In this document: positions 1 to 46,431 of the stretch, piece by piece | Layout: the number at the start of each line of letters is the position of its first letter | Position numbering within the stretch: position 1 is the first letter of the stretch | Assembly: GCA_030950085.1 (NCBI GenBank) | Contig: JAUZRW010000015.1 | Location: forward strand, 1-46,431 | DNA from: Anaerolineae bacterium | GTDB taxonomy: Bacteria; Chloroflexota; Anaerolineae; Aggregatilineales; Phototrophicaceae | DNA length: 46,431 nt | Reading direction: 5' to 3' | Notes under the pieces: model-generated | Seen by the model: the letters and a program-made list of their open reading frames with translations, nothing else | Told to the model about the DNA's origin: nothing | Databases searched by the model: none | Program-made: the position numbers and the translations under genes

Positions 1-73
1 TTTCCAGTAGCAAATAGTCGTCAATAAGCCTTTCTTTATTCAGTTGTTCCAGTTCTTCTCGTTTTGTCAGCAT
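1..73 (-). CDS. N-terminal fragment of an unidentified protein (possibly a transposase)
   Basis: The complement of 71-73 is an ATG that opens a frame running to the left window edge for 24 codons (MLTKREELEQLNKERLIDDY then LLLE). The piece is charged and helical, ending in Leu-rich sequence. It resembles the start of IS66-type transposases, which begin with a short Lys/Glu helix followed by a leucine-rich coiled coil, but 24 residues cannot prove a family. No strong ribosome binding site precedes it; the upstream bases are AT-rich. It could also be any coiled-coil protein. The rest of the gene lies outside the window. Confidence 0.35.
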   Translation of the reverse strand, partial: MLTKREELEQLNKERLIDDYLLLE

Positions 74-141
74 GACTTTAGTATACTTCTTTTATTCACT
101 TTCGCTCTCCACAATCTCATGGATAGCTGAATAGATACCGC

Positions 142-205
142 GGACGAGATGTATCTCGTCCCTACAGGTCATAACGGTTATGTAGGGATGGCATACATGC
201 TGTCC
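142..205 (-). repeat. 64-bp triple-palindrome element, copy A (inverted)
   Basis: Read on the minus strand this is the same 64-bp element seen at 7363 and 31399. It has palindrome 1 (GGACAGCAT...ATGCCATCC, pairing through two G-T type mismatches), a middle segment running from CCTACA to CTGTAGG, and palindrome 2 (GGACGAGAT / ATCTCGTCC, perfect 9-bp arms around two bases). All three copies are exactly 64 bp. No transposase is attached, so it resembles REP/BIME or MITE elements. Confidence 0.75.
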
Positions 206-497
206 GCCGCGAAGCTATGCAGTGCCAAGTCCACTAAAGGGACTGTGAAACACGAATCATCGCTTTTTAACCCCTTCCAGTGGGTTTGGCTTTTTGTTAG
301 CTAGGCGTTTTAACGTCAAGCGACTAAAGCCTGATAACCTGAAAAAACTGACCCTTATAAGTTAAATGTCTGTCCTTTCGGCTGCTTGAATAGCTTTAAT
401 GAAAACGCATTTTGCACTATTCCACAAGTTTTTACACCACTGAACACAAACCATGATTAGCATATTTTTCGATTCTGAGGCACAATATGATAAAGAA

Positions 498-600
498 TTA
501 AGACTTTCGCTCAGTGCGCTGATAAAGGGTCATAAGATATCAAGAATTTAATATTTAACCTCTTGTGACCTATTCTGAGTATCTCAAGCGAAAGTCCTAA
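498..600. repeat. Long imperfect inverted repeat upstream of the glycosidase gene
   Basis: The outer arms 498-511 and 587-600 match at 13 of 14 positions (ACTTTCGCT / AGCGAAAGT core). An inner pair, GGGTCATAAGA at 528-538 against TCTTGTGACCT at 561-571, differs at two positions. Many of the mismatches between the arms are transitions, which would still allow G-U pairing in RNA. It could be a decayed MITE or a leader hairpin of the gene that starts at 627. Confidence 0.5.
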
Positions 601-626
601 GAATAATATTTTACGGTATCAATTCG

Positions 627-1961
627 ATGAAAAATGAAAAATTGCTCCAAATCGCACATGAAAAAGCAGTCGAAATTTTGCATGATTGTGTCACTGAGCA
701 TGGCTTTCGTGCATCCGGCTTATCGGCAGGATACCCCCAAATTTGGGCGCGAGATAGTGCCATTACGTCATTAGGAGCAATGGTCAGTGGCGATGAAACA
801 CTCATCCATGCCATTCGCCACAGCCTCGAAACCTTAGCCCAACATCAATCGCCACGCGGTCTTGTCCAACTCAATGTCAATCCTGATACCGGCTATGTCA
901 GCACCGAAAATGCGGGCGCAATGGATGCCAACCTCTGGTACATTCTGGAGCATTATCTTTACTATCTCACTGCAAAAGATACGAACTTCCTTGAAACACA
1001 TTGGGACAGCATCACCCGTGCCTTAATCTGGCTAGAATATCAAGATATGAATGAGTGCGGTTTGTTAGAGATACCAGAAGCTGGTAATTGGATGGATTTA
1101 GTCGCGGTTCGCTATAACACACTGTACGATAATACATTGTATTATGCCGCCGCCGTCGCCTACTGCGAAATGTCGAACCTGATGCCCGATAATGTCGCCC
1201 ATCACACCCTCGATATTGATGCTGGCGGAATTCATGAACGTATCAATTTATTAATGTGGGTTGACCGTTGTTGGGTCGCCGAGCATTTTGCCGAGCATCT
1301 AGATAAACTGAAAGATATGCGGCTAGAGTGGTTCATGCTGTATCATAATATCGGCACAATTTCCAGCAGACCCTACTATCTGCCCTATGTCGCCTTTAGA
1401 GCCTATGGTGATTGGTGTGATACACTCGGTAATTGCCTCGCCATGCTAACAGGTGTCGCAGATGGACATCATAGGCAACATATCTTACGCTATATGCACC
1501 AAGTCGGCATTGCAGACCCTTACCCGTCAAAAGCGATTCATCCCCCCATTTATCCGGCAGAATCCGATTGGCGCGAATATTACCGCAGTCGCAATCTGAA
1601 CCTGCCCCGTCAATATCATAATGGTGGTATCTGGTTTATGGTTGGCGGTTTCCATGTTGCCGCATTAGTACGCCACAACTGGCAAAATGAGGCTGAAAAT
1701 CTGCTCATCAAATTGGCAACGGGCGCTAAAGAAGGTGCCGATATGGATTGGGGATTCAATGAATGGATGCACGGCAAAACAGGTCATCCGATGGGTTATG
1801 ATAAACAGGCGTGGTCAGCCGCGATGTATCTCTATGCCGAACATGCCGTCCAAACAGGTCAACTCCCCTTCTTCAATGCCTTAATCAAAGCAAAACCCCC
1901 TTCCGCCATCGCTGCCGAAAATAACGATTTCACTATCCGCGCAGGTGGGGGACCCACTTAA
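627..1961 (+). CDS. GH100-like (alpha/alpha)6 glycosidase (neutral invertase-like)
   Basis: Predicted cytoplasmic glycoside hydrolase of 444 residues with no signal peptide. The order of motifs fits the (alpha/alpha)6 toroid of GH100 alkaline/neutral invertases: an RD pair in the first barrel helices (WARDSAITSLGAM, 40-52), AMDANLWYILEHY (98-110) where Asp100 aligns with the family acid catalyst, QYHNGGIW (329-336), and FNEWMHGKTGHPMGYDKQAW (377-396) where Glu379 occupies the second catalytic position. Length is close to the bacterial invertases. The gene lies 127 bases before a CUT1 sugar ABC importer on the same strand, so it probably hydrolyses the imported di- or oligosaccharide. The residues just listed are seen; the GH100 label rests on motif recall, and a glycogen-debranching-like GH with the same fold is the alternative. 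The ATG at 627 has no clear Shine-Dalgarno sequence. Confidence 0.7.
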   Translation: MKNEKLLQIAHEKAVEILHDCVTEHGFRASGLSAGYPQIWARDSAITSLGAMVSGDETLIHAIRHSLETLAQHQSPRGLVQLNVNPDTGYVSTENAGAMDANLWYILEHYLYYLTAKDTNFLETHWDSITRALIWLEYQDMNECGLLEIPEAGNWMDLVAVRYNTLYDNTLYYAAAVAYCEMSNLMPDNVAHHTLDIDAGGIHERINLLMWVDRCWVAEHFAEHLDKLKDMRLEWFMLYHNIGTISSRPYYLPYVAFRAYGDWCDTLGNCLAMLTGVADGHHRQHILRYMHQVGIADPYPSKAIHPPIYPAESDWREYYRSRNLNLPRQYHNGGIWFMVGGFHVAALVRHNWQNEAENLLIKLATGAKEGADMDWGFNEWMHGKTGHPMGYDKQAWSAAMYLYAEHAVQTGQLPFFNALIKAKPPSAIAAENNDFTIRAGGGPT

Positions 1962-2088
1962 AAGAGACCCGCAAATTCTGAATACCAATTTAGACCAATG
2001 CTTGCGAAAGGCTAAATGTATCAGTTAGAATAAAATAGATTTTCATCAAGAATATTGTTGTATGATTACAGATAAGGAGTAATATTTC

Positions 2089-3372
2089 ATGTCGCGTAAA
2101 ACAATCTCGCTTATTGTGATGTTGGCACTCGTTTTTTTGACGTTGGGCAATGTCATCGCACAAGAAACAACTGTCGTTACATGGGCATTCTGGGGTAGCC
2201 CGGAAGAACTCGCCACGCATCAATCTGTGGCAGATGCCTTCATGGAAGAAAATCCCGAAATTGAAATTGAAATTTGGCATCAACCATGGAGTGATTATTT
2301 CACAGGCTTGCAGACATTATGGGCAGCCGGTGATGGCGAAGCCATTCCTGATGTGATGTTCCTCTCGCCCATCAGCAATTATGCGGCTGATGGTGTCCTT
2401 GAGCCACTCGATTCCTATATCGAAGATTCCGGTTTTGACCGTGAAGATTTCTGGCCCGGTTTGCTAGACTTTGCTATGTTAGATGGTGAAGTATACGGCT
2501 TCCCGCGTGATATCGGTCTCGAAGTTCTCTATTACAATAAAGACATTTTTGACGAAGTAGGTCTCGACTATCCCGACGAAACATGGACATGGGATACCCT
2601 CTTAGATGCAGCCGAACAATTATCCGTTGTCGAAGCAAGTGGTCGTGTTTCACGCTATGCACTCGGTATGGAAGGTGGCAAGTATCAGTTGTGGGTTGGA
2701 CAAAATCATGGTAGCGCCCTTGATGATATGGCAAGCCCCACAAGTTGCACATTGAATTCACCTGAAGCTGTTGAAGCTGTTGAATTCTTCGCAGGGATGA
2801 TGGATAACGACTTAGCTATGCGTAATGCAGCACTGAGCCAAGCCGGTGGTGATGCCGCCGTGTTCACCAGTGGTCAAGTGGCGATGATTATCCAAAATGC
2901 TAGTCGTATCCCGACTTTCAATGCCGCAGATATGAATTATGATGTTGCCGTCGTGCCGATTCCAGAAGGTGGACAACGTTCTGCATCAGCAGCCGGTGCC
3001 GCATGGACAATGAGTTCATTCAGCGATGACAAAGATGCCGCATGGACATTCTTATCATGGTTGGCTTTGAATCCCGAAGGTGGGCAACGTCTTTACACCG
3101 AATCTGGCGAAATTTTACCGGCATTACGCTCTACAGCCAATTCAGATGCCTTCCTTGGGCAAGAAGGTTCACCCGAAAATCGTATGGCGTTCATCATTGA
3201 AGGTGACAATGCCAAAGTCGGGCGTGCTGGTTTGTTCCCACAATGGAATGAAATCAATGGCACACTTATCGGTCCCCAATTGCAATTGATTTGGGCTGGT
3301 GAAGCTGGCGTTCAGGAAACACTTGATAGCATCTGCGCGGATGTCGATGAATTCCTCGCAGGTATGGACTAA
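2089..3372 (+). CDS. Sugar ABC transporter substrate-binding protein (SBP family 1, CUT1)
   Basis: Exported binding protein of 427 residues that would capture a sugar outside the membrane for the permeases encoded downstream. A signal peptide is visible (SRK, then hydrophobic ISLIVMLALVFLTLG, cleavage likely after NVIA at residue 24). The mature part opens with VVTWAFWGSPEE and has the family 1 pattern of a first lobe ending in IPDVMFLSP, the YYNKDIFDEVGL motif, and TFLSWLALNPEGG near the C terminus. No lipobox Cys was seen, so it may be anchored through an uncleaved signal or be free. A good ribosome binding site (AAGGAG) precedes the ATG. No ATPase subunit is encoded nearby, so a shared MsmX-like ATPase elsewhere is likely. 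The substrate cannot be read from sequence. Confidence 0.9.
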   Translation: MSRKTISLIVMLALVFLTLGNVIAQETTVVTWAFWGSPEELATHQSVADAFMEENPEIEIEIWHQPWSDYFTGLQTLWAAGDGEAIPDVMFLSPISNYAADGVLEPLDSYIEDSGFDREDFWPGLLDFAMLDGEVYGFPRDIGLEVLYYNKDIFDEVGLDYPDETWTWDTLLDAAEQLSVVEASGRVSRYALGMEGGKYQLWVGQNHGSALDDMASPTSCTLNSPEAVEAVEFFAGMMDNDLAMRNAALSQAGGDAAVFTSGQVAMIIQNASRIPTFNAADMNYDVAVVPIPEGGQRSASAAGAAWTMSSFSDDKDAAWTFLSWLALNPEGGQRLYTESGEILPALRSTANSDAFLGQEGSPENRMAFIIEGDNAKVGRAGLFPQWNEINGTLIGPQLQLIWAGEAGVQETLDSICADVDEFLAGMD

Positions 3373-3415
3373 ACTATAATTTGTAGGTGGTTTTCGACAA
3401 CCGACATCAATACAA

Positions 3416-3441
3416 TAGGGATAAGGTGCGCCTTGTCCCTA
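3416..3441. repeat. Single GGG-type palindrome
   Basis: GGGATAAGG (3418-3426) faces CCTTGTCCC (3431-3439) across four bases, with ATA and TAT extending the stem. The one mismatch would be a G-U pair in RNA. It lies between the binding-protein gene and the first permease gene, so it could limit or stabilise the upstream mRNA, as hairpins do in other binding-protein operons. There is no T-run directly after it, so it is not a typical terminator. Confidence 0.55.
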
Positions 3442-3538
3442 TGTCATCTATAAGTTTTTAGAATACGCCCGTTGTAGTTCACCTTCTTCAATTTTCTTTG
3501 TAATTAGATTCCCCACATATAGTTTTTGGAAAACGCTT

Positions 3539-4531
3539 ATGGCAACACAACCTACTGAACTGGCAAACAAACCCAAATCAACATCCAATTGGCGTGATTC
3601 TGACTGGAAGTATCGTTTGGGTATTGGTAACTGGAATCCAAACCAACAATCAGAGGCTTATATTTTCCTATTATTGAGTTTGCTAGGATTTGTCATTTTT
3701 GTAGTATTTCCGATTGTCTATTCATTCTGGTTGAGTTTCCAAGAATGGAATTTGCTCAGTCCGCCAGAATTTACGGGCATATCCAACTATACCCAATTGC
3801 TGACCAATGATGATACCTTTCGCCGCGTCTTGAAGAATACATTGTTTTATGCTGCCACCATTCCGCCGATTCAATTGGCACTCGGCTTGTTAATGGCGGT
3901 TGCCTTGAATACAGGCATCAAGGGACTCGGCATCTATCGTGTGATTTACTTCATGCCTGTCGTCACGAATATCATCGCGGCTGCTATGATTTTCCAATTT
4001 TTGCTCGATAAGAATGCAGGCTTAATTCCATCATGGGTTTGGCAATTCAACGAAGCAACCGGTATTCGGGTGATACCACCTGATTTTCTGGGCAGTACAT
4101 TTTGGGCAAAACCCTCCGTTGTGCTATTGACGGTCTGGAAAAATGTAGGCTTCACAATGGTTATTTATCTCGCAGGATTGCAAGGCGTTCCCGAAGTGCT
4201 ATATGATGCCGCAAAGGTCGATGGTGCAAGTAATTGGCAACGTTTTCGCCATATCACGATTCCGATGGTCAGTTCGACGACTTTTTTCCTCTTAGTAATT
4301 CAAATGATTGGGGCATTCCAACTCTTTGCTGAACCCTTTGTCATGACTCGCGGCGGACCCGCACAGGCAAGTCTATCGATTGTCTACTATATTTATCAAA
4401 ATGCTTTCGAGTTCCAAAAAATGGGAAAAGCATCAGCGATTGCATGGGTTTTGTTCGCCATTATCTTCGCCATCACATTTATCCAGATTCGACTACAAAA
4501 ACGTTGGGTACATTATGAGGTGGAGGGCTAA
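3539..4531 (+). CDS. CUT1 sugar ABC transporter permease (MalF/UgpA-like)
   Basis: Inner-membrane permease of 330 residues. About six hydrophobic helices are visible (roughly 41-67, 101-124, 131-156, 192-213, 246-268, 300-320). The cytoplasmic EAA loop that contacts the ATPase is clear at 222-242: YDAAKVDGASNWQRFRHITIP, matching the family pattern EAA-x3-DGA-x8-I-x2-P. An approximately 40-residue hydrophilic N-terminal stretch precedes the first helix. It follows the binding-protein gene after 166 bases and is separated from the second permease by only two bases, so the pair is co-transcribed and probably forms the heterodimeric channel. A weak GGAA sequence precedes the ATG. Confidence 0.9.
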   Translation: MATQPTELANKPKSTSNWRDSDWKYRLGIGNWNPNQQSEAYIFLLLSLLGFVIFVVFPIVYSFWLSFQEWNLLSPPEFTGISNYTQLLTNDDTFRRVLKNTLFYAATIPPIQLALGLLMAVALNTGIKGLGIYRVIYFMPVVTNIIAAAMIFQFLLDKNAGLIPSWVWQFNEATGIRVIPPDFLGSTFWAKPSVVLLTVWKNVGFTMVIYLAGLQGVPEVLYDAAKVDGASNWQRFRHITIPMVSSTTFFLLVIQMIGAFQLFAEPFVMTRGGPAQASLSIVYYIYQNAFEFQKMGKASAIAWVLFAIIFAITFIQIRLQKRWVHYEVEG

Positions 4532-4533
4532 TT

Positions 4534-5598
4534 ATGAGTACAGCCATCAATCGTAAGCCAAGTGACCCTCAGCCACAGCGTCGCATTAATTGGAGGCATT
4601 TTTTCTTACATTCAGCTTTAATAGCGGGTAGCCTCGTGATGCTGCTGCCTTTTTGGTGGATGCTTATCACATCCTTAAAATTAGAGGGCGAAGTTTTCAC
4701 ATTCCCACCCAGTTTACTGCCCTATCAAGATGTCTATACGACTGTTGAAGGTCATGATAGAGATTTGCAATTGTTCGATGTGACATTTGAAGACGGCACT
4801 GTCCTAGAAATGGCACAGATACGCCGTCGTGGGCGAGAAGCAGAAATGATTGTCACTAGCAATCCCGAAGAAATAATTATGGTTGGTATTGACCAACGTG
4901 AACCTCAGCGTCAATTAGCGTTTGAGTGGCGTAACTATGTTGATGCGTGGAACTCGCAACCCTTTGACCGTTATTATATCAATAGTGTGGTGGTTGCTGT
5001 TAGTGCAACAGTGATTCAGTTAGCCATCGCATCGTTGGCAGCATTTGCCTTTGCCCGTTTACGATTTGCTGGGCGCGATACTTTATTTACGCTATATCTC
5101 GCAACACTGATGATTCCCTTCCCCGTATTGCTGATTCCAAATTTTATCATGGTGACAAGGTATCTCGGCTGGTACGATACTTACGCGGCGTTGATTTTAC
5201 CGCCAGCATTTTCGGCATTTAGCACCTTTTTGCTGCGTCAGCACTATATGAATCTGCCCAGAGAAATGGATGATGCGGCTCGTATTGATGGCGCATCATC
5301 TTTCCGCATTTGGTGGAGTATCGTCTTGCCCATGAGTAAAACCACGTTTGCGGCACTGGCAATTTTCATTTTCTTAGGCTCATGGAATAGCTTCTTGTGG
5401 CCCTTGGTGGTGACGAATAGTGCAGAAATGCGGACTGTTCCCATTGGTCTCAGTGCCTTTCAAGGGCAGTTTGGGACAAAATGGCATCTGCTAATGGCGG
5501 CGGCGGTTGTTGCCATGGCACCTGTCTTGACAATCTATGCCTTCGCGCAAAAATGGTTTATCAAAGGCATTGCCCTCACAGGTATTGGTGGGCGCTAG
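4534..5598 (+). CDS. CUT1 sugar ABC transporter permease (MalG/UgpE-like) with an extra domain
   Basis: Second permease of the importer, 354 residues, starting two bases after the stop of its partner. Helix 1 (about 26-49) carries the usual LLPFWWMLITSLK sequence. The EAA loop is MDDAARIDGASSFRIWWSIVLP in the C-terminal half, followed by FIFLGSWNSFLWPLVV, a strong MalG-type signature. Unlike ordinary members of about 280 residues, there are roughly 80 extra residues between helix 1 and helix 2 (about 57-137, rich in Asp, Glu, Arg and beta-type sequence such as LQLFDVTFEDGTVLEMAQIR). By topology this insertion would face outside the membrane and could touch the binding protein. The C terminus is normal (WFIKGIALTGIGGR). 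Confidence 0.9.
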   Translation: MSTAINRKPSDPQPQRRINWRHFFLHSALIAGSLVMLLPFWWMLITSLKLEGEVFTFPPSLLPYQDVYTTVEGHDRDLQLFDVTFEDGTVLEMAQIRRRGREAEMIVTSNPEEIIMVGIDQREPQRQLAFEWRNYVDAWNSQPFDRYYINSVVVAVSATVIQLAIASLAAFAFARLRFAGRDTLFTLYLATLMIPFPVLLIPNFIMVTRYLGWYDTYAALILPPAFSAFSTFLLRQHYMNLPREMDDAARIDGASSFRIWWSIVLPMSKTTFAALAIFIFLGSWNSFLWPLVVTNSAEMRTVPIGLSAFQGQFGTKWHLLMAAAVVAMAPVLTIYAFAQKWFIKGIALTGIGGR

Positions 5599-5634
5599 AT
5601 AACACATTGCATTTTGAGTTCAAAATTGTCATAA

Positions 5635-5658
5635 GGGCGTAATGCCTTACGCCCCTAC
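5635..5658. repeat. Single GGGCGTAA-type palindrome
   Basis: GGGCGTAA (5635-5642) and TTACGCCC (5647-5654) form a perfect 8-bp stem around four bases, followed by CTAC. It sits 37 bases after the second permease gene. Very similar palindromes with CCCTAC flanks are scattered between genes in cyanobacteria and Chloroflexota. It is a candidate end-of-transcript hairpin but lacks a T-run. Confidence 0.55.
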
Positions 5659-5686
5659 ACAACAAACTACTAAGGGAATACCTTAA

Positions 5687-7312
5687 ATGAGTTTATTAAA
5701 AACAGGATTTGTCGGGTTTTTGACTCTGCTACTGACTGTCATTGTATCAGCACAAGAAACGATGACAGTCGAAATTATACCACTCGCTGAATCAGAGGCT
5801 TGTAGTGGCAGTTTTGTCACGCATGAACTTGACCACATTACAACTATTCCGAGTGGCGATACTGTACAAATGTTTGAGGCAAATGGCTCTGGTGTAGCAG
5901 TCAATGATTTGAATAACGATGGCTTACTCGATATTGTCTTGGGCAATCATGCTGGGCAAAATACGATTCTCTGGAATGAAGGCAACCTCAATTTTCGGAC
6001 TTCGCAGCTTCCGATTGGCGATACCCGTGCTGTCACCTTGATTGATTACAATCTCGATGGTTGGATTGATATTTTCATCACGCGCACTGCCAGCGCCCCT
6101 AATCTATGGCTGAATCAAGGTGATGAGACATTTCAGCAAGCGATAATCAATAGCCTCAGCGAACCACTTTACGCCATTACTTGGGGTGATATAGATGCTG
6201 ATGGCGATTTGGATTTGGTCGGCGCGACATATGATGCTGCATTGCTCAATGACTTTGGACAAGAATTTTTATTGGATGGACGCGGCGGTGTCTATGTCTA
6301 TGAAAACGATAACGGCTTACAGACGGGGCAACAATTAATTAATGAAGCGCAAGCATTAGCTCTTGTTCTCGTCGATATTAACCGCGATGGGCGCTTAGAT
6401 ATTCTGGTCGGCAATGATTTTGCTGTGCCGGATTATGCTTGGTACAACTTGCCTACAGGATGGCAACCAGCCGCTTTCAAGACAACGACTCATAGTACCA
6501 TGAGTTTTGACTTTGCCGATGTGAATAATGATGGTTCACGCGAGATTTTTGCCACCGACATGATGCCCTACTCCGATGACCCCCAAACGATGTTCGCGTG
6601 GCAACCCATTATGGAGAGCATGATGGATGAAGACCATGCCGCAGATGACCCACAAATTATGGAGAACGTGCTGCAAATTGCGGATTCTGTTGGATACTAC
6701 AATGATGCCCTGAATCGCGGAATCAATGCCACAGGCTGGAGTTGGTCTGGTAAATTTGGCGACTTGAACCAAGATGGTTTCCTCGATTTGTACGTGGTCA
6801 ACGGCATGATTGAGCGCACGATTTTTGCCCATTTGCCTAATCATGAATTGGTTGAAGAGAATCAAGTATTGGCGAATAATGGACTTGGCGAATTTGTCGC
6901 TATGCCGCAATGGTTACTCAATTCAGAAGCTAGTGGACGGGGTATGGCACTGGCAGATTTTGATATGGATGGTGATTTAGATATTGTAGTCAACAATTTG
7001 CGTGGTGCGGCACAGCTATTTGAGAATCAACTCTGTGAAGGGCGCAGTTTACAAGTTGAACTGAATAAGCCAAATAGCAATAATCCACAAGCAATCGGAG
7101 CAACACTCGCATTAGAAAGCAGTATCGGAACACTTTATCGTGATGTACGGTCAACAAGTGGTTATTTATCAGGCGATAGCGCACGAGTGCATTTCGGTTT
7201 TCCAGCAAATACAGAACTTTACTCACTCACGATTACATGGTCTGATGGTAGCGTATCGACAGTTGATGACTTGCGCCCACAAAATTTGTACCGTATCACC
7301 CTTGAGAATTGA
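5687..7312 (+). CDS. Exported FG-GAP/VCBS repeat protein with C-terminal ASPIC/UnbV domain
   Basis: Secreted protein of 541 residues with a signal peptide (hydrophobic GFVGFLTLLLTVIVSAQE, cleavage near residue 22). The body holds integrin-like FG-GAP repeats, each with a calcium-binding loop: DLNNDGLLDIVLGN (74-87), DYNLDGWIDIF (120-130), DIDADGDLDLVGA (168-180), DINRDGRLDILVGN (230-243), DVNNDGSREIF (278-288), DLNQDGFLDLYVVNG (359-373) and DFDMDGDLDIVVNN (424-437). The last 90 residues (GATLALESSIGTLYRDVRST ... LTITWSDGSVSTVDDLRP) match the ASPIC/UnbV domain, as in CRTAC1-like proteins. This predicts a seven-bladed propeller outside the cell. It follows the sugar permeases on the same strand after 88 bases; whether it belongs to the operon is unclear. 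Its role may be carbohydrate or surface binding. Confidence 0.85.
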   Translation: MSLLKTGFVGFLTLLLTVIVSAQETMTVEIIPLAESEACSGSFVTHELDHITTIPSGDTVQMFEANGSGVAVNDLNNDGLLDIVLGNHAGQNTILWNEGNLNFRTSQLPIGDTRAVTLIDYNLDGWIDIFITRTASAPNLWLNQGDETFQQAIINSLSEPLYAITWGDIDADGDLDLVGATYDAALLNDFGQEFLLDGRGGVYVYENDNGLQTGQQLINEAQALALVLVDINRDGRLDILVGNDFAVPDYAWYNLPTGWQPAAFKTTTHSTMSFDFADVNNDGSREIFATDMMPYSDDPQTMFAWQPIMESMMDEDHAADDPQIMENVLQIADSVGYYNDALNRGINATGWSWSGKFGDLNQDGFLDLYVVNGMIERTIFAHLPNHELVEENQVLANNGLGEFVAMPQWLLNSEASGRGMALADFDMDGDLDIVVNNLRGAAQLFENQLCEGRSLQVELNKPNSNNPQAIGATLALESSIGTLYRDVRSTSGYLSGDSARVHFGFPANTELYSLTITWSDGSVSTVDDLRPQNLYRITLEN

Positions 7313-7362
7313 CAAAAAAGGCGCACATGCAGGTAGCAAGTGGAATCTGTGTTTTTAACAAC

Positions 7363-7426
7363 GGACAGCATGTGTGCTGTCCCTACAGAACCTTTCTAAA
7401 CTGTAGGAACGAGATATGTCTCGTCC
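7363..7426 (+). repeat. 64-bp triple-palindrome element, copy B
   Basis: Best-preserved copy. Palindrome 1 is GGACAGCA / TGCTGTCC (7363-7370 and 7375-7382). A middle segment runs from CCTACAG to CTGTAGG, which are reverse complements and could form a third stem. Palindrome 2 is GGAACGAGA / TCTCGTCC (7406-7414 and 7419-7426). It lies between the convergent ends of the FG-GAP gene and the LysM operon, where it could fold in transcripts from either side. Confidence 0.75.
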
Positions 7427-7450
7427 GCGACCAAACTACCATGCGAGTAG

Positions 7451-7470
7451 GGGTTTAGCGCGCTAAACCC
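7451..7470. repeat. Perfect 20-bp palindrome
   Basis: GGGTTTAGCG is followed at once by its reverse complement CGCTAAACCC, and GTAG precedes it. It lies 36 bases beyond the stop of the LysM gene, in the space between two convergent transcription units, just after element B. It may act as a bidirectional transcript end, although neither side has a good T-run (ATTTTG on the plus strand). Confidence 0.6.
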
Positions 7471-7505
7471 ATTTTGCCAAAACATTAGAAAGCGCCCTCT
7501 ATTGC

Positions 7506-8507
7506 TCAAGGTGAACCGGGGACACCTCCTGTTGTGCTGCCTCCCGTCAGATTAGGGTCTACTGTTGCGGTTGGCGGTAATTCTTCTTTATGGAATGTCC
7601 ACAACGGGCTTTCTGGGCAAATCTGCTGGAAATTGAGATTCAACGGGATAACTTGCCACTGATATTCCCCTCCGGCTGGCATCTCGCTTAAATTCCATGT
7701 TTGATTTTGGCGCAAATCAACCGTGCGTTCTAGCATGTCGATATCATCATCGTCGTTTTCTTCATTGCCATCATTATCCGTATCAGTGTTATCGGCATCA
7801 AAGAAACCCGGCGGATAAATACGAACCAGATTACGCTCTGCCCGCGGTCCGCGCCAATTGAAAACAACCTGCCCTGCATTCTCGATACCCCAAGCGAAAT
7901 TAATCGGTGTCACCACTTCCCACGCTTCATCACAAACAGAGGCTTGTGGTAGTGCATCACCCGGTACACGCAAGCGTTGTCCTACGACGATGTTATCAGG
8001 GTCATCCAAGCAATTGCCCTCAGCGAGTGCATAAATATTGCTATTAAAACGTTGTGCAATCGTCGTCAGCGTATCATTAGTCTGAACTTCATATTCTAAA
8101 CGCCAATCGTCGCGTTTTTCACATGCCTCACCTACCGTTGTCGTGGGCGATGGCAACCCTTGAATACCCTCGACAGTCACATTGACAAAGATGCCCTGTG
8201 TGGGAGTCACAGTTGGGCTAGGTGACGGTGGTGGCGTATTCGTTGGCAATTCTAGCGTCGGCGGATGACGCAGCGTAACAGTCGGTGTTCGCGTTGAAAG
8301 CGGCGTTGCTGGCAATAGTGTTTCAGAAGCAGTTATTGTCACAGTCGCCACTTGTGCAACGATAATCTCTTCGGGTTCTTGCGTTAAGGCATCAGACAAA
8401 GGAAAATCCTCAATCCAATTGGGTAACATTAAGCCCACGCCAAGCGCAAATAAGACCAGTACCAGTGTCATCAACCAGCCCGGTATCGTAATCGTTACTG
8501 ATTTCAT
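7506..8507 (-). CDS. Membrane-anchored LysM-domain protein
   Basis: Protein of 333 residues, last gene of the minus-strand efflux operon. One hydrophobic helix (about 10-29) anchors it with the bulk outside. A Thr/Pro/Ser-rich spacer (about 52-105) leads to a LysM domain (about 138-183: YEVQTNDTLTTIAQRFNSNI ... IVVGQRLRVPG), the fold that binds peptidoglycan or other GlcNAc polymers. The C-terminal part (200-315) is beta-rich and contains an acidic Asp/Asn loop at about 237-255 that may bind calcium; it ends in a Gly/Thr/Pro tail. Its ATG overlaps the TGA of the ATPase gene by four bases, which implies translational coupling. The context suggests that it links the FtsX-type complex to the cell wall. 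Confidence 0.8.
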   Translation of the reverse strand: MKSVTITIPGWLMTLVLVLFALGVGLMLPNWIEDFPLSDALTQEPEEIIVAQVATVTITASETLLPATPLSTRTPTVTLRHPPTLELPTNTPPPSPSPTVTPTQGIFVNVTVEGIQGLPSPTTTVGEACEKRDDWRLEYEVQTNDTLTTIAQRFNSNIYALAEGNCLDDPDNIVVGQRLRVPGDALPQASVCDEAWEVVTPINFAWGIENAGQVVFNWRGPRAERNLVRIYPPGFFDADNTDTDNDGNEENDDDDIDMLERTVDLRQNQTWNLSEMPAGGEYQWQVIPLNLNFQQICPESPLWTFHKEELPPTATVDPNLTGGSTTGGVPGSP

Positions 8508-9247
8508 AAATCAACTTTCTCAATGTCTTGCTCAATATCTTGCTGAAGAATAATGCGCGGTTTTAAGCGCCCCTCATGTAAATCAAAGGCATAGTCAACA
8601 AAGTCGACAACTACTGGATCATGTGAAACAATCAGAAATGCTGTTCCCTGTGCGCGACCTATCCCTTGAAATAACGATAAAATACGGCGTGCAGTGCGCG
8701 TATCAAGACCACTTGTCGGCTCATCGGCAAGGATAATCGCCGGACGTAGTGCCAAAGCCCGTGCAATCGCCACCCGTTGTCGTTGTCCACCCGATAATTG
8801 TCCCGGTAAATGGTCTGACCATGCCGTAAGTCCCACCACTTCAAGCGCACTTTTGACCCGTCGCCGTCGTTCAAATATCTGTAAGCCCGGCAAGCGCAAG
8901 GCAAGGTCGATATTTTCAGCTGCCGTATACGTTGGCAGCAAGGTATAATTCTGGAAAATAAAACCCAAATGCTGACGACGTAATTTCGCCTTTCGCCCGT
9001 CGCGCATTTTGGTTACTTCTTGCTTCATGACCTCGATTCTGCCGTCTGTTGGTTGGTCAAGTGCGCCAATCAAATTCAAGAGTGTTGTTTTGCCACTACC
9101 AGAGGGCCCATACAGTGCAACAAGCGTTCCAGCCTCCACATCCAAATCAATGCCACGCAACACATCCACACGGCGATTGCCTGTCCCAAAAGAGCGTTTC
9201 ACAGCACTACAAGACACCAATACGCCCTCATAACGCGAATCGCTCAT
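8504..9247 (-). CDS. ABC transporter ATP-binding protein (MacB/LolD type), second ATPase
   Basis: ATPase of 247 residues. Walker A is GPSGSGKT (47-54), the Q-loop is FQNYTLLP (98-105), the signature is [15 protein letters not shown] (151-165), Walker B is [12 protein letters not shown] (171-182), and the H-loop is LIVSHDP. The phrase [14 protein letters not shown] and the overall order are typical of the MacB/LolD/FtsE family, which powers FtsX-type permeases that move substrates from the outer face of the membrane or act mechanically. It overlaps the neighbouring genes by four bases on both sides, so it is made with the first ATPase and the LysM protein. All catalytic motifs are intact. Confidence 0.92.
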
Positions 9248-10185
9248 TGTTTTTTCTCCTGCTTACGCTTACGCCGAAAGAGCCGCGAGAACAGGGTGTG
9301 TTTTTCTGGCGGCGCATCTTGTGGCAGAATACTCTGTAAAAGAGCATCAACATTGTCACTTTCTTCTGCTTCTGGGCGCAATAATACCCCTTCTGGTCGC
9401 ACTTCAACTGAGATACGCGCTGCTTCTTTGAGGCGTGGCTGGGCATTCTTTGGCAACTGAATCCGCCCCTCATGGTCAATTTTTAGTTCTTCTTCACTGC
9501 CCGACATATCTTGCGCCAACGCACCATCACGCAAAGTCAATACACGGTCAGCATAAGCCGCGACTTCCATATTATGTGTCACCATCAGCACTGTCAGACC
9601 ATGTTTTTCGCGCAAATCCATGAGCAAACTCATCATTGTATCAGAATTTACGCTATCCAATGCGCCTGTGGGTTCATCGGCTAGTAATAATTTCGGTTGA
9701 TTAGCCAAGGCGACTGCAATCGCCACTCGCTGTTGTTGTCCACCCGATAATTGCGTCGGGCGTTTATGATAATGCTCAGATAAATCAACCGAATCCAACA
9801 ATTCACGCGCTCGTTTTTTGCGACCAAAGGGTATCGACCCAGCAAGCATCATCGGCAAAGTGACATTTCCGACAGCCGAGCGATGAAATAGCAGATTTTT
9901 GTCAATTTCTTGCCAGACAAAACCGACTTGATGCAAACGATACTTTGCCAGCGCCCGTCCTTTGAGGTCAAGCAGCGAATCGCCATCGACAATAAGGCTA
10001 CCGGCTGTTGGCGTGTCTAAGCCACCAAGCAAGTTCAAGAGCGAACTTTTCCCTGCCCCACTGGGTCCAATAATAGCGACCATCTCACCGCGTTCCATCT
10101 CGAAATCAATACCGCGCAGGGCAACAATTTCGTGGTCATCCACTTTATAGGCTTTGACAATTTGCTTACATTCGATAAATGGCAT
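9244..10185 (-). CDS. ABC transporter ATP-binding protein (MacB/LolD type) with C-terminal extension
   Basis: ATPase of 313 residues. Walker A is GPSGAGKS (40-47), the Q-loop region is WQEIDKNLLFHRSAVGN, the signature is LSGGQQQRVAIAVAL (146-160), Walker B is LLLADEPTGALD (166-177), and the H-loop is VTHNMEVA. The first 220 residues are a complete MacB/LolD-type domain. The last 90 or so are extra: an acidic linker, then IDHEGRIQLPKNAQ and ISVEVRPEGVLLRPEAE, ending in a Lys/Arg-rich tail. The IQLP piece looks like a small beta module of AbrB type, so it may be a regulatory or dimerising add-on; that is inference. The gene ends with a 4-base overlap with the second ATPase gene. Having two different ATPases with one permease suggests a heterodimeric motor. 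Confidence 0.9.
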   Translation of the reverse strand: MPFIECKQIVKAYKVDDHEIVALRGIDFEMERGEMVAIIGPSGAGKSSLLNLLGGLDTPTAGSLIVDGDSLLDLKGRALAKYRLHQVGFVWQEIDKNLLFHRSAVGNVTLPMMLAGSIPFGRKKRARELLDSVDLSEHYHKRPTQLSGGQQQRVAIAVALANQPKLLLADEPTGALDSVNSDTMMSLLMDLREKHGLTVLMVTHNMEVAAYADRVLTLRDGALAQDMSGSEEELKIDHEGRIQLPKNAQPRLKEAARISVEVRPEGVLLRPEAEESDNVDALLQSILPQDAPPEKHTLFSRLFRRKRKQEKKQ

Positions 10186-10248
10186 GATTTTTTTCTAGTT
10201 ATCGGTTATTGGGTAAATTACTATACATCCTAAAATTTTCGGCTTGAT

Positions 10249-11610
10249 TTACTGTTGCACAATGATATCACCCTCTTCAAGACCACTTTCGATTTCGACA
10301 CGGTCATCCGTTTGCAAACCAATCTCGACATCGCGTACCCGTTCGCCATCGTCAGTTTGCACCACAACAAATGTCCGATTGCCAAATTCATTGACAGCTT
10401 GTGGTGGCAACCATAGCGTATTGAGACTTTCGCGCAGGGTCATCTCGGCTTCAACCAATGCGCCTTGTTGCAATTCCGGCAATGTCGCTGCCACACGAAC
10501 CGTCTGGTCAACATCTCGATTGCTTAACGGCAAATTACGAATGATACATTGCACTTCTAAATCGGGATTATTGGCATCACGACAAATCCCAACCTGTCCA
10601 ATTTGCAGTAGTTGAATATCATTGAAAGACAGATTCGCTATCCCCTCAAGTGGTTCAGGCAAAGCAATCGTAATCACTGTTGTAAAGGCTTGTACTGTAT
10701 CTCCGGCTTGAATTGTCACTTCAATAACCACGCCAGCAAACGGCGCAATCAGAGTCGATTGGCTAATTTGCTCAATCGTGCGGTCTAGGGCAATTTGAGA
10801 CTCAATTACTGCATCGACTAAATCAGGGTCGCCACCTCCATCTTGTGCGCGTTCCAGATTAATTTCAGCTTGTAAAACCGAATTTTCTTGCCTATCGACA
10901 CTTAATGCCGAATTGTAATAACTGGCTACCGCATCACTATATGAGCGCCGACGCTGTGCGAGATTTTCTTGGGCGCTCAGGAGCTGCTCATACGCATTAT
11001 CGACAGAACTGGCAGGTGAATCAGGGCGGCTGACTGTATCATCATAAGAGCGTTCGGCATTCTCAACTTGACGCTCTGCCGCCACAACAGCATCCGCCGC
11101 ATTTTGTACAGATGACCATGGCAAAGTTGCCCGTTGCCCATCCAATGTTAAATTTTGGTTGGCGAGGTTAAATTGGGCATCAACAACCGCATTAGAACTA
11201 TTATCGCCCCCTTCATCCAAACGTCGCCGTGCTGCATCTAAGGCTAATTGATTACGAATCAGTTGGTCTTCAAGTTCATCAATTTGCAAATCAGCCAACA
11301 CCGCACCCGCTTCAATCGTGTCGCCGCTACGAACCGTCACATTGCGAACTGTTCCTTGTACCTCAAACGAGAGTTGCTGTTGGTCACGCGGTAGCCAACG
11401 CCCACGAAAGATGAAGGTCTCACGCACATCACCGCGTTGAACGCTGTATGTCGTGCGTGCTGCGGCTTGTGCCGTCGGAATCGGTGTGACAGTTGGCAAG
11501 ACTTGTTCCTGCTGGTCAGGAATCGCTTCACATCCCACGAGAACAAAGACTAATACCACTATAAAAAACCATTGTTGCATTGCATTTTCCGTTCGTTTTT
11601 TGCTTGACAA
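10249..11610 (-). CDS. Periplasmic adaptor / membrane fusion lipoprotein (HlyD/MacA-like)
   Basis: Adaptor subunit of 453 residues. A lipoprotein signal is present (VFVLVGC, lipidated Cys27 if the TTG at 11610 is used). The order is typical: a beta-barrel/lipoyl half motif (VQGTVRNVTVRSGDTIEAGAVLADL), a long helical hairpin (about 115-260, with VVAAERQVENAERSYDD and ENLAQRRRSYSDAV), the second lipoyl half (STLIAPFAGVVIEVTIQAGD), and C-terminal beta domains. Start choice: TTG at 11610 gives a positively charged leader (KKR) before the hydrophobic core; the in-frame ATG at 11580 gives a shorter leader without charge. Neither has a strong ribosome site. It follows the FtsX gene after 75 bases. 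In MacAB-type pumps this subunit contacts the permease and gates substrate. Confidence 0.85.
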   Translation of the reverse strand: MSSKKRTENAMQQWFFIVVLVFVLVGCEAIPDQQEQVLPTVTPIPTAQAAARTTYSVQRGDVRETFIFRGRWLPRDQQQLSFEVQGTVRNVTVRSGDTIEAGAVLADLQIDELEDQLIRNQLALDAARRRLDEGGDNSSNAVVDAQFNLANQNLTLDGQRATLPWSSVQNAADAVVAAERQVENAERSYDDTVSRPDSPASSVDNAYEQLLSAQENLAQRRRSYSDAVASYYNSALSVDRQENSVLQAEINLERAQDGGGDPDLVDAVIESQIALDRTIEQISQSTLIAPFAGVVIEVTIQAGDTVQAFTTVITIALPEPLEGIANLSFNDIQLLQIGQVGICRDANNPDLEVQCIIRNLPLSNRDVDQTVRVAATLPELQQGALVEAEMTLRESLNTLWLPPQAVNEFGNRTFVVVQTDDGERVRDVEIGLQTDDRVEIESGLEEGDIIVQQ

Positions 11611-11685
11611 AGTATCTGAGATAACGCTATAACACTCATCCCACTTTGCATTTTGGATAAGGAATGATGAAAACCCGAAAGGGTA

Positions 11686-14454
11686 TTACGTATCACCCAA
11701 CTTCACGACATTCGACAATTGTTGGCGGCTGAGAACGAGCGACAGCATAATCGTCACAACCAGTAAAACACCTGCGAACACAAGATAAACAATCGTGATA
11801 TTTGTCCAGTCAACACGCACCTGATACGGTGGCAATCCGCCGCTAAAATCGAAATACGGTAAGAACAAACGCGATGTTCCGACTCCGATAGCTGTTCCGC
11901 TAAGAATACCGCTTGCCGCTACCATGCCCTGTAAAAGAATGATATAAATCCGCACCGAAAATCCACTCAAGCCCATAGCGCGCAATGACCCCAACTGTGC
12001 CGATTGCGCCCGAAACGAAGCCGTACTCTGAATCACTGCCCCAATAAGCGTTAAGGTAATCGAAGCCACAAAGCCAATCGACAAAAATCCGAGAACACCA
12101 CGTCGGGCAGGTTCAGCCTGTGCTTGTTCTAATTGCTGCTGTGGTTCAATCCAACGCAGCACCGGAAAATCAATGGCTTCAATATTTGCTTGAACTTCTT
12201 CTGCTGTATACGTAGGTGCAACATCAACCCAGATGTTATAGGGCAAGACTGTTCCCACAACTTCAAATATCGGCTCAATACTGGTAATCAGATAAAATTG
12301 TTGGGCAGAGGGGTCTACTGTCGGGAAGTAGTCAATAAAGCCGACCACAACCGCGCGAATCTCGCTTTGCCATTCGTCTAATGCCCGAACCTGATAGCGC
12401 AATTCTTCGCCCAATAGCACGCCGTATTGTTCAGCAACTTGTCTATCGAGGATGATTCCCGTTCGATTACCGGCTAAGTCATTGAGCATTTCGGCAAGTG
12501 GCACAGCACTAAAATCACTCCGCATTCGAGAAGCAGCCGCTAATCCGGCACGGTCAACGCCGATGACTGTACCTGTTAATCGCTGCCCACCGACTGTCAA
12601 ACGACCATCATATTTACCCAAGCGTGACAAAGTTTCAATGCCTTCAACGGTCAAGAGTTCACCTATTGGCGGCGCATTATAACCCACCACTTCTTGCGAA
12701 GTCTGTCCACTATCGTCTTGAGAGGTTTCGGTCTGTGCATCCGCAATCGTTACCAACACTAAATCTGAGCCAACACGATAATTAATCACATCAATGAGAC
12801 TCGCATCTAGCGTACTTGCCATAGATGCCGTGAAACCTGTTAAACTCAGTGTGAAAGCTGTCATCAACAACGTGCCACGATAACGCCCCATACTGCGTGT
12901 CAATTCGCGCAAAGCCATCAAAAATGAGATGTTACTGGTCACAGCCACTATCCGCGCCAAAATACCGAGTACCATCGGCAAAATCCGCAAGAAAAGCAGC
13001 GTCAAGCCGAAAGCAAACAATGTCGGACCCACAAACGTTAAGGGGTCAGCAAAAGGGGTATCCGCACTCGCTTGAATGCCATCTTGCCGTTGCAATGTCC
13101 ACAGCACATAAATTGCAGGAACAATCGCCATAATATCGAGATAAGCGCGTTGCCACCATGCCTTTGAGGGGCTAATACTCATCCGTTTGAGGCTATTAAT
13201 ATTCTGGCGTGTGACTTGCCATGCCAAAAATAAACCACTACTTGCTGTGATGAAACCTGTCGCAACAGCAATCATCAGTGCTTCACGAGTAATCACAATT
13301 TCTGTAACCGAACTCACACCTGTAAAGTTAAGAAACGAAGCTGTTTGACCAATCAGTTGCACAACATATGGACTGCCAACAAGCGCAATTGCCAATGCTC
13401 CGGCGATAATCATGAGCCACATCAGCACATGAACTGTGAGTACCGCGCCACGACTCATGCCCCGACTACGTAAGGTGACATCTTCAGCCTGTTGACGTGA
13501 GACCAATAAACCTGCGACAAGCGACACAAAATACAGCACCAAACCGCCTACTGGCAAAATGATAATGAAAAGTTGCTGTGTCAGTAAATCGACTTCGGCA
13601 TTAAAGGCTCTCAAATTATCATCCGGTGAGCCATTCGGACGAATACCCGGTAAGACTCGTTCTATCTGTCGCCAACCATCGGCACTATTCACTAATAAGC
13701 CATCAATTTCCGATGTGCGTAGACCACTGCCATCAAAGCGAATCATCCACGCGACTTCATCAATCGGATTTTCGGAATCTTCCAACAATGTCAACAGTGT
13801 TTGTGGTTCAACCAGAAGCACTTGCTCAAAAAACCGCGTCGGGAATATCCATGAAGGGTCATCAGGATTAATGGCTCGCCACAGTGCCGCAACGTAAGCA
13901 TCAAGCACTTGCCCACCCTGCCGCTGAATCGTTACCTCATCCCCCACTTGAATCCCGTTGGTAAATAGCATGACTTCTGGCAATAGCAGAGGAATACGGT
14001 CATTTTCATCATCAGGTGCTGGATTCCACTCGCCAGCACTGATAATAATTTGCGATTCATTACCTTGCAGCGACCCTACGCCAAATGTCCCAATCGGCAC
14101 ATTAGATTCGGCAAAACGTGCTTGCCCTGTGCCACCGCGCACATAACGAACGGTCATATCCTCTGGAAGTCCGATTTTTTCGACAAAGCGGTTTTCGATA
14201 GCACTACTCGCAACCTGCATATCATCAATACCGATGTTGCCATTCCATGCACCGAGATAGCGATAACGATAAGCATACGGTGGGTCATCAAGCCGTGATT
14301 CGAGGATACCTGTATAGACTGAATCGACATACAACGGCAAACTTAAGGCAAGCGTCGTTGCAACACCAATCCCGACCAACACCCAGAACACAAGAATAAT
14401 GTGTTGCCAGATACGTTCAATTGTAAAACCCACTATATCCAACAAGCGAAACAA
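11686..14454 (-). CDS. Large FtsX-like ABC permease (two FtsX domains)
   Basis: Membrane protein of 922 residues, first gene of the operon. An N-terminal helix (about 17-40) is followed by a large extracytoplasmic domain (about 45-285), then a first FtsX-type helix bundle (about 292-420), further helices, a second extracytoplasmic domain (about 560-770, including GYNAPPIGELLTVEGIETLS), and a second FtsX bundle (about 780-915: IGFVASITLTLIGAVIQSTAS, then LRAMGLSGFSVRIYI). This duplicated layout matches the FtsX-like permeases of lipid or peptide export systems. The start is a TTG, supported by GAGGAG five bases upstream and no better ATG. It is probably driven by the two ATPases downstream. 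Confidence 0.88.
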   Translation of the reverse strand: MFRLLDIVGFTIERIWQHIILVFWVLVGIGVATTLALSLPLYVDSVYTGILESRLDDPPYAYRYRYLGAWNGNIGIDDMQVASSAIENRFVEKIGLPEDMTVRYVRGGTGQARFAESNVPIGTFGVGSLQGNESQIIISAGEWNPAPDDENDRIPLLLPEVMLFTNGIQVGDEVTIQRQGGQVLDAYVAALWRAINPDDPSWIFPTRFFEQVLLVEPQTLLTLLEDSENPIDEVAWMIRFDGSGLRTSEIDGLLVNSADGWRQIERVLPGIRPNGSPDDNLRAFNAEVDLLTQQLFIIILPVGGLVLYFVSLVAGLLVSRQQAEDVTLRSRGMSRGAVLTVHVLMWLMIIAGALAIALVGSPYVVQLIGQTASFLNFTGVSSVTEIVITREALMIAVATGFITASSGLFLAWQVTRQNINSLKRMSISPSKAWWQRAYLDIMAIVPAIYVLWTLQRQDGIQASADTPFADPLTFVGPTLFAFGLTLLFLRILPMVLGILARIVAVTSNISFLMALRELTRSMGRYRGTLLMTAFTLSLTGFTASMASTLDASLIDVINYRVGSDLVLVTIADAQTETSQDDSGQTSQEVVGYNAPPIGELLTVEGIETLSRLGKYDGRLTVGGQRLTGTVIGVDRAGLAAASRMRSDFSAVPLAEMLNDLAGNRTGIILDRQVAEQYGVLLGEELRYQVRALDEWQSEIRAVVVGFIDYFPTVDPSAQQFYLITSIEPIFEVVGTVLPYNIWVDVAPTYTAEEVQANIEAIDFPVLRWIEPQQQLEQAQAEPARRGVLGFLSIGFVASITLTLIGAVIQSTASFRAQSAQLGSLRAMGLSGFSVRIYIILLQGMVAASGILSGTAIGVGTSRLFLPYFDFSGGLPPYQVRVDWTNITIVYLVFAGVLLVVTIMLSLVLSRQQLSNVVKLGDT

Positions 14455-14780
14455 AATTACTCCTCAATCGCCATTTCCTACAATGCTATACGCAGAAAAT
14501 CGCCATTTGTGACAAATCTCTCAAATGGCTCTCATATTATCAATAATATAAAGAGACTGCCCTAATCAACAGCTTATCATTGTAATGATTTTCGTCAGCT
14601 TGTAAGAGGGTAGCTTGCGTGGAATAGCGCATCAAAATTAGTTCTGATAAATACCTGCCCTTCTCCAGTAGAAAAGGACAGGATAACTATAAGTTTCACA
14701 TGCTAACAGCTTGGTTTTGACTCACAAGCGCAATGAAGGCATCTTATAAGGTAGGGAATATCTAAAATATAGAGTTTAGA
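14455..14780. other. Intergenic region with the efflux-operon promoter
   Basis: This 326-base spacer has no convincing gene. Its left end carries the ribosome site and likely promoter and operator of the FtsX operon, described separately. The rest (about 14560-14780) is AT-rich with short imperfect hairpins, for example CCTGCCCTTCTCC...AGGACAGG near 14655-14692. Nothing else could be identified. Confidence 0.5.
14466..14529 (-). promoter_or_regulatory. Likely operator and promoter of the FtsX operon
   Basis: AATCGCCATTT occurs twice (about 14466 and 14498), and GCCATTTG (14502-14509) is mirrored by CAAATGGC (14522-14529), giving three copies of a half-site. On the minus strand, TTGTCA followed 19 bases later by TATAGC is a weak promoter, with its -35 inside the inverted repeat. 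An operator that blocks RNA polymerase would be placed like this. Regulator unknown. Confidence 0.4.
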
Positions 14781-15011
14781 TTAACTATGGGCATAATTCA
14801 TGAGGAAGTATAAGCGCCCCGAAACCTCGGCGGCAATTTTTGATTCATAGGCTTCACCATCCGATGCGACCCCAAATATACTCTTATCGGCTTCAAGGAT
14901 TTCGATTTTCCAGCCATAAGAGATATCGTCATCGTTGCGTGTGCATTCCACCACCAGCCGAAAACCATCTGCCAATGATTCTGAGTAGACAATCTCTGAT
15001 GACTTTGCCAT
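14781..15011 (-). CDS. Small conserved-looking hypothetical protein
   Basis: A 76-residue acidic protein with no membrane segment or signal peptide. The sequence alternates strand-like stretches (EIVYSESLADGFRLVVECTR, YGWKIEILEADKSIFGVASD) and ends in a helix (YESKIAAEVSGRLYFLMNYA), which suggests a small alpha/beta fold. An AGAG sequence lies upstream of the ATG. It is the only sensible reading of this stretch; a competing 79-residue frame has poorer composition. I do not recognise the family. It could be transcribed alone, as its neighbours are over 300 bases away downstream and divergent upstream. Confidence 0.55.
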   Translation of the reverse strand: MAKSSEIVYSESLADGFRLVVECTRNDDDISYGWKIEILEADKSIFGVASDGEAYESKIAAEVSGRLYFLMNYAHS

Positions 15012-15160
15012 GATGTTATCTCTTCGTATGGTTTCAATTTCAGTGTATCACATCTGAAGCATTCGCTGTGTTGACACTTTCGGACACGATAAATATGGAA
15101 CTTCTCTGCCTATTCCACGTAATTGATTAATGAACACATTATCAATTAGGAGTAGTTCAC

Positions 15161-15619
15161 ATGGACAAATCCAAAGATAAATCAAGTCAAAAGTTAGCGG
15201 CACGCTCAGTCGCCTATGCTCTCACTATACCTATCGTCTTTTTTGCAACACTCATCGGACTCTCTGTGATGTTCGTTCTCGGACGCAATATCTACACTGA
15301 CATCTCAGGCGGAAATGTGAACCTGTTTACGGTTACAATGCAAGCGTTTCTGTTTAGCATTTTAGGTTTCTCATTGGTGAAAATGCAAAGCCTCGCCAAC
15401 CGCGATAAGCATATTTGGCGAACACTAGCCACACGTTGGCAAGATAAACGCCGCGAAGACCAACGTATTGAACCCCTTCTACAACGGCATCATGAAACCA
15501 CCACTGAGGATGACTTCGTAGCTGTCCGTGTTCAAGATGATAGACAATCCAGCCAAACTGAGGATGAATTTGTAGCAATCCGTGTCCAAGATGACAGGCA
15601 ATCCAGCCAAAAGAGTTAA
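15161..15619 (+). CDS. Small two-helix membrane protein with duplicated C-terminal peptide
   Basis: A 152-residue protein of unknown function with a good ribosome site (AGGAG) before the ATG. A Lys/Ser-rich start is followed by two hydrophobic helices (about 17-40 and 54-73), then a basic stretch (about 80-110: NRDKHIWRTLATRWQDKRRE). The end consists of an 18-residue peptide repeated twice (TEDDFVAVRVQDDRQSSQ at 115-132, and a near copy at 133-150). Both ends are predicted to be cytoplasmic. The hydrophilic tail could be a protein-binding peptide. It lies 276 bases before the remnant ABC exporter genes and may not be related to them. I do not recognise a family. Confidence 0.65.
   Translation: MDKSKDKSSQKLAARSVAYALTIPIVFFATLIGLSVMFVLGRNIYTDISGGNVNLFTVTMQAFLFSILGFSLVKMQSLANRDKHIWRTLATRWQDKRREDQRIEPLLQRHHETTTEDDFVAVRVQDDRQSSQTEDEFVAIRVQDDRQSSQKS
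15503..15610 (+). repeat. 54-bp tandem duplication inside a gene
   Basis: Two adjacent 54-bp units (15503-15556 and 15557-15610) encode the same 18-residue peptide with two conservative changes (D to E, V to I). Most of the DNA differences are at third positions, so the duplicate is not brand new and the peptide appears to be kept by selection. Confidence 0.8.
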
Positions 15620-15894
15620 ATACGCGACAGAATGGCATAATCTCATAGCCTCCTGTAACCACTATCAAGTGTCTGTTAATCTTGTCTTTGCAATACGACC
15701 ATGACCGCGAATGTAGCACATCAGTTACTAGAATGGTCTGAATGGTGATAGACAATATTCCTTGTCATGATAAGGTAGTAAGTCGATAAAGCGACGTATT
15801 GCTAGTTTTATGCACAGTCTACTAGGCGACCTCATCAGCCATTTGCGTATGATGGCGATATTATCGTAGCCGTGGACAAGGAGATTCCGTTTTT

Positions 15895-16431
15895 ATGAGA
15901 ACAGGCTTGCGTACTTGGCGGCGCATGATTGGTTACATCAAACCCTACCGCTATTGGGCGTTTTTTGCATTTGTGGGTGCAGTGGCTAGCAACTTTCTCG
16001 GTATCGCCATCCCTGTTATTCTCCAAGAAGTCATTGATAAGGGAATTGCCCTCAACGATGCCAATTTTATGGCTGCGGCAGGTATTTTTGTGGTGTTTCT
16101 CGGTTTTCTTCGTGGCATTGCGGGTTTTCTAACGCGCTATTTTGGAGAGCGCCAATCGCTATTTATCGCCTACGATATGCGAAACGAGATTTACGATAAG
16201 GTACAGGCACTCCCTTCAACCTATCATGATAATGCCCAAGTCGGGACTATCGTAACTCGTGCTATTAGTGATGTTAATGAAATTCAGCGATACTACGCTT
16301 TTGGTTTGTTGGAAGACCAAGAGCGTATCCGCCGCGAGAGTGCGCTTGCAGGGACTTACAAACCGGTGAGGCATACTAAACGGGCGACGGAAGAGTTCAG
16401 AGCCATTATTGACCGAACCAGAAGGAAATAA
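15895..16431 (+). pseudogene. ABC exporter half-gene with internal deletion (first of pair)
   Basis: The first 140 residues are the start of an ABC exporter membrane domain: helix 1 (YWAFFAFVGAVASNFLGIAI), helix 2 (AAAGIFVVFLGFLRGIAGFL) and the loop motifs RNEIYDKVQALPSTYHDNAQ and GTIVTRAISDVNEIQR. At about residue 140 (near 16315) the sequence jumps in frame to DQERIRRESALAGTY, a basic tail like that found after the nucleotide-binding domain of such exporters. Helices 3-6 and the whole ATPase domain, about 400 residues, are absent: there is no Walker A, signature or Walker B. The frame is open, but the product could not work as a transporter. The start ATG at 15895 lacks a strong ribosome site. 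A tiny membrane-protein role cannot be excluded. Confidence 0.8.
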
Positions 16432-16433
16432 TT

Positions 16434-17224
16434 GTGGCAACATTTGTCGATACAGACGAAGAAATCATACGGGGCTTTGACCTTGCCGTCACAAAACGTT
16501 TAACGCATTACTTGATGCCGCATAAACGTCACCTCATCGTAGCGATTATTGCCATGTTGTTCAGTGTAATATCCACTGTGGCAGGACCCCCTCTCATTGG
16601 CTACGCGATTGATAATGGCATCCGCAAGAATAATATGGATGCTGTCATCATCAGCATTGTGACTTTTTTGATTTTACAAGGTCTAGGCTTTTTTGGCTTC
16701 CGTGTTCAATTGGCAAATATGGCGACGGCAGGACAAGCCATCATTCAGCGACTGCGCGATGAATTATTCGAGCATGTGCAATTTCTGTCGGTATCATTTT
16801 TCACACCCTACGAACCCGGACGCTTGATTGCCCGTATCATCAGTGATGTGAATACGCTGCGTGAAGCGATTACCCTTGCAGTTGTCGGCAGTGTCCGCAA
16901 GATACTGACTCTCATCGGTATTGTCATTTCGATGTTACTGATTAATCCATTGCTAACCCTAGTAGCCTTCGGTGTTCTGGTAGTATTGGTGATTATTGCG
17001 AATTTCTGGCGCATCTATATACACAAACCGAGAAATTAATCCAAGATGCGCTTGATACAGTGCTTGAGGGACACACAAGTTTTGTCATTGCCCATCGCCT
17101 CAGTACAATTGTGGACTCAGATATCATCGTTGTGATGGAGAACGGGCGCATCATTGAGCAAGGGTCTCACGAAGAATTACTTGAAATGCGCGGCAAATAT
17201 CACGCATTGTATACCCTCGTTTAG
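16434..17224 (+). pseudogene. ABC exporter half-gene with internal deletion and frameshift (second of pair)
   Basis: An open frame from 16434 to 17039 encodes about 195 residues of an exporter membrane domain (LTHYLMPHKRHLIVAIIAML, SVSFFTPYEPGRLIARIISD, then helices 3-4), and stops soon after FWRIYI. In another frame, from about 17021 to the TAG at 17222, the true C terminus of the ATPase domain follows: TQTEKLIQDALDTVLEGHTS, then FVIAHRLSTI with the H-loop His, VVMENGRIIEQGSHEELLE. Everything between (helices 5-6, Walker A, signature, Walker B) is gone. The start is two bases after the previous stop, as in intact heterodimeric exporter operons, so the ancestral order is kept. Confidence 0.85.
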
Positions 17225-17251
17225 CCACCTTATTTTGGAAAGATACTTGTT

Positions 17252-18316
17252 ATGTCTGATGCACTGGTTTATGTAGCGCAAAATGAGATTTATCGCTTTG
17301 TATACCAAGCCTTGATTGCTGCTGGTGTGCGTGAAGAGGTCGCAGAGTTGACTGCAAAAGGCTTATGGTCTACCTCATTACGCGGAGTCGATTCACATGG
17401 CGTTCGTTTGCTGGTTCATTATGTTCATGAGCTACGGGGCGGTGTCGTCAATCCTAATCCTAATTTTGTCTGGCAACAAACCGCCGCTTCCACAGGAACT
17501 TTAGATGCTGACCACAGTTTCGGTCACGCTTCGGGAATGATTGCCATGCGTCACGCTATTGAACTCGCACAAGAAGCTGGAACAGGCTTTGTATCAGTTA
17601 GAAACTCGACTCATTGTGGCGCGATGGCTTATTTTGGGCTGGAAGCTGCGGCACACGATATGATTGGATTAGCCTTCACTCATGCTACGCCAAAAGTACA
17701 ATCACCCGGCGCAACACAACCCTTTTTTGGCACGAACCCAATTTGTGTGGCTGCCCCGATGCAGAACGAAGCCCCTTTTTCCTTTGATTCTGCGATTTCG
17801 CAATTCAGTTTCAACAAAGTGCATCAGTACCGTGAGGACGGCTTACCCCTCCCAGAAAATATCGCCTCCGACGAAAATGGTCAGATGACAACCGACGCGC
17901 ACGCGGCATTTCAACTATTGCCAATCGGTATCTATAAAGGATTTGGCATGGCAATGATGGTTGATATGTTCAGTGGGTTACTGTCAGGGATGCCAACGGG
18001 TGATGATGTATCGTCTATGTTCGATGGCAACTTCTCGCATAGACGATTTATAGGGCATTTCTTCGGCGCATTTAAGATTAGTGCCTTCATTGATGTTGAT
18101 GACTTCAAGCAACAACTCCAAATGAATGCCGATAAAATTCGCAAGCAAGCGCGTCTTGATGAGAATATTCCTGTCATGGTTCCCGGCGACCCCCAAAAAA
18201 TAACCGAAGCACAACGCCGCAAAGACGGTATTCCCGTTAAGCCTTTTGATATCGAACGCTTCCAAACACTGGCTTCTGAGTTGGGGATTGAACCTTTGAA
18301 CACATCATACAATTAG
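17252..18316 (+). CDS. Ldh_2-family malate/L-lactate/ureidoglycolate-type dehydrogenase
   Basis: NAD(P)-dependent oxidoreductase of 354 residues in the malate/lactate dehydrogenase-2 family, which has its own fold, different from Rossmann lactate dehydrogenases. Seen: GVDSHGVRLLVHYV (35-48) with the family DSHG motif, NSTHCGAMAYFG near 118-129 holding the conserved His, PFFGTNPICVAAP, and LLPIGIYKGFGMAMMVDMFSGLLSG, the usual C-terminal signature. Family members oxidise 2-hydroxy acids such as malate, lactate, ureidoglycolate or sulfolactate; the substrate here cannot be told. GGAAAG lies before the ATG. Its 3' end overlaps the convergent response-regulator gene by four bases. The remnant exporter upstream ends 27 bases before it, so the two could once have shared a transcript. 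Confidence 0.88.
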   Translation: MSDALVYVAQNEIYRFVYQALIAAGVREEVAELTAKGLWSTSLRGVDSHGVRLLVHYVHELRGGVVNPNPNFVWQQTAASTGTLDADHSFGHASGMIAMRHAIELAQEAGTGFVSVRNSTHCGAMAYFGLEAAAHDMIGLAFTHATPKVQSPGATQPFFGTNPICVAAPMQNEAPFSFDSAISQFSFNKVHQYREDGLPLPENIASDENGQMTTDAHAAFQLLPIGIYKGFGMAMMVDMFSGLLSGMPTGDDVSSMFDGNFSHRRFIGHFFGAFKISAFIDVDDFKQQLQMNADKIRKQARLDENIPVMVPGDPQKITEAQRRKDGIPVKPFDIERFQTLASELGIEPLNTSYN

Positions 18317-18957
18317 TCCGATTGCACGAGTCCGTGTCGCCATGCGATAGCAGCCGCTTGTGTTCTATCTGAGACATCCAATTTGGTGAATATGACACTG
18401 ACGTAATTCCGCACTGTGCCTTCGGCAAGGTGAATACGTTCGGCAATATCGGCATTGCTCAAGCCATTTGCCAGTAAAGCGAGTATTTCGCGTTCACGTT
18501 GGTTGAGTTTTTCCGCCAGCGTTGAGTCTGTCGGTGTACCATGTTGCACCACGCGATACAATGTGTCCATGACTTGTGGTGAGACGGTTGTTTCGCCTTT
18601 TGCAGTGCGATAAATTGCCGCCACAATCTCATCACGCGGCGAATCTTTCAGCAGGTAGCCCGAAGCCCCCGCACGTATGGCATCAACCACCCATTCATCG
18701 GCATCATAAGTCGTCAATACCAAGATTTTCACTTTCGGAAAGCGTTCTCGAATACGACGAGTCGCTTGTACCCCTGTCATGACGGGCATTTTCAGATCCA
18801 TTAACACCAAGTCAGGCATCAGTGCTTCGACTTTTTCCAGTGCATCTGCCCCGTTTTCGGCAGTGCCAATCACTTCAATATCCGATGATGCCCCAACAAT
18901 CAATTCTAAGCCATCACGGGCGAGTGCTTGGTCATCGACAATCAAAACTTTCAACAT
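18313..18957 (-). CDS. NarL/LuxR-family response regulator
   Basis: Transcription regulator of 214 residues. The receiver domain has the acidic pocket (VDDQ at 8-11), the phospho-acceptor Asp54 in LVLMDLKMP, the switch Thr pair (LVLTTYDADEW) and the conserved Lys in GYLLKDSP. The C-terminal LuxR-type helix-turn-helix is clear (LNQREREILALLANGLSNAD, then IAERIHLAEGTVRNYVSVIF, KLDVSDRTQAA). Genes are 14 bases apart, with the kinase gene first on the minus strand, so the two are co-transcribed and form a cognate pair. Its targets are unknown; no signal in the window ties it to a promoter. The 3' end overlaps the Ldh_2 gene. Confidence 0.94.
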   Translation of the reverse strand: MLKVLIVDDQALARDGLELIVGASSDIEVIGTAENGADALEKVEALMPDLVLMDLKMPVMTGVQATRRIRERFPKVKILVLTTYDADEWVVDAIRAGASGYLLKDSPRDEIVAAIYRTAKGETTVSPQVMDTLYRVVQHGTPTDSTLAEKLNQREREILALLANGLSNADIAERIHLAEGTVRNYVSVIFTKLDVSDRTQAAAIAWRHGLVQSD

Positions 18958-18971
18958 ACGCTAGACCTTCG

Positions 18972-20216
18972 CTAGACTTTCAATTGCAAGCTAATTCGTG
19001 TGCCGACTTGTGGCTCACTTTCAATTGATAATACAGCATCACACAATGCCGCGCGCTCTTTCATGCCCACCAAGCCATAATGACCATTCGGTGGTGCTTC
19101 TTCGGTATCAAAACCCACCCCATTATCCCGAATACGAAGTTCAATTTGCCGCTTTTTGCTAGAAAGAGTCAACCATAAATCGCTTGCTTCGGCATGTTGA
19201 ACCGCATTATTGAGTGCCTCTTCTGCCACACGATAAAGATTAATCTCGGTTTCCGCCGGAATCTCTGCCATTGCATCAGGCATATTCACATGCAGTCGAA
19301 ATCCGGCACGTTCGGCTGCTTTTTCTGCTACCGCTTCTAATGCCATTGTTAGTCCCAAATCATCTAAGGGACTAGAGCGTAATGCGGTTAAAGCCTTGCG
19401 AGTTTCTTGTAAGCCATCACGAGTCACTTGCCGAATAGTATCAATTCGCTGTCGGGCAAGGTCAGGTGAAGACTCCCAAATCGCAGTCACCGCTTCGAGT
19501 TGAATCGCTACTGCACTCAGGGTATGAGCAAGCGTATCATGTAAATCGCGTGCCATGCGATTGCGCTCACGGCTAATAGCGAGTTGCTCCAATGTCACAG
19601 CGAATTGTGCCAGTTGTTTATTCGCCTCTCGCAACGATTCGCGTTGCCGCCGTTGTGCCGAAATCAAGCGCGAAATAACATAGCCTATCGCTAGGAAAAT
19701 GATATTCCGAATCACAGCCTGCTCAAAAACGATATTCACAGCCACACTGCCTTCATTGGCAAGCGCCACCCCGAAAAAAAGTTCAAGCCCTGTTGAAATG
19801 GCACTAAATATGATAACCACAATAAAACCATATTGTGCCGCAACCACCATCAAGGGCGCAAATAACCACAATATCAATATGTCACCATCCCCGGCAGCGG
19901 CTTCCCCCCTTAGACCTGTTTCCAAACGAGCAGCAACCGCAAAAGCCATCGCCACAATCGGCATAATCGTTGTCGCAATCAAGGCAAGCGGCAAATACAC
20001 ACGCTTAAACCAGCGTTGTAAACGTTTAATCCGCAAATACAAAAGCAGAATCGACGTATGTAGCAGCATCAACACAACCAGAACAGGCGCACCGGCATCA
20101 GTTGAATCTTCTAATGAAAGCAGCCCAACAATGAGCAGCAGCCATTGAATGGTCATAAAGATGCGAAATAGCGAGAGTAAACCCGGTTCAATATAAGATG
20201 GTTTTGTGTTTTCCAT
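18972..20216 (-). CDS. Membrane sensor histidine kinase (HisKA_3 / NarX-DegS type)
   Basis: Kinase of 414 residues from the ATG at 20216. About six hydrophobic helices fill residues 11-185, with no large outside domain, so it probably senses within the membrane or through a short loop. A coiled linker (about 188-218) leads to the HisKA_3 motif ERNRMARDLHDTLAHTLSAV with phospho-accepting His226. The ATPase part has the N-box (NLYRVAEEALNNAVQHA), the G1 box (LRIRDNGVGFD) and the G2 region (GHYGLVGMKERAA). An in-frame GTG at 20258 would add 14 residues; neither start has a clear ribosome site, and the ATG was preferred because the extension has no support. It is paired with the downstream regulator. 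Confidence 0.92.
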   Translation of the reverse strand: MENTKPSYIEPGLLSLFRIFMTIQWLLLIVGLLSLEDSTDAGAPVLVVLMLLHTSILLLYLRIKRLQRWFKRVYLPLALIATTIMPIVAMAFAVAARLETGLRGEAAAGDGDILILWLFAPLMVVAAQYGFIVVIIFSAISTGLELFFGVALANEGSVAVNIVFEQAVIRNIIFLAIGYVISRLISAQRRQRESLREANKQLAQFAVTLEQLAISRERNRMARDLHDTLAHTLSAVAIQLEAVTAIWESSPDLARQRIDTIRQVTRDGLQETRKALTALRSSPLDDLGLTMALEAVAEKAAERAGFRLHVNMPDAMAEIPAETEINLYRVAEEALNNAVQHAEASDLWLTLSSKKRQIELRIRDNGVGFDTEEAPPNGHYGLVGMKERAALCDAVLSIESEPQVGTRISLQLKV

Positions 20217-20399
20217 ACTATTTATTTTAGCACGATAAATTCTGGCAGTAGATGACACGTAGCACGTCTTGATATGACTGCCATCACATTCATTCCCTGA
20301 TACACCTCACGTCGATACAGGATTCGCATGACTTCACGTATTTTGGATTACAGGTTTTAATGAGGGTATCTTATATTCATCAAACGAAAGGATTTATCC

Positions 20400-20921
20400 A
20401 TGGGCATTGGCGATATTATGGCATTGGTCAGCTTCATCTTCGGAATGATAATCGCGTATCCGGCGCTGCTAATTTTCCTGAATCTTCTAATTTCTGGTAG
20501 AACAAGCAAAGCTGCACACCGTCTCAATCGTGGGATGAAGTTACCCTTCTTTGTGGGACTCATCATCGCCACATTGGGCGGGTTTGCTGTTGTCGCCTTA
20601 CTTTCTGTCGGGAGTGTCTTGCAATTCTTCGGCGTGGTTCTGTATCTCATACTCTCATTTTGGGGGACAATTGGAATCGCAGGATTAGCACGAGTTTTTG
20701 GAGACCGACTCGCAGAACTGAGCGATAAAAACCCCTCGCCACTGTATAAGATGCTATCCGGTGGTGCTATTTTGTCACTGGCATTCGCTTTTCCATTAAT
20801 TGGTTGGTTCGTTTTACTTCCGATAGGCACAATCATTGGACTCGGTGCAGCAACGCTCAGTCTCGTGACTCGCATCCCCAAAAATACACCTGACGAAACA
20901 GTAAACATAACAATCTCATGA
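20400..20921 (+). CDS. Four-helix membrane protein of unknown function
   Basis: Hydrophobic protein of 173 residues with a ribosome site (AAAGGA) before the ATG. Helices lie at about 6-32, 48-70, 74-98 and 118-152. A cytoplasmic-type loop of charged residues (GDRLAELSDKNPSPLYKM) precedes the last hydrophobic block. The pattern of LPFFVGLIIATLGG, FWGTIGIAGLARVFG and AFPLIGWFVLLPIG resembles the C-terminal membrane part of some polymer-forming (bactofilin-like) proteins of Chloroflexota, but no bactofilin domain is present. It overlaps the DUF1800 gene by four bases (ATGA), so the two are translationally coupled and may act together. Confidence 0.75.
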   Translation: MGIGDIMALVSFIFGMIIAYPALLIFLNLLISGRTSKAAHRLNRGMKLPFFVGLIIATLGGFAVVALLSVGSVLQFFGVVLYLILSFWGTIGIAGLARVFGDRLAELSDKNPSPLYKMLSGGAILSLAFAFPLIGWFVLLPIGTIIGLGAATLSLVTRIPKNTPDETVNITIS

Positions 20922-22378
20922 CACATTCACGACGAAATTTCTTGAAGCTGATGGCATTAGGAGCAGTTGCGGCAGGATGCAGTCCCATCATTGATAACCA
21001 ATTGCAACCCCCCATGCCGGATGCGACCAATCTCATAGCAGCACAAACAGCGACACCGATTGTACATTTGCTGAATCGAACGACCTTCGGGGCAACATCG
21101 ACACTCGTACAAGACGTTGAAACAGTCGGCATGGAAACATGGCTAGAACAACAATTTGACTATCCAGCGATTGATGATTGGCAAATGAACCTGCGCTTGC
21201 GTCGCTTAGATACACTGACTATGACAGCAGCCGATTTACTGTCATTCACACGGACACCCGATAAACGTTATGTGGCAAACGAATTGGCAGCAGCGATGCT
21301 CATCAAGGCAATTTACTCCAAACGCCAATTTTACGAGGTGCTAGTCAATTTCTGGAGTGACCATTTCAACATCTATCACTTCAAAAAAACGACCTATACG
21401 CTAAAAACAGTCGATGACCGTGAAGTCATTCGTCCGCACGCACTCGGCAATTTTGGCGATATGTTACGCGCTTCAGCACATAGTCCGGCAATGCTCGTTT
21501 ATCTCGATAACATTGCTAACGAAAAGAGCCATCCCAACGAAAACTATGCCCGTGAAATCATGGAATTGCATACATTAGGAGTCGATGGGGGCTACACAGA
21601 AAATGATGTACAGGAAGTTGCACGCTGTTTTACGGGTTGGTCAGTGAGTAACAGAGGTGCGTTTGAATATCGCCCAGAATGGCATGATGACGGCGAAAAA
21701 CAGGTTCTCGGTCATACGATTGCTGCCGGAGGTGGCAAATCTGATGGAGACCGCGTACTCGAAATTTTGATAAACCACCCGAATACCGCCCGTTATCTAG
21801 TAACGAAATTGGTGCGCCGATTTGTTGCCGATGACCCTCCGACACCATTAGTCAATGACCTCACCGGTACATGGCGTGAATCTAATGGCGATATTCCAAC
21901 TGTGATGCGCCGCTTGTTGCAGCACGATTTATTCTGGACTGCACCGCCTAAGTTCAAACGCCCCTTAGAGATGGTGATTTCGCTGCTGCGTGCGACAAAT
22001 GCTACCTATAATGGTAAAACCGCCCTCGTTCAACGCTTACAAACGATGGGGCAACGTCCGTTCGGCTTTGCGACACCCGATGGCTACCCCGATAGAGCCG
22101 ATGAATGGCGCGGTAGTCTTGTTCCGCGTTGGAATTTTGCGCTAGATGCTGTCCATGGCGGTCAAGGAGGAGTCTCTATTCCGATAGGGGATTGGCAACA
22201 ATTCGCAGGAGACGATGCTATCAACCGACTCGGACAGGCTATTTTATTGCGCGATTTGACTCCGCAAGAAAATCAAGCCATTTTGTCCGTTGTCGGTGAA
22301 AAAGACCGCTACAACCAAAGCGATATCCGTACTTTGCTGGCAATGCTGCTCAGTAGTCCAGCCTTTCAATGGCGATAA
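20918..22378 (+). CDS. DUF1800 family Tat-exported lipoprotein
   Basis: Protein of 486 residues. The N terminus is a twin-arginine signal (SRRNFLKLM) followed by a lipobox (AVAAGC, Cys21), so it is exported folded and may be lipid-anchored. The mature protein is DUF1800: HLLNRTTFGATSTLVQDVET near residue 50, LVNFWSDHFNIYHFK, and HPNENYAREIMELHTLGVDG followed by YTENDVQEVARCFTGW, then FGFATPDGYPDRADEW. The family is widespread and almost always next to a DUF1501 gene, as here (the next gene starts 13 bases on). The molecular function is unknown; the two proteins probably form a complex outside the membrane. Confidence 0.93.
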   Translation: MTHSRRNFLKLMALGAVAAGCSPIIDNQLQPPMPDATNLIAAQTATPIVHLLNRTTFGATSTLVQDVETVGMETWLEQQFDYPAIDDWQMNLRLRRLDTLTMTAADLLSFTRTPDKRYVANELAAAMLIKAIYSKRQFYEVLVNFWSDHFNIYHFKKTTYTLKTVDDREVIRPHALGNFGDMLRASAHSPAMLVYLDNIANEKSHPNENYAREIMELHTLGVDGGYTENDVQEVARCFTGWSVSNRGAFEYRPEWHDDGEKQVLGHTIAAGGGKSDGDRVLEILINHPNTARYLVTKLVRRFVADDPPTPLVNDLTGTWRESNGDIPTVMRRLLQHDLFWTAPPKFKRPLEMVISLLRATNATYNGKTALVQRLQTMGQRPFGFATPDGYPDRADEWRGSLVPRWNFALDAVHGGQGGVSIPIGDWQQFAGDDAINRLGQAILLRDLTPQENQAILSVVGEKDRYNQSDIRTLLAMLLSSPAFQWR

Positions 22379-22391
22379 GGAGACATAATTG

Positions 22392-23642
22392 ATGACAACT
22401 TCACGACGCTCATTTTTGAAATCTGCCGGAATTGTAGGAGCAGGTTTATTCTTGCAAGACCTCTATCCAAGTTGGATGCCACGCCTTGCCTTCGCACAAA
22501 ACGGCGCTTCCGGCGATGTCATTGTCTGTGTGTTTTTGCGCGGCGGAGCTGATGCCTTGAATATCGTTGTACCATTTGGCGATGACGATTATTATCGCGC
22601 CCGTCCAACATTGTCACTCGCACCGCCAGATAGCAGTAACAATAGTGCGGTACTCGAACTCACGGACTTTTTCGGACTCAATCCGGATATGGCAGCAATG
22701 CACGAACTCCTGACATCCGGTCAGATGACAGCGATTCATGCTGTGGGTGCGCCCCATGTTTCACGCAGCCACTTTGAAGCAATGGATTTAATCGAACGCG
22801 GAACAGATGGCTCTCAGGGCGCAAACACCGGCTGGCTAGGACGTTACTTGTCACAGACTGCCAGCGACACAGATACCCCCTTGCGTGCTATTGGTTGGAG
22901 CGATAGCCTGCAAACCAGTCTACTTGGCTATATTCCGGCAACCGCCCTACGCTCGATTACCGATTATCATTTAGCGAGTGAAAATGCCGAATCTTTTCAA
23001 GCCTCTATGTCACAGATGTATCAATCCGATGATGCTCTCACGCAAGCAGCACAATCAACAATCGACACACTCAATCTGGTGCAACAAATCGACGTGGATA
23101 ATTATATTGCAGCAAATAACGCACAGTATTATGAAACGAATCTCGGACGGGCATTGAAGCAAACGGCGGCACTCATTAAAGCCGATGCTGGTTTAGAAGT
23201 CGCTTGTATTGATATGGGCGGCTTTGATACCCACATTGCACAAGGGAATATCGTCGGGACGGGCATTGGCGAGTTTCCATTTTTGGTGAAAGAACTCGCC
23301 GACAATCTACGCGCCTTCCACGATGATTTACTGAATCACATCCATAAAGTCACAGTCGTCGTCATGTCGGAATTTGGGCGACGGGTACAAGAAAATGGGG
23401 CTACCGGAACAGACCATGGGCATGGCGGCGTAATGTTTGTCATGAGTTCTGATTTACAACCTGTAACCGTGCATGGTCAGTGGCCCGGTATCAATTCGCG
23501 CTTCCTTGATAATGGCGATTTGGCGATTACCAACGATTATCGTGATGTTTTGAGCGAAATTATGCTACAACGGACAACAATTGGCTCTGTGAACAATGTC
23601 TTCCCGAATTATCGCAGCACGCCTATTGGATTATACCGCTAA
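22392..23642 (+). CDS. DUF1501 family Tat-exported protein
   Basis: Protein of 416 residues from the ATG at 22392; a TTG three bases upstream is in frame, but AAGGAG lies nine bases before the ATG. A Tat signal is present (SRRSFLKSAG, hydrophobic stretch, AFAQNG cleavage region near 37). DUF1501 motifs: VIVCVFLRGGADALNIVVPF, APHVSRSHFEAMD, IDMGGFDTHIAQ, VVVMSEFGRRVQ and GTDHGHGGVMFVM. The domain belongs to the alkaline-phosphatase/sulfatase-like superfamily by fold, with His/Asp metal-site residues. It is the usual partner of DUF1800. No substrate is known. Confidence 0.93.
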   Translation: MTTSRRSFLKSAGIVGAGLFLQDLYPSWMPRLAFAQNGASGDVIVCVFLRGGADALNIVVPFGDDDYYRARPTLSLAPPDSSNNSAVLELTDFFGLNPDMAAMHELLTSGQMTAIHAVGAPHVSRSHFEAMDLIERGTDGSQGANTGWLGRYLSQTASDTDTPLRAIGWSDSLQTSLLGYIPATALRSITDYHLASENAESFQASMSQMYQSDDALTQAAQSTIDTLNLVQQIDVDNYIAANNAQYYETNLGRALKQTAALIKADAGLEVACIDMGGFDTHIAQGNIVGTGIGEFPFLVKELADNLRAFHDDLLNHIHKVTVVVMSEFGRRVQENGATGTDHGHGGVMFVMSSDLQPVTVHGQWPGINSRFLDNGDLAITNDYRDVLSEIMLQRTTIGSVNNVFPNYRSTPIGLYR

Positions 23643-23716
23643 ATGGTCTAATGCAGTCTGTCACATTATTCGGTAAAATCGTAGCATAAATAATGATGAT
23701 GTGATGGAGGTTTTTC

Positions 23717-24613
23717 ATGATTAGATTAGCCAATGCACCCTGTTCATGGGGTGTGATTGAAAATGTTGAAGGCGAGCGATACGATTATGTGCGTGTTCTC
23801 GATGAATTAGCGGCTACTGGCTATGCTGGCACAGAATTGGGCGATTGGGGATTTATGCCAACAGACCCCACTCGCCTCACACAAGAATTGGAATCGCGCA
23901 ATCTGGATTTATTAGCCTCGTGGGTCAGTGTCAAGTTGCATGATGCCGATGAACACGCCAATAGTATCGCTGATTGTGTGCGAACAGCCAAATTACTGGC
24001 GGCTGTGGGTGGCAAAGATAACTTTATCGTCCTTGGCAATGACCCCTATGTTGACCCTGTACGCACGAAAAACGCAGGTCGTATCAAGCCCGAACAAGCG
24101 ATGACAGATGCACAATGGCAAATTTTCGCTGAGGGGGCAAATAAAGTTGCTCAAGCTGTCATGGATGAAAGCGGATTACGAACCGTGATGCACCATCACA
24201 TCGGCACATGGATTGAAACGCCACCAGAAACCGCAAAACTCCTCAGCATGACCAATCCGGACATTCTCGGTCTCGTCTTTGATACCGGACATTGGACATT
24301 CGGCGGTGGTGACGCTGTTGAGGGCATTAAGCAGCACAAAGACCGCATCTGGCATGTGCATTTTAAGGACTGCGAGCCTCATATTGCTGCCCAATCGCGT
24401 GTCGAAGAATGGGATGGCGTGACCTCTGTAGGCAAGGGCATTTTCTGTGAACTCGGACAAGGCGCAGTCGATTTTCCGGCGGTGCTACAAACCCTGAACG
24501 ATATGAATTATGAGGGCTGGGTTGTAGTCGAACAAGACGTATTGCCCGGCATGGGGTCGCCCAAAGCAAGTGCCCAACGTAACCGCGATTATCTCAAAAG
24601 TATTGGCTTGTAA
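23717..24613 (+). CDS. Sugar phosphate isomerase/epimerase (IolE-like TIM barrel)
   Basis: Cytoplasmic protein of 298 residues of the xylose-isomerase-like TIM barrel family, closest by eye to 2-keto-myo-inositol dehydratase (IolE). Seen: [11 protein letters not shown] at 6-16, the strand end ending in TELGDWG with Glu40, [12 protein letters not shown] with a probable catalytic or metal His, [22 protein letters not shown] and [11 protein letters not shown]. These Glu/Asp/His residues at strand ends form the divalent metal site in the family. A strong ribosome site (GGAGG) precedes the ATG. No other iol genes are nearby, so inosose as substrate is uncertain; a keto-sugar epimerase is the alternative. 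It is preceded by the DUF1501 gene after a 74-base gap and may have its own promoter. Confidence 0.82.
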
Positions 24614-24629
24614 ATAACTATCGTCGGAA

Positions 24630-25928
24630 TTAGTCCCCAACCGTGACACTGCTTTGTGCAAATTTTTGCTTGCGCTGAATCGGGTCACGCATGAGGAACA
24701 ATAGAATAATCGCAGTTAGGACACCAAAAAATATTGCAACACCGAAAGTCGCATTGAAGCCTGTACTATCTGCCAACCATCCGCCAAAAATCGGAGCAAT
24801 CAATGTTGCAGGGGCAATTAGCGTATTCGACATACCAATATACAGGGGTCGCTCACTTTCTGAGCCAAATTCTGATGAGAGTGCCAGTATAGATGTCCAT
24901 TGCGTTGAACTGACAATGCCTGTTACAGCAAAAACCGCATAAAACCAGTCCAAACTAGGCGCGTACAAAGCTAATCCTGCCGAAACCGCCATCAATAAAT
25001 TACCAAATGCAAATACGACACGATGCCCTACGCGGTCTCCGAGCCATCCAAGTATTGGACTCGATACTGTTTGGCTAATGAACAAAACTGCTGTCATTGT
25101 GCCAGCCACTTTGGGCGACATATCATGTGTGCGAACCGCAAATATGGTATAAAACGCCATCGCCATCACTGAAAATTGCGAAAACGAACGCGCCACCAAG
25201 AACCAGCGAAAATCTGAATGATGCTGCAAAATGTCTCTGAACTTATCCCAGAATTGATAAGACGTATTTGTCTCCGGTGTCAATATCTCTGCTTCAGTCT
25301 CAGGCTCACGCATCAGCATCAAAAACGCCAACGAAATCATCATGCTGAGACCCGCTAACAAGAAGATAAACGCATAATTATTGGGGAAAGCTATTGCACC
25401 GAGTAGTAAACCTGCGACGACTGCCCCACCACTTCCCAACAAATTCGCGCCCGACGACTGGATGCCATAAAATGTCCCACGACGCACTTGTGGAATAACT
25501 TTGCTAATCATACTTTGCCACGGTGTCCCAGTGAAGCCGCCGCCGATAGATTGCCACGATAGAATTAGAATCGTCAACACTAAAGCGAGATTCTTAGTCA
25601 TCGCCGGAAGAAAGAGTGCCACTAATGCCAAGCCGAAATATGGCAGGCGTTCATGCAGCGTCATCCAGAAAACCATCGGCTTGATACGCTTCAATTTTGA
25701 GACACGATGCGCTGTCAACAATTGGGGCAATTGCCAGCCGAGCATATGAATCGTTGCAATCAAGCCAATCAGAATCGTTGAATCGGTTAGGTAAGAAACA
25801 AAAAGTGGTAAGATAGTCACATACGATGCCAGCCCCAAAGCCAGACCGAAAAAGCAACCATCCAACACACCCATGACGAAATTGACCTTAAAGTGACGTT
25901 GTATTTCAGCGTTTGCCATACAATCCAT
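24630..25928 (-). CDS. Major facilitator superfamily transporter
   Basis: Permease of 432 residues with about 12 hydrophobic helices in two halves joined by a charged loop (about 205-225, EPETEAEILTPETN). MFS signatures: GWLGDRVGHRVVFAFGNLL in the loop 8-9 region, plus GFTGTPWQSMISKVIPQVRR in the first half. The N terminus (ANAEIQRHFKVNF) is cytoplasmic. An in-frame ATG at 25919 would shorten it by three residues; neither has a clear ribosome site. It converges on the TIM-barrel gene with 16 bases between stops. No homologue-specific residue reveals the substrate; related Chloroflexota proteins are annotated only as MFS transporters. Confidence 0.85.
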   Translation of the reverse strand: MDCMANAEIQRHFKVNFVMGVLDGCFFGLALGLASYVTILPLFVSYLTDSTILIGLIATIHMLGWQLPQLLTAHRVSKLKRIKPMVFWMTLHERLPYFGLALVALFLPAMTKNLALVLTILILSWQSIGGGFTGTPWQSMISKVIPQVRRGTFYGIQSSGANLLGSGGAVVAGLLLGAIAFPNNYAFIFLLAGLSMMISLAFLMLMREPETEAEILTPETNTSYQFWDKFRDILQHHSDFRWFLVARSFSQFSVMAMAFYTIFAVRTHDMSPKVAGTMTAVLFISQTVSSPILGWLGDRVGHRVVFAFGNLLMAVSAGLALYAPSLDWFYAVFAVTGIVSSTQWTSILALSSEFGSESERPLYIGMSNTLIAPATLIAPIFGGWLADSTGFNATFGVAIFFGVLTAIILLFLMRDPIQRKQKFAQSSVTVGD

Positions 25929-25935
25929 TCATGAT

Positions 25936-26005
25936 GTGAATCTGAAACTATTGCCAGTGTACCAGAAACTCCATAAGACCATTAAAACCTAGTGGTCAGA
26001 TTCAC
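25936..26005. repeat. Inverted repeat upstream of the MFS gene
   Basis: GTGAATCTGA (25936-25945) is matched perfectly by TCAGATTCAC (25996-26005), 50 bases apart, with a smaller GACC/GGTC hairpin inside. It lies between the end of the membrane-protein gene and the start of the MFS gene on the minus strand. It could be a hairpin that ends the upstream transcript or a pair of operator sites for the MFS gene. Confidence 0.45.
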
Positions 26006-26029
26006 AAAGCATTCACCATTTTTGAGATT

Positions 26030-26755
26030 TCAGATGATGTATGCCGCCAAAATCGCCAACAAAACTCCGATAACCGCCAACACGATTGCCGCAGATAATA
26101 CCCGTCGAAAGCTGATATTATCTGTTGCGAGATTGAAACGTTCATCTAATTGCACATAAGTAGACGCATTCAATTCTTGCCCCCCTTCCGTGATGACAAC
26201 TGAATCACTGCTTTCCCGAATCGTAATCGCTTGAATCGGACTCCACTTACGAGCCATGACAACGGCATTAATCCCACCATAGAACAACGTCACTAACAGC
26301 GTTGCAACTAACAGCAACTCTAAGCGTTGCGATTGCACAAATATCGGTGGTGTACATTGTTCTGCCCACACACTTTCAGGCAAATCATAGGTCGCTGTCC
26401 ATCTTGCTCCCGAATAACCCAACTCAACCCAATAAATTTGGTCATTTTCAATTTCGCCAATAATGCCATCAGGACAAGCTGTCGCCGTCAGTTCGAGTCC
26501 GGTTGCGCGACGGTCTCGTACTAAAGCACCAAAATCTTCAAGCGTCATCTCATCGACACGCTCGGCTGGAAATTGTTGATATGTCCACATAAACACGAGT
26601 ATCAAAAGTGCAGCCGCGCCTAGCCATCCATAACGATAGACTAGCTGTGTTGAACTATGTACAGCACGAAAAGTATGTTCGCTCCCTGTGTGGCTGACAC
26701 TGCGCCACGCATCATAACGTTTGAAACGTTCAATCACATAATCATAGCGGGGCAT
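26030..26755 (-). CDS. Three-helix membrane protein of unknown function
   Basis: Protein of 241 residues with helices at about 43-61, 146-167 and 219-241. Between helices 1 and 2 is a domain of about 80 residues (63-140) with two Cys (94 and 134) and the strand-rich sequence ELTATACPDGIIGEIEND, likely extracytoplasmic. Between helices 2 and 3 a second, cytoplasmic region (168-218) contains WSPIQAITIRESSDSVVITE. It ends in the last helix. The N-terminal 40 residues are polar and basic (YDYVIERFKRYDAWRSVSHT). I do not recognise a family, and the context (MFS permease downstream, lactonase upstream) gives no firm clue. Confidence 0.65.
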   Translation of the reverse strand: MPRYDYVIERFKRYDAWRSVSHTGSEHTFRAVHSSTQLVYRYGWLGAAALLILVFMWTYQQFPAERVDEMTLEDFGALVRDRRATGLELTATACPDGIIGEIENDQIYWVELGYSGARWTATYDLPESVWAEQCTPPIFVQSQRLELLLVATLLVTLFYGGINAVVMARKWSPIQAITIRESSDSVVITEGGQELNASTYVQLDERFNLATDNISFRRVLSAAIVLAVIGVLLAILAAYII

Positions 26756-26849
26756 AGAAAAACCTCATCAACAATCAACGCATATATTAGAATCATATGG
26801 TTTTCAAGTTGACTTAGCTATGCCCAAATGATGAAGTTTCGATGATGCA

Positions 26850-27959
26850 CTATCCTATCTGCACACACACCGCAGACGGAATCTCGACGCGATGTCCGGT
26901 AGAAGTCAATAATCCTCTTTGTGTATCAATCCGCAATGTCAGCACACTCGAACTCCACTGATTACCGACAACAATGATTTGTCCACTTGGGTCAATTGCC
27001 ATGCCACGAGGCCAATCCCCTAACGTTGATTGATGCCCAATAAGCTCTACTTTTCCGCTTGCATTATCAATCTTGTAGATAACAATATTGTTAGCCCCGC
27101 GATTTGTACCGTACAGAAATTGTCCAGACGGGTGCATATGCAAATCAGCCGGATAATTGACTGCTTTCATCAATAAGCCTGTCTTCAATTTTGGTTGAAT
27201 ACTATCACTCGCAGGGTCAACTGGATATTCTTTCAGTTCTGATTTGTCGGCTAATGTGGATATTGTGGTTATATCATGCCAGATGCCTGAGTAAGCATCG
27301 TAACCAAAGGCACTTAAAGTCGAATTAAGTTCATTGATGATATAGAGGTAGGGTTGTGTGGGATGAAATGCAAAATGACGCGGACCAGATCCAGTTGCCG
27401 ATGCGATAGAATCAGGACTATGGGCGCTAAGTTTGCCATTCTCTAACTTGGATACCCTCACTTTGTCAGTTCCCAAATCCGATACCAGCACATAACGATT
27501 ATCCGGTGTTGCTGCAATCATATGAGGATGACTCTCCCTTTGCCGATTCGGATTCACGCTCGAACCATCATACTGTATGAGGTCACTACGGGGTTTCAAT
27601 TGTCCATCAGGCTGAAGTGGCACGATTACCGCACTGCCACGACCATCACCCCCACCATAATTAGCCACCAAAACGTATTGTTCACTACCGTCAATCGCAA
27701 TATAACAGGGGTCAAGTCCACCGATAGCTTCTGTGTTGCATAAAGTTAATTTTCCGTCCGCGATATCAAAAGCGTAAAGTTGCGATTCTTGAGCCTCTGT
27801 ACCCACTGCATAAAGCATCGGTTTAGACGGATGTAACGCCACAAACTGACAATGTGGCACAGTATCGACAGTCTCTACAATACTAAGTTCGCCTGTTTCG
27901 ATATTGAGTTGGCAAACCGCAATCCCTTTTTCTGAACTCGCAACATAGACAAATGGCAT
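26850..27959 (-). CDS. Lactonase-type beta-propeller protein (PF10282, 6-phosphogluconolactonase-like)
   Basis: Protein of 369 residues without a signal peptide. The sequence repeats a propeller pattern: FVALHPSKPMLYAVGTEAQE, PCYIAIDGSEQYVLVANYGG, PHMIAATPDNRYVLVSDLGT, PRHFAFHPTQPYLYIINELN, PADLHMHPSGQFLYGTNRGA and PRGMAIDPSGQIIVVGNQWS, giving about seven blades. This is the pattern of the YbhE/lactonase family, some members of which hydrolyse 6-phosphogluconolactone. A strong ribosome site (AAGGGGG) lies before the ATG. The gene is divergent from the aminotransferase gene. Lactonase activity is inferred from the family; many propellers of this type are uncharacterised. Confidence 0.85.
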   Translation of the reverse strand: MPFVYVASSEKGIAVCQLNIETGELSIVETVDTVPHCQFVALHPSKPMLYAVGTEAQESQLYAFDIADGKLTLCNTEAIGGLDPCYIAIDGSEQYVLVANYGGGDGRGSAVIVPLQPDGQLKPRSDLIQYDGSSVNPNRQRESHPHMIAATPDNRYVLVSDLGTDKVRVSKLENGKLSAHSPDSIASATGSGPRHFAFHPTQPYLYIINELNSTLSAFGYDAYSGIWHDITTISTLADKSELKEYPVDPASDSIQPKLKTGLLMKAVNYPADLHMHPSGQFLYGTNRGANNIVIYKIDNASGKVELIGHQSTLGDWPRGMAIDPSGQIIVVGNQWSSSVLTLRIDTQRGLLTSTGHRVEIPSAVCVQIG

Positions 27960-28090
27960 CTGATGACCCCCTTCTGTAGCTATTGATAGGTAGTAAAGAT
28001 TTTAATGTAAATTGGATTCCTCGACAAATAGCCATATTCACGGCAATATCTGTACTTATATCACCAACTAGCCAAAAGCGAAAATCAAGT

Positions 28091-29215
28091 ATGAACAAAC
28101 CACCGACATTATTACATACCTTAAACACTACAATTTCAGGAATGCCCTCTTTCCCCTTGCCCCTATCTGACGAAGAAATCAAGCAAAAGTACCAAGTTGA
28201 AAATATCTATCATATGCACATGAACGAAAGTGCTTATGGTGCGTCGCCATCAGTGATTAAAGTATTACAAGCAGAGTCGAATCTTGTCGGCTATTATCCC
28301 GTGATGCGTGATGACCCTCTGCGTGAAAAATTGGTAGAAACTATCGGGCGCAATTTAAGCACAGACCATTTCTTCACGGGTTGTAGTGGTTATGAAACAC
28401 TTGAATTGCTGTTTCGGGCGCTATTACGTCCAAACGATGAAGTGATTGTGATGCACCCGACATTCGGAATTTATGACCGTCTTACGATGCTCAATGGGGG
28501 AACAGTACGAAATGTTCCTTTGGCTGACCATACCTTCGCGCCAGATATTGATGCTGTTCTCAAGGCAGTTAATGAGAAAACGCGCATTGTGCTAGTTTGC
28601 AATCCTAATAATCCGACAGGTACAGTAATGCCCAAATCACAAATGGATAAGCTGGTTCATAATATGCCCGACCATGTACTGATTGTCGCGGATGAAGTGT
28701 ATTTTCATTTTGTGACCGACCCTGATTATCCTGATTCGATTCAATATGTCTTGGATGGCTACAATGTCGCCATCATTCATACATTCTCTAAAGGCTACGG
28801 CATGGCAGGGATGCGAATAGGTTACGGCATTACACTACCTACCCTAGCGACCTATGTTCATAAATTTTATCGTGGCTTTCATCTCAATCGTTTACAAATC
28901 GCTGCTGGAATTACTGCTTTGGATGACCCAGCGCAATTACAGAAAAATATAGATGCGGCTGTCAATGGACGCGATTATATCTATACACAACTCGATAAGC
29001 TCGATTTGCATTATTGGCGTAGTCAGACCAATTTCATCTTGATTAAATGCCCCTGCCCTGCGGCGGATATTAGCCAAAAGTTGCTCGAACGGGGTGTCAT
29101 TGTCAGGACTTTACATGGTGATTATGCGAATTATTTGCGCGTAACAGTGATTACACCCGAAGCGAATCAAGCATTTGCAACAGGCTTGGAAATAGCATTA
29201 CAAGAATTACGATGA
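28091..29215 (+). CDS. Class I/II aminotransferase (HisC-like, PLP-dependent)
   Basis: PLP enzyme of 374 residues from the ATG at 28091 (MNKPPTLLHTLNTT). An open frame extends 36 codons upstream to 27983, but that part is not protein-like, so the later ATG was chosen. Motifs: substrate-side HMNESAYGASP (43-53), GCSGYETLELLFRALL, NPNNPTGTVM (171-180), ADEVYFHF (200-207) with Asp201 that binds the PLP ring nitrogen, and HTFSKGYGMAGMRIGYG (230-246) with the Schiff-base Lys234. The general layout is that of histidinol-phosphate or related aminotransferases, but no other his genes are nearby. With an alpha-hydroxy-acid oxidase 39 bases downstream and a D-amino-acid oxidase next, a role in amino-acid/keto-acid conversion is likely. 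Confidence 0.85.
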   Translation: MNKPPTLLHTLNTTISGMPSFPLPLSDEEIKQKYQVENIYHMHMNESAYGASPSVIKVLQAESNLVGYYPVMRDDPLREKLVETIGRNLSTDHFFTGCSGYETLELLFRALLRPNDEVIVMHPTFGIYDRLTMLNGGTVRNVPLADHTFAPDIDAVLKAVNEKTRIVLVCNPNNPTGTVMPKSQMDKLVHNMPDHVLIVADEVYFHFVTDPDYPDSIQYVLDGYNVAIIHTFSKGYGMAGMRIGYGITLPTLATYVHKFYRGFHLNRLQIAAGITALDDPAQLQKNIDAAVNGRDYIYTQLDKLDLHYWRSQTNFILIKCPCPAADISQKLLERGVIVRTLHGDYANYLRVTVITPEANQAFATGLEIALQELR

Positions 29216-29254
29216 ACCCTGTCAGACAGGAATTTTATATGAGGGACATAGAGA

Positions 29255-30313
29255 ATGACCTATATCAACCTCAATGACTATGCGAAAGCCGCAAAAGAAC
29301 ATCTCACACCTGCCGCTTATGAGTATTACGTCGGGGGTGCAGGCGATAATTTGACAGTTAGCGAGAATCAGGCGGCATTCCAACGCATCAAGTTATTGCC
29401 TCGTATGCTGGTAGATGTTAGCAACCGTGATTTGCAGACAAGCATTCTCGGACATGGCATTGATTTTCCGGTCATTGTCGCCCCAACTGCGATGGCTGCT
29501 CTCGCCCATCCCGATAAAGAAGTCGCCATTGCCCGTGCCGTCGCTAATGTGGGTAGCATCATGACATTGAGTACCATGTCTACAACATCAATGGAAGAAG
29601 TCAGCAAAATTGGCGCGAATATGTGGTTTCAGCTTTACGTTCATAAAGATAGAGGCATGACTAAAAACCTGATTGAACGTGCCGAAGCTGCCGGATTCTC
29701 TGCCTTAGTAGTGACGGTTGATTTACCAGTAGTCGGGTATCGAGAAGCACTCATGCGGCAACCGCTTGTCGTACCGGATGGGATGGAATTAGCTAATCTC
29801 GCCCAATATTGGAATCAAGACGAATACCCCTCGGTTAATCACTATGTCGCCGCACAATTCGACCCCTCACTGACATGGGCAGATATTGAAGACTTCGTTA
29901 GCAGTACGACTTTACCTGTCCTCATCAAAGGTATTCTGCGCCCCGATGATGCTGAACGGGCTGTTGCGAGTGGTGCATCGGGTATCATTGTCTCAAATCA
30001 TGGTGGGCGACAATTGGATACTGTCGTAACGGGCATTGAGGCGCTGCCCTATGTTGTTGAGGCTGTAGACGATGCCATTGATGTACTAATGGATGGCGGA
30101 GTCCGACGCGGAACTGACATTTTGAAGGCATTGGCGCTCGGCGCAAATGCAGTTTTGATTGGTCGCCCTGTATTGTGGGGATTAGCGGTTGATGGACAGG
30201 CAGGTGTCGAAAAAGTATTTGCGATTCTACGCAAGGAATACGATATCGCACTCGCAAACGCCGGAGTCCAATCTAGCAAATCTGTTCCGCGTGATATTAT
30301 CTTTAAGGGGTGA
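29255..30313 (+). CDS. FMN-dependent alpha-hydroxy-acid oxidase (lactate/glycolate oxidase-like)
   Basis: Flavoenzyme of 352 residues. The family pattern is complete: AYEYYVGGAGDNLT (21-34), FPVIVAPTAMAALAHPD (71-87), FQLYVHKD (125-132), VVTVDLPVVGYRE, LPVLIKGILRP with Lys225, and the active-site IVSNHGGRQLD (245-255) with catalytic His249 and substrate-binding Arg252. Such enzymes oxidise 2-hydroxy acids to 2-keto acids and pass electrons to oxygen (oxidases) or to quinones (dehydrogenases); which one cannot be told from sequence. It follows the aminotransferase gene on the same strand. Its last 11 bases overlap the convergent D-amino-acid oxidase gene. Confidence 0.92.
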   Translation: MTYINLNDYAKAAKEHLTPAAYEYYVGGAGDNLTVSENQAAFQRIKLLPRMLVDVSNRDLQTSILGHGIDFPVIVAPTAMAALAHPDKEVAIARAVANVGSIMTLSTMSTTSMEEVSKIGANMWFQLYVHKDRGMTKNLIERAEAAGFSALVVTVDLPVVGYREALMRQPLVVPDGMELANLAQYWNQDEYPSVNHYVAAQFDPSLTWADIEDFVSSTTLPVLIKGILRPDDAERAVASGASGIIVSNHGGRQLDTVVTGIEALPYVVEAVDDAIDVLMDGGVRRGTDILKALALGANAVLIGRPVLWGLAVDGQAGVEKVFAILRKEYDIALANAGVQSSKSVPRDIIFKG

Positions 30314-31244
30314 TGTTCAACCAACCAACCAACTCGGCGACATCTTCTGCACAACCCCATGATAATGTGAAGCCGAGTCCGGCGTGTCCGTAATTATGAA
30401 TGACGGTGCAAGAATCGGTCAGTTGCTCAGTCTCTAAGCGCACAGCATGTCGTCCCGGACGCAAGCCTACTGTGTAGCCAAGAATGTTCGCTTGCTGAAT
30501 ACTCGCTTCGATTTTGGTGCAGCGTTGCAAAATATCACTTGTATCGCTTGCATCAATAGTGAGACTATCCTGATTGGGTTGTAAGATTCCGCCCAGAAAA
30601 ACACCATCTGAGCGCGGAAAAATATAGGTAAACGAGTCATCATCCATGAAGCCTTGCTGAATATCCGGCGCATCAACACGGACAGTCTGCCCTCTTATCG
30701 GGAAAATGTGGTCATCATGGGCAAGTTCTCGCGCACCGAGTCCGCTACAATTGATAATCATCGTATTGTCTGTTGCAAGTTCATCTAATGAGTGCAAGTT
30801 ACGTTGTACAATGCGTCCGCCATTTTGCTCGAATTGTGTTTTGAGATATTGCAAATAAGGCGGCGGCTCAACCAGTGGCACATCCATAATATAGCCATCA
30901 GCATAGCCTTGAGGCAAATCAGCTTGTGGCATACGCTCACAAAATGGGAGTTCGTCTTTGAACCACGGCACTTGCAATGGCGACGGCGATACTTCGCGTA
31001 ATCGTATTTCTACGACACCACTATCAGCAACAGGAATCAATTGCGTGAAGCGTTGGAGTGATACCTGCGCCCACTGCCGAACTTTGCCTGTGCCATAACC
31101 ATACCAAACAGCTCCGGCGGCTGATGAAGTCGTTTCTGCTGGCAAATCACGGCTGATAATCGTTATCTCGTGATTTTCTTCTTGCAAACGTAAGGCACAC
31201 GTCAAACCCGAAACACCGCATCCCACCACTGTTATTTGCGCCAT
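30303..31244 (-). CDS. D-amino-acid oxidase-like flavoprotein
   Basis: FAD oxidoreductase of 313 residues. An N-terminal Rossmann motif ITVVGCGVSGLTCALRLQEE (4-23) binds FAD. DAAO motifs follow: SSAAGAVWYGYG (40-51), INCSGLGARELAHD, PIRGQTVRVD, FTYIFPRSDGVFLGGI, VGLRPGRHAVRLE with the substrate-binding Arg, and the C-terminal VIHNYGHAGLGFTLSWGCA. This is the exact DAAO/DASPO pattern, so it should deaminate a neutral or acidic D-amino acid to the keto acid with H2O2 production. Its gene runs opposite to the hydroxy-acid oxidase, with an 11-base 3' overlap. A divergent leader upstream opens onto the structured spacer. Confidence 0.9.
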   Translation of the reverse strand: MAQITVVGCGVSGLTCALRLQEENHEITIISRDLPAETTSSAAGAVWYGYGTGKVRQWAQVSLQRFTQLIPVADSGVVEIRLREVSPSPLQVPWFKDELPFCERMPQADLPQGYADGYIMDVPLVEPPPYLQYLKTQFEQNGGRIVQRNLHSLDELATDNTMIINCSGLGARELAHDDHIFPIRGQTVRVDAPDIQQGFMDDDSFTYIFPRSDGVFLGGILQPNQDSLTIDASDTSDILQRCTKIEASIQQANILGYTVGLRPGRHAVRLETEQLTDSCTVIHNYGHAGLGFTLSWGCAEDVAELVGWLNITP

Positions 31245-31398
31245 ACTACATCCTTTGATTGCCTGTTATCCACGCGGATTGTAGCATGTAAGGCTTGGTA
31301 TGTCCGCAGAAAAAGATTTAACACAGAGAAAAGGAGAATCAGAGATGCAGAGGGAGTGATTTAATGCAAAAGATCGAATATCATTAGTATTCAAAAAC

Positions 31399-31462
31399 GG
31401 AAGGCATGTATGTCATACATACAAATCTATTATTGGCTGTAGGTACGAGATATATCTCGTCC
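31399..31462 (+). repeat. 64-bp triple-palindrome element, copy C (degraded)
   Basis: Same length and orientation as copy B. The right palindrome is well kept (GTAGG, then TACGAGATA / TATCTCGTCC to 31462), and the left one is worn: GGAAGGCATGTATG aligns to GGACAGCATGTGTG, and its right arm has lost several bases of pairing. The start keeps the same GGA and the first CATG core. Confidence 0.6.
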
Positions 31463-31546
31463 CCGCAACCTGACAAAAACAGAGCTATTTCGACCAAAAT
31501 TTGCACTATTCAGAAAGCTGCGGTATAGTCAAGGGTAGTTTTGGGG

Positions 31547-31603
31547 ACTGGAATAGATAAGGGTGCTGTACCAAACAACACCCTTTCACAACAATATTCC
31601 AGT
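31547..31603. repeat. Nested hairpin in the gpmI downstream spacer
   Basis: Outer arms ACTGGAATA (31547-31555) and TATTCCAGT (31595-31603) are perfect 9-bp complements. Inside, AAGGGTG (31559-31565) pairs with CACCCTT (31579-31585) around a 13-base loop. A stem of this strength 18 bases after a possible -10 box could be the 5' domain of a small RNA or an operator. Confidence 0.5.
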
Positions 31604-31799
31604 GTTACCTGAAACAAAGCAACACAGCAGTATATTGAAGTTATGCTTTTGTGGACAGGTTTTTGTGTATTTTTCGGCGATAAGTTAGATAATTCTGGGA
31701 TGTAACATTATCCTGAAACCGAGAAATCACACCTATTCACACGACTACGGATTAAGTATAAATTTGATACGCTGTTCGTGTGTTTTAGGTATAGAATGT

Positions 31800-31894
31800 T
31801 GCGTTTGCAGGGGTGCCAACGTCGCATATTTTTCTCAAAATCAGCGCGTCGCCCATCAGAATTTGGTGAATCCGATGGGGGCGTGTTTTTGTTT
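31800..31894 (+). terminator. Two tandem stem-loops with T-runs
   Basis: Stem 1 (31800-31826, TGCG/CGCA with TTTGCA/TGCCAA inside) is followed by TATTTTT. Stem 2 pairs CGCCCATC (31850-31857) with GATGGGGGCG (31874-31883) and is followed by TGTTTTTGTTT. Both are shaped like Rho-independent terminators of a plus-strand transcript. No plus-strand gene lies upstream, which is why a small RNA is suspected. They lie just past the stop of gpmI, so they would also shield that gene from antisense transcription. Confidence 0.45.
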
Positions 31895-31903
31895 CATGCG
31901 TCA

Positions 31904-33463
31904 CTAGAAATGGGACAATTTTTTCGCGTCTACCCATGTATCAATGAGTGATTCGCCTGTCATTTCGGCAGGTTGTTCAAGTCCGAGCAAATCAAGTATT
32001 GTTGGGGCAACATCAGCTAATTTGCCACGCGGCTTGAGCGTATAATAGCCATCGCCTATCACAAACAGCGAGACCGGATTCGTCGTATGATAAGTATGGG
32101 CTGCGCCTGTGCTGAGTTCAATCATGCGCTCACAATTGCCGTGGTCAGCCGTGACAAGCGCCACGCCGCCTTCTTTGACTACTGCCTCGACCAGTTTTGC
32201 CGCACAAACATCGACTGTTTCAACTGCTTTTATCGCCGCCGCTAGTGAGCCTGTGTGTCCGACCATATCGGGGTTAGCGAAGTTAATGAGGATAAAATCA
32301 TCATTCGCTTCTCGTAGACGTTGCAGAGTCGCTTCCGTGAGTTCGTAAGCACTCATTTCGGGCTTTTCATCATAGGTTGCCACATCTTTAGGCGACGGGA
32401 TAATCTTACGTGTTTCGCCATCAAACGGGGTTTCGCGCCCACCATTGAAGAAAAATGTCACATGCGGATATTTTTCAGTTTCAGCACTGTGATATTGTGT
32501 TTTCCCTGCTTTGCTCAAGACTTCTGCTAATGTATTGTTCAGATTGTCTTTATCAAACAAAATTGTCACAGGCAGACCATCCATATAACGGGTCATAGTG
32601 GCGATGAAGAGATTATCGACTGTTTTGTATTCGACACCGGAAACATTTTGCGGCTGTGTGAACATGGTCACGATTTGGCGCATTCTATCAGCACGGAAGT
32701 TATAGAATAGCAAGCTATCCCCTGCTTCAATGGTTGCGCCGTCTGCATCCCCGATAATTGTCGGTAAAATAAATTCGTCTGTTACGTCCGCAGCATAAGA
32801 TTGTTGCATAGCTGCTGTCGCGGAATCAGCTTGTTTATCGGCAATATGATTGACCATCGCTTGATAGGCGCTGTGGGTTCTTTGCCAGCGTTTGTCTCTA
32901 TCCATGGCATAGTAGCGTCCGGTCACAGTGGCAATTTTGCTGTGATTGTGCTTGCTGATAGTATCTTCTATTTGTTGAACAAATCCGATGCCACTGTTGG
33001 TCGGGGTATCGCGCCCATCGGTGATGATATGAATCACCGTTTCGACATTTTCAGCGCGGCTTATAGCGAGCAAAGCTAGTAAATGGTCAATATGGCTATG
33101 GACTCCGCCATCACTGAGCAAACCTATTAGATGCAGTTTGCCGCCCTTCTTAGCATTTTGCATCGCTTCTTGGATGCCTGCTACTTTGTCGAGTTCATTG
33201 TTGTGGATAGCGTTATAAATGCGCGTAATATCTTGATAAACAACACGTCCCGCGCCAAGATTCAAGTGTCCGACTTCGGAATTACCCATTTGCCCTGCAA
33301 TTAAGCCGACTGATTCTTCGGACGCATCAATCACCGCCCGTTCATAGTTTCGCATCCAATTATCAACATGAGGAGTATTCGCTTGTAGTGTCGCATTGCC
33401 GTCTGTCATCTCCCGAATACCCCAACCATCCAGAATGACTAGCATCACGGGTTTGATTGCCAT
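31904..33463 (-). CDS. gpmI: 2,3-bisphosphoglycerate-independent phosphoglycerate mutase
   Basis: Glycolytic enzyme of 519 residues, the usual length, that interconverts 3- and 2-phosphoglycerate using two manganese ions. Seen: LDGWGIRE with metal ligand Asp12, the phosphorylated Ser62 in GQMGNSEVGHLNLGAGR, SDGGVHSHIDH, ITDGRDTPTNS, RYYAMDRDKRW, FYNFRADRMRQ, NFANPDMVGHTGS and TADHGNCE, all of them family signatures that carry the phosphatase and transferase sites. A good ribosome site (AAAGGA) precedes the ATG. It is transcribed alone on the minus strand, away from the giant protein gene, which starts 427 bases away in the other direction. There is no sign of damage. Confidence 0.97.
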   Translation of the reverse strand: MAIKPVMLVILDGWGIREMTDGNATLQANTPHVDNWMRNYERAVIDASEESVGLIAGQMGNSEVGHLNLGAGRVVYQDITRIYNAIHNNELDKVAGIQEAMQNAKKGGKLHLIGLLSDGGVHSHIDHLLALLAISRAENVETVIHIITDGRDTPTNSGIGFVQQIEDTISKHNHSKIATVTGRYYAMDRDKRWQRTHSAYQAMVNHIADKQADSATAAMQQSYAADVTDEFILPTIIGDADGATIEAGDSLLFYNFRADRMRQIVTMFTQPQNVSGVEYKTVDNLFIATMTRYMDGLPVTILFDKDNLNNTLAEVLSKAGKTQYHSAETEKYPHVTFFFNGGRETPFDGETRKIIPSPKDVATYDEKPEMSAYELTEATLQRLREANDDFILINFANPDMVGHTGSLAAAIKAVETVDVCAAKLVEAVVKEGGVALVTADHGNCERMIELSTGAAHTYHTTNPVSLFVIGDGYYTLKPRGKLADVAPTILDLLGLEQPAEMTGESLIDTWVDAKKLSHF

Positions 33464-33890
33464 CGCCGATCCTTTTCAGTGTTGTTCTTCGTTGTTTTCC
33501 ATTAAGTTTAGCGGCGCGATTGTATCACAATAGCCACTTGTGCAACATCGCGCAGGTAATTAGCCTTTTATTTCGCCCATTATTCCAACATTACAACTTG
33601 GTTTATTTTGGTGACAATTGCTCTAGTAATACTTGTATTTTGCAATTTATAGAGATAGATTAGTAAATTCATACGCTTAAACACAGTCTTAATTTCAGGA
33701 TATAGTGGTTCACTTGATTGCTCTCTATTTTATCAATGGCATCAATTTAGCAATCAAGGTTAGAATTAAGATATTGCATGATTGAAACACACATTAATGT
33801 AGTAAGATAATCACAGTCATCATTTTAGATAGCGGACACAACCTAGGGGGAACTGGGAACTGTTTATAGAGATTAGCTTTAGGAAATCCG
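33464..33890. other. Divergent promoter region of gpmI and the giant surface-protein gene
   Basis: This 427-base AT-rich spacer must hold promoters for both divergent genes. It has no coding frame beyond a 68-codon shadow. A long imperfect inverted repeat (33688-33770) is the main structure. No clear -35/-10 pair with standard spacing was chosen. The ribosome site of the giant gene (TTAGGAAATCCG) ends at 33890. Confidence 0.5.
33688..33770. promoter_or_regulatory. Inverted repeat upstream of the giant gene
   Basis: CTTGATTGCT (33713-33722) and AGCAATCAAG (33749-33758) are perfect 10-bp complements, 26 bases apart. Outside them CTTAATT (33688-33694) and AATTAAG (33764-33770) are also complementary, so the whole block can form a stem with internal loops. 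It sits about 120 bases before the start codon. It may be an operator or a 5' leader structure. Confidence 0.45.
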
Positions 33891-36800
33891 ATGAAGAACA
33901 GGAACAGGCAACGTTTCCCATGGGCAATTATCGCTTCGCTGGTGCTTTTTGCGATACTTTTTACTATTATCCCTGTCAGCAATGCACAAGGAGAACCTTT
34001 ATCGCTCGACAAAACAATTATAGGCAATCCGACCACGGTTGATACCGGCGAAATTATAGAATATCGCCTCGTCTATAGTTGCAATAGCTTGAGCACAAAC
34101 TGCGGTATTCTAACAGTACAAGATGTTTTGCCGTCTGATGTGACTTGGCTAGAAACACAAGTTGCTTCTGGTTTTACGGCAAGTTTTGATGCTGGAACGA
34201 ATACGGTAACTATTGTTAGTGATAGTATCTTCAGCGATGGCGACCAATCAGAAGCGATTATTCGAGCGCGAGTCAATTATGATGTCCCCGGCGGTACTAA
34301 TATCTCGAATTCCGCCACAGGCGATAGAGATAATTCTGTAGCCAACCCGGATGCCACAGCGCCTCCTGTAACTGTTACTGTCAATCAGCCGACCTTTCAG
34401 TGGGAAGTTCGTAAAACGCAGGTTAGCCCTTCGATTGACCCGGCGCTTGATAATGATGTCACCTATCGTCTGGAAGTTTGCTCGCAGAGTGCTGTTGGTA
34501 ATGTCAGCCTGTCCGGTGTGGAACTTGTCGATGATTTGCCGCCGAATGTGACAATTATAAGTGCTGGTGGCGGCACAGTGACTGGTCTTCCTGCTACGGG
34601 TCAAACGATTACATGGACACTCGGCGACCTTGATATAGCGGTTGTAGGTACGGGTTGTGTCTCACGGACAGTCGTTATTCAGTATCCGAGTGCCTTCTAT
34701 AATGTAGGTGATACGCCGCTTAATACAGCAAGCGCAACGGGAATGTATGATGATGGCACAGGCACTTGTGATACGACATTGTGTCCAATCGGCACAGACG
34801 CAAATGTGAACACCCCAATTATTGTTGACCAACCCGACCCCGATGGCAGCAAATCAAATTCCGGTACTATTGTCGGTATCGGTGGTGTCGGGCGTTTCTT
34901 CGTTAATGTCGATACAAATAGTGCCAATGTGCCTGTCAACAACCTGATTATTAACGATACGATTGACCCACAATTAGAAATTACACAAATCAATGCTAGT
35001 GGTTGGAGTCTGCCGGCAACGCTGGAATACTCGACTGACGGTGTGACTTACATATCGCTTGGCATCTTCCAAGATGGAGTTGCGCTGAGTAGTCCCGGTG
35101 ATTTCCCGACCAATGTGGCGAATTTGCGCTGGTCATTTACAGGTAGTGTCCCATTTGGATTCAGTGGGCAAGCAGAAGTTGTCTTCACGCCGCGCAATAG
35201 TGGCAGCCCCCTCGCCGTTAGTGGCAATAGTTATCAGAATTGCATTGCTATTAGTGCTGATGCTCCGGCAACCCCCGTTAATGATTGTTCATCGGTTACG
35301 ATTGATGACAATAGCGTTGTCATTTCTCCCGTAAAAACGACTGTCGGTGCCAATACCGTTCGTCCGAGCGATGTCTTGACCTTTAATCTACGCTTGCGTG
35401 TGGATGAACGCTCCTCAGTCGCTTTATTGAACCCTACTGTGATTGAAGCATTGCCGGATAGCCTCGAATATATTACTGATACGAATGACCCCGATTATTC
35501 AGTCCCCGTGATTAGCTTTACTAACGTCGTGGGTGGAGAACAAGTACAACCCACGCTGACAATCCAAAACAACGTTACGATTGATGGAACATTGTACGCG
35601 ACTGTCCTTGTCTGGACTTGGCCACCGGGCTATTTCTTGACTCCGCCAGCATTCGGCGTGAGCGATATTAATATCCAATTTTCGGCGCGAGTACGCCCGG
35701 GGACATTGCCCGCCACTTATCCTAATTTGGCTTATTTTGTGTCGGATTCTCCTGATATGGTTTGTGACACAGGAACTCCACAAACAGATACAGAAGACCT
35801 TGACGGCGATTCAAATACGGCAGAAGACCGTTGCCGCGTCACGGTTAATTATGATGTTCAAGAAACAGTTGTCCTGTCATCGCAAAAATGGATTAGCAAC
35901 CCGTCTTATCAACTCGATTCGACATTTACTGGTTTCTTAGACACAGTGGCTTCTAACCCACCTGCCCCTAGCGCATCTTGCCCTAGCAGCACTTTCGGAG
36001 CATTTGCCCAACCCTTTACACGTTTCCCTTGTGTCACTCAGGGTTTTCCGGATAATACAAATTTTGTCCCACCGAACCCCGATACATTTGATGATTTCTA
36101 CTACTGGTTAACGATTAGTAATGAGGGTAATGTTGAGGGTAGTAATTATATTCTCTACGATATTTTGCCGTATGTCGGAGACACCGGTTCGGGTGGGCCC
36201 CTTTTCACATCAGCGCGTGAGTCAGAGTTCACTCCTTATATCATTGGTCCCGTCACGATTGAAAGTTTACCGGCTGGTCTCAATGCCTCTGATATCACGA
36301 TTGAGTATTCCAATAGTAGCAATCCTTGTCGTACAGAAGTCTTTAACGATAATGTTATCAATAATGAACCGGCTGGTTGTGTCAATGATTGGACAACAAC
36401 TCCCCCACCGACGACATCACCGAATACAGTACGGGCATTCCGTATTCGCTTCAATAATACGGCGGCACGTTTTCCAGTCTTGAGTACGATGCAATTCAGC
36501 GTGCCAATGCGTATTTCTGAAGATGCACAATCGGGACAAATTGCTTGGAATTCTTTTGCTCAACGTGCGAGTAATCCAACAACGGGGCGCATTCCGACCT
36601 CTGAGCCACGCAAAGTTGGTATCATTGTGCCAGAACGCATGAGTGTCGGAAATTATGTCTGGTATGATTATAATAATGATGGTACGCCAGTAGATGATAG
36701 CGGCGCTGCTGAAGCCCCGGTTGTCGGGGCAACTATCAGCCTTTATCGGGATGCCGATAACAATGGTACGCCTGATAGCCCGATACCTGTTGCAACCGAT

Positions 36801-39800
36801 ACGACGGATACCAATGGCTACTATCTCTTTAGCGATATTGTCTATGATGGGAGTGACCCAACACAAAATCGTTATGTGATTGCAGTCGATGAGACCAATT
36901 TCAATTTTGGTAATCCGATATTTGCCCATCTGAGTAGTACCGGAACAAATAGTGATAATCAGACGGATTTAGATGATAATGGTATAGATGACCTCAACCC
37001 AGCCGCATCAGCTTTCGGCATACTGGGTCCTAGTTTTGAACTAAGTATCAATACTGAGCCAACAGGCGAAACGCAACTCAGTGGCGACGACCCCAATAAT
37101 TTCCCGACAGGTAATTATCCGGATGGTCCCTTCTCGCGTGGTGTGCGTGCAGAACCCGATAATAATAGTGATTTAACGATTGACTTCGGCTTTTATGTGC
37201 CGATGTCGATTGGTAATCGCGTTTGGTTTGATACAGGTGCGGGTGTATTAACCAACAATGGTTTAGAAGACCCTTCGGAAAGTGCGAATGGTGTTGCGGC
37301 TGTAGCACTGACACTTTATCGAGACGACGGCAACGGAACATTCGGTGCTGGCGATACGGTTTATGCAACGACGACCACAGATGCCAATGGCTACTATCTA
37401 TTCGATAACTTGCCACCCGGCGATTATTTTGTGGCAGTTGACCAAAGCAACTTTGACCCCGGCGGCGTGCTGCGTGCCCATGAAGATAGCGATAATAGTC
37501 CGAATGTTGATGTAGATCGTGAAAATAAGGGGGCGAATGATACCTTCCTCGGTAGTTCCGGTGTCGTCAGCACTTTGGTTACATTAGCACCTTTCACCGA
37601 ACCTGTTCTCGGAGTTGGTCCGAATGATGAAGTTGACCAGACTACCCCAACAGGCTTTACATCGCCACATGGCAACACAGGCGAACTTGATGACAATAGT
37701 AATTTAACGATTGACTTTGGCTTCTGGTCACCCGGTATGGCTTTGGGCAATTTCGTCTGGGAAGATGCCGATAATGACAACGTTTTTGATGTTGGTGAAA
37801 CCGGACTCAACAACATTACTATCAACCTTTATCAAGATATGGACGAAGATGGTGTCCCTGATGGGATAGTCTTTGCAACGACAGTCACAACACTTGGCGG
37901 CTTTTATCTCTTTGATAATTTAGCACCCGGTGGCTATATCGTCGAAATTCCGGCATCAGAATTTAATGCTGGTGGTGATTTAGTCGGTTATATCAGCAGT
38001 AATCGTAATGATACGATTGATACGCTTGTACCGCCTCTGACTTCACCAACAGGCGATTTCGCTACTGATTGGGATGACCAGCAAGATGATGGTCTGAACC
38101 AAAGCGATGCTGCGGGCTATCTCGCTTTTGGTATCCGCAGCGAAACGGTGACACTCGTACCTGTTAGTGAGCCATTTGATGTTGATGGCTCAGAACCTGA
38201 TGGTGGTCTGGGTATTGGTGCTGGCGGCAAAGATGAGAATAGTGACCTGACAGTCGATTTTGGTGTATTCCAACCCCTTAGTATTGGTAATCGCGTTTGG
38301 CGAGATGATTACAGTAGTGGTGATGGTGTCACTATCAAAGGTGATGGCATCTTTGATATGATTAATGAGAGTCCTGTCGATGGTATCACCCTCACGTTGT
38401 TCAAGTTGAATGACGGCGGTAATCCTAACAATATTGCAGACTATAGCATTGTCCAATTCAATGGCGTGAATCAGGTTGATAGCACCGATGATGGTGGCTA
38501 TTATCTATTCGATGGTCTTGGCGAAGGAACGTATCGGGTTCGTGTTGATGCGGCAAACTTCGCGGCGAATGCAATATTAGAGAACCATCGTAGTAGCGAT
38601 GGTCTCAATGGCGCGGATAGTACAGATAGTGGTATTGATGATATTGCGGCAGCGACGAATGGAATCTACAGCGAACCTGTTGTCTTGGCGCTCGGCACAG
38701 AAGATACCACAGAAACTGATGCCAACGATGCAGGTCAGGCGACTAATCGCAATGATGGTTCACTTGGTTTTGGTATCTATGAAGAACAAGATGACAATAG
38801 TGATTTAACCGTTGATTTCGGCTTTTATATTCCGCCGATGAGTCTCGGTAATCGTGTTTGGTACGATACCAATAACAATGGTTTGATTGATGCTGGCGAT
38901 GATAATCCGGCGGCACCGGGTAATCCGGGCATTGCAGGGGTTACGGTTAATCTCTATAACGCAAGCGATACGAGTACCCCCATTGCAACAGATACGACAG
39001 ATGCGAACGGTTATTATCTCTTTGATGACCTCGTGGCTGGTGATTATGTGGTCGGTATTCCGGTGAGTAATTTCGCAGCGAGTCAGGCTCTTGAGAATCT
39101 GACAAGTAGCACGGGCAATGGCGGTGATAATCAACAAGATACCGATGTTGATGAGAACGGTATTGATGACCTGACTGTACCTCTACCTAATGAGATTTTC
39201 AGTACGACAATTACCCTCGCTTTAGACTCAGAGCCGACAGGTGAAGCTGACCTCAGTGGCAATGCGGCGGATGTTGCGCCGGGCTATCGCGGCACAAATG
39301 GCGAAAAAGATAATAATAGTGACCTGACTGTTGATTTTGGCTTCTTTGAACCTCTCAGCATCGGCAATCGGGTGTGGCTAGATGACGGTGCTGGCACGGC
39401 TGGTTTGGGCGGTTTCAATGATGCTGTCCAAAATGGCACAGAGGCTGGAATTGCTAATGTGACGGTTGCCCTCTATCAAGATGATGGTGATGGCATCTTC
39501 AATGGTGCGGATACCCTCGTGACATCTGAAACCACAGATGCGAATGGCTATTATCTATTCGATGGCTTGATTGGTGGCAACTACTTCGTCGTTGTTCCAT
39601 CGACAAACTTCAGTGGAATTCAGCCATTAGTCGGCTTGGTCAGCAGCTTTGGCAACACAGCCGACGAAACAACCGATGTCAATGACAATGGGATTGATGA
39701 TGCTGCACCTGCAACCAATGGCATTGTGAGCAATCTTGTTGTTTTGACGATTGATGGTGAGCAAACAGGCGAAACAGACCTCAGTGGCAATGCGACAAAT

Positions 39801-42800
39801 GATGGTCCCAACTCGATTGGGCGCTTTGGCGAAGATGATAACAATAGTAATATCACGATTGACTTCGGCTTCAATGAACCCCCGATGAGTCTCGGCAATC
39901 GTGTTTGGTACGATACCAATAATTCTGGCACGATTGATGCTGGCGATGATAATCCGGCGGCACCCGGTAATCCGGGTATCGCAGGGGTTACGGTTAACCT
40001 CTATGCCGCGAGCGATACCAGTACCGCTATTGCAACAGATACCACTGATGCAAACGGCTATTATCTGTTTGAGAATGTGCCGCCCGGCGATTATGTAGTC
40101 GGTATTCCTGTGGGTAATTTTGCGGCAGGTCAACCGCTTGAGAGCCTAGCAAGCAGTACAGGCAATGGTGGTGATAATCAACAAGATACCGATGTTGATG
40201 AGAACGGTATTGATGACCTGACTGTGCCTCTTCCAAATGAAGTGTTCAGTACGACAATTACCCTTTCGCCTTCCACAGAGCCGACGGGTGAAGCAGACCT
40301 CAGTAACAATGCGGCGGATGGTGCGCCGGGTTATCGCGGTAATAATGGCGAATTGGATAACAACAGTGACCTGACTGTCGATTTTGGCTTCTTTGAACCT
40401 CTCAGCATCGGCAATCGGGTGTGGCGAGATGACGGTGCTGGCACGGCTGGTTTGGGCGGCTTCAATGATGCTATCCAAAATGGCACAGAGGCTGGAATCG
40501 CCAATGTGACGGTTGCCCTCTATCAGGATGATGGTGATGGCATCTTCAATGGTGCGGATACCCTCGTAACGTTTGAAACCACAGATGCGAATGGCTATTA
40601 CCTCTTCGATGGTATGCCTAGCGGCAACTATTTCGTCGTTATTCCATCGACAAACTTCGGTGCAGGTCAACCATTAGTCGGCTTAGTCAGTAGCTTTGGA
40701 AACACGGCTGATGAAACAACCGATATCAATGACAATGGGATTGATGATGCTGCACCTGCAACCAATGGCATTGTGAGCAATCTTGTTGTTTTGACGATTG
40801 ATGGTGAGCAAACAGGCGAAGCAGACCTCAGTGGCAATGCGGCGCTTGATGGACCCAACTCGATTGGGCGCTTTGGCGAAGATGATAACAGTAGTAATAT
40901 CACGATTGACTTTGGCTTCAATGAACCTCCGATGAGTCTCGGTAATCGTGTTTGGTTGGATGATAACAATTCTGGCACGATTGATGCGGCAGATGGCGCA
41001 ACACCCGGTTTTGCCAATGTCGCTGTCAGTCTGTATTTAGCAAGCGATACGAGTACCGCTATCCTCACTGAAACAACCGATGCGAATGGCTATTATCTGT
41101 TTGAGAACTTCCCACCCGGCGATTATGTAATTGGCGTTGATGCCTCGAATTTCCTAAGCGGTGTCTTGGTGAATTATGGGAGTAGTACCACTGAAAATGC
41201 GAACGGTGTCGGCGGCGATAGTGACGATGAAGGCATTGACAATAACGCCCCTGCGACAAATGGTATCTTCAGCGCAACCATTAACCTGACCCCCGCAGCC
41301 GAACCAACGGGTGAAACTGACCTTAGCAATAATGCGGCGGATGGTGCGCCGAACTATCGTGGTAATAACGGTGAACTTGATAACAATAGTGACCTGACAC
41401 AAGACTTCGGCTTCTTCCGATCTATGAGTATCGGTAATGTTGTTTGGGCGGATAACGGACTCGGTGGCGGAACAGGTAGTAATGGCGTTCAAGATGGTGG
41501 CGAAGTCGGTATCCCCAACGTAGCAGTCACGCTGTACTTAGATGATGGCGATGGGGTTTTTGAACCTACTACGGGTGACACCGTTTTAGCGACTGATGTA
41601 ACCGATGCCAATGGTTTCTATCTTTTTGATGGACTCGTCCCTAATACGTACTTTGTCTGGGTGGACGATACCAACTTCCTAGGCGGCGGTGCTTTAGCCA
41701 ATTTTGATAGTAGCCCGGGTAATACGGGTGATACCGGCACGGACTTAGACGATAATGGTATTGATGAGAACTTCCCGGCAAGCAATGGTGTTGTCAGTGT
41801 GCCGATTACACTGACACGCGACGGTGAAACAACTACCGAGACTGCGTTCAGTAACAATGCACTCGATGGACCCAACTTCATCGGTAACAATAACGAAATC
41901 GACATCAACAGCGATGTATCCGTCGATTTTGGCTTCAATGCAGAACCCTTTAGTATTGGTAATCGTGTCTGGTTTGACCCCAACAATAATGGTCTGATGG
42001 ACGTGGGCGAATTGGGTATCGCGGGTGTGACAGTTAATCTTTATCGTGATAACAATACCAACGGCGTGATTGATGCTGGCGAATTTGTCAGGAGCGATTT
42101 GACAGATAGCGAAGGCTTCTATCTCTTTGATGGTCTCTCGACAGGTTTCTATATTCTCGAATTGTCTGAATTGGACTTCCGCATCGGTGGCGTGCTAGTT
42201 GATTTGTTCAGTAGCACGGGTAATAGTGCCGATAATCAAACGGATATTGATGATAATGGTATTGATGATGCCACACCGGATGTCGGCGGTATTATCAGCC
42301 CGCCGATTGAACTCACGAAAAACCTTGAACCAATAAACGAAACTGACCTCAGTAACGATGCTGGTGATGGTCCGGTTGGAGAACGTCGGGGTAATAATGG
42401 GGAGCTTGATAGCAATAGCGATTTAACGATTGATTTTGGTCTCTATAAACCCATGAGTATTGGTAATCGGGTTTGGTTTGATACTAACGATAGCGGCACA
42501 ATAGATGGTCTGGAAACAGGCGTTAGTGGCGTGATTGTTAACCTGTACCGCGATGCGAATAATAATGGTATTGCTGAACCCGGTGAACAAATCGACATTG
42601 ATTTGACCGATGCAGACGGCTACTACCTCTTTGATAACCTGATTCCCGGTAATTATATTGTGGAAATCCCCGCGAGTAACTTTGCTGGTGGACAGCCTCT
42701 CAATACGCTTAACAGCAGTACAGGCAGTGCCGCAGATGATACCGATAGTAACGACAATGGCATTGACGACCCAGCACCTGCAACCAATGGTATTTTCAGT

Positions 42801-45800
42801 AATGTCATCACATTGGCGGTAGATGGACAACCGACAGGCGAAACAGATGTCAGCAATGATGCCGGTGATGGCGTGAATCGCATCGGGAATAACGGTGAAA
42901 TAGATTCCAATAGTGACATAACGATTGACTTTGGTTTTGTCGGTGCGCTGATGAGTCTTGGCAACCGCGTTTGGCTAGACCCGAACAATAACGGTATCCT
43001 TGATGGTGGTGAACTTGGCATTAGCAATGTAGCCATTACCCTTTATCGTGATACCGATGCTGATGGTCTGCCGAATGGCGCGGCAATTGCAACGACGACA
43101 AGTGATGCCAATGGGTATTACATCTTCGATGGTTTGACACCGGGCGATTATATTGTCGCACTGGATAATGCCAATTTTGCGGCGACTAATCCGTTAGATG
43201 GTTTGTTGAGTAGTACGGGTAATGGAACAGATAATCAGCAAGATAGTGATGTTGATGAAAATGGGATTGATGCCCTTAACGCAACTTATGGCTTGCTGAG
43301 TCCGACGATTAACTTAACACTCAGTAGTGAGACGACTACAGAAGCAGATTTGGGTCCGGATGGTAATGGTAGCAACGGTGAATCCGCCGATAATAGTGAA
43401 CTAACGGTTGATTTCGGTCTCTATGAACCACTGAGTCTCGGTAATCGCGTTTGGTTTGATAGCGATAATAATGGACTTCTTGATGTGACCGAGTCAGGGA
43501 TTGGCGGTGTTGTGGTCAACCTCTATCAAGATGATGGCACCGGCACTTTCGTACAAATTGCGACAACGACCACTGACAGCAATGGCTACTATATCTTCGA
43601 CGGTTTGGGTGAGGGAAATTACTATGTCGAGATTCCCGCGACGAATTTCCAACCGGCTGGGGTATTAATCAACCTCAATAGCAGTACAGGCGCTAATAAC
43701 AATGATGCCGATAATAACGACAATGGTATTGATGACCCCACGCCAGCAACCAATGGCATTATCAGCAATACAACCACATTGACACGCGGCACAGAACCTA
43801 TCAATGACGCTGATTTGGGTCCTGATGGTCATGGTAGCAATGGTGAACAGAATAATAACAGCGACCTAAGCATCGACTTCGGTTTCTTTGGCGGAACAAT
43901 GGCGCTGGGTAATCGTGTCTGGTTTGATGATGGCGCTGGCGGCGGTAATGCACGCGATGGTATACGAGATGCAACAGAATTAGGCGCTGCTGGAGTCAGT
44001 GTCAGCTTATACCAAGATAGTAATGCCGATGGCACTCCGGATGCTGCGGCAATCGCAACAACGACAACAGATGCCAATGGCTACTATATCTTTGATGGCT
44101 TAGCTCCGGGCAATTATATCGTTGGGCTGGATGCCAACAATTTTGTTCCGGCAGGCGTTTTGGCAGGTTATACGAGTACCGTTACCAATCAATCCGCGAC
44201 ACTGGATACGGACAATGATGATTATGGTATCGACAACGATAATCCGCCTATCATTGGTATCTTGAGCAATACTGTTATTTTGCAGTTGGCAACTGAGCCG
44301 ACAGGAGAAGCAGACTTAGGACCTGACGGCAACGGTAGCAATGGCGAAACAGATGATAATAGCAATCTCACGGTTGATTTTGGGGTCTATAAACCGCTTA
44401 GTATCGGTAATCGCGTTTGGTTTGACCCCGATGATAGCGGCACAATAGGCATAACTGAGACAGGCATTGGCGGCGTAACCGTTACCCTCTATCTTGATGC
44501 GAATGGCAATGGTATTCCTGATGGTGGTGAAAATATTGCCACAGATACCACAGATGGCGATGGTTATTACTTATTCGATGACCTCTTCCCCGGTAATTAC
44601 ATTGTCGTGGTAGATAACACGAATTTCCAAGCGGCTGGCGCGTTAGAAGGCTTTTCTAGTAGTACAGGTGATGTTGCTGATGATACAGACAGTAACGATA
44701 ATGGCGTAGACAATCCGACTCCACAGACGAATGGTATTCAGAGTGGCATTATCACTTTGGTAGAAGATAGTACGCCAATAGGTGAAAGTGATATCAGTGG
44801 TGATGTCAATGATGGACCCAATTTCCGTGGTACAAACGGCGAATCAGATAATAATAGTAACCTCACAGTAGACTTCGGTTTTGTTGCTGGCTCAATGAGC
44901 ATCGGAAACCGTGTCTGGCTAGATGATGGCGCTGGTGGTGGTACTGCTAATAATGGTGTTCAAGATGGGACAGAAGCAGGTATCCAAAATGTACTGGTCA
45001 ATCTCTTTGCTGATGTAGATGGCAATGGTGTTCCTGATGGTGTTGCCCTCTTCACAGATACGACAGATGTGAATGGCTATTACTTATTCGATGGTTTGCC
45101 ACCCGGTAATTACCTTGTGCAAGTTGCCCCCAACAATTTCCAGACAGGTGGCGCATTATTGGGCGTGTTTAGCAGTACAGGCGCGAGCAATAGCAATGCC
45201 GATAGTAACGATAATGGTATTGATGACACCAATCCGGCAACAAATGGTATTCTTAGCGATACGATAACGTTAGTTGCCGACAATGCCCCAACAGGTGAAA
45301 CCGACCTTGGACCAGAGGGTAATGGCGCAAATGGCGAAACAGATAATAATGCCGACTTAACGATTGACTTCGGTTTTGCTGTCGCTTACGACTTTGGTGA
45401 TGCCCCTGATACTTACGGGACGACATTAGCCAGCACTGGCGCTCAACATGTCATTATCAGCACACTACGTTTAGGGCAAGTCATAGATGATGAAGCCGAC
45501 GGGCAACCGAGTGTTGGCGCTGATGCTGATGATACGGCGAATAGTGACGATGAAGATGGCGCGACTATCCCGACCTTAGTTGCTGGTACGACAATCGGTA
45601 TTGACGTAACAGTGCTGAATGATACGGGTAGCACTGCGAATGTCGTTCTCTGGATTGATTTCGATGGCAATGGCGTTTTCGATGCTGGCGAAGGCTTTAC
45701 GGCGACTGTCCTCGCAAGTGCGACAGAACAAGTTGTCACGATTAATGTCGTTGTGCCAATTGATGCCGATGTGACAACTGGTGGCAGCACCTATGCCCGT

Positions 45801-46431
45801 ATCCGCCTAACAACAGATAATATCAGTACAAGTGACCCCACAGGTCAGGCGAGTAATGGTGAAGTCGAAGATTATGTCGTCACAATCATTCCGCCGGGTG
45901 TTGTCATTACCAAGTCCGATGGACAAAATTCAATCGTTGTCGGACAAGCGACCACTTATACCATCACAATCGGGAATAGTGGACTTGATGTTGTGAACCG
46001 TAATTTTGTGGATAATATCCCCACGGCTGACCCAGATGGCTTTGACCCAACAAGCATCACATGGACTTGCACAGCTAGTGCTGGCGCGAGTTGTATTTCT
46101 GGGCAACCTGCCGGAACGGGTGATACAGGAACGGGAGCGATTAACACCTTCATCGACATTCCGCGTGATGAACAGCTTGTTTATACGCTGACTGCGACTT
46201 TACGTCCGAACTACAGCCAGCCGTCTGTCACAAATACGGCTACACTAGAGACGGGTGAATCAGCGTCAGACACCAACGGTATCATCTCTGACCCACCAAC
46301 AGGCATCAAAGTCGGTGTTGTTATCGGGGGTACTCGTATTCGTTGGACAATGACATGGCTCAACACGGGTGGAGCACAAGCCGCAACTATCTCTGATACA
46401 CTCCGCCCTGGTCAAACGTTTATTGGCAACC
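33891..46431 (+). CDS. Giant secreted repeat protein (DUF11 / SdrD_B / GEVED), 3' end outside window
   Basis: One frame stays open from the ATG at 33891 (AGGAAA upstream) to the window edge, at least 4180 codons, with no stop. A signal peptide is present (KNRNRQR, then WAIIASLVLFAILFTIIPVSNA, cleavage near 32). Residues about 36-915 are beta-rich DUF11-like repeats (KTIIGNPTTVDTGEIIEYRL, KTQVSPSIDPALDNDVTYRL, KTTVGANTVRPSDVLTFNLR). From 36639 to 45386 come 17 SdrD_B-type units, then a GEVED-like domain (45387-45890, DFGDAPDTYGT ... GEVEDYVVTI) and a last DUF11-like region. The many Asp/Asn-rich loops such as DTDVDENGIDD should bind calcium and stiffen the chain. The likely role is a cell-surface stalk, adhesin or sheath protein. 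Its anchor, if any, is beyond the window. Confidence 0.93.
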   Translation, partial: MKNRNRQRFPWAIIASLVLFAILFTIIPVSNAQGEPLSLDKTIIGNPTTVDTGEIIEYRLVYSCNSLSTNCGILTVQDVLPSDVTWLETQVASGFTASFDAGTNTVTIVSDSIFSDGDQSEAIIRARVNYDVPGGTNISNSATGDRDNSVANPDATAPPVTVTVNQPTFQWEVRKTQVSPSIDPALDNDVTYRLEVCSQSAVGNVSLSGVELVDDLPPNVTIISAGGGTVTGLPATGQTITWTLGDLDIAVVGTGCVSRTVVIQYPSAFYNVGDTPLNTASATGMYDDGTGTCDTTLCPIGTDANVNTPIIVDQPDPDGSKSNSGTIVGIGGVGRFFVNVDTNSANVPVNNLIINDTIDPQLEITQINASGWSLPATLEYSTDGVTYISLGIFQDGVALSSPGDFPTNVANLRWSFTGSVPFGFSGQAEVVFTPRNSGSPLAVSGNSYQNCIAISADAPATPVNDCSSVTIDDNSVVISPVKTTVGANTVRPSDVLTFNLRLRVDERSSVALLNPTVIEALPDSLEYITDTNDPDYSVPVISFTNVVGGEQVQPTLTIQNNVTIDGTLYATVLVWTWPPGYFLTPPAFGVSDINIQFSARVRPGTLPATYPNLAYFVSDSPDMVCDTGTPQTDTEDLDGDSNTAEDRCRVTVNYDVQETVVLSSQKWISNPSYQLDSTFTGFLDTVASNPPAPSASCPSSTFGAFAQPFTRFPCVTQGFPDNTNFVPPNPDTFDDFYYWLTISNEGNVEGSNYILYDILPYVGDTGSGGPLFTSARESEFTPYIIGPVTIESLPAGLNASDITIEYSNSSNPCRTEVFNDNVINNEPAGCVNDWTTTPPPTTSPNTVRAFRIRFNNTAARFPVLSTMQFSVPMRISEDAQSGQIAWNSFAQRASNPTTGRIPTSEPRKVGIIVPERMSVGNYVWYDYNNDGTPVDDSGAAEAPVVGATISLYRDADNNGTPDSPIPVATDTTDTNGYYLFSDIVYDGSDPTQNRYVIAVDETNFNFGNPIFAHLSSTGTNSDNQTDLDDNGIDDLNPAASAFGILGPSFELSINTEPTGETQLSGDDPNNFPTGNYPDGPFSRGVRAEPDNNSDLTIDFGFYVPMSIGNRVWFDTGAGVLTNNGLEDPSESANGVAAVALTLYRDDGNGTFGAGDTVYATTTTDANGYYLFDNLPPGDYFVAVDQSNFDPGGVLRAHEDSDNSPNVDVDRENKGANDTFLGSSGVVSTLVTLAPFTEPVLGVGPNDEVDQTTPTGFTSPHGNTGELDDNSNLTIDFGFWSPGMALGNFVWEDADNDNVFDVGETGLNNITINLYQDMDEDGVPDGIVFATTVTTLGGFYLFDNLAPGGYIVEIPASEFNAGGDLVGYISSNRNDTIDTLVPPLTSPTGDFATDWDDQQDDGLNQSDAAGYLAFGIRSETVTLVPVSEPFDVDGSEPDGGLGIGAGGKDENSDLTVDFGVFQPLSIGNRVWRDDYSSGDGVTIKGDGIFDMINESPVDGITLTLFKLNDGGNPNNIADYSIVQFNGVNQVDSTDDGGYYLFDGLGEGTYRVRVDAANFAANAILENHRSSDGLNGADSTDSGIDDIAAATNGIYSEPVVLALGTEDTTETDANDAGQATNRNDGSLGFGIYEEQDDNSDLTVDFGFYIPPMSLGNRVWYDTNNNGLIDAGDDNPAAPGNPGIAGVTVNLYNASDTSTPIATDTTDANGYYLFDDLVAGDYVVGIPVSNFAASQALENLTSSTGNGGDNQQDTDVDENGIDDLTVPLPNEIFSTTITLALDSEPTGEADLSGNAADVAPGYRGTNGEKDNNSDLTVDFGFFEPLSIGNRVWLDDGAGTAGLGGFNDAVQNGTEAGIANVTVALYQDDGDGIFNGADTLVTSETTDANGYYLFDGLIGGNYFVVVPSTNFSGIQPLVGLVSSFGNTADETTDVNDNGIDDAAPATNGIVSNLVVLTIDGEQTGETDLSGNATNDGPNSIGRFGEDDNNSNITIDFGFNEPPMSLGNRVWYDTNNSGTIDAGDDNPAAPGNPGIAGVTVNLYAASDTSTAIATDTTDANGYYLFENVPPGDYVVGIPVGNFAAGQPLESLASSTGNGGDNQQDTDVDENGIDDLTVPLPNEVFSTTITLSPSTEPTGEADLSNNAADGAPGYRGNNGELDNNSDLTVDFGFFEPLSIGNRVWRDDGAGTAGLGGFNDAIQNGTEAGIANVTVALYQDDGDGIFNGADTLVTFETTDANGYYLFDGMPSGNYFVVIPSTNFGAGQPLVGLVSSFGNTADETTDINDNGIDDAAPATNGIVSNLVVLTIDGEQTGEADLSGNAALDGPNSIGRFGEDDNSSNITIDFGFNEPPMSLGNRVWLDDNNSGTIDAADGATPGFANVAVSLYLASDTSTAILTETTDANGYYLFENFPPGDYVIGVDASNFLSGVLVNYGSSTTENANGVGGDSDDEGIDNNAPATNGIFSATINLTPAAEPTGETDLSNNAADGAPNYRGNNGELDNNSDLTQDFGFFRSMSIGNVVWADNGLGGGTGSNGVQDGGEVGIPNVAVTLYLDDGDGVFEPTTGDTVLATDVTDANGFYLFDGLVPNTYFVWVDDTNFLGGGALANFDSSPGNTGDTGTDLDDNGIDENFPASNGVVSVPITLTRDGETTTETAFSNNALDGPNFIGNNNEIDINSDVSVDFGFNAEPFSIGNRVWFDPNNNGLMDVGELGIAGVTVNLYRDNNTNGVIDAGEFVRSDLTDSEGFYLFDGLSTGFYILELSELDFRIGGVLVDLFSSTGNSADNQTDIDDNGIDDATPDVGGIISPPIELTKNLEPINETDLSNDAGDGPVGERRGNNGELDSNSDLTIDFGLYKPMSIGNRVWFDTNDSGTIDGLETGVSGVIVNLYRDANNNGIAEPGEQIDIDLTDADGYYLFDNLIPGNYIVEIPASNFAGGQPLNTLNSSTGSAADDTDSNDNGIDDPAPATNGIFSNVITLAVDGQPTGETDVSNDAGDGVNRIGNNGEIDSNSDITIDFGFVGALMSLGNRVWLDPNNNGILDGGELGISNVAITLYRDTDADGLPNGAAIATTTSDANGYYIFDGLTPGDYIVALDNANFAATNPLDGLLSSTGNGTDNQQDSDVDENGIDALNATYGLLSPTINLTLSSETTTEADLGPDGNGSNGESADNSELTVDFGLYEPLSLGNRVWFDSDNNGLLDVTESGIGGVVVNLYQDDGTGTFVQIATTTTDSNGYYIFDGLGEGNYYVEIPATNFQPAGVLINLNSSTGANNNDADNNDNGIDDPTPATNGIISNTTTLTRGTEPINDADLGPDGHGSNGEQNNNSDLSIDFGFFGGTMALGNRVWFDDGAGGGNARDGIRDATELGAAGVSVSLYQDSNADGTPDAAAIATTTTDANGYYIFDGLAPGNYIVGLDANNFVPAGVLAGYTSTVTNQSATLDTDNDDYGIDNDNPPIIGILSNTVILQLATEPTGEADLGPDGNGSNGETDDNSNLTVDFGVYKPLSIGNRVWFDPDDSGTIGITETGIGGVTVTLYLDANGNGIPDGGENIATDTTDGDGYYLFDDLFPGNYIVVVDNTNFQAAGALEGFSSSTGDVADDTDSNDNGVDNPTPQTNGIQSGIITLVEDSTPIGESDISGDVNDGPNFRGTNGESDNNSNLTVDFGFVAGSMSIGNRVWLDDGAGGGTANNGVQDGTEAGIQNVLVNLFADVDGNGVPDGVALFTDTTDVNGYYLFDGLPPGNYLVQVAPNNFQTGGALLGVFSSTGASNSNADSNDNGIDDTNPATNGILSDTITLVADNAPTGETDLGPEGNGANGETDNNADLTIDFGFAVAYDFGDAPDTYGTTLASTGAQHVIISTLRLGQVIDDEADGQPSVGADADDTANSDDEDGATIPTLVAGTTIGIDVTVLNDTGSTANVVLWIDFDGNGVFDAGEGFTATVLASATEQVVTINVVVPIDADVTTGGSTYARIRLTTDNISTSDPTGQASNGEVEDYVVTIIPPGVVITKSDGQNSIVVGQATTYTITIGNSGLDVVNRNFVDNIPTADPDGFDPTSITWTCTASAGASCISGQPAGTGDTGTGAINTFIDIPRDEQLVYTLTATLRPNYSQPSVTNTATLETGESASDTNGIISDPPTGIKVGVVIGGTRIRWTMTWLNTGGAQAATISDTLRPGQTFIGN
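36639..45386 (+). repeat. Array of 17 SdrD_B-type coding repeats
   Basis: Units begin with a SxGNRVWxD motif at 36639, 37203, 37737, 38277, 38838, 39354, 39885, 40401, 40932, 41424, 41949, 42453, 42951, 43431, 43899, 44397 and 44895, all in one frame. Lengths are 468-564 bp. Each has NGYYLFDxLxxGxYxVxI midway, a calcium-type DxDxNGIDD loop, an EPTGExDLS motif, and ends in NNSDLTxDFGF. The first half matches SdrD_B; the second is a short linker module. Confidence 0.9.
38838..40931 (+). repeat. 1047-bp tandem duplication of two SdrD_B units
   Basis: Block 1 (38838-39884) and block 2 (39885-40931) have equal length, and each contains a 516-bp and a 531-bp unit. Counting by eye, the 531-bp halves differ at about 40 positions, many of them third codon positions, and some stretches of over 60 bases are identical. 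This is much closer than any other pair of units in the array, so it is a recent duplication or gene conversion. The start of the next unit (40932) still resembles the first unit of the block. Confidence 0.85.
45387..45890 (+). other. GEVED-like domain within the giant gene
   Basis: The part encoding YDFGDAPDTYGT through WIDFDGNGVFDAGEGF to NGEVEDYVVTI matches the GEVED domain, named for the Gly-Glu-Val-Glu-Asp motif near its end, which is visible here. GEVED domains occur in large secreted proteins, often after SdrD_B or DUF11 repeats. A calcium-type loop (DFDGNGVFDAGE) sits in its middle. Confidence 0.8.

Follow-up and report, generated by a model that had tools for sequence, protein, structure and literature searches.

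The window, a stretch of 46,431 nucleotides that makes up the entire contig C57 of an Anaerolineae genome (5.09 Mb in 266 contigs, 97% complete, 0.52% contamination), holds at its right side one very large open reading frame. This frame (33891..46430, forward strand) starts with an ATG, has an AGGA a few bases 5' of it, and runs for 4,180 codons without a stop up to the right edge of the contig, where the assembled sequence stops. An N-terminal signal peptide is evident from the translation, and the following features were assigned:

33891..46431, forward strand: giant surface-protein gene, 5' 4,180 codons, running off the contig end (reading frame)
33891..33989, forward strand: signal peptide, aa 1-33, ...AILFTIIPVSNAQ (read from sequence)
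33990..36641, forward strand: head, aa 34-917, a chain of Ig-like beta-domains with 14 Cys (AF2 model, Foldseek, Cys count, columns over 32 heads)
36642..45389, forward strand: stalk of 17 SdrD_B-type units, aa 918-3833 (Pfam and our own unit profile)
36642, 37206, 37740, 38280, 38841, 39357, 39888, 40404, 40935, forward strand: starts of stalk units 1-9
41427, 41952, 42456, 42954, 43434, 43902, 44400, 44898, forward strand: starts of stalk units 10-17
38841..39887, forward strand: units 5-6, copy 1 of a dimer duplicated in tandem (86-91% aa and 88.5% nt identity to units 7-8)
39888..40934, forward strand: units 7-8, second copy of the dimer duplication (identity to units 5-6)
45642..45884, forward strand: GEVED domain, aa 3918-3998 (PF20009, E 1.4e-14, 55 bits, cut-off 24.4)
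45897..46431, forward strand: first C-terminal DUF11-like domains, aa ~4003-4180, truncated where the contig stops (translation and homologue alignment)
46011..46431, forward strand: overlap of 421 bp with contig C130, 94% identical, where the frame continues for 250 residues to LPETGE-TM-RRSWQYIRKQ-stop

The 27 other window proteins that were scanned comprise, by Pfam, transporters, enzymes and a two-component pair, besides proteins of unknown function or with no match. At 2089-7312, an FG-GAP / UnbV_ASPIC protein comes after the genes of a sugar ABC transporter (one solute-binding protein, two permeases), and at 20918-23642 a DUF1501 protein comes after a DUF1800 protein. No tRNA was found in the window.

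The probability of a stop-free run of this length is about (61/64)^4180, so that chance is no explanation for it. Complete frames of the same architecture were present in 6 other genomes, which counts against a misassembly, and the earlier note's description of an unbroken giant frame through the right edge was thereby borne out. Its second claim, a stalk of 17 SdrD_B units of about 170 residues each, agrees closely with a profile built from the stalk units themselves, which finds 17 units between aa 918 and 3833 at a spacing of 156-188 residues (mean ~171). If the assembly is from short reads, the count of units could be wrong by one dimer, as units 5-6 match units 7-8 at 88.5% identity across 1,047 nt and the longest exact repeat measures 95 bp. 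Tandem Repeats Finder reported nothing, the duplicated block of 1,047 nt exceeding its period limit of 500.

Thirteen Pfam families match the frame at E<=1e-3. Above cut-offs, Pfam gives 16 SdrD_B stretches (PF17210, in tandem, 694.9 bits) and a single GEVED domain. The earlier note had proposed a combination of these two with DUF11-like domains, and the third part stands less firmly within the window: DUF11 is not among the 13 families, and a DUF11-type NCBIfam repeat reaches 21.1 bits on the head, under its cut-off of 24. A clear DUF11 match (57 bits) was found only in the continuation on C130.

The note had left the end of the gene, and with it the mode of anchoring, unseen, and had proposed extending the contig to the stop codon and searching for an anchor signal and a sortase. 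When the last bases of the window were used as a query against the genome, only one other place matched, contig C130 (4,904 bp). Its reverse strand starts at window position 46011, parallels the window through the overlap and then runs on, carrying the frame through 250 further residues that end in LPETGEAPWWRTSVLLGLGLLLGLAGFVATRRSWQYIRKQ-stop. The overlap contains 24 differences, with 18 codons changed silently and 6 replaced, a mostly silent pattern that resembles variation as between strains. Both contig ends lie within stretches that are identical in the two versions (65 and 58 bp), and the break would fit an assembler stopping at strain variation.

C130 very probably carries the 3' end of the window gene, because the head occurs once in the genome, a second giant SdrD_B gene was not seen in it, and C130 is the sole match to the end of the window. 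The total length would then be ~4,430 aa, with LPETG at residue 4391. Seventeen of the 19 SdrD_B matches in the genome fall in the giant frame; the other two, both on C173, are weak, one of them below the cut-off, and belong to far smaller frames. The C130 end aligns with the C-termini of homologues at 40-48%, and a terminator-like site lies 68-82 bases past its stop, where one was found against 0.1 expected. The join is drawn from the overlap rather than from a single read spanning it, and conservation of neighbours could not serve as proof, as the genes beside the homologues are not conserved in the flanks fetched. This lack of synteny, together with an overlap identity of 94% rather than 100%, would be compatible with C130 terminating another gene, or a strain variant that is built differently, and with the window gene ending otherwise. 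We consider this very improbable, however, given that the 97% complete genome shows no second head or SdrD_B giant, that the overlap differences are mostly silent, and that all six complete close homologues have the same type of end.

Provided that C130 is the end of the gene, the tail (LPETGEAPWWRTS..GLGLLLGLAGF..RRSWQYIRKQ, Kyte-Doolittle (KD) hydropathy 1.98) follows the LPxTG-hydrophobic-basic pattern; the tails of five LPxTGE-TM homologues measured had values of 1.76-2.62. The curated LPXTG_anchor model TIGR01167, which spans 34 positions, gave no match in the genome at E<=0.001, and the C130 tail was unlisted at E<=1. LPxTGE-type patterns occurred 9 times in the genome compared with 5 in a reversed control, two of them at such a C-terminus: that on C130 and that of locus L211. 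The latter (contig C204 of the window genome, around 9749) has an LPNTGE-hydrophobic tail and may be a second sortase substrate, with last residues that are acidic, not basic.

Three sortase genes score over the cut-off in the genome, on C107 (349 aa), C255 (216 aa) and C190 (183 aa), none of which reaches a class-level NCBIfam sortase cut-off; nine peptidoglycan transpeptidase matches were found in eight frames. From the C130 tail, the six of six complete homologue tails, the three sortases and the transpeptidases, we infer that the protein is anchored by a sortase. A type IX secretion system (T9SS), PEP-CTERM or the lack of any anchor was rejected in view of the LPxTGE-TM tails, and neither Pfam nor NCBIfam lists a T9SS C-terminal domain or PEP-CTERM family for the C130 tail. 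With its signal peptide, its domains and this LPxTG tail, the protein fits the earlier note's designation as a giant surface protein.

In a sortase tree, one C255-type sortase occurs in each of the seven genomes with LPxTGE-type proteins and forms one clade (support 98/92). C190 types occur in 6/7 of these genomes (90/79), and C107 types in 7/7 as well as in all 4 genomes sampled that carry the motif-sortase cassette treated below. Scored with the cassette profile, C255 reaches 94.3 bits, C190 73.6 and C107 48.9. A Rosetta-stone pairing, in which the fused sortase would point to C255 as the partner enzyme, was rejected: the profile scores favour it, but the tree does not place the two together. 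C255 is our best guess for the enzyme acting on the window protein, and a weak assignment. In genome G014, a standalone C255-type sortase (L039:9215-9865) lies ~6 kb from the giant gene, the sole such linkage in the LPxTGE-type flanks fetched.

The head profile matches 14 of 98 genomes of the same family-level group. A full-length head with a long stalk was found in seven of the 14, including that of the window. The other six are complete: G006 (4,432 aa, 15 units), G010 (4,255 aa, 17 units), G014 (4,197 aa, 13 units), G051 (4,002 aa, 13 units), G053 (3,858 aa, 12 units) and G082 (4,272 aa, 14 units). Each of these ends in LPxTGE, a hydrophobic stretch and basic residues. A paralogue in G082 (L074:5193-8453; 1,086 aa) has the same head and an LPTTGE anchor and no SdrD_B match. 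The remaining seven genomes gave partial or distant matches. The sole complete distant frame, in G050, encodes 5,124 aa with 27 short units; its head matches in part, and its end is free of LPxTG. The LPxTG anchor is therefore not universal in the wider group.

A first contig scan with the single head as a query gave no match. When the head alignment was used to scan named genomes, 115 relatives were obtained, of which 80 were kept, in 78 loci; the frame ends inside the locus in 52 of these and runs off in 26. Among the 52 ended frames, 5 have the LPxTGE-TM tail of the close homologues and 11 a sortase domain, and a sixth LPxTGE is found in Paenibacillus (L157). Related heads were present in seven loci (L095, L097, L100, L102, L104, L119, L157) from records labelled Actinomycetota, Lysobacterales and Paenibacillus; two of these have LPQTGG or LPQTGE tails and the rest other hydrophobic-basic tails, which suggests that a single family of heads has been adapted to differing envelopes.

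The AF2 model of the head (884 residues, 32 sequences) is nearly all beta, with a pLDDT of 85.9 and a pTM of 0.69. Foldseek matched it to Ig-domain chains (PrgB, integrins, antigen I/II) at a low global TM of ~0.2, and no Sdr/Clf head was among the best 50 matches listed. No ligand-binding domain was recognised by Pfam or Foldseek, the fold matches being generic Ig chains. A viral fold search gave TM <= 0.17 by query length among the matches listed, none of which names a function. The head contains three Lys-Asp/Glu-Asn triads, whose conservation was counted over 32 heads from three or more phyla. They are K175-D214-N278 (31, 32 and 30 of 32), K482-E519-N612 (31/32, Asp in 31/32 at position 519 where the window head has Glu, and 32/32) and K666-D757-N887 (31, 31 and 30 of 32). 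The domain between triads 1 and 2 lacks the Lys, which is present at position 323 in 6/32. These triads appear to be of the isopeptide type, and the corresponding bonds are predicted. All seven homologues have 13-15 Cys in the head (14 in the window) and none in the stalk.

The window stalk contains no Cys, 8 Lys and 25 DxDxDG-like loops, and has a net charge of -418. Over the seven homologues, the stalks hold 1-11 Lys in 2,228-2,916 residues, and 12-25 such loops each. Isopeptide bonds along the stalk are unlikely, as there is almost no Lys to form them. With B domains of 4-5 nm in length, the stalk would measure on the order of 70-80 nm. The loops would fit a stiffening by calcium as in the B domains of SdrG and SdrD, which bind calcium and withstand ~2 nN (PMC6232131). 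The stalk would thus be a very long array of a fold known for calcium-dependent strength of this order.

For 43 of the 101 stalk units in the seven proteins, the best match lies within the same protein. Tandem two-unit duplications with 75-91% aa identity were found in the window genome (G000, units 5-6/7-8), in G006 (5-6/7-8) and in G053 (4-5/6-7). The last 3-5 units, on the wall side, are in register across proteins (identity 0.49 at the same offset vs 0.44-0.45; 0/1,000 shuffles). Head-side units are weakly in register (21, 2 and 1 of 1,000 shuffles for 3, 4 and 5 units), and middle units are out of register across genomes, for which reason one-to-one orthology of all units was rejected. 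Because two-unit blocks are duplicated in tandem while the wall-side units stay in register, the stalk appears to grow in its middle by dimers.

We consider it likely that the gene encodes a secreted surface protein of ~4,430 residues, covalently anchored to the wall, in which a stiffened head on a calcium-stiffened stalk attaches the cell to a surface or partner. Export of LPxTG proteins, their retention by a helix, cleavage by sortase and transfer to peptidoglycan are established in Bacillota. In the same manner, the window protein would be exported by Sec and retained by its C-terminal helix, LPETG would be cut between T and G by one of the three sortases (C255 being the best guess), and the cleaved protein would be joined to peptidoglycan. 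Isopeptide bonds and disulfides would stiffen the head, which would be displayed at the end of the stalk, itself stiffened by calcium, and would mediate attachment of the cell to a surface or a partner. Stalk length would change through tandem duplication of two-unit blocks in the middle, with the wall-side units staying in register.

The head could also not be an adhesin, in which case the protein would be a structural spacer or coat that sets the distance of cells or of a sheath. The strongly acidic stalk (net -418) points in this direction, as do the lack of a recognised ligand-binding domain in the head and the small variation in total length (3,858-4,432 aa in 7 genomes, counting the window protein with C130). 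Nevertheless, related heads in other phyla sit on stalks of different make-up, and the short G082 paralogue keeps head and anchor without an SdrD_B stalk, so that we regard the spacer as possible but on balance unlikely. A subunit of a sortase-built, pilus-like polymer, rather than a wall-anchored monomer, seems improbable. The C130 end does give a weak match, at 26.6 bits against a cut-off of 30, to a fimbrial domain that forms isopeptide bonds, and the solved proteins most closely related to the fused sortase domain in the sister clade described below include class C pilin polymerases. However, no pilin or sortase family was found in the 27 other window proteins by Pfam, and among the LPxTGE-type flanks fetched, a sortase lies near the giant gene only in G014.

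In a sister clade, all 11 readable protein ends keep an LPxTG-like motif (LPxTGF in 9, LPNSGF in 1 and FPSTGY in 1), with a sortase domain in place of the membrane tail; a twelfth frame of this fused type, L084, is cut inside the sortase domain. In the 11 tails, the domain begins ~25 residues after the motif and extends to the end of the protein, and the hydropathy maximum is 0.71-1.45 vs 1.76-2.62 for the five LPxTGE-TM tails. The proteins measure 2,765-3,877 aa, and their C-terminal cassette has no membrane helix. A sortase profile, a sortase fold and catalytic-type His, Cys and Arg are all present in the fused domain. Pfam Sortase (PF04203) scores 84.9 bits on that of L092, the model (pLDDT 81.7) matches sortases A, C, D and E (best E 1.1e-10), and His80, Cys144, Arg157 and Arg161 are invariant in the alignment, either Arg being a candidate catalytic residue. 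Around the LPxTGF motif the model has a pLDDT of ~60, too low to bear on whether the motif would dock in its own active site. Candidate mechanisms for these proteins, which lack the helix that would retain them, are cleavage in cis, cleavage by the domain of a neighbour and polymerisation.

In a head tree of 32 rows, 27 of which have a known tail, the 12 fused-type rows form one clade (SH-aLRT 97) that is nested among LPxTGE-TM rows and has G010 (L080) as its sister. The tree takes one switch from LPxTGE-TM to the fused tail, and two changes suffice for the three tail states; three more rows of the fused clade have unread ends, and the deeper order is uncertain owing to long branches.

The tail profile matches 315 of 396 sampled genomes of the class, ordinary standalone sortases included. 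With the threshold set at E<=1e-35, matches are found in 28 of the 400 genomes sampled from the phylum. All 28 belong to the same class, and in two of them (G158 and G315) the motif part is not covered. Fifteen cassette proteins were fetched, one of which was identical to L089; all 14 new ones read [LIV]PxTGF before the sortase, a count biased towards the motif by its presence in the search profile. Together with the sister clade, 25/25 distinct cassette proteins carry [LIVF]Px[TS]G[FY], and in the sortase tree 26/26 cassette rows fall in one clade (100/100). Five cassette proteins scanned with Pfam have different ectodomains: protein kinase, cadherin/Big, MBG/YDG, DUF11 and Ig-like. In the first of these kinds, L203:2552-4942 (G352), a Ser/Thr-type protein kinase (174.5 bits) ends in a C-terminal LPRTGFAPG-sortase (67.7 bits).

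In the order to which the window genome belongs, giant frames (G031, G417, G034, G042 and a cut one in G012) end in other sortase types, with a Pro/Thr-rich or similar linker and no LPxTG directly before the sortase. Such own-order giants, at L188:1854-15224, L189:2173-13935, L190:3318-15194 and L191:2487-12908, encode 3,473-4,456 aa. The tree does not separate a single sortase fusion event from several.

Exactly two sortase matches, one in a frame of ~300-340 aa and one fused, were found in 7 of the 28 genomes (G238, G296, G324, G384, G392, G418 and G451), and G424 has a fused match only. This would fit the fused domain taking over the work of a dedicated sortase; against it, the fused clade is not grouped with C255, and other cassette genomes hold further standalone sortases. 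As a plausible but tentative reading, these would be self-sorting Chloroflexota surface proteins, in which a single-use cassette of LPxTGF and sortase replaced LPxTGE-TM once and serves unrelated ectodomains elsewhere. The fused domain would cut its own motif once and hold the ectodomain as a thioester; the ectodomain would then be passed on, either to the wall or to an adjacent subunit, and the sortase domain discarded. If this is true, each surface protein acts as the enzyme of its own anchoring, for a single use.

The end and the anchoring of a giant Chloroflexota gene that could not otherwise be read have been settled here by inference. The family also offers a natural comparison, with the same head and stalk on a trans-acting tail (LPxTGE-TM) or, in the sister clade, on a built-in sortase. 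As head and stalk are shared between the two forms, action of the sortase in cis on its own polypeptide can be tested with purified fragments. No paper on sortase-anchored giant Chloroflexota surface proteins, or on fused or C-terminal sortase domains or SdrD_B in Chloroflexi, was found by title in a search that covered non-subscription papers. For Chloroflexus, a 2006 paper (PMC1586193) reports a single protein whose N-terminal region resembles a sortase, without evidence that it functions as one, and no mention of sortase was found in the text examined of PMC3482391.

Among known systems, the staphylococcal proteins SdrD and SdrG are built alike, with an N-terminal head, tandem SdrD_B units and a sortase motif, and for two stalk units the closest relative of solved structure is SdrD (10ps, 1.8e-14; 4jdz, 1.9e-7). 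MSCRAMMs of the Sdr/Clf type are defined by an N2-N3 ligand-binding tandem in the head. Unlike the staphylococcal proteins, the window protein has 17 units averaging ~171 aa (against 112 in the Pfam model), no Ser-Asp repeat region in the translations including C130, additional GEVED and DUF11 modules, a head with conserved Cys and no recognisable kinship, and a host in the Chloroflexota. Triad 1 of the head is spaced like Lys715-Asp748-Asn806 of the DUF11/CLIPPER isopeptide domain 9IFR (PMC12617251). In contrast, the spacing of triad 3 is much wider (91 and 130 residues), and triad 2 has Glu where 31/32 heads have Asp, its bond being predicted from sequence. The fused domain of the sister clade shares with sortases (PF04203) the Pfam match, the invariant His, Cys and Arg and the fold, but differs from them in forming the C-terminus of a surface protein of 2,765-3,877 aa, behind an LPxTG-like motif and without a membrane helix. 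The window protein adds a new member to a known kind, and its family includes a new variant, the fused-sortase tail.
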